Origin: Acidomonas methanolica
GTDB lineage: Bacteria > Pseudomonadota > Alphaproteobacteria > Acetobacterales > Acetobacteraceae
DNA length: 64,000 nucleotides
Assembly: GCF_004346035.1 (NCBI RefSeq)
Contig: NZ_SLZN01000006.1
Location: 62,001 to 126,000 of the forward strand
Direction: 5' to 3'
In this document: piece after piece, positions 1 through 64,000 of the stretch
How positions within the stretch are numbered: position 1 is the stretch's first letter
Layout: every line of letters begins with the position of its first letter
Notes under the pieces: model-generated
What the model saw: the letters and a program-made list of their open reading frames with translations, nothing else
What the model was told of the DNA's origin: nothing
The model's database searches: none
Program-made: the position numbers and the translations under genes

Positions 1-134
1 GATGGGAGGGTCGCACGCGGGATTTCGCTCCACGGGCAACAATATGCACCGTATCCAGTCCCTGTTCTCCGTCGGTGGGGCCAGCCCCCAACGAAAAATC
101 CCCCGCCGAAGCGAGGGACCAGGAAAAGGACGGG

Positions 135-500
135 TTATTTATCGCTGGGGGAAGGTGCGACGGCCTGTAGCGAAAGATGCGTCGGGGTCGCGGAGAGTTC
201 GAGGTCGTCTTCGCTGTGCAGGATGCGGGTGAAGACGCCCTCGTTCGGGTCGAAATATTCGCCGAAATCGTCGCCGCCGAGTTCCGCGCGGACCAGTTCC
301 CACCAGTCGTCGAACGGATCGGTGTCGGGATTGCAGCCGACGGCGTAGGCCAGCAGTTTCTGGCGTCCGCTCTCGGTGCGCTCTCCCCGCTCGGAAAGGA
401 AATAGGCGCCCTGATCCTTGGCGAGGATAACGCGGCAGTGATTGGCGATTGCTTCGGTCAGCACAGGCCGAAGATCGGCCCCGCGGAAACGGAGTGACAT
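135..500 (-). CDS. DUF3085-like protein
   Basis: Encodes a 121-residue acidic protein that I assign to the DUF3085 family, small proteins of unknown function common on alphaproteobacterial plasmids and ICEs. The ORF can be extended upstream, but the start at 500 is chosen because AGGAGG lies just before it and the residues after it (MSLRFRGADL...) begin the conserved-looking part. A DDWWEL patch and an acidic C-terminal half are visible. There is no signal peptide or membrane segment. A strong hairpin lies 29-52 nt upstream of the start. It is the last gene of a leftward run of small genes. Function unknown. Confidence 0.75.
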   Translation of the reverse strand: MSLRFRGADLRPVLTEAIANHCRVILAKDQGAYFLSERGERTESGRQKLLAYAVGCNPDTDPFDDWWELVRAELGGDDFGEYFDPNEGVFTRILHSEDDLELSATPTHLSLQAVAPSPSDK

Positions 501-528
501 GGATAAATCCTCCTGAAAGCCGGAAAAA

Positions 529-552
529 GCTCTCCGTCCGGGGACGGAGAGC
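529..552 (-). promoter_or_regulatory. Hairpin in the leader of the DUF3085-like gene
   Basis: Perfect 11-bp inverted repeat, GCTCTCCGTCC / GGACGGAGAGC, separated by 2 nt, between the gene at 613-831 and the start at 500. It may be an RNA processing, stabilising or attenuating hairpin. Similar hairpins occupy the same position before six other genes of this cluster. Confidence 0.5.
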
Positions 553-612
553 GGGGAAAGGCATGGTTTCGGTCGGGTTTGAGCGAGCGGACGGCGTGAT
601 GCCGCCGGACGG

Positions 613-831
613 TCATCCGTCCGACTGCCAGGCTTCACGCCAGGATACGAAGCGCGCGTCTCCGCCGAGCGAGACCGGAGGTGCAAGATTCCGGGTGTCG
701 TCGGTGGAAAAGCGCGTCGCCTGGCACAGAGACGTCCAGCCATGCGTGTTGGACCAGAAGCCCGCACCGTCGCTGGTGGCGGACTCATTGGGGGAATAGA
801 CGACCCAGAGGTCGTGACGGTCAGATGTCAT
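613..831 (-). CDS. Small hypothetical protein
   Basis: Encodes 72 residues beginning MTSDRHDLWVVYS and rich in Trp and Ser (FWSNTHGW, SWREAWQ). Its ATG overlaps the stop codon of the preceding gene (828-1634) in an ATGA arrangement, which indicates translational coupling and supports it as a real gene despite its size. No recognised domain, signal peptide or membrane segment. It may be a small accessory protein of the mobile element. Function unknown. Confidence 0.6.
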   Translation of the reverse strand: MTSDRHDLWVVYSPNESATSDGAGFWSNTHGWTSLCQATRFSTDDTRNLAPPVSLGGDARFVSWREAWQSDG

Positions 832-1634
832 GCCGCCGACCGTCGGCGCGCGGATCGTTCGTCAAGGGCATTGACCTTGATCCGACGCCAGGCGCCATCA
901 TCGAGCAGCCGTTCCAGCACCCTGCCGAGATCGTCGAAATACACGTCGTCAACGCGATCGACGCATTCGCCATTCTGCCGCAGTTCGATCCGGTAGACGT
1001 CCGCTCCCCGGTCATAGAGAATGCTGACATTTCCGGTGAACTTCACGGTGGTTACGGTGAAGCTGATCGCCGGTGGCGTCTTGATGATGTTGGCGAGCGT
1101 GGGATCGACGAGAGTGAAATCCCGCGCGCCTGCATCGACGAGCAGGTGGGTGATGCGCCTGAAACCATCCGGTGCGGGTAACTGCTCCAGCTGGTTGATC
1201 AGTTCGGCCAGTTCGGGGCAGTCGGGCCGTGGGACGGGCAGTTTGGCGGGGGCGCTTCCCAGCACGTAGGTTTTTGCCGTGTAGGCCGAGCCGTCCGCCA
1301 GATATTGGGTCTTCGTCTCGGGGGTGTCCGCGCGCAGACCGTCGAAACGGTGCCTGGCATAAGGCTCCACGCGAACCCTGGTTCCCTCGCAGGGGTCCAT
1401 GGTCGCGAGGTGACGATCAACGACCGCGAACTGCGTGCGACCGATCTTGACGATGATGGCGTCATCGGTCCTGGCGACGACGGTCCCCTCGAACGGGTCG
1501 GGGTCGATATAAAACCCCAGCGTCGAACGCTTGGGCTCACCATCATAGATGGCGAATTTGAATTTGCGGGCATTGGAGGGCACGTGGCCACGAACCAGGG
1601 CCGGCATCTGTTCACGGATGGAATGGGTGTCCAT
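828..1634 (-). CDS. Conserved hypothetical protein of the mobile element
   Basis: Encodes 268 residues. The start at 1634 follows AAGGAGC; a longer reading back to 1832 runs through a hairpin-rich intergenic region and is rejected. The middle carries a beta-strand-rich stretch (GTVVARTDDAIIVKIGR) resembling short domains seen in plasmid proteins of the KfrB type, but this is only a resemblance. There is no signal peptide. It is coupled by a 4-bp overlap to the 72-residue gene downstream and preceded by several hairpins. Soluble, probably cytoplasmic, function unknown. Confidence 0.65.
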   Translation of the reverse strand: MDTHSIREQMPALVRGHVPSNARKFKFAIYDGEPKRSTLGFYIDPDPFEGTVVARTDDAIIVKIGRTQFAVVDRHLATMDPCEGTRVRVEPYARHRFDGLRADTPETKTQYLADGSAYTAKTYVLGSAPAKLPVPRPDCPELAELINQLEQLPAPDGFRRITHLLVDAGARDFTLVDPTLANIIKTPPAISFTVTTVKFTGNVSILYDRGADVYRIELRQNGECVDRVDDVYFDDLGRVLERLLDDGAWRRIKVNALDERSARRRSAA

Positions 1635-1903
1635 GGAAGGGCTCCTTTGAAGTGCAGGGAGTCCCGCCCCAAGGGAGGAAACTCCCGTTGGGGTGCATGA
1701 GAGGGACGCGAGATGCGTCCGGAGAGGATTGGGGGACCAGCACGGCAAGCCGTGCCGCAGTCTTGATGGTCTCGACTGCCTGGGCATGTTGCTGGCGACG
1801 CCAGCAGACATGCCCACAGAATCGCGCAACACATCCGGTTGCGCGTCAGAGAAAGGGAAGGCCGCCGCGCTCGTTTTGTAGACGGGCGCAGGAGGTGAGA
1901 CCG
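1635..1903 (-). other. Highly structured intergenic leader
   Basis: No gene seen. The interval contains at least five hairpins in series: 1667-1693 (CCCCAAGGGAG-GAAA-CTCCCG-TTGGGG), 1704-1720 (GGACGC/GCGTCC), 1740-1755 (GCACGGC-AA-GCCGTGC), 1782-1815 (GGGCATGT with GCTGGCG/CGCCAGC nested inside ACATGCCC) and 1824-1844 (GCGCAAC/GTTGCGC). It precedes the gene starting at 1634. A cis-acting RNA leader or a processed small RNA are both possible. Confidence 0.5.
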
Positions 1904-2290
1904 TCAGGCCTCACAGACGAAGTGGTGCAGTTTCTGCCGTGGGAAGAAGACGTGTTTCCAAAGATCGCCGTGGATGTTGCCGCCATCGAACAGGATCATC
2001 TCGTAGAGAGTGAGGTCGGCGTCGAGCAGATCCAGCGTCGCGATATGACGCATGTGCAACTCAGCTCCTTCGCGAATAAACACCCAGGTTCTGCCGACGG
2101 CGTCATCCTGCGCCATAGCGTCGATGCAGGCATTGAACTGCATGTCGAAATCCGTTTCGTACCCGTGTTCGTCGATCAGACGGTCGGCGAGGAGGTCGGG
2201 AGTCAGTTCCGCCGGAAAAGGAGAGTGTTCGACCTGCGATCGGCAGGGATCGGTGACTGTCTGGACATGGGGTGTACTGGTATTGGGCAT
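1904..2290 (-). CDS. Hypothetical protein
   Basis: Encodes 128 residues from the ATG at 2290, preceded by CGGAGA. The ORF is open back to 2443, but that extension crosses an intergenic hairpin (2314-2348) and lacks an SD. The product is acidic, with motifs such as LIDEHGYETDFDMQFNACID and a C-terminal half rich in Leu and aromatic residues. No signal peptide or membrane segment. Member of the same leftward series of small cytoplasmic proteins; function unknown. Confidence 0.6.
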   Translation of the reverse strand: MPNTSTPHVQTVTDPCRSQVEHSPFPAELTPDLLADRLIDEHGYETDFDMQFNACIDAMAQDDAVGRTWVFIREGAELHMRHIATLDLLDADLTLYEMILFDGGNIHGDLWKHVFFPRQKLHHFVCEA

Positions 2291-2369
2291 GGAAGGTCTC
2301 CGGAAGCAGGAAGGCTGGAGTCCTCCCACGCCGGGATCGGACCCCAGCGGGTTAAGGAAAAGCGATTGA

Positions 2370-3044
2370 TCAGGTCTGATCGAAAAGCCGGTCAGCCAGA
2401 CGTTGGTGGAGTTGCGTACGGAAACCGGCGTCCTGGATTCCATTGAGCCGATTCAGGATCTCGCGGAGGATCAAATCCGTCGCGGCTTCGATCTGCTGAT
2501 CCAGAACTGCCTGTCGCAGGCCGGACGCGAGCGTGAGGATTTCGCTGGACGAGCCGAAAAGACAGACTTCCCGACTGATGAATTCCCCATCGCCGCCGAA
2601 CTCGTAAAGACGAGGTTTGCTACGATGCCAGCAGCCCTCGAAGGAAATCGCGGTCAGGTTGTGACCATCGTCGAAACATGTCGCCAGGAGGAACAGGGCG
2701 TCGAGATCGGCGGTGTCCTCGAAACCGTGCCGCTCGATGAGGGTCTCAAGGTCCTCGTTGTCGTCGGATTTGAAGTGCGTGGCGAGAAGACGGAGCAGAG
2801 GCTCGATCGACAGGTCTCCGTCGCTCGCGGGGACCGCCAGATCAAGCTCGACGGCGAGATCTTTCAGTCCTTCCGCGACGTGCTCCCATAGTGGATCGTT
2901 CGTCTCGGAAATGCGGGCGATGTAGATGCGCCCGCCGCCTGGATGGGATGGATCGAGAGCATAGGGACCGAACAGGGCGTGAATGACGGGCGTTACCCGA
3001 TCGAGGAAGAGAACGCCGGTGGCGTCGTAATAATTATTGGCCAT
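2370..3044 (-). CDS. Hypothetical protein
   Basis: Encodes 224 residues starting MANNYYDATGVLFLDRVTPV, with AAAGGAG in front of the ATG. Acidic and soluble. The central region has acidic Leu-rich helices (DNEDLETLIERHGFEDTADLDALFLL) and a Cys-containing segment. There is a hairpin at 3076-3092 upstream. No family recognised. Position and architecture match the neighbouring accessory genes of the ICE, so a non-essential role in element fitness is possible but not shown. Confidence 0.6.
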   Translation of the reverse strand: MANNYYDATGVLFLDRVTPVIHALFGPYALDPSHPGGGRIYIARISETNDPLWEHVAEGLKDLAVELDLAVPASDGDLSIEPLLRLLATHFKSDDNEDLETLIERHGFEDTADLDALFLLATCFDDGHNLTAISFEGCWHRSKPRLYEFGGDGEFISREVCLFGSSSEILTLASGLRQAVLDQQIEAATDLILREILNRLNGIQDAGFRTQLHQRLADRLFDQT

Positions 3045-3147
3045 GACTGGCTCCTTTGTAAGAGGGGGTGGTGTTCGTCCTGGAAGTGGACGTCATCCGT
3101 GAGGAAAACCGAAACCATGCGGTATCGGTGATGGAATGAAGGTCGGT

Positions 3148-3432
3148 TCAGTCCGTCCTGTCGGCGGACAGGGTCAGCGTGTTGATGATCGCGTCCGGCG
3201 ATATGGCGCCCGGGGCGTTTTCGTAGATGACGGCCTGCTCGCTGTAGCAGAGGGCTTCGGTGAAACCGTCTCCCGTAGGGATGACCTTGATCTCGGCTTG
3301 ATCCGCGCCGTCGATGTCGTAATCGACCACGACGATCCTGGGATGAGGGATGTGGCTGGGCCAGTCCTGCAAAACGACTGCCAGGACGATGCCGCCTTCC
3401 AGAGCTACGGCGATGGAGGGTATTGGGGACAT
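3148..3432 (-). CDS. Small hypothetical protein
   Basis: Encodes 94 residues from the ATG at 3432, which has AAGGAG at normal spacing; an in-frame ATG 33 nt further upstream lacks one. The N-terminal 25 residues are moderately hydrophobic (IPSIAVALEGGIVLAVVLQDWP), followed by a mixed alpha/beta pattern. A GGGGA/TCCCC hairpin lies at 3476-3492. No recognised domain. Function unknown. Confidence 0.55.
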   Translation of the reverse strand: MSPIPSIAVALEGGIVLAVVLQDWPSHIPHPRIVVVDYDIDGADQAEIKVIPTGDGFTEALCYSEQAVIYENAPGAISPDAIINTLTLSADRTD

Positions 3433-3492
3433 GATCGCTCCTTGAAGAATGAGAGCGAGGAACACGCTCCCGCACGGGGACGCATGTTCCCC

Positions 3493-3853
3493 ACGGGGTT
3501 GGACAGGAAAAAATCAGTGAATGGTGGACAGTCTGCCTTTGTCGTCGAAGCTGAGATTAAGGGTTGCGTTGGGCGCGTTGGTCGCGCGAGGATTGAAAGG
3601 CGCATGACCAGTTGCCGCGCGTGAAAGCGCATGGAGACTGGATCGACGCTGGGTGGGGTGAGCGCCGGAGCGCGATGGGAAAGGGTGCATCGACGCCCTG
3701 TGGGCGCGCGTCCGCGACATGATGCGATGCGGACGAGGTGGTCGGACGCGGAAGACTCCGCAGCGCAGCCTGAAGACCGTGACTGCTGGCGATGGCTGAC
3801 AGGTCAGCGCATGCAGCAGAAAGGATCGATCGGGTCGATCCGGATGTCGCGCG
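3493..3853. other. Intergenic region, possible small ORF
   Basis: About 360 nt between the gene at 3148-3432 and the C5 methyltransferase. On the minus strand an open frame ends at 3514 with a protein-like tail (TNAPNATLNLSFDDKGRL). I see no ribosome binding site for any of its starts, so it is not called a gene. Confidence 0.3.
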
Positions 3854-5437
3854 TCAATGCGCTGTGCCTGCTTCCCGGCAATCGAGCCCCGCGATGAGCC
3901 GGCGTCCCAGCCACGCCATGCACGGCACCGCCATGGAATTGCCAATCGCCTTGTAGCGTGGCGCGTCGGCGGCCGGTTTGCCGCGATAGGGTACGAGGGT
4001 ATAGTTGTCGGGCATCCCTTGGAGACGTTCGCATTCGATCGGCATCAGGCGACGCACCAGCCAGCGCGACCAGGGCGGCGCGTCTGGATCGGCCGTATAC
4101 AGGAACGATGCGCTATAGACGGGCGCGATGACATGCCCCTTGTCGCTGCCTCCGCGGGACGCCCGCAATGCCGGTGAAATCGGGCCGCCCGGTTCGGCGC
4201 TCACGCCGTCATCGCGCCCGCGCAGGGATAGGCTGACCACCATGGGGCATCCCTGGCCGGGCTTGCCGCCGCCGGTGGAGAGCGCGCCGACAAGCTGCCC
4301 ATGCCCGGATTCCAGCCTCAGTTCGTTCCGGGAGTTCTGCGCGAACGCGATAGCGGGTATCACGCCTGCATTCGCGTGTCCGCTGCGGTGGCCCCCTGCC
4401 CGTAGCGGGGGTGTCCGCTCCACCGTGGCATCAGCGCCTGACCCCTGCGCGGTGAAAGCGATGATCGGAACGCCCCTGCCGGTCCGGTCCTCGCTGCTGC
4501 CCTTGCCGCCATTGGCCGTGTTCAATGCGTGAGTGACGGTTCCGGTGACGGACTGCACCATGAAGGTCTCGACCTCGAAGTCGTTCTTCGGGCCGGCGGC
4601 TGCCGTGAGGCAGGCGGCAACGTCGATGGGACCGCCCGTGTTGCCGCCCCCGAAGGAGAGGGTCATCGGGTCGTATGGGCCCCTTACGGGTCCATAGTTG
4701 CCTGGGACATCAGGACGTGATGCAGGAGTGGCGGCAGCGTCTTCCCACGGCGTGCAGCCCGGCGAAGGATTCCCGAACACGCCGTCGGACTCAAAAAGTA
4801 CCGTGGCGGGATCGAGGTCGTCTCGACCACTTGCCACAAGAAACACGCGACGGCGCCGTTGGGCCACGCCGAAATGTTGGGCGTCGAGCAGGCGCCAGGC
4901 GATGCGGCGGCGGGGACCAGACACATGACCAGCGTGCGTCCATTTGCCCCCTGGCGGTTCGAGCGCATGGTCTTCTCCGGCCAGTGCGCCCAGGAAATGG
5001 CCGAAGGCGTTGTCGCGGGTGCTGAGAACGCCGGGGACGTTTTCCCAGACGAGCGTGGACGTCGGGAGACGGGATTCAGTCCGGATTTGATCGATGGCAT
5101 CGGCAAGGTCCACATAGGCAAGGGTAAGGGCGCCACGCGGATCGGCCAGCCCCTGGCGGTATCCGGCGACGCTGAATGCTTGGCACGGTGTACCGCCGAC
5201 CAGAATGTCTGGCGCGGTCACGCTGCCGGCACGGATGCGTGGCGCCAGCATGGTCATGTCTCCGAGATTCGGGACATCAGGGTGGTGATGGGCGAGCACC
5301 GCGCTCGGGAACGGCTCGATTTCGGCGAACCAGGCGGGTTTCAGCCCGAGCGGTTGCCAGGCGAGGCTGGCGGCCTCGACGCCGCTGCACACGCTGCCGT
5401 ACTGCAAGGCGGGTGCGGTCAAAGAGTGATGATGCAT
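3854..5437 (-). CDS. dcm: DNA (cytosine-5) methyltransferase
   Basis: Encodes a 527-residue C5-cytosine methyltransferase acting on DNA with S-adenosylmethionine. Motif I (GSVCSGVEAASLAW) is near residue 15, the catalytic motif IV Pro-Cys (GGTPCQAFS) near 82, motif VI ENVPG near 133, motif VIII QRRRRVFLV near 195, and motifs IX/X (RLMPIECERLQGMP, YKAIGNSMAVP) at the C-terminus. The region between VIII and IX is long (about 270 residues), as in phage and plasmid enzymes with an extended target-recognition domain. No restriction endonuclease gene is adjacent, so it is probably a solitary methyltransferase protecting the element from host restriction. A 7-bp hairpin (5485-5504) precedes it; I see no good SD. 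Confidence 0.9.
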   Translation of the reverse strand: MHHHSLTAPALQYGSVCSGVEAASLAWQPLGLKPAWFAEIEPFPSAVLAHHHPDVPNLGDMTMLAPRIRAGSVTAPDILVGGTPCQAFSVAGYRQGLADPRGALTLAYVDLADAIDQIRTESRLPTSTLVWENVPGVLSTRDNAFGHFLGALAGEDHALEPPGGKWTHAGHVSGPRRRIAWRLLDAQHFGVAQRRRRVFLVASGRDDLDPATVLFESDGVFGNPSPGCTPWEDAAATPASRPDVPGNYGPVRGPYDPMTLSFGGGNTGGPIDVAACLTAAAGPKNDFEVETFMVQSVTGTVTHALNTANGGKGSSEDRTGRGVPIIAFTAQGSGADATVERTPPLRAGGHRSGHANAGVIPAIAFAQNSRNELRLESGHGQLVGALSTGGGKPGQGCPMVVSLSLRGRDDGVSAEPGGPISPALRASRGGSDKGHVIAPVYSASFLYTADPDAPPWSRWLVRRLMPIECERLQGMPDNYTLVPYRGKPAADAPRYKAIGNSMAVPCMAWLGRRLIAGLDCREAGTAH

Positions 5438-6011
5438 GGGGGGTGTCTCGTGTTCGGGTGGCGGAAAAGCAGGAGAAAGGTGCGCGACCTCCGAAAAGAG
5501 GTCGGGCTGTGGAGAACGAGACCACCCGTGGGCTGAACCAGATCAGGCTGTCGTCAGGGCCTTCCGCTGGAGCAGCAATCGCACCCGGTCCGTTTCGTGG
5601 CTGGGACCGGCATTCGCTGGCGCACATCCGCGCACAAAAGGAGCCCGTTGTTTCACCGGCGGGCACCGGCATCGAATACCGTCGACCGGAAGGGTCGCCC
5701 GGTCTCTGGTCCAAAGGCAGAACCAGGGATCGGGGGACCCTTCCGGGAGGACGGAAATACAGGAGAGAAGTGAAGACGCGGGATGCGTCGCGAAGAATGT
5801 GGCCCTCCAACCCGCGCCATGGGCGGCTCGCGGGGCGCGCTGTCATGATGGGAGGGCGGTGCGCGCTGGAGATCCCGCTGTTTATGAGCGGGACCAGAGC
5901 CATGCCGTCGGGGCGAGCGGCATGACGCATAGTGGGAACTGGTCGCGATGCGGGCGGACGCCGGGCATGCGGTGAGTGTGCGCCAGGGCGACCTTCAGGA
6001 CATAGGAGGCC
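5438..6011. other. Structured intergenic region
   Basis: No convincing gene. It contains a hairpin CGACCTC/GAGGTCG at 5485-5504, a large stem-loop at 5688-5744 (outer GGAAGGGTC/GACCCTTCC, inner CTGGT/ACCAG) and a GACGC/GCGTC hairpin near 5774-5790 resembling the one at 1704-1720. Like the 1635-1903 region, it is a long leader in front of a minus-strand gene. Confidence 0.4.
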
Positions 6012-8009
6012 CTAACGGCGTTTGCCGGCCCCACCACGTTTCGCGGGACCAGTCTCGGCCGGGAGCGTACCGGTACACTCGGGATAACGGCTGCATGACC
6101 AGAACGCGCCGGTCTTGCTCATGCGCTCCCGTGTCGGCGCGCCGCATTTCGGGCAGGCCGGCGTCGGTGGCAGGGTAATGGCAAGCTTCGTGCCGCGATA
6201 GTGCTGGACGAGTTGGCCGACCCAGGCCGATTGTCGTGCGAGGAAGTCGTCGAGCGTCATCTGACCGCCCTCGATCATGTCGAGGGCCTGTTCCCAGATG
6301 GCTGTCGTCGCGGGATCGACGATGGCGGCGGGCACCGCGTCAATGAGCGTGAAGGCGGCCTCGGAGGCGCAAACCGCACGTCCTTTCTTGACCAGGTAAC
6401 CCCGACCGACCAGGCCGCTGATGATCCCGGCCCGCGTGGCCTCGGTGCCGATGCCGGTTGTGTCCTTCAGCTTCTGCTTCAGGCGCGGATCGGTGACCAG
6501 TTTCGCGACGCCCTTCATGGCCTTGACGAGTTCGCCCTGCGTGTAGGGCTTGGGCGGCAGCGTCTTCATCGCCTTCAGATCCACGGCGCCGACAGTGCAT
6601 GATACACCCGCGTGCAAGGCTGGCAGGGTCTGACTCCGCGAAGGAGCGGCGCCTTCGTCCTCCTCGGTCTTCGGGGCGGCGAGCACCGCACGCCAGCCGA
6701 CGATCGCGACCAGCTTGCCGATGGCCTGCAACTCCTGATCGGCGCATGTCAGCTGCACCGTGGTGCGATCGAATTCATGCGCCGGCAGGAACTGTGCCAG
6801 ATAATGCGCGCGGATCAGCCTGTAGACGGCCAGCTCCTTCTGGTTCAGGGCGGTGAGATCGACCGGTTCGAGCGTGGGGATGATGCCGTGGTGCGCGCTG
6901 ACCTTGCTGTCGTCCCAGGCGCGCGAACGCTGGGTACGGTCGAGCTGGTCGAGGAGCGGACGCAGACCGGGATCGGTTTTCAGCAGACTGTCGAGCACTG
7001 TCGGCACCTCGGCCAGCATGCTTTCCGGGAGATAGCCTGAATCGGAACGGGGATAGGTCGTTGCCTTGTGGGTCTCATAAAGGGCCTGCGCGATATCCAG
7101 GGTTTCCTGCACATCGAGCCCGAGCTGTCGGGAGCAGACTTCCTGAAGCGTGCCGAGGTCGAAGGGCAGCGGTGCGCCCTCGCGCACGCGCTCGGTGTCG
7201 ACAGACCGGACCAGGGCTGTACCGGCGCCACGCATCCGCTGTTCGGCGTTCTGCGCGACGGACTGTTGCAGACAGCGGCCGGCATCGTCCGTGCAGCTAC
7301 GGGGTGGCATCCAGCTTGCGACGAAAGACTGCCCGCCCGTGGAGAGGGTGATGCCGATGGTCCAGTAGGGCACGGACATGAAACGGGCGATCTCGCGATC
7401 GCGATCGACGACGAGCTTGAGGGTGGGGGTCTGCACGCGTCCAACCGAGAGCACGCCCCTGTAGCCGGACTGCCGGCCCAGCAGCGTGAAGAGCCGGCTC
7501 AGATTCATTCCGATCAACCAGTCGGCACGCGAGCGTGCCAGGGCCGAGTAGTAGAGTGGCAGGGTCTCCGCTGATGGTTTGAGCGCGCCCAGGGCCTTGC
7601 GGATGGACGCATCGTTGAGGGCGGAGAGCCACAGCCGCTGGATCGGACCGCGATAACCGCAGAGATCGAGGATCTCGCGCGCGATCATTTCGCCTTCGCG
7701 ATCGGCGTCCGTGGCGATGATGATTTCGGCGGCCTTGCCGACGAGTTGCTTTACGATTTTGAGTTGTGGCGCGGTCGAAGGCTTGGCCTCGACGTGCCAC
7801 TGCTCGGGAATGATGGGCAACTGTTCGAGAGTCCAGCGTTTATACCCCTCATCGTAGGATTCGGGCTGCGCGGCTTCGACCAGATGTCCGATGCACCAGG
7901 TAACCACGACGCCGGAGCCGTTGTAGCAGCCGGACCCGCGCTGTCTGGCGCCCAGCACGCGGGCGATGTCCTTTCCCTGGGATGGCTTCTCGCACAGATA
8001 GACGCGCAT
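6012..8009 (-). CDS. topB: DNA topoisomerase III
   Basis: Encodes a 665-residue type IA topoisomerase, which passes single strands through a transient 5'-phosphotyrosine break. The Toprim domain starts at residue 1 (VYLCEKPSQGKDIA) with acidic ATDADREGEMIAREI near residue 100; the active-site Tyr lies in KATTYPRSDSGYLPE near 320. A C-terminal zinc ribbon (CPKCG...CSRYPECTG) is present. Length matches plasmid/ICE TopB/TraE enzymes. The ATG at 8009 follows AGGAGG, and a GGTCG/CGACC hairpin lies 29-46 nt upstream. In ICEclc/PFGI-1 elements topB follows ssb, as here, and serves element replication or transfer. Confidence 0.95.
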   Translation of the reverse strand: MRVYLCEKPSQGKDIARVLGARQRGSGCYNGSGVVVTWCIGHLVEAAQPESYDEGYKRWTLEQLPIIPEQWHVEAKPSTAPQLKIVKQLVGKAAEIIIATDADREGEMIAREILDLCGYRGPIQRLWLSALNDASIRKALGALKPSAETLPLYYSALARSRADWLIGMNLSRLFTLLGRQSGYRGVLSVGRVQTPTLKLVVDRDREIARFMSVPYWTIGITLSTGGQSFVASWMPPRSCTDDAGRCLQQSVAQNAEQRMRGAGTALVRSVDTERVREGAPLPFDLGTLQEVCSRQLGLDVQETLDIAQALYETHKATTYPRSDSGYLPESMLAEVPTVLDSLLKTDPGLRPLLDQLDRTQRSRAWDDSKVSAHHGIIPTLEPVDLTALNQKELAVYRLIRAHYLAQFLPAHEFDRTTVQLTCADQELQAIGKLVAIVGWRAVLAAPKTEEDEGAAPSRSQTLPALHAGVSCTVGAVDLKAMKTLPPKPYTQGELVKAMKGVAKLVTDPRLKQKLKDTTGIGTEATRAGIISGLVGRGYLVKKGRAVCASEAAFTLIDAVPAAIVDPATTAIWEQALDMIEGGQMTLDDFLARQSAWVGQLVQHYRGTKLAITLPPTPACPKCGAPTRERMSKTGAFWSCSRYPECTGTLPAETGPAKRGGAGKRR

Positions 8010-8226
8010 GAAACCTCCTGGTCCGGATGAACGGGATGGTCGGCATTCAGCGACCGATCATCATCATTCCCGGCTGGCAGGCTGGCGGCAGCAAACAACG
8101 CGCAAATCGCGCGATCCGCTTGTCCCGGAACGAAGAAACGCGAGGAAGACAGGACGAAATCCGCCAGTTTTCCGGGCTTTGCTGACTTTGCCCAATGTGG
8201 GGTAACCTCCAGCAGGTGTGGCAGGG

Positions 8227-8232
8227 TATAAT
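8227..8232 (+). promoter_or_regulatory. Candidate -10 element for the VapB-like gene
   Basis: TATAAT about 40 nt upstream of the ATG at 8273. No convincing -35 at 16-18 nt spacing is seen. The rest of 8056-8272 holds nothing recognised. Confidence 0.3.
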
Positions 8233-8272
8233 CATCGGAGATTTCTCACCCTGTTTGGCGGGAGACGCGCGA

Positions 8273-8518
8273 ATGGAGACAGTCAGGATTTTCCGGTCGG
8301 CGGACGTTCAGGTGGTTCATCTGCCGAGGGCGTTTCATCTGGATGCCGACGAAGTCAGGATTCGGCGGCACGGGGCGTCTATTGTCCTGGAGCCGGTCGC
8401 CCGGGATTGGAGCTGGCTCGAGGATGTCGTGGGGCCTGTCGATGAGGCGTTCGAGCAAGCTGTTGCCGCGCCCGTCGAAGGTCAGGTGGGGCCTGATCCG
8501 GATTTTTACGGGTTGTGA
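8273..8518 (+). CDS. vapB: VapB/AbrB-type antitoxin without a toxin
   Basis: Encodes 81 residues with an N-terminal SpoVT/AbrB-type swapped-hairpin pattern (VRIFRSADVQVVHLPRAFHLDADEVRIRRHG) and a C-terminal tail ending PDPDFYGL, as in VapB antitoxins that bind VapC PIN nucleases. The family normally precedes vapC by a few bases, but the next gene is ssb on the opposite strand and no PIN-domain ORF follows. It therefore appears orphaned and may act as an anti-toxin against a VapC elsewhere or as a stand-alone DNA-binding protein. The ATG at 8273 is preferred over the earlier in-frame ATG because the fold begins there. Confidence 0.7.
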   Translation: METVRIFRSADVQVVHLPRAFHLDADEVRIRRHGASIVLEPVARDWSWLEDVVGPVDEAFEQAVAAPVEGQVGPDPDFYGL

Positions 8519-8601
8519 GGCGCAACGCCTCTGGATTTGGGCGCATGTCGCCGAAGAAGGGGTGACGGAACGCTGGCGCAGCCACCCCCCTGTCGAGAAT
8601 G

Positions 8602-8985
8602 TCAGCGTTCGGTCGCGGGCTTCGGGCTCAGCGTCACCGCTTCGATCCGATACGGCAGGATGCCGACACGACGTGCCTCGATCCGGAACGTCACCCGTTC
8701 GTTCTCTTCGGCGTCTTCCCACTCGTCGCGCACCGTGCGCCCCTCCACCAGCACGCGCATGCCCTTCTGGTAGAGCGCCTGCCAGTGTTCGGTGTCGCGA
8801 TGCCAGATCTCCACCGGGGCCCAGAAGCCGCCGCGGTCCTCGAAGGTCCCGTCCTTTTTCGGCACCGGATTGTCGAAATAGACATTCAGCCGCAGCAGTC
8901 GGCGCGGTTCGTCGTTGCCGTTGGCAAACTCGCGATATTCGGGGGGTGAGCCAATATTCCCTTCACCGCTGAAATGGGTGCTCAT
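8602..8985 (-). CDS. ssb: Single-stranded DNA-binding protein, ICE type
   Basis: Encodes 127 residues with an OB-fold SSB pattern: MSTHFSGEGNIGSPPEYREF, then LRLNVYFDNPVPKKDG, FWAPVEIWHR and KGMRVLVEGRTVRDEW. It lacks the acidic glycine-rich C-terminal tail of chromosomal SSB, which fits ICE-encoded versions. Start at 8985 with GGAGA upstream. It lies between the methyltransferase and topoisomerase III, the usual place in ICEclc/PFGI-1 maintenance modules, and probably coats ssDNA during element replication or transfer. Confidence 0.85.
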   Translation of the reverse strand: MSTHFSGEGNIGSPPEYREFANGNDEPRRLLRLNVYFDNPVPKKDGTFEDRGGFWAPVEIWHRDTEHWQALYQKGMRVLVEGRTVRDEWEDAEENERVTFRIEARRVGILPYRIEAVTLSPKPATER

Positions 8986-9026
8986 TGTGCTGTCTCCGTC
9001 ATGAAACGTGGGGGACACCAGACCCT

Positions 9027-9992
9027 CTATGGGAGGTGCTGGAGGGCGAGAAACGACGGGTTCAGTTCGCAGCCGATGAACCGACGTCGAAGGCGCGTTG
9101 CCGCCCGTGCGGTGCGGCCGCTGCCTATGAAGGGATCGAGAACGATGTCGCCGATCCGTGAGCCGGCCAGCACGCAGGGCGTGACAAGGGCATCCGGAAA
9201 GACGGCGAAATGCTCGCCTTTGAGAGGCTGGGCGGCGATGGTCCAGACATCGCGCCGGTTGCGACGGGGCCGCGCGCCGATCTGATGCAGCCTGCCGCGC
9301 AGATTGCCGTTCGGGCCGGTTGCGCGTTCTCCGGGAGGCTGGCGGACCGGCCGCAGATTGCCTGGCGCGCGAGGATCGGAAGACGGCTCGGAAATCGCTT
9401 CCCGATCGAAATAGTAGCGGCGCGCCTTGCTGAGGAGGAACAGATATTCATGGGCGCGGGTGCAGCGATCCGTGACACTTTCGGGCATCGGGTTCGGCTT
9501 GGCCCAGATGATGTCCTGGCGCAGATACCAGCCATCCTGTCGCAGTGCGAACGCCAGCATCCAGGGGATGCCTATCAGATCCTTGCCCTTGAAGCCTTCG
9601 GGCGGTGGTTGCCAGCGTCCACCGCGTGGTCCGCGTGTCCGGGCGCCGTATGTCTCCCAACGATGGCCCTGGCTGCCCCCGCCCGATTTCCCGGTCCCGG
9701 CGTAGCTGTCGCCGATATTGACCCAGAGGGTGCCGTCATCGGCCAGCAGCTTGTGGACCTCGCGAAAGACGGCGAGGAGATTGTCGATAAAAGCGGCCGG
9801 TGTTGTTTCGGTGCCGATCTCGGCGTGGCTGTCGGGATGATCGGGTGGAAGATACTGGCGCAGACCGAAATAGGGCGGGCTGGTCACGCACATGTTGACC
9901 CGCACACCGTCGTCGGCCATCTGGCGCAGCAACAGGCGGCAGTCACCGATATGGGTGCGGCCGAGCCAGGGCGAGGGCGTGGTGAGCGTCAT
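9027..9992 (-). CDS. Site-specific amino-DNA methyltransferase
   Basis: Encodes a 321-residue N6-adenine or N4-cytosine methyltransferase. The catalytic motif IV (TSPPYFGLRQY) lies near residue 37, and the SAM-binding motif I (DPFIGSGRTARAA) near residue 286, giving beta-class order. SPPY is common in N4-cytosine enzymes, so cytosine is possible. The start at 9992 overlaps the end of the DUF3158 gene in ATGA fashion; a much longer reading to 10373 overlaps that gene and is rejected. No partner endonuclease is present, so it is a solitary methyltransferase inside an ICE maintenance operon. Confidence 0.9.
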   Translation of the reverse strand: MTLTTPSPWLGRTHIGDCRLLLRQMADDGVRVNMCVTSPPYFGLRQYLPPDHPDSHAEIGTETTPAAFIDNLLAVFREVHKLLADDGTLWVNIGDSYAGTGKSGGGSQGHRWETYGARTRGPRGGRWQPPPEGFKGKDLIGIPWMLAFALRQDGWYLRQDIIWAKPNPMPESVTDRCTRAHEYLFLLSKARRYYFDREAISEPSSDPRAPGNLRPVRQPPGERATGPNGNLRGRLHQIGARPRRNRRDVWTIAAQPLKGEHFAVFPDALVTPCVLAGSRIGDIVLDPFIGSGRTARAATRLRRRFIGCELNPSFLALQHLP

Positions 9993-10498
9993 GGCATGGA
10001 CTCTCCCTGCTGCATCAGCATACGACCGGCACAGACCCGATCGGTGTCCCTGAGCTTGTCGGCGCAGTCCCCGGCCTGCCGCGCCAGGGTATGGAGCAGG
10101 CTCACCTGCATGTTCAGGACGATCCGCTGGCATTCCATCGCCTTGAGGTCGTCCAGGAGCGACGCGGGCGTTGTCGGGTCGGCGATCAGGGCCTGCCACA
10201 GCGCCACGCCCATCCGGGAACGGTCGCGGTTGCGCCAGCGCAGGAAGGTCGTGCCTGCGCCAGTGGGTTGCTGGGCCAGTTGCACATTGAGGAGCGCAAA
10301 CGGGTAGCGGTTCGTCTGCGCCAGAATTCGCCGCTGCGCCAGGGTAATGAGGTCGTCCCGAAGGGCTGAGCACTGGCTGGCCCAGGTCTCCAACCCCTTA
10401 CCTTTAAAAGGTTGTAAAAGGCCTTTTAGGTAGGCTGCGTGTTCCAGTCGCTGGAAGTCTGTCTGTTCCAGCGGAATGAAGTGGGGGCTGCCGGTCAT
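9989..10498 (-). CDS. DUF3158 family ICE protein
   Basis: Encodes 169 residues, alpha-helical and soluble, assigned to DUF3158 by content and by its conserved place between the TIGR03761 protein and ssb in PFGI-1/ICEclc-type elements. Visible segments include ALRDDLITLAQRRILAQTNRYPFALLNVQLAQQ and GTTFLRWRNRDRSRMGVALW. Its ATG overlaps the upstream stop (10495-10498), and its stop overlaps the methyltransferase start. Function unknown; probably element maintenance. Confidence 0.75.
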   Translation of the reverse strand: MTGSPHFIPLEQTDFQRLEHAAYLKGLLQPFKGKGLETWASQCSALRDDLITLAQRRILAQTNRYPFALLNVQLAQQPTGAGTTFLRWRNRDRSRMGVALWQALIADPTTPASLLDDLKAMECQRIVLNMQVSLLHTLARQAGDCADKLRDTDRVCAGRMLMQQGESMP

Positions 10499-11313
10499 TC
10501 GTCACCGCCTTCGCCAGCAGAAGAGTCGCCGGCGTCGTCTGATGTCTCCTCGGAAGGGGGCTCGGGTTCGCTGTCCGGCGACACGGGTGCCGGTTCGGCG
10601 GTGGCGCTGCGGCGCGGGGGCGAAGAAGACGAAACCGAACGCCGGATCACGGGCGGGGCGAAGCGCGAGCGGCGTGTGCCGTCCAGCACGTCCTGCGGCA
10701 AAGTGCCGAACTTCTCGATCGCCGCGCGCCCGGCAGCGTTCATCGAGACGAAATCGTCGCGCGAGCAGCCGGAATAGCGATATTGCTGGGCCAAGCTGAA
10801 CAGGCTGCGCAGCGCATGTGCGCCCTCATTGAGCCAGCGTTCGAGCGTGGAGCGGTCGATCAGCGCGGTGTGGTGCGCAAGAATCAGCTTGCGGGCGAGT
10901 TCATCGTAATCGGCGAGCAGATACAGCGCCATGAACCCCAGTTGCGACGAGATGAAGAGGGGCAGCTTGACCGGCTGCACGTTGAGATTCTCGCCGACGC
11001 TCAGGGCGGACGGCAGACCGGCCAGCGCCTGGTCGACCTGTTCGCGCAGCGTGTGAAGCTGGTCCTTCGTGGTGTTCAGCTTTTCTTCAATGCGCAGCAT
11101 CCACCAGTCGCTGTAGGGATCATCCTGTTCGGCGCCGCGCTTCATCCGGTTCATGACGGCGACGTAGCCATTGAGGCCGACGATGGCCGGCTTGCCGTCG
11201 GACGCCGCGCGGCCATGCCAGATGCGGGAAGCATGATGGGTATGCAGCGTCAGCGACATCGTGCTGCGCAATGAGCCAAGATTTAACTGAAGGGTTTCCG
11301 TCGAACTGGACAT
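10495..11313 (-). CDS. TIGR03761 family integrating conjugative element protein
   Basis: Encodes 272 residues from the ATG at 11313, preceded by GAGGCGG. The body matches the PFL_4669/TIGR03761 type: LHTHHASRIWHGR near the N-terminus, then PAIVGLNGYVAVMNRMKRGAEQDDPYSDWWMLRIEE and HALRSLFSLAQQYRYSGCSRDDF. The last 60 residues are a low-complexity Ser/Pro/Glu tail. In related ICEs it directly follows the STY4528-type protein; here hipBA and a repeat block separate them. Unknown molecular role in ICE maintenance. Confidence 0.8.
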   Translation of the reverse strand: MSSSTETLQLNLGSLRSTMSLTLHTHHASRIWHGRAASDGKPAIVGLNGYVAVMNRMKRGAEQDDPYSDWWMLRIEEKLNTTKDQLHTLREQVDQALAGLPSALSVGENLNVQPVKLPLFISSQLGFMALYLLADYDELARKLILAHHTALIDRSTLERWLNEGAHALRSLFSLAQQYRYSGCSRDDFVSMNAAGRAAIEKFGTLPQDVLDGTRRSRFAPPVIRRSVSSSSPPRRSATAEPAPVSPDSEPEPPSEETSDDAGDSSAGEGGDE

Positions 11314-11431
11314 CGGCACCGCCTCGCAAGGAAAAGACGCCCAAGCATCCGGTCGATCGGGAAGGCTGTCAGTCGCCAAACCGCATCGGTGCGGGGCCGG
11401 ATAGACCCGAACGGCGTGTCCGTGGCGAGAC

Positions 11432-11995
11432 CCGGAAGGCTGCGTGTTGCGTTATACCCCGGGTATAATTGGCGACGACGCTCCATCGGGCTCCTGTCCG
11501 GTGCGGAGAACCGAAGAGCCGGTTGGCGTCGGATGCCACCGTCAGATGCGCCATGCCTGCCACCCGTAGGCGTTGGGCGCGGGGGTGCGACCCATGAAGT
11601 CCGGTCCGGAAGGCTGCGTGTTGCGTTATACCCTGGGTATAATTGGCGACGACGCCCCATCGGCCTCCTGTCCGGTGCGGAGGAACGAAGAGTCAGGCGG
11701 CCTTCGGCTGCTGCTGTCAGGCGTGTCATGCCTGCCACCCGTGGGCGCGGCCGCCGGCGGTGCGGCCCATGAAGTGCGGTCTGGAAGGCTGCGTGTTACG
11801 TTATACCCTGGGTATAATTGACGACGACGCCCCATCGGCCTCCTGTCCGGTGCGGAGGGCCGAAGAGTCAGGCGGCCTTCGGCTGCTGCCGTCAGGCGTG
11901 CCATGCTTGCCACTCGTGGGCGCGACCACCGGGGGCGGCGGCCCATGCAGCCCGGTCTGGAAGGCTGTCTGTTACATTATACCCAGGGTATAACT
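11432..11995. repeat. Four tandem ~175-bp repeats, each with a 17-nt palindrome
   Basis: Four imperfect units with palindromes TTATACCC-N-GGGTATAA at 11452-11468, 11626-11642, 11801-11817 and 11977-11993. Spacing is 174, 175 and 176 bp. The arms are identical in all four while the centre varies (C, T, T, A). Flanks (GGAAGGCTG..., GACGACGC, CCCATGAAGT) are also repeated but less perfectly. Open frames in the array are by-products of the repetition, and the changing period breaks any frame. It separates the divergent TIGR03761 gene and hipB, so a shared operator array or iteron-like site is likely. Confidence 0.85.
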
Positions 11996-12066
11996 GACGG
12001 GATCGGGTGCCACAGGTGCCGGTTACCAAGGCTCGCAACGTCCTTGAATTCTCGCCAAACACATCA

Positions 12067-12083
12067 TATATGACGCATATAAT
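12067..12083 (+). promoter_or_regulatory. hipBA promoter -10 with overlapping palindrome
   Basis: TATAAT at 12078-12083 overlaps a 6-3-6 palindrome, TATATG-acg-CATATA (12067-12081), 18-34 nt before the first hipB ATG. A repressor such as HipB bound here would cover the promoter. Confidence 0.45.
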
Positions 12084-12100
12084 CTGTCTTTCGGTCAAAT

Positions 12101-12481
12101 ATGGTGAGTTATATGGGTTCCCCGAAGGCCAAGACGGCACTTGAACGGCTCGGGCACGATGTGCGAGGCGCGCGTCTGCGGCGTGGCATCGCGGTCGTGG
12201 ATCTTGCCGCGCGCGCGGGAACCTCGCCGAGTTCGATCTCCCGTCTCGAACGCGGCGATCCCGGCGTTGCCATCGGGACTCTTGCCGACGTGCTGGTTGT
12301 TCTGGGCCTTCTTGAGCGTCTCGCCGACCTGATCGACCTTCGCAAGGACGATCTGGGGCTGGCGCTTGCGGCGGAACAGGGACCGCGCAGAGGACGTTCC
12401 TTCGCGGCGCGGCTCCGCAAGCAGAAGGTTCGGCCGGAGAAAGGGCAGGACGTCGTTGACCCCGAAGGGGTATCATTCTGA
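12101..12481 (+). CDS. hipB: HipB-like XRE antitoxin/repressor
   Basis: Encodes 126 residues with a Cro/CI helix-turn-helix at about 13-70 (LGHDVRGARLRRGIAVVDLAARAGTSPSSISRLERGD), followed by a basic tail ending PEGVSF. Two ATGs are possible: 12101 and 12113, the latter having GGTGAG in front. The stop overlaps the hipA start by one base (TGATG), typical of translationally coupled hipBA. HipB neutralises HipA and represses its own promoter; the palindromes upstream are candidate operators. Plus strand, against the surrounding ICE genes, so probably an insertion. Confidence 0.85.
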   Translation: MVSYMGSPKAKTALERLGHDVRGARLRRGIAVVDLAARAGTSPSSISRLERGDPGVAIGTLADVLVVLGLLERLADLIDLRKDDLGLALAAEQGPRRGRSFAARLRKQKVRPEKGQDVVDPEGVSF

Positions 12482-13713
12482 TGGCCGATTTCCACGCCCA
12501 TGTCGCACTTGGAGAAAGCCTGACGCCGGTCGGCCAACTGCGCTTCACCCATGTCGGGCCGCGTCAGTTCTCGACCTTTGCCTACGGGGAGTCCTGGATC
12601 GACAATCCGCGCGGCTTTGCCATAGTGCCGGATCTGCCTCTTGAGGGCGGCCCGTTTCACTGCTCGGGTCAACCGGGTCATCTGCGGGACGCCTTGCCGG
12701 GCGTTTTCGCCGATGCCGCCCCGGACAGTTGGGGGCGCAGGCTCCTGGAACGGGCCTATGGCAACGGCCTCAACGAGTTCGAGTATCTGACGCTGGCCGA
12801 TGATGCCTGCCGGCAGGGGGCGATGCGTTTCCTAGACGGCGCGGGTGAGGTCATTCAGGGCAAGGCGACGGACTCTGTCCCCAGGCTGGTCGACCTGGAA
12901 ACCATCACGACGATCGCTCGCGCCTACGAGGAAGGCAAGGAGATTTCAGCCGGGGACATGCAGGCCCTGGCCGGGGCCGGCGGTTCCGGCGGCGCGCGTC
13001 CCAAGGCGAATGTCAGGGATGGCGAGACGCTCTGGCTGGCGAAATTCACCTCGGTTCATGACCAGCAGCCCATCGAGCGCGTCGAGGTTGCAACGCTTCG
13101 TCTGGCGGAGACGTGCGGACTTCGGACGCCCGGGGCGCGGCTGGAACTGGCGCATACGCCCTTTCCCGTGGCTTTGATCCAGCGGTTCGATCGTCGGGGA
13201 GCCAGCCGGATTCCCTATATTTCGGCGCGCACGGCCCTTGGCAAAACCGGAGCGGAACTCGGCTCCTATACCGAAATCGTTGATTTCATGCGGTCGTGGT
13301 GTTCCGATCCCATGGCGGATTTTCGTGAACTGTATCGGCGCCTGATCTTCACGATCCTCGTCTCCAACAAGGACGATCATCTGAAAAATCATGGTTTTCT
13401 CTATGTGGGAGCCGGTCGATGGCGGATGTCGCCCGTTTTCGACGTGAATCCCGCGCCCGACCGCAACCCGCATCTTGAGACGGCGATCATGGAGGGCGGT
13501 CCGCATGATCGCTCGATCGCGCTGGCCCTGGAAGCTTCCGCGTTCTTCGAGATTCCCGAGCCTGAAGCGCGGATGGAGATCCGGACGATGGCGCGCCGAA
13601 TCTCGGACGGATGGCGCGATATGTTCCGCCAGGTCGGTCTCTCCGGTGCCATGGCGCGCGACTACGAACCGGCGTTCATGAGCGAGCAGATGGATCTGGC
13701 CCTGTCCTTCTAG
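12481..13713 (+). CDS. hipA: HipA family serine/threonine kinase toxin
   Basis: Encodes a 410-residue HipA-family kinase, the toxin of type II HipBA modules; in E. coli HipA phosphorylates glutamyl-tRNA synthetase and induces persistence. The N-terminal subdomain (GQLRFTHVG, ADAAPDSWGRRLLER) is followed by a Gly-rich loop (GGSGGARPKA near 165), an ATP-anchoring WLAKF, the catalytic loop NKDDHLKNHGF near 297 and DVNPAP near 320. All key residues are present, so it looks active. Near-full length for the family. Coupled to hipB. Confidence 0.92.
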   Translation: MADFHAHVALGESLTPVGQLRFTHVGPRQFSTFAYGESWIDNPRGFAIVPDLPLEGGPFHCSGQPGHLRDALPGVFADAAPDSWGRRLLERAYGNGLNEFEYLTLADDACRQGAMRFLDGAGEVIQGKATDSVPRLVDLETITTIARAYEEGKEISAGDMQALAGAGGSGGARPKANVRDGETLWLAKFTSVHDQQPIERVEVATLRLAETCGLRTPGARLELAHTPFPVALIQRFDRRGASRIPYISARTALGKTGAELGSYTEIVDFMRSWCSDPMADFRELYRRLIFTILVSNKDDHLKNHGFLYVGAGRWRMSPVFDVNPAPDRNPHLETAIMEGGPHDRSIALALEASAFFEIPEPEARMEIRTMARRISDGWRDMFRQVGLSGAMARDYEPAFMSEQMDLALSF

Positions 13714-13739
13714 TCATATCTGACTGGAAGCCTCCTGTT

Positions 13740-14864
13740 TCATGTCAGATCCGAGTGTTTCCAGTCCCGGACGGAGGCGCCGCCTTTTGCCTCCCGTTGT
13801 CCGGCCCATGCCCGAAATTCGCCGCGGAGAGCCTTCTGCACGATCCCGAACAGATATCCCGCGGGATTTCGGACCACGCCAGCCCGGCACCGGGCATCCC
13901 ATTCGTCGAAAATAGCCTGATGCCCCGAGGTGTCGGTCGCCCGCAACGCGGCCAGGACGCCAGTCTGCTGGTCGTGCGTGAGTGTGGCGAACCGCTCCGG
14001 GAGGTTCAACGCGCCGGACGCGGACCGTACAGTATGTATTTTACTATTATCTTCTTTTTGTACAGTACTGGCCGTCTTCGGAATCCGAAGAGAGCCGTTT
14101 TCCGGGCGTTTCCGGCTGACTTCGGATTCCGAAGACAGAGAGGCACGATTCCGAAGACGGTGCGGATCACTGTCTTCGGAATCAGGATTATCCCCACCCT
14201 GTGGATAAGTCTGACGCAGGGTCGAGCCCTGCGTCGCCATGCGCTGTGCCATGGCCTGAAGGCGCGTGGGCAGGATCTGATCGTGCAGGCAGGCATCCTC
14301 GGTGATCTCTTTCAGCACCAGCGCGCCGATCTGTTGCAGTGATTTGCTGGCGTGCGTGAGACTTCGGCCGACAAGATCGAGATAGTCCATGTCGAGCTGA
14401 ATCCCTTCGTAGGGCGTCAGGGGTTCGTCGTGCAGGACATAGAGGTTGCCCACGACGCGGCCGGTTGCCGGGTCGCGGCGGCGTCGTGCGAGACTGATCC
14501 AGCGTGTCAGCCGCATGGCCGTCAGGGCGCGGGCGACTGTCTCATGGGATGCCCGACCGGCACCGGGGAGCGATGCGAGATACGGTGCGAGTTCATCGTA
14601 ACTGGGAAAAGCCGTTATGCCGTCGTCGTTGAGCAGGAGACGAAAAACCTGCCAGGCGTTTCTCTCCAGGGGCGTCAGGCGGCGATCGAGGAGGAGCGCC
14701 CTGGGCACGGCATCATGACGGTTGCCGGAGAAGATCAGGCGATCCGCACGGGAGGCGGACTGCCGGGACGATGCGTCCGCGCGTTCAGCCTGGAGACGGC
14801 TTGCGGCATGATCGAGGACGGTCTCCAGCCCTTCGGAACCGCGTGGTGGCCGTGGGCGGTTCAC
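13740..14864 (-). CDS. STY4528-type replication protein
   Basis: Encodes 374 residues assigned to the STY4528 family of pathogenicity-island/ICE replication proteins by position after DUF2857 and ParB and by content: RLTPLERNAWQVFRLLL, ITAFPSYDELAPYLASLPG with a winged-helix-like SHETVARALTAMRLTRWISLARRRRD, then a Ser/Glu-rich linker and a C-terminal domain ending in FRAWAGQREAKGG. Adjacent to the DUF2857 gene with 2 nt between. Probably starts plasmid-like replication of the excised ICE. The 3' half includes CTTCGGAATC repeats (about 14060-14180), giving low-complexity protein. Confidence 0.75.
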   Translation of the reverse strand: MNRPRPPRGSEGLETVLDHAASRLQAERADASSRQSASRADRLIFSGNRHDAVPRALLLDRRLTPLERNAWQVFRLLLNDDGITAFPSYDELAPYLASLPGAGRASHETVARALTAMRLTRWISLARRRRDPATGRVVGNLYVLHDEPLTPYEGIQLDMDYLDLVGRSLTHASKSLQQIGALVLKEITEDACLHDQILPTRLQAMAQRMATQGSTLRQTYPQGGDNPDSEDSDPHRLRNRASLSSESEVSRKRPENGSLRIPKTASTVQKEDNSKIHTVRSASGALNLPERFATLTHDQQTGVLAALRATDTSGHQAIFDEWDARCRAGVVRNPAGYLFGIVQKALRGEFRAWAGQREAKGGASVRDWKHSDLT

Positions 14865-14866
14865 GG

Positions 14867-15427
14867 CTAGATCTGGCCTTCATCGATCCATCCACGAATG
14901 GCGCTCCAGACGACGGAGAGAGGAAGATCGGTGCTCTCGGCAAGATCGGCCGCGAGCGCGAACATGGTCGTCTCGTCGGTCAGGGCGATTTTTCGCTCCT
15001 TGATGGCGGCGCTCCACAATTCCCACAGGTTTGCGTCCTGCTCTTCGGTCAGAACGGGGTGGCGTCCTTTGCGTTTCGGGAGGCCAAGAATGTCGCGGCG
15101 CAGGGCGATTTCCTGGTGCGTCAATCCAAAGAATCTGGTGATCAGCTCGGTGCTGGCTCCAAGGCGCAGCAGGCGATCGACCTCTTCGATTTCCTTGGCG
15201 AAGCTGTGAATCTGTGACAGAAGACGTCTCAGGACGTCCCGATTGATCGTGACGGAACACCAGCAGATCGCAGCATTTGCCAGAATGGCGACCATGGCCG
15301 GGTTCTTGAGCGCGTCCAGGTCCTGTGCATCAAACCCCATTGAGCGGGCGCGGCGTAGCTGCCCGTTCCGCAGGTCATGCAGGGCTTGTGCGATGACTGC
15401 CTGGTTGAGAGGATGCGGGCCGGACAT
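14867..15427 (-). CDS. DUF2857 family ICE protein
   Basis: Encodes 186 residues, mostly helical, with the DUF2857/STY4526 pattern: NQAVIAQALHDLRNGQLRRARSMGF, an inner LGASTELITRFFGLTHQEIALRRDILGLPKRKGRHP resembling a helix-turn-helix, and a helical C-terminus. In ICEclc/SPI-7-type elements this gene lies between parB and the STY4528 gene, as here. A regulatory or replication-accessory role is probable because of the HTH-like segment. Confidence 0.75.
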   Translation of the reverse strand: MSGPHPLNQAVIAQALHDLRNGQLRRARSMGFDAQDLDALKNPAMVAILANAAICWCSVTINRDVLRRLLSQIHSFAKEIEEVDRLLRLGASTELITRFFGLTHQEIALRRDILGLPKRKGRHPVLTEEQDANLWELWSAAIKERKIALTDETTMFALAADLAESTDLPLSVVWSAIRGWIDEGQI

Positions 15428-15438
15428 CGGAGCGCATC

Positions 15439-17109
15439 CTAGCGATCGGGCATCGCGGCAGCGCCCGAGACCGGCGTCCGTTCAAGGTCGGTCAGTCGGC
15501 GCGCCAGCCGGATCAGGCGAAACAGCTTGACCAGTCCCGCGTCGCTCAGTCTGCGGCTTTCGTGATCCTGCATGGCCGTTCCGATCAGCAGAAACCTCAG
15601 ATCGCCGTAAACCATCTCCGGGGATGTCGATGCCGGCGCGGTGCCGCTCAGTGCGTGGAGCAGAGACCGGGCCGCCCGCGCCGCGGTCGGACCGCTCTGT
15701 TCACCCGCAGCGACGGGCGTGTACCGGCAGACGAAACCGAGGCCGGCATCGTCGGGTGAAACACTCTCGTCGTCGAGACCTGCTTCGTGTGCGATTTCAC
15801 GGGCGAATTGCGCGATATGGCTGCGTAGCTGCTCGGGCGTATCCAGGTCGGGTTCGATGTGCCAGACGTCCGAGATCGGGTAGAGGCCGCCTGCACGAAC
15901 GGGGATGGCTTGCAGGACCGTGCTCTCGAAATCAGCGTGGGTCTCGCCGGTGTGTTCGGCGACCAGACGCTGGATGGTGTCGAGCCGGTCACTGCTCCGA
16001 ACCGGCGAGACCACATAATCATCTCTTCTCGTGGCAGGGAGATCACCGAGCGGGAGGTCATCGTCGCCCTCCGTCGGCAGGGAATCCGCCGTTGGGGTAA
16101 CGTCACGAGCGGACGCCGGGATGCGGGGCGGAAGAACCGGCGGGTGAGAGACCGCAGGCGTTGACGGTGACAGTATCTGTGATGGTGGTTGGGGCGGGGC
16201 GGTCGTTTCGGTGGTAAGCGCCTGCCACCGGCGATCCGAATCAACGATCTCAAGCGCGAGGGTATCGTAATTCTCGCCCAGCAGATCCGCCATCTGACCC
16301 ACCAGTTCGTCCTGTACGCGCTGCGCCGAGAACTGACCGGGGTCCACATCGAACGCAGAAAGCACGTCCTGGAAGAGTGTCGGAAAATCCGTGGTGCCCG
16401 TTGGAGAGGTTTGCCGGCTGTCCCAGCATCTTGACGCCGACCGACGCAACGACGTCAGCTGCTCGACCTGGTGTCGGCCAAGACCCGCATAGAGCACATT
16501 CGGAATGGCAGGCAGAAGGTACTGGATCGCCTCCTGCATCCGGCTGATGTGAGGCTGGGGGACTGGATAACCGTCTGTCCGAAGGCGCCGCGCCAGGTCC
16601 GATTGCGTCAATGTCCTGCCGGTCTCCTCCTCATACAGTTCACGCGCCTTGGCAACGCCAAGGGCCCGCTCGATGAAGGTCAGTCCGCCGTGAAGTTCGT
16701 TCTCCGCGAGGTGCCCGGTGAGTGAGAGGATCTCGCCCCGCTGGGGCCAGGGTCGAAAAAGGCAAGCGATGCGATAGAATCGCTCGTCCCGGGTTTCCGC
16801 CCAGAGATCGCGGAGAATGGCGAGCCGCGTATTTCCGCCATTGCGAATGATGTAATGCCCCGCACCCGGTCGACGGGTGATCGGCGGCGGCGCATCGAGA
16901 CCCCGCTCGCGAATGGAGGTCTTGATATCGTCGTAGAGCGGATTACGGGTGATGCGCGGGTCGAGTTCATAGGGGCGCAACTGGTCGAGTGTGACGACCA
17001 TGGGGGTGTCGGTAATCGGGTCACTGAGGTTTTCCACGGAAGGCCCCGCATGACGAAAGCCCTCACTGAGCAGCCTGGCGGCCATATCTTCCGCGGATGG
17101 ATTAGCCAT
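15439..17109 (-). CDS. parB: ParB-like partition protein, ICE type
   Basis: Encodes 556 residues from the ATG at 17109 (GAAGGGAA upstream); a longer reading to 17169 overlaps the HicA-like gene further. N-terminal ParB/Srx fold at about 40-150 (TLDQLRPYELDPRITRN, GHYIIRNGGNTRLAIL, HLAENELHGGLTF), HTH near 170-200 (LTQSDLARRLRTDGYPVPQPHISRM), then a Pro-rich linker (300-360) and a long C-terminal domain. This size and layout match ICE ParB proteins of the PFGI-1 type rather than short plasmid ParB. Stabilises the ICE with ParA. Confidence 0.85.
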   Translation of the reverse strand: MANPSAEDMAARLLSEGFRHAGPSVENLSDPITDTPMVVTLDQLRPYELDPRITRNPLYDDIKTSIRERGLDAPPPITRRPGAGHYIIRNGGNTRLAILRDLWAETRDERFYRIACLFRPWPQRGEILSLTGHLAENELHGGLTFIERALGVAKARELYEEETGRTLTQSDLARRLRTDGYPVPQPHISRMQEAIQYLLPAIPNVLYAGLGRHQVEQLTSLRRSASRCWDSRQTSPTGTTDFPTLFQDVLSAFDVDPGQFSAQRVQDELVGQMADLLGENYDTLALEIVDSDRRWQALTTETTAPPQPPSQILSPSTPAVSHPPVLPPRIPASARDVTPTADSLPTEGDDDLPLGDLPATRRDDYVVSPVRSSDRLDTIQRLVAEHTGETHADFESTVLQAIPVRAGGLYPISDVWHIEPDLDTPEQLRSHIAQFAREIAHEAGLDDESVSPDDAGLGFVCRYTPVAAGEQSGPTAARAARSLLHALSGTAPASTSPEMVYGDLRFLLIGTAMQDHESRRLSDAGLVKLFRLIRLARRLTDLERTPVSGAAAMPDR

Positions 17110-17353
17110 GGCGCGTTCCCTTCTCGCAATGTTGCGCGGAGTGCCGCTGGGCTCGACGAAGCATCGCACGGGCGTTCCGGCCTGAGCGGTGATCGCTGGC
17201 GGTGGAAGCGGTAAAAATCGGGGGGAGTCCCTCCTTGACGAATTTCAGGTGACCTCCGGCGGTCCGATGCACCGTCCATCCTGTGTTCAGGGCATATTCG
17301 ATCAGCGGCAGCAGCCGTTTGTGACCGCGAGCGAGATCACGCGCGTTCGGCAT
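17102..17353 (-). CDS. HicA-like small protein between parA and parB
   Basis: Encodes 83 residues with the HicA/YcfA mRNA-interferase pattern: helix LLPLIEYALNTGWTVHRTAG, GGHLKFVKEGLPPIFTAST with the conserved His, then ARAMLRRAQR. Its start overlaps the end of parA by 17 bp and its end overlaps parB by 8 bp, so it is translated within the partition operon. No hicB follows. In ICEclc a small gene, shi, lies between parA and parB and, with parA, slows growth of transfer-competent cells; this may be its counterpart, an inference from position only. HicA identity is by pattern. Confidence 0.65.
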   Translation of the reverse strand: MPNARDLARGHKRLLPLIEYALNTGWTVHRTAGGHLKFVKEGLPPIFTASTASDHRSGRNARAMLRRAQRHSAQHCEKGTRHG

Positions 17354-18206
17354 CGACAGATCCTCCCTGTGCTCGTCCGGTGACCAGCGCGAAACGCTCC
17401 TGCCATTGCGGGCATAGCTCGGTCGCGACTTCCCGCATGACTTCGAGAGCAGACGGGGCAAGCCGTCCCGACGGGCGGCGGTACTCGACCCTATGCGCGG
17501 GAAGACCTTGCGTGGCCGCGCGCGCAATCGATTCGATCGAGGGGACTTCGGCGTCCATGAGATGGATGGCGGCGTGCGGATCATCCGGGAAAATCAGTCG
17601 CAGGCCCTCGCCGACGAGGCGGGCCGTGGTCGAGATCGCCGGGACGCGGTTGATCAGAAGGTGAAGCGGCGGAGGTTCGATCCCGAGACGTCGAAACGGC
17701 GCCAGGTCCGCGACCAGTTGCAGGGTGCCGCGGCGCAGCTCCCGCGCCGCCAGGATTTCCGGCGTCACGGGTGAGACGGCCAGGTCCGAGGCCAGCAGGG
17801 CCATCTCCAGCACGACGCTGCGCGCCCCCTGCGTGTCGATCAGCAGCAGGTCGTAATATGGCCGGAATATCGGCAGCAGGTTGCGCAGCCGCAGCCGTCC
17901 ATCAGGTGCATGCAGCAGCAGCGTATCCAACTGGTGGTTGGGGTCGTTGGAAAGCACGATGTCCAGGCCGTGTATGACCGTATGCGAGACCAGCTTCTCC
18001 AGCGCGCACTCGTTATGGGCCAGGAGTTCATAAACGCCGCCGGCAGCGCGTCGACCGAGAGGATAATATGATGAGAGTGTGGGTTGGGCATCGAGGTCGA
18101 GCAGCAGGACACGCAGGCCCGCGTCGGCTGCGAAGCCGCCGAGATTGGCGGCCATCGTCGTCTTTCCGACGCCACCTTTGGTCGATACGATGCAGATACT
18201 GTGCAT
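17337..18206 (-). CDS. parA: ParA/Soj-type partition ATPase
   Basis: Encodes 289 residues from the ATG at 18206 with CAGGAG in front. Deviant Walker A (STKGGVGKTTMAANL) at residues 8-22, Walker A' (RVLLLDLDAQPTLSSY) near 40, and Walker B (YDLLLIDTQGARS) near 115. A MinD/Soj-like ATPase that moves ParB-DNA complexes on the nucleoid. In PFGI-1/pKLC102-type elements soj lies near the end opposite the integrase and is needed to keep the excised circle. Downstream of alpA in one operon. Confidence 0.93.
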   Translation of the reverse strand: MHSICIVSTKGGVGKTTMAANLGGFAADAGLRVLLLDLDAQPTLSSYYPLGRRAAGGVYELLAHNECALEKLVSHTVIHGLDIVLSNDPNHQLDTLLLHAPDGRLRLRNLLPIFRPYYDLLLIDTQGARSVVLEMALLASDLAVSPVTPEILAARELRRGTLQLVADLAPFRRLGIEPPPLHLLINRVPAISTTARLVGEGLRLIFPDDPHAAIHLMDAEVPSIESIARAATQGLPAHRVEYRRPSGRLAPSALEVMREVATELCPQWQERFALVTGRAQGGSVDAERA

Positions 18207-18240
18207 GACACGCTCCTGGAAAAGGTTGGGAGGAGCTGCG

Positions 18241-18447
18241 TCAGGATCGTTCCTGGAGACGCGCGGTGATCCAGCGGTCGATCTCGTCCGAATCCCAGCC
18301 GACAGCACGGATGCCGATGCGGATGGGTTTGGGAAATGTGCCCGCTTTGACCAGCTTGTAGATATGGGCTCTCTTGAAGCCGGTCTTGACCTCGACTTCC
18401 GATCGCCTGAGAACACGACGCTCGGACGGAAACGCTGTCTGATGCAC
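18241..18447 (-). CDS. alpA: AlpA-family regulator
   Basis: Encodes 68 residues from a GTG at 18447 with AAGGAAGGA upstream. The winged-helix AlpA/excisionase pattern is clear: RRVLRRSEVEVKTGFKRAHIYKLVKAGTFPKPIRIG followed by VGWDSDEIDRWI. First gene of the alpA-parA-parB operon in ICEclc-like elements, where it acts as a DNA-binding regulator. No upstream gene on this strand, so the promoter should lie in the AT-rich region to the right. Confidence 0.85.
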   Translation of the reverse strand: MHQTAFPSERRVLRRSEVEVKTGFKRAHIYKLVKAGTFPKPIRIGIRAVGWDSDEIDRWITARLQERS

Positions 18448-19091
18448 GTTACGATCCTTCCTTGACGCTTAGTGGAACTCCCGTGTGATTTTAATCAGGC
18501 CGCATCGAGGAGAAGCGCATTCGTCAATGCGGATGCGGAGACGACCCTATTCGCCATGTCTCGGTCTGACCCGGAAGAGGTTCAGGCAGACGGAATCCGG
18601 ACCAGAATGACTATGCTGGTTGGAAGAGACCAATAAAGCGTCTGTTGAGTCGGTCGGTCACATCGTGCAATGCGATCAACGACCAAGGATAAAAAAACGG
18701 CTTTCGGTGAGCCTGTTTTTTGGTTTTCCCAAGTAGAATCCTGCGGGAACGTCTAGCATTATTTTGTTCTGCGCGGATGGAGTTCATGGAAGTAATTTTT
18801 CATTATTTATTATGGGAATTATTATAGTCTCATATGTGTAATCAATAATTGATGTTTATATTGTATGGAATCATATTAATTATTAATAAAATGTAGAAAG
18901 TTTTATATATCTCGCTTTTCTTTTGAGGGTTATTATTTGGATTATACAGAGAAGGATGCACCCACGTCATCGTCAAATGCCCGGAACGAGGCGCGCGGCT
19001 TAGGAAGTCGCCCCGTTCCGGAAGTCAGAAACGACGTTTTTTGCCAATACGGAATGTCAAAAAGGGAGTAGCGCCTTGTCTTGCCCGCCGA
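18448..19091. other. AT-rich intergenic region
   Basis: No gene. About 18750-18940 is strikingly AT-rich in an otherwise GC-rich element (runs such as ATTATTTATTATGGG and ATTAATTATTAATAAAA). It lies upstream of alpA-parA and could contain their promoter, an origin-like melting region or a nucleoid-protein binding site. Confidence 0.4.
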
Positions 19092-19991
19092 TCATTCGAC
19101 AGGACTGTCGACCGAGCGAAGGGCGCGCTCGATGAAACGCTCCAGGCTAGGCGACGGAGAAGGTTCCTTGAACACCAGAAGGATTTCGGCCGGGGAGACG
19201 GTGTCTCCTAGCGGACGAAACACGACGTCCGGGTGGGGCTGGGTCAATGCTCGACTTTCAAGGCACGCACCGAGTCCATAGCCTGCTCCGACCAGCATCA
19301 TCAGGGTGTCGTGACCCGATGCGGTAACGGCCTCTCGGGGAAGCGATGAAGACGTTTCGGCGAACCATTTGCGAAGAAGATAATGTCCGCCCGACCATGT
19401 CTCGGGATGACAGACAAGGAAGGAATACGGCTTGGTGTCCCGCAGGTAGATCGTCTCGCGGGCGAGCAGTGGATGTCGGATTGGAAGCGCGACGGCAGGT
19501 CGTTCCGTCCATGCGACTGCTTTGGTATAGGAACCTGTTGCCTCGCCATCGAGCGTGAAGGCTGCATCGAGATGCCCTCGCTCAAGCGCGTCGAGCATTT
19601 GGCGAACATCCATGGTGGCAATACGAATCGCGGTCTGAGGTTCTTCTTCGCGGCAGAGCGCGAGGAGACGTGCTATGCGCGGTTGGACGAGACCGTCGGT
19701 GAGACCGATACGTAATTGACTCCGAAATCCCTTGTTCGCGGAAATGACTTTGTGCTTTACGCTCTCAATGTAATCTAGGATGTGCTGGGCTTCCTCGCGA
19801 AAAACCTGGCCCGCAATCGTGAGCCGGATTCGACCCTTGCGTCGATGAAGGAACGGAACTCCGAAATAGGATTCCAGATCGCCGATTGCACGCGAAAGTG
19901 GCGATGCCTCGATATTGAGCTTTTCCGACGCGCGCGAGAAATTCAGTTCATCGGCGACGGTCAGATAGTATTTAAGTTGACGGGTTTTCAT
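19092..19991 (-). CDS. LysR-family transcriptional regulator
   Basis: Encodes 299 residues. N-terminal winged HTH (KTRQLKYYLTVADELNFSRASEKLNIEASPLSRAIGDLES), then a periplasmic-binding-like effector domain (LRIGLTDGLVQPRIARLL, LDAAFTLDGEA, ALPIRHPLLARE). The ATG at 19991, with AGGAGAGG six bases upstream, is preferred over one 21 nt earlier. No obvious divergent target gene, which is unusual for this family, so its target may have been lost or lie elsewhere. Located between the alpA end of the ICE and the att-like sequence; low-GC surroundings suggest separate acquisition. Confidence 0.9.
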   Translation of the reverse strand: MKTRQLKYYLTVADELNFSRASEKLNIEASPLSRAIGDLESYFGVPFLHRRKGRIRLTIAGQVFREEAQHILDYIESVKHKVISANKGFRSQLRIGLTDGLVQPRIARLLALCREEEPQTAIRIATMDVRQMLDALERGHLDAAFTLDGEATGSYTKAVAWTERPAVALPIRHPLLARETIYLRDTKPYSFLVCHPETWSGGHYLLRKWFAETSSSLPREAVTASGHDTLMMLVGAGYGLGACLESRALTQPHPDVVFRPLGDTVSPAEILLVFKEPSPSPSLERFIERALRSVDSPVE

Positions 19992-20394
19992 ACAAAACCT
20001 CTCCTGGGTCATTACTCTCCCTTCGCGGCGAGGTTAGGCGTCCTGGTTGTTTGACCTTCAATGGTCGATGGTCCCGCTTATGGTCGACATAACCTCGGCG
20101 AAGATCGGTGTGGCAGGAGGGGAGCACGGCGATTGTTGGAATCAACACTAATCCAGCGTGTGCGGGCCGTTTACGGAGGAAACCTGAACGTGGCGAACTC
20201 GACCTGCTAGAATAACACATCGCGATGCAGTATATTGAAGGATATTCATCGATTAATCAGAGGTTTGTTCAAATAATCTAAAAAGTGGTAAAGATACTGT
20301 TAAAAAAGTAACCATTCTGGCTGTTAAACTTCGTCAATTCATTAAATTAATATTTATATATCTTCACTTCCGGACGACTGGGCCCTGTTTGCAT
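19992..20394. other. Intergenic region upstream of the LysR gene
   Basis: No gene seen. AT-rich between about 20220 and 20370. It probably includes the promoter of the LysR gene and the end of the IS5-type remnant (GGGCCCTGTTTGCATTCAA near 20380-20398). Confidence 0.3.
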
Positions 20395-20616
20395 TCAACG
20401 GAACCAGATCATGACACGGACGATGCGGACGAAGCCCATAAGGGCGCGGAGCAGGCTGGCGTTGTAAGTGATGCCGGCGATGACATGAGGGGCGCCTTGC
20501 AAACCGAAGAGGAGAGCTTCGGCCCGCGGCCGGTAGTCATGGTGTCTAGGCGTTAGGTGAACGCAAAGCGGAAGGTCGATTGCATCGGCGGTTGCGTGCC
20601 GCTTGGTTGCCAGCCC
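20395..20616 (-). pseudogene. IS5-family transposase remnant
   Basis: Reading without a start codon, the minus-strand frame ending at 20395 gives GLATKRHATADAIDLPLCVHLTP, then HDYRPRAEALLFGLQG, and ends LLRALMGFVRIVRVMIWFR. The GL(S/A)TK(I/R)HAT...HLTP...HD...ALL...VIA series matches the middle of IS5-family DDE transposases. The N-terminal part is absent or in other frames, and the distance from VIA to the end is far too short, so the gene is internally deleted. The exact IS is not identified. Confidence 0.5.
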
Positions 20617-20876
20617 GCTGCCCGAAGGATCGATTGCGGCCGTCCCTGGAGCATCGAATGCAGCTTCCGAACGGCGTTAATACCGAGGAACTTAATGGCA
20701 TGATGGTTCCGTTTTCGGCTCCGGACCCACTCAATGGCTTGGCGCGGACGCGCAGGGGAGCGATCCGTCACAATTGACGTTCGTTGCCAAAGCAGGCGAA
20801 TTAGTCCATAAGCTAGTCTAAATCTATGCTCTGGTGAGTGAAGATCCTCATTGCATTCAATCTGTTAGAAGCGGTT

Positions 20877-20899
20877 TTCGATTCCCATCGCCCGCTCCA
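20877..20899 (+). other. tRNA 3'-end fragment, putative ICE attachment site
   Basis: The sequence runs from a T-loop (TTCGATT) through CCCAT to an acceptor 3' strand with discriminator and CCA (CGCCCGCTCCA). A U discriminator and GCGGGCG-type acceptor fit tRNA-Gly. The upstream 50 nt cannot fold into a tRNA, and the T-stem 5' strand does not pair, so only the 3' end is present. This is what remains at the far end of an ICE inserted into a tRNA gene; ICEclc-type elements use tRNA-Gly. Confidence 0.55.
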
Positions 20900-20931
20900 G
20901 ATTTTCCAAGGAAAATCAGACGGATACGAGG

Positions 20932-20965
20932 AAGCCGCCGCAAGGCGGCTTTCGTCGTTTTGGGG
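20932..20965 (+). terminator. Rho-independent terminator after the tRNA fragment
   Basis: AAGCCGCC-GCAA-GGCGGCTT stem with a GNRA-type loop, then TCGTCGTTTT. A second small hairpin (ATTTTCC-AA-GGAAAAT, 20901-20916) lies immediately after the CCA. This is the expected native downstream sequence of the target tRNA gene. Confidence 0.6.
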
Positions 20966-21110
20966 TGTGGTGTCCACATGGTGTCCACCGCGAGGCTGAA
21001 TCTGTGATGGCCTTAGCGGAGACACACACTTGTTTTGCGGTCCTGATCGCGCCGTCAATTCGTATCAATCGTTATTGTCGGTGTGCGCGGCTCACATCGG
21101 TACTCTGCGC

Positions 21111-21482
21111 TTATTGCCGTCGAGCAAGGCGCAGACCATCCCTGAAATTCAGGACCAGAAGAGTAAGATTGATAGAGCCGGCCAGAAGTTCGAGCGCCTG
21201 TATACTGTAGAATGGCCAACCGAATCGTGATGCCGCCGCGCGGGCGGCCAGAAACAGCGCACACGGTACGAGAACGCAAATCCCGTTGAGGCCGATGATC
21301 CGCATACGGCGGAGTTTCACGAGTGCCAGACCACGCGGAGCCCCACTTGTCGCGCGATAGCCCGAAAGCCCCGTTGTGGCGAGACATGGGACCAGGACCA
21401 ATAATCCCCAGAGGATCGCACGCTTGACTGTGCTGATAATCGAGGCGTCGCCATAGAGTTCTGCGACGACCGAGGCAGTCAT
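21111..21482 (-). CDS. Integral membrane protein
   Basis: Encodes 123 residues with about four hydrophobic segments: AILWGLLVLVPCLATTGLSG, IIGLNGICVLVPCALFLAARA, and LELLAGSINLTLLVLNF plus the N-terminal region. An Arg/Lys-rich loop lies between the first two. An in-frame stop shortly upstream fixes ATG 21482 as the only good start. Divergent from the marR gene 117 bp away, and so probably the regulated target. Specific family not recognised. Confidence 0.7.
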   Translation of the reverse strand: MTASVVAELYGDASIISTVKRAILWGLLVLVPCLATTGLSGYRATSGAPRGLALVKLRRMRIIGLNGICVLVPCALFLAARAAASRFGWPFYSIQALELLAGSINLTLLVLNFRDGLRLARRQ

Positions 21483-21599
21483 GAAACTGCCAATACAAAG
21501 GATCGACAGGCTTTCCTGTCACACGATGGAGACGGCGGAGAAGCGTTGGCATGATATGATCCTTGCTTCCTGAAGAGAAGGTCTTTTACATAGCAAGCC

Positions 21600-22058
21600 A
21601 TGAAAGAAGATAGCAAGCCATATAAATGGCCGTCCCGAACCGACTCCCTTGGCTATATGGTCAACTGGGCCGCCCGGCTTTTTGCTCGTGAGATGGATGA
21701 AGCACTGCGGCCCTTTGGCCTCATGTCCGGTCAGCTACCGGTGATCTTCGCGTTGGCGGACGGCAAGACACGGAGCCAGCGTGAACTGGTGAACCTCGCG
21801 GCCGTCGAGCAATCCACGATGGCGAAGACCCTTTCACGAATGGAACGGGACGGGCTGATCGAACGCAAGCCGGATCCGAACGATCGCAGAAGCACGACGA
21901 TATCGCTATCGCCATTAATGTCTGTCAGGTTGCCGGAGGTTGCGGCAGCCGTGGCGGTCATCAACGCCCGGAGCCATACGCATCTCTCGGAGGAGGAAGG
22001 TGAACGACTGCTTGATCTGCTTCACTGGGCGATCAAGGGTCTAGCAGAGAGGCCATGA
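21600..22058 (+). CDS. MarR-family transcriptional regulator
   Basis: Encodes 152 residues with a MarR winged helix: LGYMVNWAARLFAREMDEALRPFGLMSGQLPVIFAL, LVNLAAVEQSTMAKTLSRMERDGLIERKPDPNDRRSTTISLS with the wing DPNDRR. The start is uncertain: the ATG at 21600 has no good SD, and the 12-bp sequence ATAGCAAGCCAT spans it (21590-21601) and recurs at 21610-21621. Probably represses itself and the divergent membrane protein. Confidence 0.88.
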   Translation: MKEDSKPYKWPSRTDSLGYMVNWAARLFAREMDEALRPFGLMSGQLPVIFALADGKTRSQRELVNLAAVEQSTMAKTLSRMERDGLIERKPDPNDRRSTTISLSPLMSVRLPEVAAAVAVINARSHTHLSEEEGERLLDLLHWAIKGLAERP

Positions 22059-22131
22059 CGCAGATTTCCGATAACCGATGCACGCCTCTTACAATCATGG
22101 AAATGCGGCACAACACTCTGGACATCGCACA

Positions 22132-25100
22132 TCAATGGAAATTCCGCGATCGAACTATGATGACGTCATCCGGGTGATGTCTGTCGCTTGGGGTGCCACC
22201 ATTTGAGCGGTTTCCAACATCGGCGAGTAGTCCCGACTGGTCGATGATCTCCAGAGCGATCAGATGAATCACCTCGCCCTCCTTCTGAAGCCTCCCCTTC
22301 ACAGCCACCATGCTGGCGGACAGGACCACCGGCCGGAATTTCTCGAAGGTGTCTGCCCAAATGATGACATTCAGCGTCGCCGTCTCGTCCTCCAGCGTCA
22401 TAAAAACCACGCCTTTTGAAGAACCCGGACGCTGACGCACCAGGACGATTCCGGCTGCCGTCAGCCGCTTGCCATCCCTGGCATTGATTGCGTCCCGGCA
22501 CGACAGGATGTCATCGCGCCTCAGATCATCCCGCAGAAAGGCAACCGGATGGTCCCGCAGGGTCAGGCCGATACGGTTATAGTCCCGTGCCACCTCGGCG
22601 CCGGCCCGCATGGGCTGGAGCAGGACATCCGGTTCCTTTGCTTCCCGGACGATCTCCGCAGCCGCGAACAAGGGCAACGGTTCATCCCGTAGCGCCTTGA
22701 TCGCCCACAGAGCCTCACGCCGTGCCAGCCCGAACCCCGCACGAAACGCATCCGCCTCGGCCAGGTGGGTCAGGGCAGCGGCCTTCACGCCGGATCGTCG
22801 CCACAGATCGTCTATCGACACGAAGGGCCGATTCCCACGGGCCGCCACGATCCGCGCGGCATCCTCATTGGCCAGTCCCTTCACCAGGTTCATCCCGAGC
22901 CGCACCGCAAACAGGCCGTTCGCCCGTTCCGGCCCTTCAAGGATGGCCTCCCAGCGTGACCGGTTCACACAGATAGGCCGGACTTCCACCCCATGCGCCT
23001 GGGCGTCGCGGACGAGTTGGGCCGGCGCGTAGAAGCCCATCGGCTGGCTGTTCAGCAATGAGGCCAGGAACACGTCCGGATGGCGGCATTTCATCCACGA
23101 TGACGAATAGGCCAGGATGGCGAATGACGCGGCATGGCTCTCCGGGAAGCCATAGGAGCCGAAGCCCTCAAGCTGCTGGTAGATACGCTCGGCGAATTCC
23201 TCCGGATATCCGTTCTCCCTCATGCCTTCGAGCAGGCGGGTCTGGAATTTCGAGACCGTCCCGGTGTTCTTGAAGGTCGCCATCGCACGCCTGAGTTGAT
23301 CGGCCTCGGCCGCCGTGAACCCGGCACATACCATGGCCACCTGCATGACCTGTTCCTGAAAAAGCGGCACGCCGAGGGTCCGCTTCAGGACTTCCTCCAG
23401 TTCCGGGGTCGGGTAATCGGGCTGCTCCAGGCCCTCCCGCCGGCGCAGATACGGATGAACCATATCGCCCTGGATCGGTCCGGGACGGACGATGGCGACC
23501 TCGATCACCAGGTCATAATAGGTCCGGGGCTTCAGGCGCGGCAGCATCGACATTTGCGCCCGGCTCTCGATCTGGAACACGCCGATCGTGTCTGCCTTGC
23601 GGATCATGGCGTAGGTCCGCGGGTCTTCGGCCGGAATGGTCTGGAGCGTGAAGCGCTGCCCCTTGTGTTCGGCGAGCAGGTCCAGTCCCTTCTTCATGCA
23701 GGTCAGCATGCCAAGCGCCAGCACATCAACCTTCATGAATTTCAGCGCGTCGATGTCGTCCTTGTCCCACTCGATGGTCTGGCGATTCTCCATCGCCGCC
23801 GGTTCGATCGGCACCAGTTCGTCCAGCCGGTCATGGGTCAGCACGAAGCCGCCCGGATGCTGGGACAGATGACGCGGCACGCCAATCAGGGCACGCGCCA
23901 GATCGAGCGTCAGACGGATACGCCGGTCAGTCAGGTCGATTCCGGTCTCGGCGAATTTCTCCGCATCGACCTCGCGCGACCAGCCCCATATCTGTTTCGA
24001 CAGCAGGGTGATCAGGTCTTCCGGCAGCCCCATCACCTTGCCCACATCACGGAGAGCCCCCTTGGCCCGATACCGGGTGACCACGGCGGTCAGTGCCGCG
24101 CGGGTGCGACCGTAATGGTCATAGATCCACTGGATGATTTCCTCGCGACGGGCATGCTCGAAATCCACGTCGATGTCCGGCGGCTCGCCCCGCTCTTCCG
24201 AGATGAACCGCTCGAACAGCAATGTCGTCCGCGACGGGTCGATCGCCGTGATGCCCAGCACGAAACAGACAGCGCTATTGGCCGCCGATCCGCGACCCTG
24301 GCACAGAATGCCCCGCCGCCTCGACTCGCGAACGATGCTGTTCACCGTCAGGAAGTAGGGCGCGTAGGACATGCGCCCGATCAGCGCCAGTTCATGGCGG
24401 AGAATTTCAGCCACGTCCTCGGGGATGCCATCCGTATAGAAGGCTCTCGCACCTTCCCACGTCAGGGCTTCCAGTGCTTCCTGGGGTGTCTGGCCCGGCG
24501 TCGTGATTTCATCGGGATATTGATACGCTAGATCGTCGAGGCTGAACCGGCAGCGTTCGACGATCTCCATGCTCCGGTCGATCGCTTCGGGATATCGCGA
24601 GAACAGGCGCGCGATTTCCTGGGGCGGCTTGAGATAGCGATCGGCATGACGCTCACGGACGAAGCCAGCCCGGTCTATGGTCGTATTATGCCGAACACAG
24701 GTGACGACATCCTGGAGAATGCGGCGGTCATGGATATCGAACAGCACGTCATTGGTGACGACGGTCTTCACCCGGCGCGCATGGGCCATATTCGCCAATT
24801 CATAGAGCCGCATCTGATCATTCGGCCGGCGGCGCAGGGTCAGTGCCATATAGGCCCGGTCCCCGAAGGCATCCCGCAGCTTCCGCAGATGCAGGGCGCA
24901 GTCCTCGCCGGCGACATCCGGCACCAGCACGGCCTGAAGTCCGTCGCCCCACTCGGCCAGATCGGCCCAGTTCAGCAGGCATTTCCCCTTGCCGGCGCGC
25001 GCCTTGCCGATCGACAGCAGCCGACATAAGCGGCCATAGGCGGCGCGGTCCATCGGATAGACCAGGACCGGCGGAAAGTCGGCGAGGTCGAGCCGGCATC

Positions 25101-25293
25101 CGACCACCAGCCGCATGCCGGTATCTTTCGCGGCGATGTGGGCCTGGACGATGCCGGCCAGTGTGTTGCGGTCGGTGATCCCGATGGCGGAAAGTCCGAG
25201 ACGTTTGGCCTGGGCAAACAGTTCGGCAGGCGCAGACACGCCCCGCAGGAACGAGAAATAGCTGGTGACCTGAAGCTCGGCATAGCGGGTCAT
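22132..25293 (-). CDS. dnaE2: Error-prone DNA polymerase DnaE2
   Basis: Encodes 1053 residues of a C-family polymerase of the DnaE2/ImuC type. N-terminal PHP domain ([34 protein letters not shown]), palm with catalytic Asp residues ([14 protein letters not shown] near 400; KMDVL-type [11 protein letters not shown] near 545), HhH region and C-terminal OB fold ([19 protein letters not shown]). Start at 25293 overlaps the imuB stop (ATGA). Performs SOS translesion synthesis with ImuA and ImuB. Lies on accessory DNA, and the C-terminus has a short extra tail. Confidence 0.95.
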
Positions 25294-26834
25294 GCGAACA
25301 GCCCGTGCATGAACCATCTCTGCGAGCCGGTTTCTCCATGTTCGCCATCACCCTCGCGGAAGACCCAGAATCGGTCGCCGGCCGTGTCCTCGATCCGGAA
25401 ATAATCCCGCGCGATCGTCAGTTCCGTATCACCCTTCCACCATTCGCCGAAGACGCGCTCAGGCCCGTCGGCGCAGCGCACGCGATGCCGGATACCGCGC
25501 CAGATAAAGAAGATCGGCGGCTGGTCCGGCAATTCGGCCATGGCCTGGACAGGTTCCGGCCGGGAAAGCAGCCGGGTCGGTCGTGGCCATCCGACCGGCC
25601 AGGTGGCGCCGTCATCCGGAGCCAGTGCCGGCACCCGGCAGACCGACCGCTCGGGAATGTCGCTCTCCACAGGGGCAAACCGGTAGAGCGATTCCCCACC
25701 GACGCGATTGGCCAGCGTGTCGATCAGGCCGGAGATGTCGGCTTCTTCCTCTTCGATCAGCGAGGAAACCCGCTGCCTGACCTCCATCGGCTCGGCCAGG
25801 ACGGCGACCAGTTCCATGCGCTCAATGCCATAGCCCGGATCGATCGTCTCGATCTTCTCGCACAGCAGGCGCGTCAGATGCTTCGCGTCCCTTGCCGGCC
25901 GGGCCGTGGCGATCCGGATCGTCTGGGTTTGGCTGTCCAACCGGTGCAACAGGAGGTCGAGCAGCCGTATGCCGTCGCCCCTGGCATCCAGCCCTTCACA
26001 CAGGACGGGAACCAGCTTGCCGATATAGCGGGCAATGGTCTCGGCCGCGCCGATGGGTTCGGCGAAGTTGCGCGCCACAGAAACCGGATCGACCGGGCGC
26101 ACGGCCAGGATCGGTTCGGCGATGCGCCCATAAGCCTGGTCCAGACGGCGTTCCAGTTCCGGCCCGAACCGCAAGGTCAGCGGCGCGCGCGGCATGGCGG
26201 CCAGCTTGCCGATCCGGGAGATACCCAGCGTCCGCAATCCTTCGATGACGGCAGCCGGAAGCCGCAATGCCTCGATCGGCAGGTTGGAGAGCGTGTCGGG
26301 GATGCCTCCGTCGGGCACGATGATGATCCGGCCACGTCCATATCTGGCCAGGGCATGAGCGGCACCCCAGGTTCCGGCGATCGTGACCTTGGCGGTAAAG
26401 CCTGAGTCAGCCAGGCGACGGACCACGGCGTCCAGCATCGCCGGCTCGCCACCATGGAGATGATCCGTGCCGGTCGTGTCCATTACGATGCCATCAGGCA
26501 GTCCGCCGGATGCGTCCACGGCCACGATCGGCGCGATCCGCCGCTGGAACCAGAGAGCCAGAGCCTCCAGCCCGGCTCGGTCGCCGTCGGGGTCGGCATC
26601 CATGATGGTCAGATCGGGATAGAGCGCCTGGGCCTTGGCAACCGGAATGCCGGGCGTCACCCCGATCTTGCGGGCGGCAAGGTCGGCGGACATGACGACG
26701 CGACGGCTGCCTTCCCGGCCGGCCAGGGCCAGCGGTGTCTCAGGCGCGGCGTTGCCCAGCTTCTTCCTGATGCGCTCCGTCGGCCACAGAGGCAGGTAGA
26801 GCGACACCACACGATTCGATCCTCCCGTTGGCAT
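25290..26834 (-). CDS. imuB: ImuB, Y-family polymerase-like subunit
   Basis: Encodes 514 residues. It starts with the Y-family palm ([20 protein letters not shown]) but lacks the full set of catalytic acidic residues, as usual for ImuB, which is an inactive hub that recruits DnaE2 and the beta clamp. The C-terminal half holds DUF6504-like sequence ([19 protein letters not shown]). It overlaps imuA by 95 bp and dnaE2 by 4 bp, so the three genes form one operon. Confidence 0.93.
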
Positions 26835-27522
26835 CGCACCCCTCCACCTCGAAATCCGCGCATTCCCCCGATCGCGCGCGCAGCAATTCCAGCATCCACC
26901 GGGGCCGCTCCACGCCGGGCACGGGAAGCGGCGCGGATGGCAGGACAGAGACCCGCCAGCGTGTGGTGCTGGCTGTCGGCTGTCCGAAATCGGCGGCTTC
27001 CGTCTGGCGGCGCCATCTCCGGACAGCCAGGCCGATGGTCCCGGTTCCCTCGGCCGCGATCTGCAAGCGCCGCGAGGCCGTCATCGTCAGTCGCCCGACC
27101 TCGGCGACCACGGACCCCAGCCCGCCATGTCGCAGACCTTCCTCGAAGCAGGCCAGGGCGTCGTTGTCCGAGGATGCTTCAACGTGGATGACCCGGCGAG
27201 CGGCCAGTCCGGCCTGATCGAGAGCCGGCGCGAAGATGTCCTGCCGGGTGACGATCCACAGCACCTTGCCTCTGGTCCGGCCGGCAATCCCTGCGGCGAA
27301 CAGGGCCGCAGCCGTGGCGTTGAGGGCGTCAGTCCCGCCACCGGCCACCTCATGAAGCGCGCCCAGGACCAGGCCGCCACCCGGTAACCTCGCGTCGATC
27401 TCCTTCACGCCGAATGGCAGGACGGCGCGTTTATGGCTTTTGTGTCCTTCGAGCCGGGCAATGGTCGCCTGAAGCGCTTCCAGGGCGGGCTTCTTCCGGG
27501 CTGGGCTCCCTTTCGTGGTCAT
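26740..27522 (-). CDS. imuA: ImuA, SOS mutagenesis cassette protein
   Basis: Encodes 260 residues with a degenerate RecA/SulA-like fold: LPFGVKEIDARLPGGGLVLGALHEVAGGG near 35-65, GKVLWIVTRQDIFAPAL near 85, RRVIHVEASSDNDALACFEEGL near 110. First gene of imuA-imuB-dnaE2. A GTTC-N7-GTTC LexA site lies 40-54 nt upstream, so it is DNA-damage inducible. The C-terminus runs far into imuB, a common arrangement. Confidence 0.88.
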   Translation of the reverse strand: MTTKGSPARKKPALEALQATIARLEGHKSHKRAVLPFGVKEIDARLPGGGLVLGALHEVAGGGTDALNATAAALFAAGIAGRTRGKVLWIVTRQDIFAPALDQAGLAARRVIHVEASSDNDALACFEEGLRHGGLGSVVAEVGRLTMTASRRLQIAAEGTGTIGLAVRRWRRQTEAADFGQPTASTTRWRVSVLPSAPLPVPGVERPRWMLELLRARSGECADFEVEGCDANGRIESCGVALPASVADGAHQEEAGQRRA

Positions 27523-27561
27523 CTCGAATCCGTCCGATGCTGGCGGCGTCAGTAGCTATAT

Positions 27562-27576
27562 GTTCATGGTTTGTTC
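27562..27576. promoter_or_regulatory. LexA (SOS) box, alphaproteobacterial type
   Basis: GTTCATGGTTTGTTC fits GTTC-N7-GTTC exactly, the LexA direct-repeat operator of alphaproteobacteria. It lies 40-54 nt upstream of imuA and 144 nt upstream of the divergent SRAP gene. Confidence 0.8.
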
Positions 27577-27719
27577 CTAACGCGCGATAAGAGTCAAGGC
27601 ACGATTACCGGAGGTGTGACACAGTGCAGGGAATAGCTGAGGCCCAGCTATGTCTCTGATATCTGTAAAGCTTTGAGTCTCAGGGATTTTTTCTGGCCGA
27701 CGACGGAAGGACGGCACCG

Positions 27720-28367
27720 ATGTGCAACCTCTACTCCGTAATGACGAACCAGGAGGCGATCAGGATGATCGCCAGGGTCATGATCGATCATATCGGCAAC
27801 CTGCAACCGTTGCCCGAGGTGTGGCCGAATACAATGGCCCCAATCATCCGCAATGCCGAGGGCGGCAGGGAACTGGTCATGGCCCGCTGGGGAATGCCGA
27901 CGCCACCCGGCATGCTCAAGGGCAGGAAGGTGGATCGGGGCATAACCAATATCCGGCATATGGAATCGTCCTGGTGGCGGCGATGGGAAGGCGTGGAACA
28001 TCGCTGCCTGGTGCCGCTGACGGCGTTTGCCGAGCCCGAACATCTGCCCGAAGGTGGAAGTCGTCAGGTCTGGTTCGCCAGAGCGGATGGCGAGCCGCTG
28101 GCCTTCTTCGCCGGTCTGTGGTGCCGGTGGACGTCGGTCAGGAAACTGGCTGACGGCGAGACGACAAATAACCTGTATGGATTCCTGACCACTGAAGCCA
28201 ACCGGGAGGTCGGTGCTATTCATCCTTGGGCCATGCCAGTTATCCTGACGCAGCAGGAAGATATGGATCTGTGGATGACAGCGCCGGCACCTGAGGCCTT
28301 GCAGGTGCAGCAGGCATTGCCGGACGGAGCGCTAATAGCGATTGCTCCACCCACGGGGGTTGCTTGA
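27720..28367 (+). CDS. yedK: SRAP-domain abasic-site processing protein
   Basis: Encodes 215 residues of the SOS response-associated peptidase (YedK/HMCES) family, which crosslinks to abasic sites in ssDNA through Cys2. Cys follows the initiator Met (MCNLYSVM), Asn and Glu of the active site are in NTMAPIIRN and LTAFAEPE, and the conserved His is in IHPWAMPVIL. Full length. Divergent from imuA-imuB-dnaE2 and close to its LexA box, so possibly co-induced. Confidence 0.92.
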   Translation: MCNLYSVMTNQEAIRMIARVMIDHIGNLQPLPEVWPNTMAPIIRNAEGGRELVMARWGMPTPPGMLKGRKVDRGITNIRHMESSWWRRWEGVEHRCLVPLTAFAEPEHLPEGGSRQVWFARADGEPLAFFAGLWCRWTSVRKLADGETTNNLYGFLTTEANREVGAIHPWAMPVILTQQEDMDLWMTAPAPEALQVQQALPDGALIAIAPPTGVA

Positions 28368-28740
28368 TGGCGCCTCTACGAGGCGCGCTATGCGCCGCCG
28401 ATCCACCGCCCCGTAATGGTCGGACGTGTGGAACGCACTGACCAGAAATTCCTGAATGTCAGCACCAGCGTGGGTGATTTCCTAAGCCGCGCGGTCATCG
28501 GCGCCACCGGCACATGGTCTGCGCCCTTCATCCCCGATTATCCGGGCCGCGAATTGTTTGCCAGAACGCAAATCCACTCCTCCCATTCCGACCCGCGCTC
28601 TCCGCATTTGCGCCGCTCGACGTGATCGAGCCGGACGGGCTGATCCGCGTTAACGGGCAGCAGGTTGAACTGCCCCGGAGCTTTTGGGGCCGTTTACACC
28701 CTGCCCGGGCCGAGCCGGGGCTGGTACAGCCAGCGCCCGG
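28368..28740 (+). pseudogene. Decayed coding remnant
   Basis: Protein-like stretches occur in different plus-strand frames: VERTDQKFLNVSTSVGDFLS...WSAPFIPDYPGRELFART in one, then PLDVIEPDGLIRVNGQQVELPRSFWGR in another. This suggests a frameshifted gene fragment. I do not recognise the family. It lies between the SRAP gene and the 3' end of the ScsB-like gene. Confidence 0.3.
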
Positions 28741-31242
28741 TTATTTGTCGTGGGGCGTTATGGTGCCTATGACCAGTCCGGGCGTCAGTATCTGTGGCAA
28801 CACCACTGCCGCGCCATGTGCGGGCACAAACAGGTAGAATGGCACGCCATCGCGCCCATGTTTGCGCAAAAACGCGGTTATGGCGGGGTTGCGCTGTGTC
28901 CAGTCCCCCCGGAGCGTTATTACGCCATAGCGTGCCATGGCTGCCTGTGTCGCCTGTGTGTTGAGCGCCATGCGCTCATTGACAAGGCAGGTGATGCACC
29001 ATGCCGCCGTCATGTCCACAAACACGGGTTTGCCCGCATTGTGCAGGGCGCGCAGTCGCTCCTCGGAAAAAGCCTCCGTGCCGGAGGGGAGGGCTGAAAG
29101 GCCCGGACCCGAGGCGGAGGGCGGGTTGGCGCCAGCCTGCGGCGCCTGCTCTAGCAGGGCGGGCAGCAGCGCCATGGCCGCCAAAAGCCCCAGCAGGGCC
29201 ACGCCATACAGGGCCGTGCAGTCCCGGTCATGGCCCGCATGGAGCTGGCGCCTTTGGGTAATGCCGTAAACCCATGCCGCAAAGGCCAGGAACACCATGC
29301 CCGATGATACAAGCAAAACCGTTGTGGCCCCACCCTCCACCGCTGCGACCCACAGCAGCCACACGCAGGTGCCCAGTAACGGAAAAGCCAGAAACTGGCG
29401 CAGGTAGTCCATCCATGCGCCGGGGCGGGGCAGGCTTTTGGCCAGCGCGGGGCAAAAGGCCAGCAGCACGTAAGGGGCGGCAAGCCCGATGCCAAGTGCT
29501 GCGAAAATGACCAGTCCGGTTGCCGGGGGACCGGCCAGCGCCCCGGCAATGGCCACCCCCATGAACGGCGCGGTGCAGGGCGAGGCCACGGCCACGGCCA
29601 GCAGCCCGGTCAGCAGGTCATGCACCAGCCCGTGCCGGGGGGAGGAGGATAGGGCGAAGGCGGGCGGCAGGAAGACAAACACCCCCAGCAGGTTAAGCGC
29701 CATGGCGAAGATCAGCCATGTGATCATGCCCACGAACATCGTGGACTGGAACTGGAACCCCCAGCCAGTGGCGGCCCCGCCCAGGCGCAGCGCCATGACC
29801 AGCGCGCCAAGGGCGGTAAAGCCCAGAATAACCCCTGCGGCATAGCTGATGGCGCTTTGCTTTTGGTGCAGGCGCTCACTCTGGCCCATGCGGGCGACGG
29901 CCAGCGCCTTCATGGCCAGAATGGGAAAAACACAGGGCATCAGGTTCAGCACCAGCCCACCCAGGAACCCCAGTACAACAAGGCGGAACAGGCCAGACGC
30001 ACTTTCCCCCCCGCCATGGGGCGGCCCCGGCACGCCATTGCCGAGCGCTGCCAGATGGCCCGCCATCGGCTGCTCCCCTGCCGGATAGTCCCCTGCCGGG
30101 TCTGGGCTGGTCGCCCCCATGGCGGTTCCCGTTGCGGTCCCCGCTGTGGTCCCTCCTGTGGCGGTTCCAGCGGCGGCTTCGGCAGCGGTCCCGGAGGTGG
30201 TTCCTGTGTTGGGCTCGGTGGCAGGCCGGGCCGATGGCGCAATGGAGGGCTCACTGGCCATTGGGGGGGGCAGCGGGGTGGCCCGCACGCTCAGCGCGCG
30301 CTCCGTCCCATCGGGGGCCTTGAGCACCAGAATACCCGACAACGGCTTTGCAGGCGTAAAGTCAGCCGTGGGGTCAAGGCGCAGGGCAAGGCCCTCGGGG
30401 CCAAAGAGCAGGGCTTGCGGTGCGGCTTCCCCAATCCGCCCGCGCTCTTGCGGCATGAACCAGGCTTGCGCGACGGACTGGCGGTTCAACTCCCTGCCCT
30501 GAACGCCAAGTACCCCTGTGGGGCTGATGCTCACCGGGTAGGGCGAGGGCACGGGCGTATGCTGCTCCGCCTGTGTAAACAGCCCCACCTGCGCGGACGG
30601 GCGAGGCGCGCCCACGGGCAGGGCAAGCGTGAATGTTCCTTCCTCGGGAATACAGCTCTGTGCGCACACCAGCCAGTTGGCGTGGGCGCTAAGGGTTGTC
30701 AGCCCTTGCGCGCCCAGGCCGTCGGGCGTTTGCCCCGGCTGGGCCGCCGGTGGACGTCCCGCTGAAGGTTCCACAGGGCGCACCATTGGGAGCACCACTG
30801 GCAGCACCACATCGCCCGTATAGGCATAGGACATCAGGGAGGCGTCCCTGATCCGCTGCGGCGTGGGCCAGACAATGGTTTGCGCCTCGCCCCTTAACGC
30901 GCCCGTTGCGGTTATGCGCAGGGTCGCGGGGTCTCCCGCATCACCGGGGTTGAGCCAGTATGTGTGCCAGCCGGGCTTGAGCCGCAGGCGCAGGGCCACA
31001 TGGAGGGACGAGCCGGGGCTGGCGGTATCGGACGCGCTTATCAGGCTGGCCGTGCTGTGCGCGCTGATGGCGGGCGCGCTTTCCGCCCCCCAGGCGGCAG
31101 CAAGGGGAGGGAGCCCCGCGCACGCCAGCAGCCCTGCCAGCCCCTTGCCCAGCGCGCCCTGCCATCTCCTGCCCGCGCGGGCGCGGGTGGGGTGAGCTTT
31201 CTGGCTAGGTTGGCGCGAGGGAAAAGGGAGAGGGCCGCTCAT
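28741..31242 (-). CDS. scsB: ScsB/DsbD-like thiol:disulfide interchange protein
   Basis: Encodes 833 residues. N-terminal signal region, then a periplasmic DsbD-alpha-like domain (LKPGWHTYWLNPGDAGDP, ANWLVCAQSCIPEEGTF). A Gly/Ala/Thr low-complexity linker (about 350-390) leads to an eight-helix transmembrane domain with redox cysteines in LNLMPCVFPIL and ASPCTAPFMG. The C-terminal thioredoxin domain has WCITC. Transfers electrons from cytoplasmic thioredoxin to periplasmic proteins. ScsB members protect against copper-induced thiol damage, which fits the neighbouring copper cluster. Start uncertain: no SD. Confidence 0.88.
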   Translation of the reverse strand: MSGPLPFPSRQPSQKAHPTRARAGRRWQGALGKGLAGLLACAGLPPLAAAWGAESAPAISAHSTASLISASDTASPGSSLHVALRLRLKPGWHTYWLNPGDAGDPATLRITATGALRGEAQTIVWPTPQRIRDASLMSYAYTGDVVLPVVLPMVRPVEPSAGRPPAAQPGQTPDGLGAQGLTTLSAHANWLVCAQSCIPEEGTFTLALPVGAPRPSAQVGLFTQAEQHTPVPSPYPVSISPTGVLGVQGRELNRQSVAQAWFMPQERGRIGEAAPQALLFGPEGLALRLDPTADFTPAKPLSGILVLKAPDGTERALSVRATPLPPPMASEPSIAPSARPATEPNTGTTSGTAAEAAAGTATGGTTAGTATGTAMGATSPDPAGDYPAGEQPMAGHLAALGNGVPGPPHGGGESASGLFRLVVLGFLGGLVLNLMPCVFPILAMKALAVARMGQSERLHQKQSAISYAAGVILGFTALGALVMALRLGGAATGWGFQFQSTMFVGMITWLIFAMALNLLGVFVFLPPAFALSSSPRHGLVHDLLTGLLAVAVASPCTAPFMGVAIAGALAGPPATGLVIFAALGIGLAAPYVLLAFCPALAKSLPRPGAWMDYLRQFLAFPLLGTCVWLLWVAAVEGGATTVLLVSSGMVFLAFAAWVYGITQRRQLHAGHDRDCTALYGVALLGLLAAMALLPALLEQAPQAGANPPSASGPGLSALPSGTEAFSEERLRALHNAGKPVFVDMTAAWCITCLVNERMALNTQATQAAMARYGVITLRGDWTQRNPAITAFLRKHGRDGVPFYLFVPAHGAAVVLPQILTPGLVIGTITPHDK

Positions 31243-31387
31243 GAGCGTCAGGCTTTCAACACGGTAGGGGCGGACACACCCAGCATACGCGCAGCCGACG
31301 GATGGGGGAACAGGGCAGGCGGTTTCCTAGATGTTTAGTCCCGGGTTTTGATGGTGCATTATTTTCACGAGAGTGGAAGGATGCGCT

Positions 31388-31900
31388 ATGGGCCAGGTTC
31401 ACCACGGATGCGCCACGACGACAACGGCAGTCCGTCGAGCGATACAGCATAGTCAAGAGAGCCTGAGAGCTCTGGCGGAACGCCACGGGGTCAACCCGAA
31501 GACAGTCGCCAAATCGAAGGGACGGCCCGATACAGCGGATCGACGCACTGGCCCGAAGGCTCCTCTTTCGACGGTCCTGTCGATCGAGGAGGAGGGCATC
31601 GTCGTGGCGTTCCGCCGCCATACATTATTGCCCCTGGACGACTGCCTTTACGCGCTACAGGCGACGATCCCGCATCTGACGCGCTCTTCATTGCATCGTT
31701 GTCTTCAGCGCCATGGAATCAGCCGTCTGCCCGACACCAAGGGCGACAAGCCCAGGCGCTCGAAGTTCAAGACTTATCCGGTCGGCTATTTTCATATCGA
31801 CATCGCCGAAGTCCGCACCGCAATGGGGCGTCTCATCATCCTGAAAACAGCCGACTTGTATGGCCAGGCTTCCGAGCACCGCGCCGAAACAGAATTTTAA
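31388..31900 (+). pseudogene. Truncated IS481-family transposase
   Basis: The frame encodes the N-terminal half of an IS481 transposase: MGQVHHGCATTTTAVRRAIQHSQESLRALAERHGVNPKTVAK HTH, then LTRSSLHRCLQRHGISRLP and the first DDE strand (YFHIDIAEVRTAMGRL). After that the sequence continues only about 30 residues to a stop, so the rest of the DDE domain is missing. Non-functional remnant; the region upstream near 31332 may include its terminal repeat. Confidence 0.75.
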
Positions 31901-32517
31901 GCTCCCGGGAGCCTACATCACGCGTCTCGACATTGATTAGATGCTATAATGTGAATACTCTCATTAGGTGAACTAATTAATTGACGCGCGAATTAGACTG
32001 TTCGAGAGCTTATCCGCCCAAATAATGAGATTCAGCGTCGCGGTCTGTCGACGGTTACCCTGATTAGGACCGGGAGGTGAAATTCAATAAATGTCATATT
32101 GGTCGCGATATGTGCTCGCACGTCGTGGGCTTCGATCATTCACGATGCACTCTGTGCGATCGTCTATCCATCCTGTGACGGCTTCCTGCACGACATCGTA
32201 TTCATGGCTGTTGCAGATTGCATCGGCTTTGAGTTTACAAGAATAGAAAGCAGACCAGTCATTGAATGGTGATTAGACAGTCTCTCCCGATGTCTTTCTT
32301 TACGGGTGGCTCTCCTTGTCGGACGACGCCTTGTCATCCCCAATGAGATTGCACGCGGCCACCGGCCGGCGATGATTCGCGTCCCCGTTAATGCAAAGCT
32401 CAAACGTATCGTGGCGCACCTGCTGCCCTGCTTTCGTCTTGAGGAAAAACGGAGCGAGTTGTTCAGCGCAATGGCCGCCGTCGCGAACATCCATATAATG
32501 CCCTGACCGGATCAAAG
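31901..32517. other. Intergenic region after the IS481 remnant
   Basis: About 617 nt with no gene I can support. AT content is higher around 31940-31990. Open frames at 32164-32515 have no SD or recognisable pattern. Confidence 0.3.
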
Positions 32518-32970
32518 GTGAAGCTGGGGCGATGGGAGGAATATCTTGCCATGCGGCAGGGCATCCTGAAACTGAATGCGACCTATCGTTCGCGGCTTTC
32601 CAATGATCTGGGTGGCTGCCTGTCGGTGTTGCCTGGGTTCACGACGGAAACGCAGGGAGCGGAATCCGTGCGTCTGATCGATGTTCTGTGGCTTGATCGG
32701 GAAAGCCACAGGGTTGTCGCAGCCTTCGAGGTTGAGCATTCAACGACCATCTATTCCGGCATCGTGCGGATGCTGGATCTTGCTCGCGGGTCAGAGGCGC
32801 AGGCTTTGGAGGGACTGCTCCTTGTCGCGCCGGATAAGCGGGAAGCCGATGTACGGGAACAACTGTGGCGGCCGGCTTTCAGTAGGATTGCTGACCTGAA
32901 AGTCCGGTATCTGCCTTACGGGCGCTTGAGAAGGATCGTAAGGCCATTGAGCGCTTTGGGCAGGGTATAA
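32518..32970 (+). CDS. Restriction-endonuclease-like protein, possibly truncated
   Basis: Encodes up to 150 residues from a GTG at 32518 or about 140 from the ATG at 32551. The central part (SVRLIDVLWLDRESHRVVAAFEVEHSTTIYSGIVRMLDLA) has the D...(E/A)FEVEH pattern of a PD-(D/E)XK nuclease-like fold, followed by LLLVAPDKREADVREQLWRPAF. Related proteins are usually longer at the N-terminus, so this may be a fragment. No methyltransferase or partner gene is adjacent. Confidence 0.5.
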   Translation: MKLGRWEEYLAMRQGILKLNATYRSRLSNDLGGCLSVLPGFTTETQGAESVRLIDVLWLDRESHRVVAAFEVEHSTTIYSGIVRMLDLARGSEAQALEGLLLVAPDKREADVREQLWRPAFSRIADLKVRYLPYGRLRRIVRPLSALGRV

Positions 32971-33103
32971 AACCAATTCAAGCTATATCCCATCTGGCGA
33001 CTCCTGCATGAAAATCTATGCTCCTGTAATGAACGGGTCTTCGCTTCGTGTGGGTTCCTGTCGCGGATAGGCATACCTTCCGAACGAAATAGGCAATCTG
33101 CTT

Positions 33104-35482
33104 TCACCGAAGTCTCAGGGCATTGAGCCGCAGTGCGTTTGTCACGACGGCCAGGGAGGACAGGGCCATCGCGCCTCCCGCGAACATGGGCGACAGCGTA
33201 AGGCCAAAGACAGGATACAGTACGCCTGCGGCAAGTGGGATGCCGATCCCATTGAACAGGAAAGAAAATGCCAGATTCTGCCGGATGTTGCGCATCGTCG
33301 CCTGTGCCAGGCGGCGGGCGCGTACCAATCCGGCGAGGCTGCCTTGTGCCAGTGTCATCCCGGCGCTTTCGATTGCGACATCGGTGCCTGTGCCCATGGC
33401 GATTCCGATATCGGCGGTGGCCAGGGCCGGCGCGTCGTTGACTCCGTCGCCCGCCATGGCGACACGGGCTCCCTTCTGTTGCATGTCACGAATGATCGCG
33501 GCCTTGTCCTCAGGCTTGAGGTCGGCATGTACCTCGTCGATTCCCGCCTGCCGGGCGACGACTTCCGCAGTCCGGGCATTGTCGCCCGTCAGCATCACGA
33601 TCCGCATGCCGGCTGCGTGCAGTGCCGCGATGGTCTCCTTCGCGTCGGTCTTCAGCGGATCGGCCACGACCAGCAGCCCAGCGGCCTGTCCGTCGACGCC
33701 GACGAACATGACGCCCGCGCCCTCCGCCCGGTGGGAATCCGCGACAGGGATCAATGCCGACGCATCGATGCCCTGCTGCCGCATCTGGGCTTGGTTTCCG
33801 ACGACGACGGCATGGCCGTCGACGGTGCCGGTCACGCCCAGGCCGGTCTGAGACGCGAAATCCCCGACCGGCGCGGCCTGAAGGCCCTGCGCCGTCATCG
33901 CGGCGACCAGTGCCTGGGCCAGCGGATGCTCAGATTGTGTTTCCAGTGATGCCGCCAGCCGCAGGACGACGTTGGAATCCCATGCACCTGATGTTTCGGT
34001 CGCGATCAGCCGGGGCTTGCCTTCGGTTACGGTGCCGGTCTTGTCGATCACCAGCGTATCGACCGTATCCAGCGCCTGCAGGGCTTCGGCGTTGCGAACC
34101 AGCACGCCGGCCCGCGCCCCGCGCCCCATGCCCACCATGATCGACATCGGAGTGGCCAGGCCCAGCGCGCACGGGCAGGCGATCACCAGGACCGCAATGG
34201 CGTTCAGCAGTGCGTGTCCGAAGCGCGGTTGCGGACCGACCAGAAGCCAGACGACGAAGGTCAGAAGGGACACAAGCACGACCAGCGGCACGAACCAGCC
34301 GGAGACCCGGTCCGCCACCGCCTGGATCGGTGCGCGCGTACGCTGGGCAGCCGCCACCATGCTGACGATCCGGGCCAGCATCGTGTCCGAGCCAACGGCC
34401 TCGGCTGTCATCAGCAGGCTGCCGGTGCCGTTGATGGTTCCACCCGTCACCTTGTCACCCGGTCCCTTGGCGACAGGTGCTGGCTCTCCTGTCAGCATGG
34501 CTTCGTCCACGCTGGAGCGCCCGTCCATGACGGTGCCGTCCACCGGGATGCTTTCCCCCGGCCGGATGCGGAGCCGATTGCCGGGCACGATCTGGGCCAG
34601 CGGTACGTCGTCCTCCCGATCCAGCGCGCCGACCCGGTGTGCGATTTTCGGTGCGAGATCCAGCAGCGCGCGAATGGCGCGACTGGTACGGGCGCGGGCG
34701 CGCAGTTCCAGGACTTGCCCGGCCAACACCAGGGCCACGATAACACCGGCGGCTTCGTAATAGACCGGGACCGACCCGTCATGCATGCGGAAGGCAGCAG
34801 GGAACAGGCCAGGGGCCACTGTCGCGGCGATGCTATAGAGAAAGCCTGCGCCGACGCCCAGCATAATCAACGTAAACATGTTCAGATGCCGGGTGCGGAG
34901 CGACATCCAGCCGCGTTCGAGGAACGGCCAGCCGGCCCACAGCACGATTGGCGCCGTGAGCGCCAACTGAATCCAGTTCGTCAGGCCGCCATCGAGAAAT
35001 GCCAGCCCTCCCATATCCGCCGCCATGGCGATGATAACGAGCGGGACCGCCAATATGCTCGCCCCCCACAGGCGCTTGCTGAAATCCACGAGTTCCGGGT
35101 TAGGCGTGTCGGCGTCGGATGGCTCCTCCGGTTCCAGCGCCATGCCGCAGATGGGGCAGGAGCCGGGGTGATCCTGTCGGATCTGAGGGTGCATCGGGCA
35201 GGTCCAGATCACCCCGACCCGTTTGGGCTGAGACTTGATGGGCGTCGTGTCCGCCTTGTGCAGGTAATGACAGGGGTCGGCTTCGAACTTTGTCTGACAG
35301 TGCGCGCTGCAGAAATACCAGGTCTGGCCATCATGGTCGGCATGATGCGTCGCCGTCGCGGGGTCGACTGTCATGCCACACACGGGATCCTTGACCGGGC
35401 GCGTCTTAACTCCGGTCGCTGCCGGGGTGGGACCCTCTCCATGGAGATGGGACGCGCAAGCTGCTGTATTGTCGTTCGTCAT
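33104..35482 (-). CDS. copA: Copper-translocating P1B-type ATPase
   Basis: Encodes 792 residues from the ATG at 35482 (AAGGGGA upstream). N-terminal YHS domain ([12 protein letters not shown]) and a heavy-metal-binding domain ([22 protein letters not shown]) replace the usual HMA domains. The transmembrane metal site is CPC ([13 protein letters not shown]), with phosphorylation DKTGT, HP motif SEHPLAQAL and hinge GDGVNDAP. Exports Cu(I) from cytoplasm to periplasm. Divergent from csoR with a CsoR-type operator between them, so copper-induced. Confidence 0.95.
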
Positions 35483-35546
35483 GAGGTCCCCTTGTTTGTG
35501 GCCGCCACGCGGCGCCAGACATGCCATAATCGCTTGCGCTCCATGG

Positions 35547-35565
35547 TATGCCCCTGTAGGGTATA
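35547..35565. promoter_or_regulatory. CsoR operator between copA and csoR
   Basis: TATGCCCCTGTAGGGTATA, a near-perfect inverted repeat (TAT-CCC/GGG-ATA around CTGTA), 6 nt before the csoR ATG and 65 nt before the copA ATPase ATG. A copy of its core recurs at 40109-40124. Confidence 0.7.
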
Positions 35566-35570
35566 GTGCA

Positions 35571-35843
35571 ATGAGGCAGTCACGGGTAAAGATTTCGCAG
35601 GGCCTGAAACGGGTCGAAGGTCAGGTGCGTGGCATCCAGAAAATGGTGGACGAAGACCGCTATTGCGTGGATGTTCTGCTTCAGCTTCGGGCCGCCAAGG
35701 CGGCGTTGCATCGGCTCGAGGGGCTTGTTCTGCGCGAACATATCGCGGGCTGCGTCGTGGAGGCGATCGAATCCGGCGATCCGGTGGAACGTCAGGAAAA
35801 GATCGGGGAACTGATCGAAACGGTCAGCAAGATGACGGGGTAG
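35571..35843 (+). CDS. csoR: CsoR-family copper-sensing repressor
   Basis: Encodes 90 residues of the CsoR/FrmR all-helical family. The Cu(I) ligands Cys-His-Cys are present: Cys in [10 protein letters not shown] and His and Cys in LREHIAGCV, with the N-terminal [18 protein letters not shown]-binding helix. Cu(I) binding releases operator DNA. Start at 35571 immediately after the operator. It is the first gene of a rightward operon continuing into the copper-resistance genes. Confidence 0.92.
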
Positions 35844-35845
35844 AT

Positions 35846-36253
35846 GTGCAAGAAATCGGCGCGACACGGTTGGGACGGTTGCTGGCCTGCCTGCTTCTGC
35901 AGGTGGGACTGATGCTGGCGTCCGTCATGCCGGGTCATGCCGCCACGTTGTCTTCTACAGTTGCTTTGGTTACCCAACCGATGGTTGACATGCCAGGGAT
36001 GCAGATGCCATCCCATACGGATGCGACGACCGCACATTGCAATCATGAACCGTGCCACGACCATCATCCATGTCATCATTGCGGCGATTGCTGCGCCCAG
36101 GGTGCCTGCGTCGCCAATTGGCTGATGCCGCCCTCCGTGACCAGGGCGTTTGATTACTCAGGTGTTACGGCACCTTTCGGCCTGTCTCGTTCGGATCGCA
36201 TCGTCGGTCATGGGTTCGCGCCGGCCCTGCCACCGCCCAGAGAGATGGCCTGA
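35846..36253 (+). CDS. His/Cys-rich periplasmic copper-binding protein
   Basis: Encodes about 135 residues from a GTG 2 nt after the csoR stop. Signal peptide (LLACLLLQVGLMLASVMPGHA), then a Met/His/Cys-rich segment with CNHEPCHDHHPCHHCGDCC, and a C-terminal part PPREMA. This resembles CopL-type and other small periplasmic copper-binding proteins encoded beside copAB. The frame is confirmed by the signal peptide rather than by a strong SD; the ATG in another frame at 35844 does not give one. Probably sequesters periplasmic copper. Confidence 0.7.
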   Translation: MQEIGATRLGRLLACLLLQVGLMLASVMPGHAATLSSTVALVTQPMVDMPGMQMPSHTDATTAHCNHEPCHDHHPCHHCGDCCAQGACVANWLMPPSVTRAFDYSGVTAPFGLSRSDRIVGHGFAPALPPPREMA

Positions 36254-36362
36254 TTCTGTTCTGACAGTCTCAGGGCTGGTCATGGACCTATGACCGGCTC
36301 CGCCTTCTCTCTTTTGCGGACTATTATTCATCTCAATACGATCCCTTGCGGGACGGAGCGCG

Positions 36363-38162
36363 ATCACGCGCCGCCGTTTCGTCGTCGGGACGGGCCTGTG
36401 GGGAGCGGCGCTGGCCCTCCCGCAGGGCAGCGCGAGCGCCTACGCTTCGGTCTATACACCGGCGTCGGGGCGGCCCGACCCGCTGCCTGGTACCCGTTTC
36501 GACCTTACGATCGGTTCTGTACCGATCAATATCACCGGTGCGCGCATGCACGCGGTGGGTGTGAACGGCTCCACGCCCGCGCCGATCCTGCGCTGGCGTC
36601 AGGATGACACGGTCGAACTGAACGTCACCAACCGGTTGGATGAGCCCAGTTCGATCCACTGGCACGGCCTCCGGGTGCCGGCCCACATGGATGGCGTGCC
36701 CGGTCTGAGCTTTGGCGGGATCGCGCCGGGTGACACGTTCACCTATCGCTTCCCGCTGCATCAGAGCGGCACTTACTGGTATCACAGCCATTCCGGCTTC
36801 CAGGAGCAGACGGGCCTGTATGGGGCTCTGATCATCGACCCGAGAGACGGTTACGCGCAGCATTTCGACCGCGATTATGTGATGGTATTGTCCGACTGGA
36901 CCGACGTCGATCCCGAGGACATCGTCTCAAATCTCAAATTCCAGAGCGATTACTACAATTTCCGCCAGCGTACGGTGGGCACGTTCTTCCGTGACGCGCA
37001 TCGGCAAGGGCTGGGTGCGACGATCCGGGATCGCCTGCAATGGGGTGCCATGAACATGGCACCGACCGACATTCTGGATGTGTCGGGCATCATCTACACC
37101 TACCTGATCAACGGCCAGTCTCCCGGGGCAAACTGGACTGGCCTGTTCCGACCGGGCGAGCGCATACGCCTGCGCTTCATCAATGCGTCGGCGATGACGC
37201 TGTTCGACGTGCGGGTTCCCGGCCTGACGATGACCGTCGTTCAGGCCGACGGCAATGACGTGGAGCCCATCCCTGTCGATGAATTCCGCATCGGACCTGC
37301 AGAAACCTACGATGTGATTGTCGAGCCCACCGCCGATGGACCGTACACGGTCTTTGCGCAGGCCGAGGATCGCACCGGATACGCGCGCGGCACACTCGCC
37401 ACCCGTCCGGGCCTTGCCGGGCCGGTTCCCCCCATGGACCCGCGCCCGCTGCGCACCATGACCGACATGGGCATGGGGAATATGGACATGAAGGGCGGCA
37501 TGGCAGGCATGGAGATGGGGAGTCCGCCGGGGAAGCCCGGTGATGCCCCTGCCAGCGGCGGCATGGACATGGATCACATGGATATGAAGCAGGCCAACAG
37601 GCCCGGAGCCGCCGCGATGGATATGCCGGGCACGGCGGCTGCGCCGCGGCATAAAACAGAGCTGAAGCCCGGCGTCGCGGTGCAGAGTGTCGCCATGATG
37701 CCGATCAACCGGCTGGCGGAGCCGGGCGACGGGCTGGAGAATAATGGTCGCCGCGTTCTGACCTATGCCGATCTGCGGGCCACGATCCCGGGCGCGGACC
37801 CACGCCCGCCGTCGCGCGAGATCACCCTGCACCTGACCGGCAGCATGGAACGCTTCATCTGGGGATTTGACGGCAAGAAGTTCTCGGAAGCGGAACCGAT
37901 TCGTCTGACTTTGGGCGAGCGGGTGCGCTTCGTCCTGATCAACGACACGATGATGGAGCACCCAATCCATCTGCATGGATTGTGGAGCGAACTGGAAAAT
38001 GGGCAGGGTGACTGCCGACCCTACAAGCACACGATTACCGTCAAGCCGGGTGAGCGGCTGAGTTACCTGGTCACGGCGGACGAACCCGGGCTGTGGGCGT
38101 ATCACTGCCACCTGCTCTACCACATGGAGGTGGGCATGTTCCGCACGGTGGTGGTGTCGTGA
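36363..38162 (+). CDS. copA: Multicopper oxidase CopA (copper resistance)
   Basis: Multicopper oxidase of the CopA/PcoA type, oxidising periplasmic Cu(I). The Tat motif (ITRRRFVVGTGLWGAALALP) begins at 36363. Copper-site motifs: SIHWHGLRVP, YWYHSHSG, HPIHLHG and YHCHLLYHMEVGM, all intact. A Met-rich segment (MGMGNMDMKGGMAGMEMG) lies near the middle. No ATG, GTG or TTG is in frame between the stop at 36291 and the Tat motif; the first is ATG 36546, which would remove it. A frameshift or sequencing error near the start, or a rare start codon, is likely. Overlaps copB by 4 nt. Confidence 0.85.
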   Translation: MTRRRFVVGTGLWGAALALPQGSASAYASVYTPASGRPDPLPGTRFDLTIGSVPINITGARMHAVGVNGSTPAPILRWRQDDTVELNVTNRLDEPSSIHWHGLRVPAHMDGVPGLSFGGIAPGDTFTYRFPLHQSGTYWYHSHSGFQEQTGLYGALIIDPRDGYAQHFDRDYVMVLSDWTDVDPEDIVSNLKFQSDYYNFRQRTVGTFFRDAHRQGLGATIRDRLQWGAMNMAPTDILDVSGIIYTYLINGQSPGANWTGLFRPGERIRLRFINASAMTLFDVRVPGLTMTVVQADGNDVEPIPVDEFRIGPAETYDVIVEPTADGPYTVFAQAEDRTGYARGTLATRPGLAGPVPPMDPRPLRTMTDMGMGNMDMKGGMAGMEMGSPPGKPGDAPASGGMDMDHMDMKQANRPGAAAMDMPGTAAAPRHKTELKPGVAVQSVAMMPINRLAEPGDGLENNGRRVLTYADLRATIPGADPRPPSREITLHLTGSMERFIWGFDGKKFSEAEPIRLTLGERVRFVLINDTMMEHPIHLHGLWSELENGQGDCRPYKHTITVKPGERLSYLVTADEPGLWAYHCHLLYHMEVGMFRTVVVS

Positions 38163-38965
38163 TCCGGGGTCTGATAGGTGGCACGGTCCTTGCCGCTGGA
38201 CTGGCTACCGCGGTACCTGGCACGGGACGCGCCCAGTCAGTCCCGGCACGCCAGAGCGAAGGAACCCAGGAAGCGCAGACCGCCTCGGCTCCCGCGCCCG
38301 TGGTCTATGTCAACGGCATCCAGCCGGTCATGGACCATAACATCTATGTGCATGCGCTGCTCGACCAGTTCGAGGCGCGCTTTGGTGCCGATGGCGGGCA
38401 GTTCCGTTACGATGGGCAGGCTTGGTTCGGCACCGACTACGACAAGCTCTGGCTGAAATCCGAAGGCACGGTCGGCACAAACGGCAAGTTCGGTGATGGA
38501 GATCATGAGGCCCTCTATGATCGTGCCATCTCCCGGTATTTCGATGTCCAGACTGGCGTGCGTCTCGATATTGACAACGGCCCCACACGGGCCTGGGGCG
38601 CGATCGGGGTCGAGGGACTGGCGCTATATTTCTTCAATGTGGAGGCCACGGCCTATTTCAGTGACCGAGGCGCTGCGGGGCGTCTGCAAGGTTCCTACGA
38701 CATTCTGCTGACCAATCGCCTGATCCTCCAACCCCAGGTAGAGATGAACTTCTATTCCGCGTCCGATCGTGCGCGCGGGGTCGGAACCGGGCTGTCCGAT
38801 ATCGATACGGGATTGCGGCTTCGCTACGAATGGCATCGGAAATTCGCGCCTTATATCGGCGTGAGTTACTCCGGCACGTTCGGTCAGGCCGCCGACATGG
38901 CGCGTTCAAGGAATGAGCGTGTCCATGACCTGAATTTCACCTTCGGGATCAGGACGTGGTTCTGA
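38159..38965 (+). CDS. copB: CopB, outer-membrane copper-resistance protein
   Basis: Encodes 268 residues from a GTG overlapping the CopA stop (GTGA). Signal peptide to about residue 27 (GTVLAAGLATAVPGTGRAQ). The rest fits CopB/PcoB beta-barrels: MDHNIYVHALLDQFEARFG, YDGQAWFGTDYDKLWLKSEG, SDIDTGLRLRYEWHRKFAPYIGVSYSG and C-terminal FGIRTWF with terminal Phe. Outer-membrane partner of CopA. Confidence 0.92.
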   Translation: MIRGLIGGTVLAAGLATAVPGTGRAQSVPARQSEGTQEAQTASAPAPVVYVNGIQPVMDHNIYVHALLDQFEARFGADGGQFRYDGQAWFGTDYDKLWLKSEGTVGTNGKFGDGDHEALYDRAISRYFDVQTGVRLDIDNGPTRAWGAIGVEGLALYFFNVEATAYFSDRGAAGRLQGSYDILLTNRLILQPQVEMNFYSASDRARGVGTGLSDIDTGLRLRYEWHRKFAPYIGVSYSGTFGQAADMARSRNERVHDLNFTFGIRTWF

Positions 38966-39045
38966 CTATTCCTGCCCGATGTGAAATCGTCGCGGGGCGC
39001 ATTGTGCGCCTTCGCATCCGATAACCAATGATGAGGAAAAGACCA

Positions 39046-39438
39046 ATGCTGACCATTAATTTCAGATCATCGGCCCTTCTGGTAGCACTCCTGGCCACGG
39101 TCTCAGTTGCGCATGCCCAGACACCGGTTCCGGCACCAGCCCAGCCGCAGGGCCAGGATATGTCCGGAATGCAGGGTATGTCAGGCATGTCAGGAATGGA
39201 CCACGACAAGATGAAAATGGACGGCATGCCCGGATCCGGCATGAAGGGGGCAGAGAAAGGCATGAAAATGAAAGGAAAGATGGGGGGATGTATGAAGATG
39301 AAGGGCATGGCCATGCCGAACGGTCAGGCAATGGCACCATCGGATAAAAAGATGAAAATGGGCTGCGGCGACAAGGGCGACGGCATGAAAATGCCGATGG
39401 GCCCGCAGAGCATGCCCGACGCGGTTCATCAGCGCTGA
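39046..39438 (+). CDS. Met/Lys-rich periplasmic protein
   Basis: Encodes 130 residues with a signal peptide (ALLVALLATVSVAHAQ) and many Met residues in short repeats (MSGMQGMSGMSGM, MKMKGKMGGCMKMKGM). Thioether ligands suggest Cu(I) binding in the periplasm. The ATG at 39046 is preferred over one at 39028 because AGGAAAAG precedes it. Low-complexity sequence; no named family. Part of the copper operon. Confidence 0.8.
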   Translation: MLTINFRSSALLVALLATVSVAHAQTPVPAPAQPQGQDMSGMQGMSGMSGMDHDKMKMDGMPGSGMKGAEKGMKMKGKMGGCMKMKGMAMPNGQAMAPSDKKMKMGCGDKGDGMKMPMGPQSMPDAVHQR

Positions 39439-39503
39439 TCGGTTCCTGATGGAGCGGGGCGGCGTCATAAGCGTCGCCCCTGGACATGCCCAGGGAGGCA
39501 CGC

Positions 39504-40067
39504 ATGAAAAGATTAGCCTGGAGTCTCGCCGGCATTCTGCTGGTCGGGATCGGCGCGGGAACGGCCGTCGTTTTCGGTGGTCTGTATGATGTAGGCGCCA
39601 CCTCGCCGCATTGGCGGCTGACCTATCGTGTTCTGGAAACGGCACGCTTCCATTCAATCCGGCATCACGCCGAGGGCATTACCACACCTGTCGATCTTGA
39701 GACGCAGGCACGGCTCGTCGGCGGTGCATCGCATTTTTCGACGCATTGCGCCTCCTGTCATTCCGCGCCGGGCGTCGAGGCCGAGGATATGGCGGAGGGG
39801 ATGTATCCGAAGCCGCCGGTTTTGAATGATGTGGCGCAACGCTATACGCAAGGCGAACTGTTCTGGATCCTCAAGCATGGCATCAAGATGTCGGGCATGC
39901 CGTCCTGGGCGGATCATGGTGATGATGATCTCTGGAACATTGTCGCGTTTCTCAAAAAGCTTCCGGGAATGAACAGTTCCGACTACCAGGCGCTGGTCGC
40001 CCAGGCAGGAGCAGCTGGCGGACATCATATGCATCACGACATGGATATGCCGATGCCCCGACAATAG
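39504..40067 (+). CDS. Class I cytochrome c
   Basis: Encodes 187 residues with an N-terminal membrane anchor (WSLAGILLVGIGAGTAVVFGGLY), one haem site CASCH near residue 90 and a Met ligand in SGMPSWAD. The C-terminus carries HHMHHDMDMPMPRQ, a His/Met metal-binding tail. GGGAGG precedes the ATG. It may accept electrons from CopA or Cu(I). Last gene before the second CsoR operator. Confidence 0.9.
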   Translation: MKRLAWSLAGILLVGIGAGTAVVFGGLYDVGATSPHWRLTYRVLETARFHSIRHHAEGITTPVDLETQARLVGGASHFSTHCASCHSAPGVEAEDMAEGMYPKPPVLNDVAQRYTQGELFWILKHGIKMSGMPSWADHGDDDLWNIVAFLKKLPGMNSSDYQALVAQAGAAGGHHMHHDMDMPMPRQ

Positions 40068-40108
40068 ATGCCGCTGGGATAATTGATCGAGATCAAGGAA
40101 AATATGCC

Positions 40109-40124
40109 ATACCCCTGTAGGGTA
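40109..40124. promoter_or_regulatory. Second CsoR-type operator
   Basis: ATACCCCTGTAGGGTA, sharing CCCCTGTAGGGTA with the site at 35547-35565, 78-93 nt upstream of the reductase fusion gene. It indicates copper-controlled transcription of the following operon. Confidence 0.65.
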
Positions 40125-40201
40125 ATAACCCGTGCCCTGACGACATCCGGAAAGCGGGCCGGTATGGGCTTTGCCGAGGATGATGGCGTGTTGGAGAAAC
40201 C

Positions 40202-42337
40202 ATGAGGCGTGTCTTTTTGAGCGTGAGTGTCGTGATCATGACGCTGCTCGTCAGCATGTCCGAGGGATTCGCTCAGGCACCGGGTGAGTCTCCCGCCGTT
40301 CCGGCCATGTCCAGCGGCACTATGACGGGGCCTACGACAGGCAGCCCGCCACCTTCGCTGGCGCTGCGGCGGGATCAGCCGGAAGACGATGGGCCGATGG
40401 CAGCGCCCCGGGATGCCGGTCATGGCGCCGAGTCGTCCGGCGGAATGGAGACGACCACCGCTCGACCCGACTCAAGTATGTCCGACATGGACGGCATGAT
40501 GTCGATGGGTGGTGACGAGCATGCAAGCCATCACCCTGGCATGGGCGCGGCGGGGAACCCCGGTGCGCCACCATCCGGGCCGGCGGTGCAGGGCGATATG
40601 ATGAGCCGCATGCTGCCTCAGGCTGGGCAGGCATTGAGTGCGGTTCCCGGAGCAGACAAGGCCGACGCGGGTTGTTGCGGAGCGCGCGGTCGCACGCCGC
40701 TTTATACTTTCATGATGACGCATCCGAAGCTGACCGACGCCGAACGTCAGATGCTGGCCGATATTGCGGCACAGAGGCTTCAGGACGGTCTTCGCGAAGT
40801 CGGCGCCGCATCGGTCGATGCCGCTCAGTCCCTGTCGTGGGAGACGATGCGTCGATCCAGCCAGCATCTCCATGAAGGCGTTGCGTTGCTCGATAGCGGA
40901 ATGGCCGCGCGCGCGGCCGCGACCGGCCTCGTGAATCCTCAAATGGTGGCATTCAACTGGTTCACGGCACAGATGGGTCTGCCGACAGTCGCGGCGAGCC
41001 AGCAGAACGGCCTGTTTTTCGGATTGACGCCGGCCCACCTGGTGTTCATGACGATCCTGATCCTGGTATCGATCGCTCTGCTGATCTTGCAGGTCCTGCG
41101 GTTGCATCGCGTGCAAGAGATTCTCAGGACCACCACGGCATTCGCACCGAAACCAACGGTCCCGCCCACGCCACCATCGTCGACCGGCGGCGGTCCAACA
41201 CCTCCTGTTCCGCCGCCTCCCCCTGTACCGGGACCAGGCGGTGGAACGGCCACTCCGATCGTCGGCGCACCTCGACACGGCCTCTGGCGTGGCGGTCTGA
41301 AAGTGGCCCGGATCATTCGGGAGACACCGGCGATCGTGACGTTCTATCTAGTTCCGGCCGATGGGGGGCGGATTCCCTTTGACTTCAAACCCGGCCAGTT
41401 CGTGCAACTCACCATCGAGCCGACGTCTGGCAAGCCCGCGAGCCGGTCCTATACGATCGCATCGTCGCCGGGGCAGGTCGAACATCTCGAACTAACGATC
41501 AAACGCGAGGAACATGGGTTGGTCTCGCGCTACCTGCACGACACGGTCAAAGAGGGTGATCTTTTAAAGATCGCGGGTCCATCGGGTATGTTCACCTTTA
41601 CGGGTGACGAGGCAGACTCGATCGTCCTGCTGTCCGGCGGCGTAGGCATCACACCGATGATGGCGGTCCTGAGATACCTGACCGATATCGTCTGGCCTGG
41701 CGAGATCTACTTCGTCTATTCCGCTCATGCCAGCATCGACTATGTGTTTCGCCAGGAAATCGAGTGGCTGGAACGTCGCAATGACAAACTGCACGTTATT
41801 GCCACCATGCGGCGGTCGCCGGGGACAGAGTGGTCGGGGCCGGAAGGGCGCATCACGAAGGAACTGCTTCAGCAATCGGTGCCAGATCTCACAAACCGGC
41901 GTATCCATGTCTGCGGCCCACCCGGGATGATGGCAAGCATGAGAGCGTTATTGACGGATCTCGCTGTGCCGGAAGCCAATGTTCATAGCGAGGCATTCGG
42001 ACCAGCCGCGATGAAGGCCGAACCTGCGGTCGGGCCTGTGGCGGCCCCCTCATCCCCGGCCGTTACGCCTGCCGCAACGACCATTACGTTTTCCACTTCA
42101 GGGAAATCGGCTCCGTTGCAACTGGATGAAACGGTTCTCGACGCGGCTGATGCGGCAGGTGTCAATATTCCATCCTCCTGTCGATCCGGTATCTGCGGCA
42201 TGTGTACGACTCACCTGCAGCAAGGTGAGGTGACGATGGCGGTCGAGGATGGGCTCGATCCGGCTGACAAGGCCAAGGGTTTCATCCTGGCCTGTCAGGC
42301 GAAGACCACGGGTGGTCCGCTGGTCGTGGAGGCGTGA
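40202..42337 (+). CDS. Membrane-tethered NADH:acceptor reductase fusion with Met/His-rich periplasmic domain
   Basis: Encodes 711 residues. Signal peptide 1-25, then a Met/His/Pro-rich periplasmic region (30-150; MSDMDGMMSMGGDEHASHH), a Cys pair at 158-159 (GCCGARG), and one membrane helix (280-300). A Pro-rich linker (315-350) leads to a cytoplasmic ferredoxin-NADP reductase-type FAD/NAD domain (RSYTIASSP, GGVGITPMMAVL, CGPPGMM) and a C-terminal 2Fe-2S ferredoxin domain (CRSGICGMC...C). Probably takes electrons from NAD(P)H to the cytochrome b encoded downstream. A CsoR-like site is upstream. I know no characterised protein with this domain order. Confidence 0.85.
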   Translation: MRRVFLSVSVVIMTLLVSMSEGFAQAPGESPAVPAMSSGTMTGPTTGSPPPSLALRRDQPEDDGPMAAPRDAGHGAESSGGMETTTARPDSSMSDMDGMMSMGGDEHASHHPGMGAAGNPGAPPSGPAVQGDMMSRMLPQAGQALSAVPGADKADAGCCGARGRTPLYTFMMTHPKLTDAERQMLADIAAQRLQDGLREVGAASVDAAQSLSWETMRRSSQHLHEGVALLDSGMAARAAATGLVNPQMVAFNWFTAQMGLPTVAASQQNGLFFGLTPAHLVFMTILILVSIALLILQVLRLHRVQEILRTTTAFAPKPTVPPTPPSSTGGGPTPPVPPPPPVPGPGGGTATPIVGAPRHGLWRGGLKVARIIRETPAIVTFYLVPADGGRIPFDFKPGQFVQLTIEPTSGKPASRSYTIASSPGQVEHLELTIKREEHGLVSRYLHDTVKEGDLLKIAGPSGMFTFTGDEADSIVLLSGGVGITPMMAVLRYLTDIVWPGEIYFVYSAHASIDYVFRQEIEWLERRNDKLHVIATMRRSPGTEWSGPEGRITKELLQQSVPDLTNRRIHVCGPPGMMASMRALLTDLAVPEANVHSEAFGPAAMKAEPAVGPVAAPSSPAVTPAATTITFSTSGKSAPLQLDETVLDAADAAGVNIPSSCRSGICGMCTTHLQQGEVTMAVEDGLDPADKAKGFILACQAKTTGGPLVVEA

Positions 42338-43065
42338 TGCAGGAGCGCAGCGAAATCATTGTCGGCGCCCTGGTCGTCCTGCTGGTGCTGTTCCCGCTGG
42401 GCTTTCTGGTGCATGTCGCGCCACGCTTTCCTGGGAGTCTGGCTGGCAGCCTGATTGGCATTTGCGCCGCCATCCTGATGCTGGTGCCGCTGATTTACGT
42501 AGCGGGCAAACGCATTCCCGTCGTGCATCGTTATTTCGCGCCGCGTGTCGAGAGCCGAACCCTTCTGTCGGTGCATATCTATGCTGGCGTCCTTGCACCC
42601 ATTTTGGGCCTGATCCACGCCGCCCATAAATTCGATAGCCCGATGGGGATCTCGCTAACCGGCATCATGCTCGTCCTCGCTATTAGTGGCTATGTCGGGC
42701 GCTACATGTTGATCCAGATCGGGCGCGGATTGCGCGGTCGCACCCAGGAACTGGCCCAACTGCGCACGTCTCTGGCAGATGCCGGGGTGGCGCATCTGAT
42801 GCCCGAGACGCCGGATGTGCCCCATAATATCGTCCAGCGCCTTTTTCTGACCTCGGCCTATCCCGGTACGCGGGGTACATCGGATCGCGAGGCCACGATT
42901 GCCTCGGCGCTGGCCGATGTTGAGTATGCGGTCAGGTCGGAGAGGGTGGCGAACGCACTGTTCGGGCGTTGGCGCAAGATTCACGTCATCCTTGTGGTCA
43001 TCCTCTATTTTCTGCTGATTCTGCATATCTGGTCAGGCCTGTATTACGGGCTGAGGTGGCTATGA
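42337..43065 (+). CDS. b-type cytochrome membrane protein
   Basis: Encodes 242 residues; its ATG overlaps the reductase stop by one base, and its stop overlaps the next start (ATGA). Six hydrophobic segments, including VGALVVLLVLFPLGFLVHV, AGSLIGICAAILMLVPLIYVAG, LAISGYVGRYMLIQI and a C-terminal helix (IHVILVVILYFLLILHIWSGLYYGL). Conserved His residues (HIYAGVLAPILGLIHAAH, KIHVILVV, LILHIW) are candidate b-haem ligands. It resembles cytochrome b561/ferric reductase-like proteins and should carry electrons across the membrane. Confidence 0.8.
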   Translation: MQERSEIIVGALVVLLVLFPLGFLVHVAPRFPGSLAGSLIGICAAILMLVPLIYVAGKRIPVVHRYFAPRVESRTLLSVHIYAGVLAPILGLIHAAHKFDSPMGISLTGIMLVLAISGYVGRYMLIQIGRGLRGRTQELAQLRTSLADAGVAHLMPETPDVPHNIVQRLFLTSAYPGTRGTSDREATIASALADVEYAVRSERVANALFGRWRKIHVILVVILYFLLILHIWSGLYYGLRWL

Positions 43066-43844
43066 AGCCCGCTGTCATACTCTATACGGTCTTTGCGCTT
43101 GCGGCTCTGATCGTCGGACTGGTTGTGCCCCTTGCCGTGCATCGTTCCGGCAGTAACGCAGTTCCTGGTTGGGAAGGGTTGGTGAATCCCGGACCGATCT
43201 CGAAAGCGCACCAGTTTATCGCGGGCCAGTGCGAGACATGTCACAGGCCTTTCACAGGTGTGGTGACCAATAACTGCGTGACCTGTCATTCTCTGGCGTC
43301 GTTCGCCGACAAGCAATCCACCCGGTTTCATGTCGCGGCGACGCAATGTACGTCCTGTCATGTGGAGCACGGTGAGCGGCCACATATGACCGTGATGGAT
43401 CATAGTGCATTGACGAGGGCGGATTTCTGGTCAGACACCGTTGCGCAACTTCGCTCGGCCGGGCTGGTTGGAGCGTCGCCGATTCCGGGAAGCGCTGCGG
43501 CTATTCCGACTGATCATCGACTTGACCGTGATGCCGTTCTCCATCTGAATTGCGCAAGCTGTCACTCCAACGTGGATCCTCATCGCGCCCGCTTTGGTCC
43601 TGATTGCGCGAGTTGTCACTCCACCAAGACATGGCTGATCGCCGCGTTCGAACATCCCGCCGATCAGATATCGACGGATTGCAACGCCTGTCACAAGGCG
43701 CCGCCCAGCCATTACATGATGCATTTCAAAATGATTTCGCAGCACGTCGCGCATCAGGATGCCCCGGTGGAGCATTGCTATGCCTGCCATACCACCGATG
43801 CATGGAACAATATTCGAGGGTATGGATGGTATAAGCACCATTAA
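43062..43844 (+). CDS. Seven-haem cytochrome c (cytochrome c3 family-like)
   Basis: Encodes 260 residues. N-terminal signal anchor (VILYTVFALAALIVGLVVPLAV), then seven CXXCH motifs at about residues 57, 72, 96, 164, 182, 207 and 239. Many additional His residues supply bis-His ligands (DHS, EHP, HFKMISQHVAH). Periplasmic, low-potential electron carrier. ATGA overlap with the cytochrome b gene. It is the terminal periplasmic component of the copper-regulated redox trio. Confidence 0.88.
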   Translation: MKPAVILYTVFALAALIVGLVVPLAVHRSGSNAVPGWEGLVNPGPISKAHQFIAGQCETCHRPFTGVVTNNCVTCHSLASFADKQSTRFHVAATQCTSCHVEHGERPHMTVMDHSALTRADFWSDTVAQLRSAGLVGASPIPGSAAAIPTDHRLDRDAVLHLNCASCHSNVDPHRARFGPDCASCHSTKTWLIAAFEHPADQISTDCNACHKAPPSHYMMHFKMISQHVAHQDAPVEHCYACHTTDAWNNIRGYGWYKHH

Positions 43845-44158
43845 ATCTTACGAAATTTGCGTCAGAATATCGCCATTTAACGCGCGTGTGTGATGATGAA
43901 ATCACTAGAAGCGGCGACATTGCCCAAAAAAGATATTGTAAATCAGAAAATATATCGAACGTTACGTATGATTATTTCGCACGTCGTAAACCTTTGAAGA
44001 AAGCAGTTGGCTTACTCTGGCCCGAATAGGGTTATTTCCAGGTTACGGCTAGATAGAAAAATTGACATTTCTTCAAAAAAATCTATAATTATTAGGACAC
44101 TCCTAGAAGGGTTCAGGCTTTACTATATGCTTACCATTGATGATGGCGGAGGAACGTT
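43845..44158. other. AT-rich intergenic region after the copper cluster
   Basis: No gene. Lower GC than its surroundings, with A/T runs (TTCTTCAAAAAAATCTATAATTATT near 44070). It probably holds the promoter of the small lipoprotein gene. Confidence 0.3.
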
Positions 44159-44416
44159 ATGATCGCATACTTGAGGAATTCGTTTAAAATAACGACGTGT
44201 ATCTCTTTGATCGCTTTGCTTTCTGCATGTGGCACGACGACAGATCGTCGACTCACTGAGGACGAACAAAGTTGCCGGAGCATGGGGCATACTCCGGGAA
44301 CGGCTGAGTTCAAGAACTGTCTGGCGGATTTAAATGCCAGAAGGTGTGCCACTTCCCGGCAAAAGGGGTGGGGCGAACATCACGATGCATCGCTGGACTG
44401 CACAAGATTGCCCTGA
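44159..44416 (+). CDS. Small lipoprotein
   Basis: Encodes 85 residues with a lipoprotein signal peptide and lipobox (LIALLSAC), then a Cys-containing hydrophilic mature part (CRSMGHTPGTAEFKNC, DLNARRC). GGAGGAACGTT precedes the ATG. No family recognised. Base composition of the flanks is AT-rich, so it may be a separate acquisition between the copper island and the Tn4371-like backbone. Confidence 0.7.
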   Translation: MIAYLRNSFKITTCISLIALLSACGTTTDRRLTEDEQSCRSMGHTPGTAEFKNCLADLNARRCATSRQKGWGEHHDASLDCTRLP

Positions 44417-44841
44417 ATACGCCGTTTATTATGTTGTGAAACATCGTTTGTGTATATCATTATATAATTAATAGGTGTCATGATGTCGCGATCCGGCTTG
44501 AGTCAGAAGCGCCGAATGGTGAGGCGTCGTTTTTGTTTGAGACATTCGGTAGCTTTTTCTGTGGATTACGGGTGGTCTAACATATTCTGTCGACGGTGCG
44601 GTTCATGTTGGTGTTCTGACTCGGATACAGATCGGACATCGCATCTTTTGTGATGTATACTGCGAGTACACATGTCCAGTTTCGGGGAGCAGATAACACA
44701 GGCTGGACGACCGACAAGAGGACGGTTAGCGACTTAATCGGCCTCGGGTTTTTCATGAAAAGTCAGAGGGTGGGAGTGATTTCATGACGGATTCAGGGGT
44801 GGGAGAGAGGCTTCCGCCCGTCCGTCACGGAGTGTTCCGCC
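44417..44841. other. Intergenic region upstream of the second parB
   Basis: No gene. It contains an imperfect inverted repeat, TGTATAC-tgcga-GTACACA (44654-44672), that could be an operator for the ParB operon. Otherwise nothing recognised. Confidence 0.3.
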
Positions 44842-46896
44842 ATGGCGAGCGCCATCCAGAAAATCGCTCTCAATGCGTCCCGTGATATCCCTTTCAACAA
44901 ACTGGTGCTGTCGCAGTCCAATGTGCGGCGTGTGAAGGCCGGCCTGTCGATCGAGGAACTGGCCCGCGACATCGAACGTCGCGGGCTGCTCCAGAGCCTC
45001 AACGTACGCCCTGTTCTGAACGATGATGGGACGGAGACAGGTTCCTACGAGGTGCCGGCTGGCGGCCGTCGCTTCCGCGCGCTCGAACTGCTGGTCAAGC
45101 AGAAGAAACTGGCCAAGACTGCCCCGGTGCCCTGTGTCGTGCGCGAGGCCGGATCGGCCATTCTCGCCGAGGATGATTCCCTGGCCGAGAACGTGCAGCG
45201 CGTGGCGCTGCATCCGCTGGACCAGTTTCGTGCCTTTCGGGACATGCTGGAGAAGGGCATGTCCGAGGACGAGATCGCCGCCGCGTTCTTCGTCGTGCCC
45301 ACCGTGGTCAAACAGCGCCTGCGCCTGATGACCGTGTCCGACAAACTGCTCGAGATTTACGAGCAGGACGGCATGAAGCTCGATCAGCTCATGGCGTTTT
45401 CCATCAGTGATGACCATGCCCGTCAGGAGCAGGTCTGGGAGATTATCGCCCAGAGCCATAACCGCGAGCCCTATCTGATCCGCCGCATGCTGACGGAAAA
45501 AACCGTGCGCGCATCGGATCGCCGCGTGCGCTTCGTCGGGCTGGATGCCTATCTCGCTGCCGGTGGCCATGTCATGCGTGACCTGTTCGAGGCCGATGAC
45601 GGCGGCTGGCTGCAGGATCCGACCCTCCTCGACCGGCTGGTGATGGACAAATTGGCTGGGGCGGCCGATGACATCCGCGCCGAAGGCTGGAAGTGGGTCG
45701 AGACGGCGCTGTCCTTCCCGTGGGGACACACGCGGGGCTTCGCGAGGATTGAAGGCTCGCCGGTTGTGCTCTCGGAAGAAGAAGCCGCCCGTCTAACCGC
45801 TCTGCACAGCGAGCAGGAAGCCATCGAGGCGGAATACGCACAGGCCGATGAGTTCCCCGACGACGTCGATACCCGGCTGGGGGAGATCGAACAGGCTATT
45901 GAGGCGCTGGAAGAACGCCCTGTGTCCTTCGATCCGGCGGAGGTGGTCCGGGCAGGGGCCTTTATCAGCCTGGATACTGATGCCACGCTGCTGGTCGAAC
46001 GGGGCTTCGTCCGCCCTGAAGATGTGCCGGCGGAGCCCGAGGACGGCCCGGATACACCCGAGGGTGATGATGACGCGGTCGTCCATCACGGCGCGGGTGA
46101 TGACGTCGAAGGAACTGGGACGGAAGGCGCCCCCGGCACCGAGCCCGAAGAGGAAGATGGGCTGAAGCCGCTGCCCGACCGCCTGCTGACAGAGTTGACG
46201 GCCTGGCGCACGCTGGCCCTGCGTGACGCGTTCGCCGGCAATCCGCACATCGCGTTGACCGAACTGCTCCACACGCTGGTGCGCGATCTCTACTGGCAGG
46301 TGTCGGGCGCGGATTGCCTGGAAGCCTATGTCCGGGAAATCCCGCTGCGGGTGCATTCGCCAGACATGCCGGGCAGTGTTCCCGCTCATGAACTTCGCCA
46401 GCGCAACGAGGGCTGGAAGCATGATCTTCCCGATGACGAGGATGCACTCTGGCAGTGGCTCGACGGGTTGGATGATACCAGTCGCCTGGCCCTACTGGCG
46501 CATTGCCTGTCTTTTGGCGTCAACGCGCTGCATGAATCGTCCCATGGTCCGTCTCTGGCACGTAGCGTCAGGGAGCGCCTGGCGCGAGCCGGCCGGCTGG
46601 CGACAGTGCTCCAACTCAATCCGGCCGAAGCGGGATGGCAGCCGACGGTGGAGAACTATCTCGGCCGTGTCACCAAGGCGCGTATCCTCGAAGCCGTACG
46701 CGAAGCACGCGGCGATGAGGCAGCGGCCCGCATTGCGCATCTCAAGAAAATGGACATGGCCAGTGAGGCCGAGCAGTTGCTGGACGGCTCCGGCTGGCTG
46801 CCCGAAGCATTGCGAACTGCTGGTTTGACCGACGGTCATCAGAAACAGGTCGCTGTTATCCCCATCGAAACCGCCACGAATATCGCGGCCGAATGA
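44842..46896 (+). CDS. parB: ParB/RepB/Spo0J-type protein of the Tn4371-like backbone
   Basis: Encodes 684 residues. N-terminal ParB nuclease-like fold at about 15-120 (IPFNKLVLSQSNVRRV, SIEELARDIERRGLLQSL, YEVPAGGRRFRALELL, DSLAENVQRVALHPLDQ) and an HTH (MSEDEIAAAFFVVPTVVKQRLRL), then an acidic linker (near 400-440) and a long C-terminal domain. Large ParB proteins of this kind open the accessory block of Tn4371-like ICEs and plasmids. Distinct from the ParB at 15439-17109. Confidence 0.88.
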   Translation: MASAIQKIALNASRDIPFNKLVLSQSNVRRVKAGLSIEELARDIERRGLLQSLNVRPVLNDDGTETGSYEVPAGGRRFRALELLVKQKKLAKTAPVPCVVREAGSAILAEDDSLAENVQRVALHPLDQFRAFRDMLEKGMSEDEIAAAFFVVPTVVKQRLRLMTVSDKLLEIYEQDGMKLDQLMAFSISDDHARQEQVWEIIAQSHNREPYLIRRMLTEKTVRASDRRVRFVGLDAYLAAGGHVMRDLFEADDGGWLQDPTLLDRLVMDKLAGAADDIRAEGWKWVETALSFPWGHTRGFARIEGSPVVLSEEEAARLTALHSEQEAIEAEYAQADEFPDDVDTRLGEIEQAIEALEERPVSFDPAEVVRAGAFISLDTDATLLVERGFVRPEDVPAEPEDGPDTPEGDDDAVVHHGAGDDVEGTGTEGAPGTEPEEEDGLKPLPDRLLTELTAWRTLALRDAFAGNPHIALTELLHTLVRDLYWQVSGADCLEAYVREIPLRVHSPDMPGSVPAHELRQRNEGWKHDLPDDEDALWQWLDGLDDTSRLALLAHCLSFGVNALHESSHGPSLARSVRERLARAGRLATVLQLNPAEAGWQPTVENYLGRVTKARILEAVREARGDEAAARIAHLKKMDMASEAEQLLDGSGWLPEALRTAGLTDGHQKQVAVIPIETATNIAAE

Positions 46897-46980
46897 CGGG
46901 CGCCTCGTAATTCATGACTCCGAACCTAACCGGCCCTGGCTTCGGTCAGGGCCGTCCTGCTGATCCAGGAGAAACAGGAC

Positions 46981-47478
46981 ATGACCAATCCAGGAAATAC
47001 GCCTGAACGGGCCGATACCTTCACCGCCTTTTCCGAGCATTATGAGGCCTATCGGAAACGGCAACAGGAATTTGGAGCAGTCAATCGCAAAGCACTGTTT
47101 GATTGCCTTGATGCTGCTGGGATCGAAACAGCGGTGGTCACCTTCGATGGTTGCGGAGATAGCGGCCAGATCGAAGATATGGCGGTCACTCCGGAAACCG
47201 ATAATACGGTTCTGGAAAACTGCATGCCTTACATCTCTGTCGACTGGCAATGTGCCACGTCGAAAACTGATGATTGCAGCGTCAAGGATGTCATTGAGAA
47301 CGTCTGCTACGACCTGCTTTCCGAAGCGCACGGTGGTTGGGAAAACAATGATGGTGCGTATGGCGAGTTTACCTTTGACGTCGCGGGACGGTCCATCGCC
47401 CTGGAGTATAACGAGCGTTACACCGCCGTCGAAAACTACGGCCATGAATGGACGGAGGAAGGGCACCATGGCGCATAG
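46981..47478 (+). CDS. DUF6878 family protein
   Basis: Encodes 165 acidic residues with the pattern NRKALFDCLDAAGIETAVVTFDGCGDSGQIEDMAV near the middle and GWENNDGAYGEFTFDVAGRSIALEYNERY near the end, typical of the DUF6878 family found in these backbones. CAGGAG precedes the ATG. Its end overlaps the next gene by 11 nt. Function unknown. Confidence 0.75.
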   Translation: MTNPGNTPERADTFTAFSEHYEAYRKRQQEFGAVNRKALFDCLDAAGIETAVVTFDGCGDSGQIEDMAVTPETDNTVLENCMPYISVDWQCATSKTDDCSVKDVIENVCYDLLSEAHGGWENNDGAYGEFTFDVAGRSIALEYNERYTAVENYGHEWTEEGHHGA

Positions 47479-47827
47479 TTATCATCATGCCCTCTCCGTG
47501 CGGAAATGGGGCGGTACGGTAGAGGATTACCTGCCGTTGCATACATGGTTCGATGAATCGAAACTGATCACGGCGGACTTCCGGCACCGGGCGCTGCGAC
47601 ACCATGCGGAAGGCATCTTCCTTGCCGAAAAACTGTTCGGTGTCACACTCACGCTTTCGACCGGGCGGGCAGTGCCGACCCGGCTGATCGGCGAACAGCA
47701 CGTCCGGGAAGATTTCGGGTTTATCCCGAGCTTTGCGGACTGGGTGAAGGAAATCCGACCCTGTCCATGGATGGGACGCGCCAGGCCTCTCGATGTAGAG
47801 CATGAAACACCGCACAGTATGAGCTGA
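47468..47827 (+). CDS. DUF6915 family protein
   Basis: Encodes 119 residues from the ATG at 47468 (GGAGGAAGG upstream). Pattern: HHALSVRKWGGTVEDYLPLHTWFDESK, FRHRALRHHAEGIFLAEKLFG, RLIGEQHVREDFGFIPSFADWV, matching DUF6915. Coupled to the DUF6878 gene. Followed by a strong terminator at 47842-47875. Function unknown. Confidence 0.75.
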   Translation: MAHSYHHALSVRKWGGTVEDYLPLHTWFDESKLITADFRHRALRHHAEGIFLAEKLFGVTLTLSTGRAVPTRLIGEQHVREDFGFIPSFADWVKEIRPCPWMGRARPLDVEHETPHSMS

Positions 47828-47841
47828 TGCGGGATTTCGAG

Positions 47842-47875
47842 AAAGCGGCTTCCGTTATCCGGAAGCCGCTTTTTT
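47842..47875 (+). terminator. Rho-independent terminator
   Basis: AAAGCGGCTTCC / GGAAGCCGCTTT stem with a 7-nt loop and T run, 15 nt after the DUF6915 stop. Confidence 0.85.
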
Positions 47876-47954
47876 CGTGCCGGTCCGGCCGGGAAGGAGT
47901 GAGAGGGCGGCTTCGCCTCTGATGCCGAATATCCGGCAAGAGAGGAGAGTCCCC

Positions 47955-49139
47955 ATGTCCGCTTCCATTCTGTCTTCCGCCCGCACGGGCTTCCGGATTG
48001 ATCCCTCCCGTGGCGAACGCAGCGCCCGCGTATCGTCCGAATGGTTCTCGCGCCCCGATGACGAACGCTATCTGTCGCTGTCCGACCTGCATGCTGCCAC
48101 GCTGGCGCGGGCAGACCGGGCCACGGCCCGCACGGTGGAAAGCCGCGCCATCCGCGTCGAGGCCTCGCGCGACAGTGTCGAGCGTCTGACCCTGACCGTG
48201 CCAGGACAGCATGAGCCGATCGCGCCGACGCATTGGTCCTTCGGCCAGATGTGCAGCCTGGTCAGCGCGCCGTCCTCCTATCTGCGCGACCTGCCGGCAC
48301 CGCTGGCGGCGATCAATCTCCAGCACGGGCTGCTGTCGCACCGCGCCGAACTGGTGAAAACGCTGGAGACCGAAGACGGACGGGTAGAACTGCGCGCCGT
48401 GACCGGTCCGGATTATGGCCGCATCTGGGATCACGAATTGGTCGGGGCGGTGCGCAAGATCGCGGGTGACGGCACAGGCGATACCAACTGGAAGGTGCCG
48501 GGCGTCATCGACTGGGCCACCATGACCCATAATCCCTACGTCGATATCACCAAGGAAACTACGACGCTGTATGCGTCAGACAGGGACGTGTTCCTGTTCC
48601 TCGTGGATGATACGCATCCCATCGAGGCCGGACGCCTGCCCAATGGCGATCCCGATCTCTATTTCCGGGGTTTCTACGCCTGGAATTCGGAAGTCGGCAG
48701 CAAGAGCCTAGGCATTGCGTCATTCTATCTGCGCGGGGTGTGTCAAAACAGGATGTTGTGGGGCGTGGAAAATTTCGAACAGATCACCATCCGGCATAGT
48801 AAGTTCGCGGCCTCGCGCTTCGTGCATCAGGCGACACCAGCACTACGGAATTTCGCCACTGCCAGCCCGGCCTCGTTCGTCTCCGGCATTCAGGCCTCGC
48901 GTCGGGCGCTGGTCGCGAAAACAGATGAAGACCGCGAAAGTTTCCTGCGTCGTCGCGGGTTCTCGAAACCGGAAACCGCAAAGATCATCGAAACCGTGCT
49001 GCACGAGGAAGGCCGCAAGCCCGAGAGTGTGTTCGATTTCGTGCAGGGGATTACGGCGCTGGCGCGGACAAAGGCCAACCAGGACACGCGGCTGGATCTG
49101 GAAGAGAAGGCCCGCAGGCTGATGGAGCGTGCTTCCTGA
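47955..49139 (+). CDS. DUF932 family protein
   Basis: Encodes 394 residues of the DUF932 phage/plasmid-like family. Typical segments: TARTVESRAIRVEASRDSVERLTLTVPG, HWSFGQMCSLVSAPSSYLRDLPAPLAAINLQHGL, LYASDRDVFLFLVDDTHPIEAG, FYAWNSEVGSKSLGIASFYLRGVCQNRMLWG, followed by a helical C-terminus. GAGGAGAG precedes the ATG. A standard gene of Tn4371-like accessory modules; function unknown. Confidence 0.9.
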   Translation: MSASILSSARTGFRIDPSRGERSARVSSEWFSRPDDERYLSLSDLHAATLARADRATARTVESRAIRVEASRDSVERLTLTVPGQHEPIAPTHWSFGQMCSLVSAPSSYLRDLPAPLAAINLQHGLLSHRAELVKTLETEDGRVELRAVTGPDYGRIWDHELVGAVRKIAGDGTGDTNWKVPGVIDWATMTHNPYVDITKETTTLYASDRDVFLFLVDDTHPIEAGRLPNGDPDLYFRGFYAWNSEVGSKSLGIASFYLRGVCQNRMLWGVENFEQITIRHSKFAASRFVHQATPALRNFATASPASFVSGIQASRRALVAKTDEDRESFLRRRGFSKPETAKIIETVLHEEGRKPESVFDFVQGITALARTKANQDTRLDLEEKARRLMERAS

Positions 49140-49178
49140 AAGCCGCTTTTCTGTCTTTCCGTAAAGACGTTTTTACGA

Positions 49179-49205
49179 GCCCGGCCACTGCGCCGGGCTT
49201 TTTCG
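49179..49205 (+). terminator. Rho-independent terminator
   Basis: AGCCCGGC-CACTGC-GCCGGGCT followed by TTTTT, 39 nt after the DUF932 stop. Confidence 0.88.
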
Positions 49206-49222
49206 TTTCGGGAGTCATTCCG

Positions 49223-49663
49223 ATGGCTGATTTCTTCACGCATTTCTCGTGCGTTCTCGATGTGGGTACGGTGGAAAACGCTGCCAAGGCGCTCGATCTC
49301 TACAATGAATTCATGGACGAACTGGCGGCGGAAGACCCGCCATCTGATGGGTTCCGGCTTTCTGTAGAACCGGAATATGGTGGCACCAAGCTTTGGATGC
49401 GCGATGAGGTGACTGGCGATCCGCATCAGGTCGTGGAATTCGTGCTACGCTGTGCGCGGGCCTTCCGGCTTCGGGGCCGATGGGGATTCCAGTGGGCCAA
49501 TAGCTGTTCACGTCCCCGGATCGGCGCCTTCAGCGGCGGTGCGCATCTGCTTGACCTTGGCAGGCGCAAAACGATTTCATGGATGACCACCGATCGCTGG
49601 CTGGCGATCGCCCTGGACGGAGGCAATCCCGACACAGGAGGGCAGGGCGATGACCTTGCATGA
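49223..49663 (+). CDS. Conserved hypothetical protein
   Basis: Encodes 146 residues: MADFFTHFSCVLDVGTVENAAKALDLYNEF and LWMRDEVTGDPHQVVEFVLRCARAF, a soluble alpha/beta-looking protein common in these backbones. Its stop region overlaps the toprim gene start by 14 nt. I cannot assign a family. It lies between the DUF932 and toprim genes as in related elements. Confidence 0.65.
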   Translation: MADFFTHFSCVLDVGTVENAAKALDLYNEFMDELAAEDPPSDGFRLSVEPEYGGTKLWMRDEVTGDPHQVVEFVLRCARAFRLRGRWGFQWANSCSRPRIGAFSGGAHLLDLGRRKTISWMTTDRWLAIALDGGNPDTGGQGDDLA

Positions 49664-50696
49664 TGCAGGCGATCTCGCCCGTCGTCTGGCGGAGAACGCG
49701 GAGGCGGTGTGCCGGCAGTATCTGTCCGCCGGTCGCCGTCACGGCAATTACTGGCTGGTCGGTGACGTGCGCAATACGCCCGGCCGGTCGCTGTTCGTCC
49801 GGCTCCACGACACCGCCAACGGCAGGGCGGGAAAATGGACGGACGCTCAGTCGGGTGAGCATGGCGACCTGCTCGACGTGATCCGCGAAAGCCTCGGCCT
49901 GGTGGATTTCCGCGACGTGGCCGACGAGGCACGCGCCTTCCTCAGCCTGCCGCATCCTGACCCAGTGCCGCCGTCACAGGACCGACCTGCCCGTGAGCGT
50001 GCTTCCGCCAGTTCTTCCGAAGCGGCACGACGGCTCTGGGCCATGTCCGGGCCGATCATAGGCACATCCGTAGACGCGTATCTCCGTAGACGCGACATTA
50101 CGCTTTTGCACGGAACCGAAGCCCTGCGCTTCCATCCGCGTTGCTTTTACCGCCCGGACGAGGACGGTCTGACCGAGACCTGGCCCGCCATGATCGCCGC
50201 TGTCACCGACCTCGACGGCACTCTGACCGGTGTGCATCGCACCTGGCTGGCGGCGGACGGCCGTGGCAAGGCACCGGTCGACCATCCGCGCCGTGCCTTG
50301 GGCGGGCTGCTCGGTCATGCCGTGCGCTTCGGGGTGGCATCCGACGTGCTCGCCGCCGGGGAAGGCATCGAGACGGTGCTTTCGCTGCGGCAGGTTCTGC
50401 CCGATCTGCCATTGGCCGCCTGCCTGTCTTCGGCACATCTCGCTGCCCTGATCTTTCCGCCGCTGCTACGCCGTCTCTACGTCCTGCGCGACGACGATCC
50501 GGCCGGGGATCAGGCGCTGGCGACGCTGCACGCCCGCGCGGGTGACGCCGGGATCGAACTGATCGGCCTGTCGCCACGGCTGGGCGATTTCAATGATGAT
50601 CTCCGTGCGCTGGGACGCGGCGCGCTGCGGGCGATCCTGCATCCGCAACTCGCGCCAGCGGACGTGGCACGCTTTCTGGAGGCCGCCGATACCTGA
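49650..50696 (+). CDS. Toprim-domain primase-like protein (DUF7146)
   Basis: Encodes 348 residues. N-terminal DUF7146-type domain (YWLVGDVRNTPGRSLFVRLHDTANGRAGKWTDAQSGEHGDLLD) and C-terminal toprim with the Glu motif GEGIETVLSL near 245 and the acidic motif VLRDDDPAGDQAL near 285. Predicted nucleotidyl-transfer/primase-like role in element replication. No zinc finger is visible. Overlaps the preceding gene. Confidence 0.85.
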   Translation: MTLHDAGDLARRLAENAEAVCRQYLSAGRRHGNYWLVGDVRNTPGRSLFVRLHDTANGRAGKWTDAQSGEHGDLLDVIRESLGLVDFRDVADEARAFLSLPHPDPVPPSQDRPARERASASSSEAARRLWAMSGPIIGTSVDAYLRRRDITLLHGTEALRFHPRCFYRPDEDGLTETWPAMIAAVTDLDGTLTGVHRTWLAADGRGKAPVDHPRRALGGLLGHAVRFGVASDVLAAGEGIETVLSLRQVLPDLPLAACLSSAHLAALIFPPLLRRLYVLRDDDPAGDQALATLHARAGDAGIELIGLSPRLGDFNDDLRALGRGALRAILHPQLAPADVARFLEAADT

Positions 50697-51016
50697 GCGG
50701 GCCGGAAAGAGGAGTGGGGGGGCCGTCTTCTGTCGGCGGGCCTGTCCTGCCTCCCGTCCGGCAGGTCCGCGCCCCGGCCTTTCAAGTGGGGAGCGGGCGT
50801 CAGCCGGGCCGGGCCTTCAATGGCGTGAGCCGGCTATTTTCCGTCGCGCCCTGTGGGGGCGCTTTACATCGCGAGGCAAAATAGCCGGCCCCCTGCCATC
50901 CTTCGCTGTGCTGCGGCCGCGCGCCAGCGCGCGGTTCCGGCCCGTCCCTGGTCTGCCGCTGTCCGCCCCCGGAAAGGCCGCGAAGGGCGCAGCCGGAGAC
51001 CTGGGAGGACAGCCTC
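50697..51016. other. Non-coding interval with large palindrome
   Basis: No gene. It contains a 61-nt structure at 50829-50889: perfect 12-bp arms (GCCGGCTATTTT / AAAATAGCCGGC), an inner TCGCG/CGCGA pair and an inner GCGCCC/GGGCGC hairpin. The arrangement recurs at 53798-53849 and 54497-54535. Confidence 0.55.
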
Positions 51017-51946
51017 ATGACCCGCATGACCGACGATTTCGAACCGCCGCACGCCGCTTCATCCACCGCGCATGTGCTGACCGAACTCCAGATGTATGGC
51101 TACCGTCCCTTCGCGGACGAGCCGGACCCCAGGCCGCTACCCGAAGCGCAGCGCATCGGGGGTGCTGTGGCCGACATCTTCGACGCCATCGCTGCGACGC
51201 TGACCGACACACGGCTGGAAGCCGATCTCGAAGCATTGCTCTGGTCCACCGTGAACATCTTCCACCGCATGGTCGGCCAGGTTGAGCGTGAGCTTGACCG
51301 CAACGAGCAGGCGCAGAAACGGAGCCAGCAGGAACAGGATGGCAGCGAGATCCGCTCGGTGGAACTGGAGCGGCTGATCGCCGAAGGGCTGACCCTGATC
51401 GAGCGCCGCAACGCCTACGAGATCTTCCGCGACGAGGCGCAGGAGCAGTTCGAGCGCCTGACCCTGAGCGCGTGGCGTCCGAAGGCCGGCTCGCTGGTGT
51501 CACGTCGCACCATGACGGCCTCCATGATCGACAGCCGCGATTTCCTCAACGCCCGACGCCGCGCCGAGGGCGAGTTGCTGGTCCCGCCCGGCCCCAAGGT
51601 GGTCGTGACCGGGGGCCTGGACTTCGACGACCATATCCTGATCTGGGACCGGCTGGATAAGGTGCGGGCCAAGCATCCCGACATGGTGCTGCTCCACGGT
51701 GGCTCGCCCAAAGGTGCTGAGTTCATTGCCTCACGTTGGGCCGATCACCGCGATATCGTGCAGATCGCCTTCAAGCCGGACTGGACCAGGCATGCCAAGG
51801 CGGCGCCCTTCCGTCGTAACGATGCGCTGCTCGACACTATGCCGATCGGCGTCATCGTCTTCCCCGGTTCAGGCATCCAGGAAAATCTGGCCGACAAGGC
51901 AAAGCGGCTCGGTATCCCGGTCCTGCGGTTCGGAGGCGGCGCGTGA
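51017..51946 (+). CDS. DUF2493 (SLOG-like) protein
   Basis: Encodes 309 residues. The N-terminal half is helical and Glu/Gln-rich (RNEQAQKRSQQEQDGSEI). The C-terminal half is the DUF2493 Rossmann-like fold (KVVVTGGLDFDDHILIWDRLDKVRAKHPDMVLLHGGSPKGAEFIASRWAD), related to SLOG nucleotide-binding proteins. Standard member of the Tn4371-like accessory block. Function unknown; SLOG relatives sense or produce nucleotide-derived ligands. Confidence 0.85.
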   Translation: MTRMTDDFEPPHAASSTAHVLTELQMYGYRPFADEPDPRPLPEAQRIGGAVADIFDAIAATLTDTRLEADLEALLWSTVNIFHRMVGQVERELDRNEQAQKRSQQEQDGSEIRSVELERLIAEGLTLIERRNAYEIFRDEAQEQFERLTLSAWRPKAGSLVSRRTMTASMIDSRDFLNARRRAEGELLVPPGPKVVVTGGLDFDDHILIWDRLDKVRAKHPDMVLLHGGSPKGAEFIASRWADHRDIVQIAFKPDWTRHAKAAPFRRNDALLDTMPIGVIVFPGSGIQENLADKAKRLGIPVLRFGGGA

Positions 51947-51976
51947 GCGCTCTCTCCTTCCCCGCAAGCCAGCGTC

Positions 51977-52306
51977 TCAGGCAAGAACCTCAAGACCGTG
52001 CTTCTGAATGACGCTCAACAGCTTGAGCGCCATCCCGCTCGGCCGTTTGGCGCCGCTCTCCCACTTCTCGACCGTGCTTTCGCTCGTGTTCAGATACCGC
52101 GCGAAGACCGGCTGGCTGACATTGTTCGCCTCGCGGAGACGCTTGATCTCGATCGGCTCGATCGCAGGGGGCACCACCAGATGGCGCGTGTCAAAATCAC
52201 GCATCGTCGCCTTGTCGAGCGCGCCGACCTTGTGCAGCATTACCGCCCCGGAATGAATGGCCTCGGAAATGTCGCTCCGGAAGCTATTTTTTCTCTTCAT
52301 CGCCAT
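51977..52306 (-). CDS. XRE-family antitoxin (HigA/NadS-like)
   Basis: Encodes 109 residues with an HTH in the C-terminal half (IKRLREANNVSQPVFARYLNTSESTVEKWESGAKRPSGMALKLL), typical of HigA-type antitoxins encoded after their toxin. The gene overlaps the toxin end by 23 nt. It should bind the palindrome at 52682-52696 upstream of the toxin and autoregulate. Opposite strand to the rest of the backbone. Confidence 0.85.
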   Translation of the reverse strand: MAMKRKNSFRSDISEAIHSGAVMLHKVGALDKATMRDFDTRHLVVPPAIEPIEIKRLREANNVSQPVFARYLNTSESTVEKWESGAKRPSGMALKLLSVIQKHGLEVLA

Positions 52307-52670
52307 GGCATATCTCCGTCAGGTCTCGATCCTTCAAAAGCCGTTCGACCTGTTCCCCGGTCAGCACGGCATAGGCTTTGGCGAGGGTCCGGAAGTCTTC
52401 CAGTTCATCGCTATCGATATTGTCCCGGTCCTTCTTCGCGAACAGATAGGCGTAGATCCAGTATCGACCGCCTTTCGCAAGAATAATGCTGCGATGCAGG
52501 TTCTTGTTCAGGCGCTTCTTGAAGACACCACCACCCAGATCGACGGCCTGACCCTTCATGACCTCCCGGATCGCTTTGCAGAGTTCATCGTCTTTGATGC
52601 GAGCTTTCCGGGCCGCCCTGGCGAACCAGGCGGTCTTGAATGCCCGCTGGGATGGCTCGGCATTGGTCAT
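52284..52670 (-). CDS. RelE/HigB-like toxin
   Basis: Encodes 128 residues, type II toxin with RelE-superfamily pattern: FKTAWFARAARKARIKDDELCKAIREVMKGQAVDLGGGVFKKRLNKNLHRSIILAKGGRYWIYAYLFAKKDRDNI. Basic residues in the KKRLN and FAKKDR motifs fit an mRNA interferase. Toxin-first order, overlapping the antitoxin. An addiction module that stabilises the element. Confidence 0.85.
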   Translation of the reverse strand: MTNAEPSQRAFKTAWFARAARKARIKDDELCKAIREVMKGQAVDLGGGVFKKRLNKNLHRSIILAKGGRYWIYAYLFAKKDRDNIDSDELEDFRTLAKAYAVLTGEQVERLLKDRDLTEICHGDEEKK

Positions 52671-52681
52671 GACCTCCTATG

Positions 52682-52696
52682 TAGCACCAGGTGCTA
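52682..52696. promoter_or_regulatory. Operator palindrome of the toxin-antitoxin operon
   Basis: TAGCACC-A-GGTGCTA, a perfect 7-1-7 inverted repeat 12-26 nt upstream of the toxin ATG (52670). Expected target of the XRE antitoxin. Confidence 0.65.
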
Positions 52697-52937
52697 TGGA
52701 TCGCAAGGTTCTTCGCAACGCCACCGGATCACGGGGGAAGGCAATAACGCTCGACCTGATTGACCGCAACGTCCGCATACCAGCGATAGATTTCGATGAT
52801 ATCGTCACCGGCGGGACGTAAGCCGCGCGGATTTTCGTTCCGGTCACCGTATCATCTGCGCTATAATGCGGGTTGCGCCGTGGTGGTGGTGGCAGGCGCG
52901 ACCGTCCGACATTGTCGGTTGCACGGAGACCGCCGCC

Positions 52938-53378
52938 ATGTTCATCCTTGCTCCCTTCCTGCTCGTCGCCGGCATTGGCTTCCTGTGCTGGTTGTTCTTT
53001 ACCGTGGCAGTCTTCGCCCTGCCCTGCGCCATGGGTCTGATGGCCGGGTTCTGGGCGTATGGTGCGGGTGCTGGTGTTGTCGGCGGGATCATCGTCGGTT
53101 TCGTCGCGGGCGCTGCAACCTTCGTTATTGGCCAAATCGCCTTCGCCTTGGTGCCGTGGATGTGGCTCAAGCTGCTGATCGTCCTGCTCTATACGGTGCC
53201 CGCCATTATCATGGGCTACAGCACGACACATGGGATCGCCCAGATGCTGATGCCGTCTCCGGCGTGGCAGCTCTTTTTCTCCATCATCGGCGCGATCGCG
53301 GTGGGCGTCACCGCTTTCATCCGCTTTACAACCGTGGCCCCACCCGGACCGTCCGGCGGCAATATCGCGCGGGTCTGA
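52938..53378 (+). CDS. Membrane protein
   Basis: Encodes 146 residues from the ATG at 52938. About four hydrophobic helices (FILAPFLLVAGIGFLCWLFFTVAVFALPCAMGLM, AGVVGGIIVGFVAGAATFVIGQIAFAL, LKLLIVLLYTVPAIIMGY, AWQLFFSIIGAIAVGVTAF) and a short polar C-terminus. Conserved in related backbones, not characterised. Confidence 0.7.
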   Translation: MFILAPFLLVAGIGFLCWLFFTVAVFALPCAMGLMAGFWAYGAGAGVVGGIIVGFVAGAATFVIGQIAFALVPWMWLKLLIVLLYTVPAIIMGYSTTHGIAQMLMPSPAWQLFFSIIGAIAVGVTAFIRFTTVAPPGPSGGNIARV

Positions 53379-53974
53379 CACCGCTCTGGCAACCGGCGAG
53401 GCAGGACAGGATCGGGGGCTTTCGCATCTGGCCGCCTCGCTGTCAGGAGGGTATGGCAGGAGCGATCGATGAGGCCCTGATTGCAGCATATTGGCTGAAG
53501 GTGCTCTTTCCCTGGAGCGTGGACGTCCAGCGCTTCCTGTCAGCATCGGCCGGTGGAATCCCGGAAGGCAGGGCGTGTCCGTGCGAAACGCAGTCCCGGA
53601 ACGGGGCGTGTGCAGGGTCGGAAGCAGGGCATGACGATGCCTTCCCCTTCCTGGCCGACACTTGCGTGGGGCGCGGGTGGCCATAGTCTCCGTGATGTGT
53701 GCTCTGTCGGGCCGCGCACGCATGCCGCCTCTCAAGATGGCTGATCTAGCCGAAGGTCGGCTGCGCCTCGATCGGCCATGGCGCAACAGCGGTCCATAAT
53801 TTTCTTCCCCTGACGGCTGCGCCGTCATTCCTCGCGAAACAAGAAAATTCCGTCCCGCCGTCCTCCGCTGCGCTTCGGTCCCTACGGGATGCGCCGCCGC
53901 TCGCCTCCGTCTGTCCGATCGCCATCGAGGCCGCAATGGTGCGGGCTCGGTAACAGAGATCACGGAGCAGTATC
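53379..53974. other. Non-coding interval with palindrome
   Basis: About 600 nt without a gene I can support. It contains a structure at 53798-53849: arms AATTTTCTT / AAGAAAATT around a GACGGC-TGC-GCCGTC hairpin. Its organisation is like 50829-50889. Confidence 0.5.
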
Positions 53975-54301
53975 ATGGCTACCATCGGCACCTTCAAGAA
54001 AGTCGGCAACGGATATAACGGCGAGATCGTCACCCTCTCGCTCCAGACCCCCAACGTCCGCATCGCCCCCGAGACCACGCGCCTGAACGAAAATGCCCCC
54101 AGCCACCGCGTCTTCGTCGGCCGGGTCGAGATCGGAGCGGCCTGGTCCCGGCGCTCCAACGAGGGGCGCGACTATCTGAGCCTCAAGCTCGACGATCCGA
54201 GCTTCAACGCCCCGATCTTCGCCAACCTCTTCGATGACGAGGACGGCGAGGGCTACAGCCTGATCTGGTCCCGCCCCAACGGCCGCCGCAACGGCGACTG
54301 A
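53975..54301 (+). CDS. DUF736 family protein
   Basis: Encodes 108 residues of the DUF736 family (MATIGTFKKVGNGYNGEIVTLSL, RVFVGRVEIGAAWSRRSNEGRDYLSLKLDDPSFNAPIFANLF). CACGGAG precedes the ATG. DUF736 genes accompany rep/par and transfer genes in alphaproteobacterial plasmids. A second, divergent DUF736 is at 60807-61145. Function unknown. Confidence 0.92.
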   Translation: MATIGTFKKVGNGYNGEIVTLSLQTPNVRIAPETTRLNENAPSHRVFVGRVEIGAAWSRRSNEGRDYLSLKLDDPSFNAPIFANLFDDEDGEGYSLIWSRPNGRRNGD

Positions 54302-54496
54302 GGTGCCAGCGATCCCCCGCCCGGCCGGTCCGGGTGGGGCCTTCGCATGACCGATCGCGAACCGGCGGGTGGGCGCACCAGTCGCGCCGCGCCCAATCTG
54401 CCAATGTGTGGGCAAGAAAGGGGAACAGGGCTTCCCTCAGCCTTCCCATTGTACCATGCCCGGCGTGAACCGCCTCAAGGACGCGCGGTCCCCCCA

Positions 54497-54535
54497 ATTT
54501 TGCCCGGCGCACCCTACGGGCACACCAGACAAAAT
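54497..54535. repeat. Third A/T-arm palindrome
   Basis: ATTTTG / CAAAAT arms around a CCCG...CGGG hairpin, in the 54302-54641 gap. That gap holds no gene. Confidence 0.4.
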
Positions 54536-54641
54536 CGGCTCCCCCGCGCGCCGCTGGGGCGGTCGCCTGCGGCGATCCTTGACCCGATTCACGCGCGCAT
54601 GAGGCGACGGCCTGTCTTCGAAAAACGAAAGGAGCAGGACG

Positions 54642-54794
54642 ATGACCACGCTACACGACCAGATCCAGATGCTGCGCGCCGAACTGACCAGCTTTCACCT
54701 CAGCCGTCGTGAGCGGGCCAAAATCGAGCGTGAACTGAACCAGGTATGCGCGCAATTCGCAGCAAAATGCCACGACGGGGAGGCCTCCGCGTAA
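54642..54794 (+). CDS. Small 50-residue protein
   Basis: ATG at 54642 with AAAGGAG seven bases upstream and TAA at 54792-54794. Translation begins MTTLHDQIQMLRAELTSFHL and continues SRRERAKIERELNQVCAQF, ending GEASA; the pattern is a single amphipathic helix or coiled coil. Short, but the SD and helical character support it. Function unknown. Confidence 0.55.
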   Translation: MTTLHDQIQMLRAELTSFHLSRRERAKIERELNQVCAQFAAKCHDGEASA

Positions 54795-54914
54795 GCGGGG
54801 GTCTTTTCGTCTGGTCGCCCGTACCGACGGCGGACCCCACTGACGGTCCTATCAGAAGCAGGACGCCGGTGTTTCCTCACTATCCAACTGAAAGAACGAT
54901 ATTGAATCTCCATT

Positions 54915-54935
54915 ATACGACTATTATAGTCGTAT
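54915..54935. promoter_or_regulatory. Operator palindrome upstream of an HTH regulator gene
   Basis: ATACGACTAT-T-ATAGTCGTAT, a perfect 10-1-10 inverted repeat in an AT-rich stretch, 40-60 nt before the ATG at 54975. It overlaps possible -10 sequences (TATTAT/TATAGT), so binding would block the promoter. Confidence 0.65.
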
Positions 54936-54974
54936 TTCTGGTGTGCATGCCCTGCATGTCGGATGTGATCATGG

Positions 54975-55259
54975 ATGATCACTGGCCGACAGGTAAGGGC
55001 GGCACGGGCACTCCTGAACTGGACACAGGAACGGCTCGCTGAAAAAGCCCTCGTAGCATTGACCGCGCTCAAGCGCCTTGAATCCGAGCGTGGCCTTGGT
55101 GTCCATGAGGGCACGATCGACCAGGTCCGCCGCGCGCTGGAAGCAGCGGGCATCCTGTTCATCGAGTCCGGGCAAGGGCGTGGTGTCATGTTTCTTCACG
55201 AGACTTCCGATCCACAGACGCGACAGGATGCGGGCCGTCGCAGACGCGCGCCGTCCTGA
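54975..55259 (+). CDS. XRE-like transcriptional regulator
   Basis: Encodes 94 residues with an HTH (MITGRQVRAARALLNWTQERLAEKALVALTALKRLESERG) followed by a short C-terminal segment (VRRALEAAGILFIESGQGRGVMF) typical of small regulators linked to Tn4371-like backbones. The palindrome 40 nt upstream suggests autoregulation. Confidence 0.8.
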   Translation: MITGRQVRAARALLNWTQERLAEKALVALTALKRLESERGLGVHEGTIDQVRRALEAAGILFIESGQGRGVMFLHETSDPQTRQDAGRRRRAPS

Positions 55260-55389
55260 TCGGCCTGGCCGCGCAGCCTTCCCACTCGGCCCCGCGTTGT
55301 TTTTTGCGTCAGCGCGGAACCGTCGAACGGTCGTCATTCCACGAATTTGTTATCGAACCGATCCAACAGCGCTATCACGAGGGATCGTC

Positions 55390-55653
55390 ATGACCCACCC
55401 ATCCTTCCAGGATCACCCGCCTCTGACGGCGCGTGTGAACGCCTATGACGAGCAGCATCTCGACCTTTATCTCCGCCTCCTGATCGCCGACGAGGAAGGT
55501 GCCGACTGGCGCGAAGTCGTTGCGGTGCTGTTCAAAATCGATCCTGTCTGTGAACCCGTGCGCGCCAGGGCTGTTTACGACAACCATCTTGCACGGGCGC
55601 GCTGGATGACCAAAGCCGGCTACCGGCATTTGCTGGAGCCGCGCCTGCAATAG
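55390..55653 (+). CDS. DUF2285-like protein
   Basis: Encodes 87 residues: PPLTARVNAYDEQHLDLYLRLLIADEEGADWREVVAVLFKIDP and DNHLARARWMTKAGYRHLL, matching the DNA-binding-like C-terminal domain seen in DUF2285 proteins. Start at 55390 (the longer frame upstream overlaps the regulator). Probably a regulator of element genes. Confidence 0.7.
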   Translation: MTHPSFQDHPPLTARVNAYDEQHLDLYLRLLIADEEGADWREVVAVLFKIDPVCEPVRARAVYDNHLARARWMTKAGYRHLLEPRLQ

Positions 55654-55791
55654 CCGGGCTTCGCCGGCCCACGCGCTGGTCCCCCACGGCACTCTCCCCA
55701 ATAGAAAATCAGGGTCTATGCGCTCGCGGTTCCGATCCGGCTAATTGAGGCTGCCCCCTTGCCGTATGAGGGGCCAGACAGGGAGGTCACC

Positions 55792-56010
55792 ATGCCGACA
55801 TCCTTCTGGCGTTCACAGGAAATACGCGACCGTATCAGCACTCTGGACCGTTCCGGTTTCGCCGTCGAGTTCCTGCGCCGCAACGCGACGTACCGTCGCG
55901 AGTATGCCCGCCTGCAACGACGCATCGCCCGCCGGGCAACGGACGCCGCCGCAGAGCGCGCGGCGTTCGCCGAACGCTGGGGGTTGGGCTTTTGTCCATG
56001 CTCCCGATGA
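55792..56010 (+). CDS. DUF6499-like N-terminal regulator domain
   Basis: Encodes 72 residues from the ATG at 55792 (GGGAGG upstream): ISTLDRSGFAVEFLRRNATYRREYARL and AAFAERWGLGF. In related elements this domain continues directly into a DUF2285 domain. Here the frame ends at 56010 and the DUF2285 part continues in another frame, so the gene is split by a frameshift in the run TGGGGGTTGGGCTTTT, or the two parts are made separately. Confidence 0.65.
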   Translation: MPTSFWRSQEIRDRISTLDRSGFAVEFLRRNATYRREYARLQRRIARRATDAAAERAAFAERWGLGFCPCSR

Positions 56011-56029
56011 ACCCGCCCGCCGCGGCCGC

Positions 56030-56578
56030 ATGGTCTGGAGGCCCGAGGTCTCCCCGGCCACGCTGATTCTCACGCCGGCACCCTCGGGTTTCGCGACGGT
56101 GACCCCGATCGAACCCGCCATGCTGGGGAATATCCTGGCCCGTCACGACGATGCGGATGGCGGGTGGCTTACGATCGGCGACGCGGTTGGCGATCTCTTT
56201 CTTCGGCTTCTGGACCCTTCGGCCTTGCAACGCCCCGCCGTGCTGCTGCCGCTGGACGCTGCCGGCGAGCTTCGTCTCGACGTGGCGTTGCGCTTTTTCC
56301 GGCATCTGCGTGGCAGCCGCGTTGCCCTGCTTCCACGCGCGCTCCAGCTCACGCCGCTCCAGCGTGCGCGGCAGATTCAGCTTCTGATCGCCTTCGACAT
56401 TCAGGAAATTGGTGGCGGCCCACGTGAGGTCGCCATAGCCGCCGGCCGTTCATGGCAGGCGATTTTACCTTCCATCGAGTGGAAGAACACTGCGGCGCGG
56501 CGCTTTGCGGATCGCCTGATTCAGGACGCAGAGAACCGGGTAAACGGCGGTTACCTGGATTTCTTACACGGCAAATAG
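56030..56578 (+). CDS. DUF2285-domain protein
   Basis: Encodes 182 residues from a possible ATG at 56030: MVWRPEVSPATLILTPAPSGFA, then a DUF2285 domain (LTPLQRARQIQLLIAFDIQEIGGGPREVAIA and AARRFADRLIQDAENRVNGGYLDFLHGK). The same frame is open further upstream and joins naturally to the 55792-56010 product (AERWGL...VHAPDEPARRGRMVW). DUF2285 domains are DNA-binding regulators of ICE transfer genes. Confidence 0.65.
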   Translation: MVWRPEVSPATLILTPAPSGFATVTPIEPAMLGNILARHDDADGGWLTIGDAVGDLFLRLLDPSALQRPAVLLPLDAAGELRLDVALRFFRHLRGSRVALLPRALQLTPLQRARQIQLLIAFDIQEIGGGPREVAIAAGRSWQAILPSIEWKNTAARRFADRLIQDAENRVNGGYLDFLHGK

Positions 56579-56800
56579 CATCAGCCGTTTTTCGCTCTCC
56601 TGCGCTGTTTCCCTCCATTTTTTCGACGCTGGCCTGCGCCCGGCTGCGCACGGTAACTCTTGCGCGCGTCATGGTCCGCCGAAGGTGGACACTGAGTCTG
56701 AAAAATCTTCGTCCACCCCCAACGCCTGCTTTCTTCGCCACCGTCATCCCGATCCGCCGCGACTTCGCCGCGACGCTTCAAAACCGGACGGAGGCATATC

Positions 56801-57052
56801 ATGCTCAACAGACCCACGCCCTCACCGGCGCGCTATCTGCGCACCCATGAGGCTGCGCAAATTCTCGGACTTTCGCCGCGCACACTGGAAAAATATCGCT
56901 GCCACGGTACAGGACCGACGTTCCGCAAGCTTGGTGGTCGCGTCGTCTATCTGATCGATGACCTCGACGTATGGGCAGCCGCCGGTGCGTGCAAATCCAC
57001 CTCCGACCCGAATTATGACGCGGCGCGTGCCGCCGGGCATGACCCACGATGA
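56801..57052 (+). CDS. AlpA/MerR-like HTH protein
   Basis: Encodes 83 residues, GGAGG before the ATG. HTH pattern RYLRTHEAAQILGLSPRTLEKYRCHGTGPTFRKLGGRVVYLIDDLDVWAAAG. First gene of a run in which every start overlaps the previous stop by 4 nt (ATGA). Likely a regulator of rep/par. Confidence 0.8.
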   Translation: MLNRPTPSPARYLRTHEAAQILGLSPRTLEKYRCHGTGPTFRKLGGRVVYLIDDLDVWAAAGACKSTSDPNYDAARAAGHDPR

Positions 57053-58140
57053 ATGCCGCGCCGGGTATTCCGCGTTCCAGGCGCGCAAGCGAACGCAACA
57101 GGCTCGACCCGTTCGTGGTCTCCGGCGGGGATGCCAGCCCGCGCGATCAGCGCGACCTGATGGAGCGACCGTTCTTCTCGCTCGCGAAGACAAAGCGCAC
57201 GGTGCCGATCTTCTATGAAGCCGGTGACGTCCGTGTCGAAGTCTTCGGCATGCCCGACCATGGCATGGCGACGATCTGGGACGCCGATGTGCTGATCTGG
57301 GCCGCCAGCCAGATCGTCGAGGCGGAAAATCTTGGTCTTACGACATCGCGCTTCCTGCGCTTCACGCCCTATCAGCTTCTGAGCAGTATCGGGCGTCAGA
57401 CGGGAGCGCGGGATTATGGGCTACTCAAGGCGGCACTGACCCGGCTCCAGTCCACCGTGGTCGCCACTACGATCCGCAACGGCCAGAACTGGCGCCGTCA
57501 GCAGTTCTCCTGGATCACCGAATGGGAGATCTGTGCCAGCCAGACGGGCCGCGCCGCTGGTGTCGAGATCGTCATTCCCGAATGGTTCTATCGCGGCGTG
57601 ATCGACCGCTCGCTCGTGCTTGCCATCGACCCGGCCTATTTCCGCCTCACCGGCGGCATCGAACGCTGGCTCTATCGCATCGCCCGCAAGCATGCTGGCC
57701 GCCAGCGTGCGGGCTGGACCTTCGAGATCGCCCATCTGCATGCGAAATCCGGCAGCCTGGTGCGTGTCTCGGATTTCGCCATCCAGATCCGGCATATCGC
57801 CGCCCGCCAGTCGTTGCCCGGCTATCGCCTGGGCATCGAGCGCGACGGCGCGCGCGAATTGCTCCGCATCCTGCCGGCCGACTTATCCACAATTCCTGTG
57901 GATAACCATGTGAATGGTATCGGGATTTCACACGCAACCCTTATCGGGACATCACACGCAGGACTATCGGGACTTCGCACGCACGAATCGCAGCTAAGTC
58001 TTTGGCCTGAAACGGCGATTCCGGCCCTTAACTTATCTAACTTAGAATCTAACTCTTATGTTGATGGGGCGGGCCGCCTTGCGGATAACGGCCCTGGTCC
58101 CTCCGTTTCCGGCCCAAAAGCACGCGGAGACGGGCCATGA
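57049..58140 (+). CDS. repA: Replication initiator RepA
   Basis: Encodes 363 residues of the RepA family of broad-range alphaproteobacterial plasmids and Tn4371-like ICEs: LMERPFFSLAKTKRTVPIFYEAGDVRVEVFG, MATIWDADVLIWAASQIVEAEN, RFTPYQLLSSIGRQTG, YRIARKHAGRQRAGWTFEIAHLHAKSGS. The C-terminus is degenerate and encodes DnaA boxes and iterons. ATGA overlaps with its neighbours on both sides. It initiates replication of this backbone. Confidence 0.93.
   Translation: MNAAPGIPRSRRASERNRLDPFVVSGGDASPRDQRDLMERPFFSLAKTKRTVPIFYEAGDVRVEVFGMPDHGMATIWDADVLIWAASQIVEAENLGLTTSRFLRFTPYQLLSSIGRQTGARDYGLLKAALTRLQSTVVATTIRNGQNWRRQQFSWITEWEICASQTGRAAGVEIVIPEWFYRGVIDRSLVLAIDPAYFRLTGGIERWLYRIARKHAGRQRAGWTFEIAHLHAKSGSLVRVSDFAIQIRHIAARQSLPGYRLGIERDGARELLRILPADLSTIPVDNHVNGIGISHATLIGTSHAGLSGLRTHESQLSLWPETAIPALNLSNLESNSYVDGAGRLADNGPGPSVSGPKARGDGP
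57883..57983. other. Candidate oriV: DnaA boxes and iterons inside repA
   Basis: Two DnaA boxes in inverted order (TTATCCACA 57883-57891, TGTGGATAA 57897-57905) are followed by three iteron-like copies of TATCGGGAYWTCRCACGCA at 57918-57936, 57942-57960 and 57965-57983, spaced 24 and 23 bp. All lie in the 3' end of repA, an expected site for RepA/DnaA-driven initiation. Confidence 0.6.
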
Positions 58141-58775
58141 TCGTGGCCCTCCTCAACCAGAAGGGCGGCGTCGGCAAGACGACGCTGGCGCTGCATCTCG
58201 CGGGCCAATGGGCTCGGGAAGGCCGGCGCGTGACGGTCATCGATGCCGACCCGCAGGGCTCGGCGCTGGACTGGTCGGCGCAGCGCGCACGGGAGGGACT
58301 GCCCCGCCTGTTCGGCGTGATCGGCCTGGCGCGCGACACGCTGCATCACGAGGCGCCGGAACTGGCTCAGGGGGTGGATCACGTCGTCATCGACGGTCCG
58401 CCTCGGGTGGCGGCGCTGCTGCGCTCCGCCCTGCTGGCGGCCGATCTGGTGCTGATCCCGGTGCAGCCTTCGCCGTTCGACGGCTGGGCCTCGGCCGAAA
58501 TGCTGCGGCTGCTGGCGGAAGCGCGGCTCTTCCGTCCCGGTCTGCTGGCCCGTTTCGTGCTGAACCGCTGCGCCGCGCGCACGGTGATCGCCCGCGAAAC
58601 CCGGCTGGCGCTGGTGGGGCATGAGCCGGCGGCGCTGGCAGCGCGGATCGGCCAGCGGGTCGCGTTCGCCGACATGGCGCGCACCGGCCGCTTGGTCTGC
58701 GACTTGCGCCCGCAGGGGATTGCCGCCCGCGAAATCGCCGCACTGACAGCCGAGATTGGGGGGCTGGTGTCATGA
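58137..58775 (+). CDS. parA: ParA-family ATPase of the Tn4371-like backbone
   Basis: Encodes 212 residues with Walker A NQKGGVGKTTLALHL, A' VIDADPQGSALDW and B VDHVVIDGPPR. A short ParA of the type found beside repA in these elements. Coupled by 4-nt overlaps on both sides. Independent of the Soj-type ParA at 17337-18206. Confidence 0.93.
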   Translation: MIVALLNQKGGVGKTTLALHLAGQWAREGRRVTVIDADPQGSALDWSAQRAREGLPRLFGVIGLARDTLHHEAPELAQGVDHVVIDGPPRVAALLRSALLAADLVLIPVQPSPFDGWASAEMLRLLAEARLFRPGLLARFVLNRCAARTVIARETRLALVGHEPAALAARIGQRVAFADMARTGRLVCDLRPQGIAAREIAALTAEIGGLVS

Positions 58776-59515
58776 CCCTGCTGACCGGCGACAGCGCGCT
58801 CCTGATGCCCTGGCACGGCCCCTACGACATGATCCTGGTCGATCCCCCCTATGGCGATACGTCGCTCGCATGGGACCGGCGCATAGCGGATTGGCCCGGC
58901 AAGGCGCTCGCTGCCCTGAAACCCAGCGGCTCGCTCTGGGTTTTCGGCTCCCTGCGGAGTTTCCTTGCATCCAACGCGGCATTTCGGAATGCGGGCTGGA
59001 AATATGCCCAGGAACTGGTCTGGGAGAAGCAGAACGGTTCCAGCTTCCATGCCGATCGGTTCCGGCGCGTGCATGAACTGATCGTCCAGTTCTATCGCGA
59101 CGATACGCCCTGGCGCGCCGTCTACAACGTGGTTCCGACCACGTCCGACGCACGGGCACGCACGGTACGACGGAAACACCGGCCGCCCCACATGGGTCGG
59201 ATCGATGCCGGTCGTTACGTCAGCGAGGACGGTGGCCCGCGCCTGATGCGCTCCGTGATTCCGGTCCGTAATACGCATGGCCGGGCCATCCACCCGACCG
59301 AGAAGCCGGTGGCGTTGCTGGAGATCCTGATCCGCACGAGCTGCCCACCGGGTGGCCTGGTGGGCGACTGGTTCGCCGGCTCGGGGGCTGCTGGCGTCGC
59401 CTGTCGGCTCGCCGGTCGGCGCTATGTCGGCTGCGAGATCGATCCTGTCATGGCGCAGAAAGCGCGCGACCGTATCGCGTCCGTGCTGCCGCTCGGCGAG
59501 GGAATATCGCCATGA
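58772..59515 (+). CDS. Solitary DNA methyltransferase
   Basis: Encodes 247 residues with catalytic motif VDPPYGD near residue 23, RAIHPTEKPVALLEILI near 173 and SAM motif DWFAGSGAAGVA near 198. An N6-adenine-type enzyme, probably protecting the element from restriction; no endonuclease partner. 4-nt overlaps on both sides within the rep/par/transfer run. Confidence 0.92.
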   Translation: MTLLTGDSALLMPWHGPYDMILVDPPYGDTSLAWDRRIADWPGKALAALKPSGSLWVFGSLRSFLASNAAFRNAGWKYAQELVWEKQNGSSFHADRFRRVHELIVQFYRDDTPWRAVYNVVPTTSDARARTVRRKHRPPHMGRIDAGRYVSEDGGPRLMRSVIPVRNTHGRAIHPTEKPVALLEILIRTSCPPGGLVGDWFAGSGAAGVACRLAGRRYVGCEIDPVMAQKARDRIASVLPLGEGISP

Positions 59516-59754
59516 CAGAGCGTCGCACGCTACCCGGCTTCGCGTCGCGCCCCGCCGACCCGGAACGCTGGGTCAAGGCGCCGGACAAGCCTGCGGCTGC
59601 CAACCACTTCACCGCCCGGCTGACCATCGACGTCACGCCGGCGCTGCGCGCCCGCATCAAGGTCGCGGCGTTCCAGCGCGGCATGACCGTCGCCGACATG
59701 CTGCGCGCGCTGCTCGCCCGTGAGTTCCCTGACAATCCCGGAGACGTGCCATGA
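59512..59754 (+). CDS. Ribbon-helix-helix protein
   Basis: Encodes 80 residues; the C-terminal half (HFTARLTIDVTPALRARIKVAAFQRGMTVADMLRALLAREF) is a ribbon-helix-helix DNA-binding domain similar to ParG/CopG. Located after ParA as the partner DNA-binding protein in this backbone. ATGA-coupled. Confidence 0.85.
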   Translation: MTERRTLPGFASRPADPERWVKAPDKPAAANHFTARLTIDVTPALRARIKVAAFQRGMTVADMLRALLAREFPDNPGDVP

Positions 59755-60251
59755 ACGGACGATTTTCTACGCCGCCGCATCGCCGCGCGGCGTCGCTGAC
59801 CCATGTCGAACTGACCTGGATCGAGAAGCGTATCGAGCACTGGTTGCGCTTCGGCCACCGCGTTGACGAACAGATCCTTGATGGTCGCCGCCGCATTTCC
59901 AGTTTCGCGCCGGGCAGCATCTTCGCCTTCGTCCGCTGGGCGTCGAACGATCTGGGAGCCACGGTCTCCCGCGTGGACATCGTGCGGGCGGTGGAAGCAG
60001 GAAGTCCATTCCAGACTCTGCCATTTGTGCGTCCCGGTGGCGAAATCCTCCTGCGTGTCGATAGCTGGCCGAGGGTCGAGCGCGTGCTTCGGGCGATCGA
60101 CGCTGTTGACGCGCTGGGCATCGACCCGGCGGATGCCGCGCCCGATTACTGGCGGCATCTCCACCATCGCATCACTGCCGGACATGAGCCCCGCAGCTAC
60201 ACGCGCGAGCAGCACGCAGCCTGGCTCAAGCGGCGGCAGGTGACGTCATGA
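59751..60251 (+). CDS. DUF2840 family protein
   Basis: Encodes 166 residues of DUF2840: TWIEKRIEHWLRFGHRVDEQILDGRRRISSFAPGSIFAFVRWASNDLGATVSRVDIVRA. Always found between ParA and TraF in these backbones. Unknown role, possibly in transfer or regulation. ATGA-coupled. Confidence 0.88.
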   Translation: MNGRFSTPPHRRAASLTHVELTWIEKRIEHWLRFGHRVDEQILDGRRRISSFAPGSIFAFVRWASNDLGATVSRVDIVRAVEAGSPFQTLPFVRPGGEILLRVDSWPRVERVLRAIDAVDALGIDPADAAPDYWRHLHHRITAGHEPRSYTREQHAAWLKRRQVTS

Positions 60252-60805
60252 CCCGGCGTGGCTGGTTCTTCGCCACCTATTTCGCGGTGCTCGGTGTGGG
60301 CGTTTCGCTGGCCCTGCATCCTATGCCCCGGCTGATCTGGAACGAAACGGCGAGCGTGCCCGTCGGGCTTTATCGGCTGCACACGGACCCTGCGCCGCAT
60401 GTCGGCGATCTGGCCGCTGTCCGTCTGCCCGAGCGCGAGGCGATGCTGCTGGCGACGCGCGGCTACCTCCCTCTCGGTGTGCCCCTGCTCAAACCTGTAG
60501 CGGCCATCGCAGGGCAGTTCGTGTGCCGTACCGGACAACGCATCACCATCGACGGAAAATTCGCTGGCGACGCGCGATCCGTCGATCATCGTGGTCGCCC
60601 GCTGCCCGTCTGGCGGGGTTGCCAACACCTCGATCCCGGCCAGGTCTTCGTCATGAATCCGGCCGAGCCACGCAGTCTCGATGGCCGATATTTTGGCGCG
60701 CTGCCCCTCTCCACCGTCATCGGCCGAGCCACTCCGGTCTGGCTTCCATCCGGGAGCGGCCAGGCCGTCGCCTTATCCTCCAATCCATCCGCGAAAGGAC
60801 ACTAA
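60248..60805 (+). CDS. traF: TraF, S26-family signal peptidase
   Basis: Encodes 185 residues of a LepB-like peptidase that matures and circularises the TrbC pilin in conjugation. Catalytic Ser in ETASVPVGLY, Lys in PLLKPVAAIAG, N-terminal helix (WFFATYFAVLGVGVSLAL). C-terminal RYFGALPLSTVIGRATPVW is typical. Its ATG overlaps the DUF2840 stop. Confidence 0.92.
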   Translation: MTRRGWFFATYFAVLGVGVSLALHPMPRLIWNETASVPVGLYRLHTDPAPHVGDLAAVRLPEREAMLLATRGYLPLGVPLLKPVAAIAGQFVCRTGQRITIDGKFAGDARSVDHRGRPLPVWRGCQHLDPGQVFVMNPAEPRSLDGRYFGALPLSTVIGRATPVWLPSGSGQAVALSSNPSAKGH

Positions 60806-60806
60806 G

Positions 60807-61145
60807 ATGGCACAGATCGGTCTTTTCACCCGCACCAAAACCGGCTTTGCCGGGCGTATTCGCACCCTTACCGTGACGCAGGATCTTATCCTCATTCCGG
60901 CCGATTTTTCCGACGCCGAACATGCACCGGATTATCGCATCCATCTCACCGATGCCGACGGTCCGGAGGTCGGCGCAGGCTGGAAACGCACCGGCGAGAG
61001 GGCCGGTGAATACGTCGCCGTAGCACTCGACGATCCCGCCTTCACGCAGCCCATCCGGGCCAATCTCTTCCGCACCGCCGACGACCGCGCGGTCTGGGTG
61101 CTGAACTGGACGCGCCCGTCAAAGCGCGCCGAAAGAGGAGATTGA
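60807..61145 (+). CDS. DUF736 family protein (second copy)
   Basis: Encodes 112 residues (MAQIGLFTRTKTGFAGRIRTLTVTQDLILIPADF, EVGAGWKRTGERAGEYVAVALDDPAFTQPIRANLF) starting 1 nt after the TraF stop, with GAAAGG upstream. Divergent from the DUF736 at 53975; function unknown. Confidence 0.88.
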   Translation: MAQIGLFTRTKTGFAGRIRTLTVTQDLILIPADFSDAEHAPDYRIHLTDADGPEVGAGWKRTGERAGEYVAVALDDPAFTQPIRANLFRTADDRAVWVLNWTRPSKRAERGD

Positions 61146-61149
61146 GACG

Positions 61150-61821
61150 ATGCGACCCGCGTTCTTCCTCGCTGTCGGCATCACCGCGATCGGCGTATTA
61201 GCTGCTGCCGACCAGACACGGGCGGCGTCGGTTTCGACACTCGCCGACACCGATTCTTTTGCTGCCCAAATCGCTGAGGCAGTCCGCCGTTTCGACGTTC
61301 CTACCACCTGGATACGGGCGGTGATGCGTGCTGAAAGCGGCGGTGATACCAGTGCGATTTCGTCGAAAGGCGCGCTCGGCCTCATGCAGATCATGCCCGC
61401 GACCTGGGCCGACCTGCGTGTCCGCTATGGGCTGGGAAGTGATCCATTCGATGTGCATGACAACATTCTCGCGGGTGCCGCGTATCTGCGCGAGATGCAC
61501 GATCGCTACGGATCACCGGGGTTTCTCGCAGCCTATAATGCCGGACCGGGACGCTACGAGGACTTCCGCGATCGGCAACGTCCGCTGCCGCCCGAAACCC
61601 TCGCCTATGTCGCCGGTCTTCTGCCTCTTCTCGGCCAGAACGGTGACGCAATACCGCTTCCGGCGGCGCGTCCCGATCCCCTGGCCTGGAGACGCGCGCC
61701 GATCTTTTTCGCACGCGCGAACGATGCGTCTGCCAACATCACCGCACGCGATCTGTTGCCTATTGCACCGCACTCCGCTGGCCTGTTCGTGACGGTTTCT
61801 GACAGGGAGTCGGCACCATGA
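61150..61821 (+). CDS. Lytic transglycosylase
   Basis: Encodes 223 residues with a signal peptide (FFLAVGITAIGVLAAADQTRA) and an SLT domain: catalytic Glu in RAVMRAESGGD, GALGLMQIMPATW, AAYNAGPGRYEDF. Opens peptidoglycan for assembly of the conjugative type IV secretion channel. AGAGGAG precedes the ATG. Confidence 0.93.
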   Translation: MRPAFFLAVGITAIGVLAAADQTRAASVSTLADTDSFAAQIAEAVRRFDVPTTWIRAVMRAESGGDTSAISSKGALGLMQIMPATWADLRVRYGLGSDPFDVHDNILAGAAYLREMHDRYGSPGFLAAYNAGPGRYEDFRDRQRPLPPETLAYVAGLLPLLGQNGDAIPLPAARPDPLAWRRAPIFFARANDASANITARDLLPIAPHSAGLFVTVSDRESAP

Positions 61822-62115
61822 CCATGCCGAATCCGCCTCTCCTTACCGCCCATTCGCAGCCGGTCGCAGGTCAGCGCATAATCGTGGTCCGGCGTGGTCC
61901 AGCGTTTCTCATGACGGATCGTAGCAGGGATCAGGGACCGCACTGGGTCTGGGCAAAGGAGAGGCGAGATAAAAGGGCGCACATTGCGCCTCGGTTGGGG
62001 TGTTGGTTTTCCAGCGTTTTTTCCTTTCCTACACAATGTTTCTCCCTCTCCGCCAATGTTTGCCGACCCTACTTTTCCTTGTTGCACCTGTCTTTTTCGC
62101 ACATTGGGGGCGCCA
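61822..62115. other. Non-coding region before the relaxase, oriT candidate
   Basis: No gene I can support; frames running in from the transglycosylase stop lack protein-like content. It contains a 6-3-6 inverted repeat GGCGCA-CAT-TGCGCC at 61976-61990 with nearby T/C-rich tracts and a related CGCACATTGGGGGCGCC just before the relaxase ATG. oriT often lies beside the relaxase gene. Confidence 0.4.
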
Positions 62116-63855
62116 ATGGCCCGCGAGAATGATTTCCAGCCCCGTCTGGGCCGCATCCGCTCGCCCCGCGCCCAGCGGCTCAAGCCCTTCGTCGCCCAGG
62201 CCCTCGCCTCGGCCCAGCGTGCCGGAGGCGGTGGCTTCCGATCGGGCCGCAGCGGCGGCGGTTCCCGCTCGTCCTTCGGGCGTGGCCGCGTCGCAGCAGC
62301 CAGGGCCAATCGTCTGCTGACCAGCCGTGTCCGCCGCGTGACCGTCAAGGCCCGTGTCGTGCGCCACAGCGGGCGCAAGGCGCCGCTCGCCGCCCATCTG
62401 CGTTACCTGCGCCGGGACGGGGTGACGAAGGACGGCGAGAAGGCGCGGCTCTTCGGTCCTGGCATCGACGATGCCGACCCGAAGGCGTTCGCCGAGCGCT
62501 GCGAGGATGATCGCCACCATTTCCGTTTCATCATCTCACCCGAGGACGCGCCCGACATGGCCGACCTCAAGGGCTATGCCCGCGAACTGGTCGGGCAGAT
62601 GGAAAAAGACCTCGGCACGAAGCTGGACTGGGTGGGGGTGGATCACTGGAACACCCAGCATCCCCATGTCCACATCCTCGTGCGGGGCGTAGCCGAGGAT
62701 GGCAGCGACCTCGTGATCTCCCGCGATTATATCCGGGAGGGCCTGCGCGCCCGTGCCCAGGATCTGGTGACGCAGGAACTCGGGCTACGCAATGACGTCG
62801 AAATCCATCGTGCCCTCGAACGCCAGGTCGGCGCCGAGCACTGGACCCAGCTCGACCGGCAACTCGCCCGCGATGCGGGCCGCAACGGCATCATCGACAT
62901 GGCGCCAGCGCCGGATCGGCAGCCTGATCCGTTCGAGGCCCTGAAGGTCGGGCGCCTGCGCCACCTGGAGGGGCTCGGTCTCGCCCATCAGGTCGGTCAG
63001 GGACAATGGATGCTGGATGAATCCGCCGAGGCGACGCTCCGCGAGTTCGGGGAGCGCGGCGACATCATCAAGCGTATCCACCGCTCGCTGACGGAGCGCG
63101 GGATCGAGCGGAGCACATCGAGCTACGTCCTGGCGGGTGAAAGCCTCGACGTTCCTGTCGTCGGCAGGCTGGTCGATCGGGGGCTGGACGACGAGCTGAA
63201 AGGCACGGCCTACGCCGTCATCGACGGCGTGGATGGCCGCACGCATCATATCCGTTTTCCCGATCTCGACGCGACCGGTGATGGCAGCATGGGGTCGGTC
63301 GTGGAGCTTCGCGCCTTCGATGACAGGAAGGGGCAGCGTCGCGTGGCGCTGGCCGTCCGTTCCGACCTGTCGATCGAGGATCAGGTGACGGCGCGCGGGG
63401 CTACCTGGCTCGACCGGCAGGCAGTGGCGCGCGACCCTGTTGCATTGGGGCAGGCGGGGTTCGGTGCCGAAGTGCATGAGGCGATGGAGCGGCGGACCGA
63501 GCAACTGATTGAGCAGGGTCTTGCCGAACGCCGGACGCAGGGGGTGATCCTGGCGCGCAACCTGATCGGGAAACTCAGGGACCGCGAGCTTCACGAAGTG
63601 GGAGAGCGGCTCGCCGCTGAGACGGGCCGGACGTTCAGTCAGTCGGCATCGGGCGAGTATGTCACCGGCACGTATCGGCAACGCATGGCCCTGGCCTCCG
63701 GCCGCTATGCGATGATCGATGACGGCCTCCAGTTCCAGCTCGTGCCATGGACGCCGTCGCTGGAGAAGCAGCGGGGCCAGCACGTCTCCGGCGTCGCACG
63801 CGACGATGGCGGGATCGACTGGAGCTTCACCCGGAACCGGGGGCTCGGGCTATAG
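62116..63855 (+). CDS. rlxS: DUF3363 relaxase (VirD2/RlxS-like)
   Basis: Encodes 579 residues of the DUF3363 relaxase group used by Tn4371-like elements. Arg-rich N-terminus, then HHFRFIISPEDAPD and the HUH histidines in WVGVDHWNTQHPHVHILVRG near 175-195, TOPRIM-less nickase type, and the characteristic C-terminus ending WSFTRNRGLGL. Cuts oriT and pilots the strand through the T4SS. Start at 62116, just after the oriT candidate. The rest of the transfer genes lie beyond the window. Confidence 0.92.
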   Translation: MARENDFQPRLGRIRSPRAQRLKPFVAQALASAQRAGGGGFRSGRSGGGSRSSFGRGRVAAARANRLLTSRVRRVTVKARVVRHSGRKAPLAAHLRYLRRDGVTKDGEKARLFGPGIDDADPKAFAERCEDDRHHFRFIISPEDAPDMADLKGYARELVGQMEKDLGTKLDWVGVDHWNTQHPHVHILVRGVAEDGSDLVISRDYIREGLRARAQDLVTQELGLRNDVEIHRALERQVGAEHWTQLDRQLARDAGRNGIIDMAPAPDRQPDPFEALKVGRLRHLEGLGLAHQVGQGQWMLDESAEATLREFGERGDIIKRIHRSLTERGIERSTSSYVLAGESLDVPVVGRLVDRGLDDELKGTAYAVIDGVDGRTHHIRFPDLDATGDGSMGSVVELRAFDDRKGQRRVALAVRSDLSIEDQVTARGATWLDRQAVARDPVALGQAGFGAEVHEAMERRTEQLIEQGLAERRTQGVILARNLIGKLRDRELHEVGERLAAETGRTFSQSASGEYVTGTYRQRMALASGRYAMIDDGLQFQLVPWTPSLEKQRGQHVSGVARDDGGIDWSFTRNRGLGL

Positions 63856-64000
63856 TCGTCGTGGCGATAAGGACAGTTAAATTCCCCTGGATTGAAGATA
63901 GACCCGCCGAGGGAAAGGAAGTTGCCGACGCTCGGTTCGTCAGTGGATATAGAGAATGATGAACGACCGACACGGCCAATATGTCGGGAAAGCAGCCAAT
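63856..64000. other. Window end downstream of the relaxase
   Basis: No complete gene. A possible next reading frame begins near 63956-63959 (M)MNDRHGQYVGKAAN and runs off the window; it could be the start of the next transfer gene (traG region) but cannot be judged here. Confidence 0.25.

Follow-up and report, generated by a model that had tools for sequence, protein, structure and literature searches.

The sopC centromere of the F plasmid is built of twelve 43-bp repeats, each with an inverted repeat, and in ICEclc a set of bisS boxes and a BisD-CTP clamp were reportedly described by Antar et al. in 2025 (NAR gkaf802). Excerpts of the ICEclc literature relate that the parB gene of that element was renamed bisD and its DUF2857 gene bisC, and that the two products together activate promoters including PinR (PMC7423338). 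PinR is said there to drive the orf95213-inrR-ssb cluster (PMC3395598) from a start site 25 nt upstream of ORF95213, with reported -35 and -10 boxes (PMC2892462). BisD itself is described as loading at the bisS boxes, sliding one way and co-activating promoters with BisC (PMC13393423), and is named among the CTP-dependent clamps (PMC12704722). A ParB-like protein acting on promoters from specific upstream sites is also known from VirB and virS, where, as far as the excerpted accounts go, VirB counters H-NS silencing, whereas the ICE protein is reported to act with its partner BisC.

The locus considered here lies in a window of 64,000 nucleotides from Acidomonas methanolica, by which we mean the whole stretch of DNA that was analysed, and it shares with ICEclc the gene order ParA, ParB/BisD, DUF2857/BisC, STY4528, ORF95213/acaB and ssb. 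A tandem array of ~175-bp units (11432..11995, minus strand) stands upstream of a PFL_4669/AcaB-family gene (TIGR03761, PF08900; 10495..11379, minus strand, with a likely start ATG at 11313), which is the counterpart, by gene order, of ORF95213 in the PinR operon. On the other side of the array follow hipB and hipA, and then, all on the minus strand, a gene for an STY4528-family replication protein with origin-like features inside it (13740..14864; matched by order to ORF96323 of ICEclc), a DUF2857 protein gene (14867..15427; the BisC counterpart and proposed co-activator), a TIGR03764 ParB-family gene (15439..17169; the BisD counterpart and proposed binder), which is 3.4 kb from the array, and a gene for a ParA-like ATPase (17337..18416). 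From sequence comparison we consider it quite probable that the array represents four loading sites for the ParB-type clamp protein of this ICE, the TIGR03764 counterpart of BisD. Sites of that kind are already known from ICEclc; the more novel part of what we propose concerns the wider group of repeats that have been called 'oriV'.

Each unit of the array carries a palindrome of the form TTATACCC-N-GGGTATAA, and a scan of the window found four copies with 0 mismatches at the 16 specified bases of each, at 11452..11468, 11626..11642, 11801..11817 and 11977..11993, with start-to-start spacings of 174, 175 and 176 bp. A sequence-only reading had reported four palindromes with a drifting period between the divergent TIGR03761 and hipB genes, and both the count and the position are borne out; its description of the palindromes as identical is right for the 16 arm bases and wrong for the centre base, which is C, T, T and A in palindromes 1 to 4, so that identity is confined to the arms. 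Its contrast between an exactly kept palindrome and drifting flanks also stands: all 16 arm columns are invariant, whereas of the flanking columns that can be aligned in all four units 19 of 45 to the left and 4 of 6 to the right are. The search for the motif elsewhere in the element that it had proposed returned only these four copies in the 64-kb window with up to 3 mismatches allowed, and 100 shuffles of the window gave a mean of 0.04 matches, none of them reaching 4. Tandem Repeats Finder reports a single array at 11434-11993 (period 175, 3.2 copies, 87% matches), and the array therefore consists of three full repeats and a fourth palindrome, the likeness stopping just past palindrome 4. 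The units share a second largely fixed block, GGAAGGCTG...TGTT, which is the reverse complement of ACA..CAGCCTTCC.

Beyond the window this exact motif is rare. With up to 2 mismatches allowed, the host genome has it in the array only, and among 200 genomes sampled from the same family, the host's own included, a scan for exact matches found it in no other. One same-family genome outside that sample has an exact copy (L011), in a locus contained in L018 of Gluconacetobacter sacchari, from which the host is probably a member of the Acetobacteraceae. Exact single copies occur in 5 contig stretches of IMG/VR and look like chance; these stretches gave 0 matches to seven proteins of the window, and one copy alone therefore means little. 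The array DNA gave no match when compared with plasmids.

Placed among its relatives, the array is one form of a widespread layout. A scan of genome contigs with the AcaB protein confirmed 328 relatives, and the best 80 loci were analysed; 78 of them have at least 250 nt of sequence upstream of acaB (L051 and L087 being without upstream sequence), and an exact palindrome of the family lies there in 75 of the 78, as one copy in 29 loci, two in 40, three in 5 and four in 1, with none exact in 3. The sites fall into class A (CTATCCCC-N-GGGGATAG), class B (CGGTCCCC-N-GGGGACCG) and class C ([CT]TATACC[CA]-N-...), the last of which includes the window array. In 59 of 77 loci an extra copy stands downstream, at +1.5 to 2.6 kb, and in L052, from Paraburkholderia xenovorans LB400, it lies between ssb and the topoisomerase gene; the window and 8 of the 10 class C loci have no downstream copy in the sequence stretch examined, and in L067 and L097, both class C, there is a site further downstream. 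Exact sites elsewhere amounted to 4 of 192 in 1.24 Mb, the control pattern giving 0, and whole-genome scans of 20 of the relatives' genomes found 1 to 10 such sites per genome. The palindrome family offers a candidate loading site for BisD/ParB that can be read from sequence across a large ICE family in beta-, gamma- and alphaproteobacteria. Spacings between neighbouring palindromes in L018-L097 and the window lie near half-integral helical turns (R ~0.88 at 10.7 bp), a value reached by 0 of 5000 jittered sets, for 10 spacing clusters chosen by hand. In L111, from Klebsiella pneumoniae, ~6 kb of cargo including an AbiE toxin-antitoxin pair sits between STY4528 and acaB, with one palindrome staying near STY4528 and one copy past acaB.

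More distant elements have other arms in the same layout. Repeats of 57 bp occupy this place in pKLC102 and one relative and occur in a Pseudomonas veronii plasmid, Serratia pE36_1 and Salmonella pSGI4 have 36-bp repeats, and fewer repeat copies are seen in Pantoea, Duffyella, Citrobacter, Klebsiella and Haemophilus. The putative oriV of PFGI-1 and the pKLC102-type 57-bp repeats agree with the window array in location and in consisting of tandem repeats each with a palindrome of ~17-21 bp; they differ in their arms and in a period of 57 bp (36 in the enterobacterial and Haemophilus relatives) against 175. A looser palindrome pattern, tried on five plasmid records, rose clearly above its control only in two (24 vs 15 and 8 vs 3) and was left unused.

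To look for the binder, the sites were compared with the proteins encoded beside them. Among the 80 loci, both the helix motif of ParB and the site class were readable in 75, and the two agree in every one: class B (CGGTCCCC) goes with QRSHITRM in 21 of 21, class C (TATACC) with PQPHISRM in 10 of 10 and class A (CTATCCCC) with [QP]QSHISRM in 44 of 44, the five loci left out being L051 and L087, which have no upstream sequence, and L046, L063 and L065, in which no ParB helix falls within the locus. In the window the recognition helix occupies ParB codons 203-211 (VPQPHISRM; 16537..16563, minus strand). Across six neighbouring proteins, 11 of 2166 columns tested separate class B from class A, and 9 of these are in ParB (9 of 503, with 205 and 209 in the helix; hypergeometric P = 6e-5 for the excess) and two in STY4528 (2 of 311), with none in acaB (0/230), DUF2857 (0/184), ParA (0/275) or topB (0/663). 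Class C is separated from class A by 13 of 507 columns in ParB, 13 of 184 in DUF2857 and 9 of 312 in STY4528, and by none in AcaB (0/226), ParA or TopB; 7 of the 13 ParB columns lie within residues 183-250, the DNA-binding region (P = 5e-4). Two of 81 loci, being without a class, were left out of the column count. DUF2857 is thus linked to class C more strongly than ParB, which would fit a ParB-DUF2857 pair without singling out ParB.

These counts must be read against the phylogeny. On most of the trees roughly one switch would account for class B and one for class C, and the trees of the different genes agree to a large extent, so the 75 matching loci represent far fewer independent events. 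Site-class changes number 4 each on the trees for STY4528, DUF2857 and ParB and 5 on that for AcaB, and the gene-tree comparison by itself picks out no binder; the tree builder dropped L090 for AcaB, L065 for STY4528, and L024, L027, L067 and L088 for ParB.

A comparison between lineages suggests a partial residue-to-base code for BisD/ParB sites. Among 14 lineages, counted by our own judgement, the 4 with Gln205 all have A at base 6 from the centre, and the 10 with another residue all have another base there (Fisher P = 0.001, or 0.0035 if classes A and C are merged); L114 (a near copy of pKLC102), L115 and L116 (class A), L118 (a weak match) and L123 (no ParB in the stretch) were left out of this table. 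In an hhalign alignment residue 205 stands opposite an Arg of the host chromosomal ParB (GKSRPHIAN), which by the motif GKSR would be R173 of Caulobacter ParB. The excerpted work on Caulobacter ParB and Noc reports that R173 contacts parS, that the residue aligned with 205 reads an outer base of the site, and that a Gln in position 173 reads adenine at base 1 provided that residue 179 or 184 is a permissive lysine (PMC7383237). By our own count base 1 of the Caulobacter parS and base 6 here are at a similar distance from the dyad; the permissive lysine is absent from the equivalent places in the ICE ParB, which by counting along are Met211 and Gln216. Class B elements retain a downstream TATCCCC site, of the A type, despite Arg205, and residue 237 shows no simple code in distant relatives. 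G at base 6 had been expected to go with Arg205; pKLC102 contradicts this, having His205 alongside G or T at that base.

Several features of the protein and its surroundings bear on the ParB reading. The four palindromic sites of ~17 bp lie near parAB genes, the cognate ParB (TIGR03764) is encoded by the same element, and the site covaries with its recognition helix, with few independent switches. The whole host genome holds one TIGR03764 match, inside the element. When CTPase-type N-terminal motifs were looked for, GGNTR and ENELHGGLTFIE were present; hhalign aligns the protein to the host chromosomal ParB with a probability of 89%, without a Pfam ParB match, and searches of solved structures found no ParB. 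The chromosomal parS of the host, TGTTTCACGTGAAACA, is located elsewhere in the genome, with two copies less than 4 kb from the chromosomal parB. The window also encodes a second ParB-like protein (44842-46896), with PRTRC/Noc-type matches below the curated cut-offs.

The link to ICEclc runs through the ICEclc-like locus L052, which has the reported PinR -35 and -10 boxes with two palindromes of the same family upstream of them; the likeness to bisS drawn here is one of place and gene order. Given this arrangement and the reports on BisD and BisC, we infer that the palindromes are bisS/parS-like sites of which the window array is an expanded version, with four copies in 175-bp tandem units and the arm TTATACCC against two upstream copies and the arm CTATCCCC in L052. 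We had at first assumed that the palindrome was the 27-bp BisDC motif of ICEclc. Excerpts of the report on that motif place it 152 bp from the PinR start site (PMC9286271), which does not fit the L052 palindromes, at ~93-115 and 238-257 bp by our count, and the two are therefore probably distinct.

In proposing how such an array might work, we suggest that a ParB dimer would use its helix-turn-helix to recognise each 17-bp palindrome. Once closed into a clamp, it would leave the site by sliding in the direction of acaB, ssb, topB and the transfer genes. The clamp and the DUF2857 protein (BisC) would then activate promoters, the nearest being that of acaB, the counterpart of PinR; with the adjacent ParA, the same sites could also act as the centromere of the excised element. 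The resemblance to sopC lies in long-period tandem repeats with one ParB-type inverted repeat each beside parA and parB; the arms, the period and the ParB subfamily differ, and a role in partition is here a proposal. Direction could be set by a companion box, since it is one-sided. GCCTTCC starts exactly 11 nt past the palindrome on the acaB side at 23 of the 27 distinct class C sites that precede acaB; for 13 of 62 class A sites the distance is 11 or 12 nt. Its background frequency is 0.0002 per position, and it follows 0 of 3 distinct class B sites and 0 of 35 downstream sites. All four window units have the box, on the minus strand, at 11434..11447 (ACACGCAGCCTTCC), 11608..11621, 11783..11796 and 11959..11972 (ACAGACAGCCTTCC) for palindromes 1 to 4, and a fifth box without a palindrome lies promoter-proximal to acaB (11360..11373, minus strand), where it resembles the -35 and spacer of the ICEclc-type PinR promoter; in L052 this position belongs to the -35 region. 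A one-sided box at a fixed distance is thus a candidate cause of one-way sliding. We infer all four elements of this scheme, namely the equation of the palindromes with bisS, binding by ParB, a role in partition and a direction set by the companion box.

Of the other explanations, the one that survives best takes the palindromes for iterons of a plasmid-type oriV to which the STY4528 replication protein binds; for the window array we regard it as unlikely. Excerpts of published accounts place a putative oriV of PFGI-1 immediately upstream of PFL_4669 (PMC2647930) and predict an iteron-like oriV in the replication module of the ICEHin1056 group (PMC2258188), and the pKLC102-type plasmids have their 57-bp repeats at the same place. 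Of 10 records examined, 7 have STY4528, and in every one of these the interval from STY4528 to acaB contains one or more such palindromes, in Haemophilus ICEHin1056 only as an imperfect 36-bp repeat; in the stretches read from the three without STY4528 a perfect palindrome never recurs. In five distant relatives the 36-bp arrays have an AT content of 51-67%, above the 41-62% of their loci, and may there belong to an origin. Against the origin reading, AT content in the window array is 29-37% and a DnaA-like box is missing from it, the sole such box in 9001-18500 being at 14200, outside the array, and in L016 and L098 the AT content of the 57-bp arrays is below that of the locus around them. 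The separating columns between classes B and A likewise speak for ParB (9 of 503) over STY4528 (2 of 311). When the sequence-only reading raised an iteron-like origin, it agreed with the label given to this place in PFGI-1, but the base composition and the missing DnaA-like box do not follow it.

A different candidate for an origin lies inside the STY4528 gene. There an iteron-like palindrome (CTTCGGAATCCGAAG, 14076..14090) is followed 44 bp on by a second copy (CTTCGGATTCCGAAG, 14120..14134) and by a DnaA-box-like sequence (TTATCCACA, 14200..14208, minus strand; TGTGGATAA on the plus strand), so that 14076-14208 may be an origin embedded in the initiator gene, to which the lambda origin, lying in gene O, can be likened. 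At least one exact CTTCGGAWTCCGAAG is found in 71 of 75 STY4528 genes, and 68 of the 71 have a DnaA-like box no more than 200 bp away, the overall frequency of the box being 0.06 per kb; among the 25 loci listed individually the box is at -74, shifting to -118 in those whose second palindrome alone seems exact, and L029, L035 and L036 lack either the palindrome or the box. Conservation of the protein could explain part of this retention.

The putative oriV of PFGI-1 and the repeats of pKLC102 at this place may be the same thing as the palindrome array; the former was published as a putative replication origin, whereas the covariation presented here points to ParB loading sites. We suggest tentatively, as an idea we would not yet rely on, that the 'oriV' repeats of pKLC102, PFGI-1, SGI4 and ICEHin1056 are, rather than replication iterons, arrays for loading a ParB-type CTP clamp, serving both as centromere of the excised element and as long-distance enhancer of the transfer genes, with a copy number tuned between elements from one to more than ten, and that the real origin is the DnaA box and iterons within the STY4528 gene. 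The published PFGI-1 assignment, and with it the like-placed repeats of pKLC102, would thereby be called into question, and a different origin, inside the replication gene, would be pointed to.

That the palindromes are operators of the neighbouring AcaB/PFL_4669 regulator is improbable. They lie directly upstream of its gene, an adjacency for which AcaB was the first binder we considered, and excerpts of work on IncC plasmids describe AcaB as an activator (PMC11493245, PMC10954446). We dropped it as the leading reading because none of its columns separates the site classes (0 of 230 and 0 of 226). The three AcaB-encoding plasmids without STY4528 (L103-L105) are those in which the stretches read hold no repeated perfect palindrome. 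Structure predictions for AcaB and STY4528 had a mean pLDDT of ~54 each and were not used.

Still less credible is the idea that a TATAAT in the palindrome serves each unit as the promoter of a small transcription unit or structured RNA. Units 1-3 do read GGGTATAAT on the plus strand and each unit can fold, the folds being computed without a shuffled control, yet Rfam gives no match at the array even at E 5, most relatives have TATAG in place of TATAAT, and the interior of class A and B sites is CCCC/GGGG; the small-RNA and promoter reading was rejected on the first two of these grounds.

An operator array for HipB, suggested by hipB being the next gene on the other side, is very improbable: among the 80 related loci hipA occurs only in L018 and a HipB-like protein only in L018 and L090, against the palindrome in 75 of 78, so that the sites do not come and go with hipB, and hipB has a candidate site of its own. 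The alternative offered beside HipB, an operator array for an ICE regulator, holds in outline, because ParB/BisD, the best candidate binder, is a regulator in ICEclc. The candidate HipB operator is TCATATATGA, a 10-bp palindrome before hipB at 12064-12073, and the same 10 bp stand before hipB in L018. Elsewhere in the window, two matches to the radC RNA (RF01754) lie 2 kb apart on the minus strand, at 1665-1822 and 3687-3822, and the cargo at 33104-38162 encodes copper resistance, with a CopA-type P-type ATPase and a copper_res_A multicopper oxidase.
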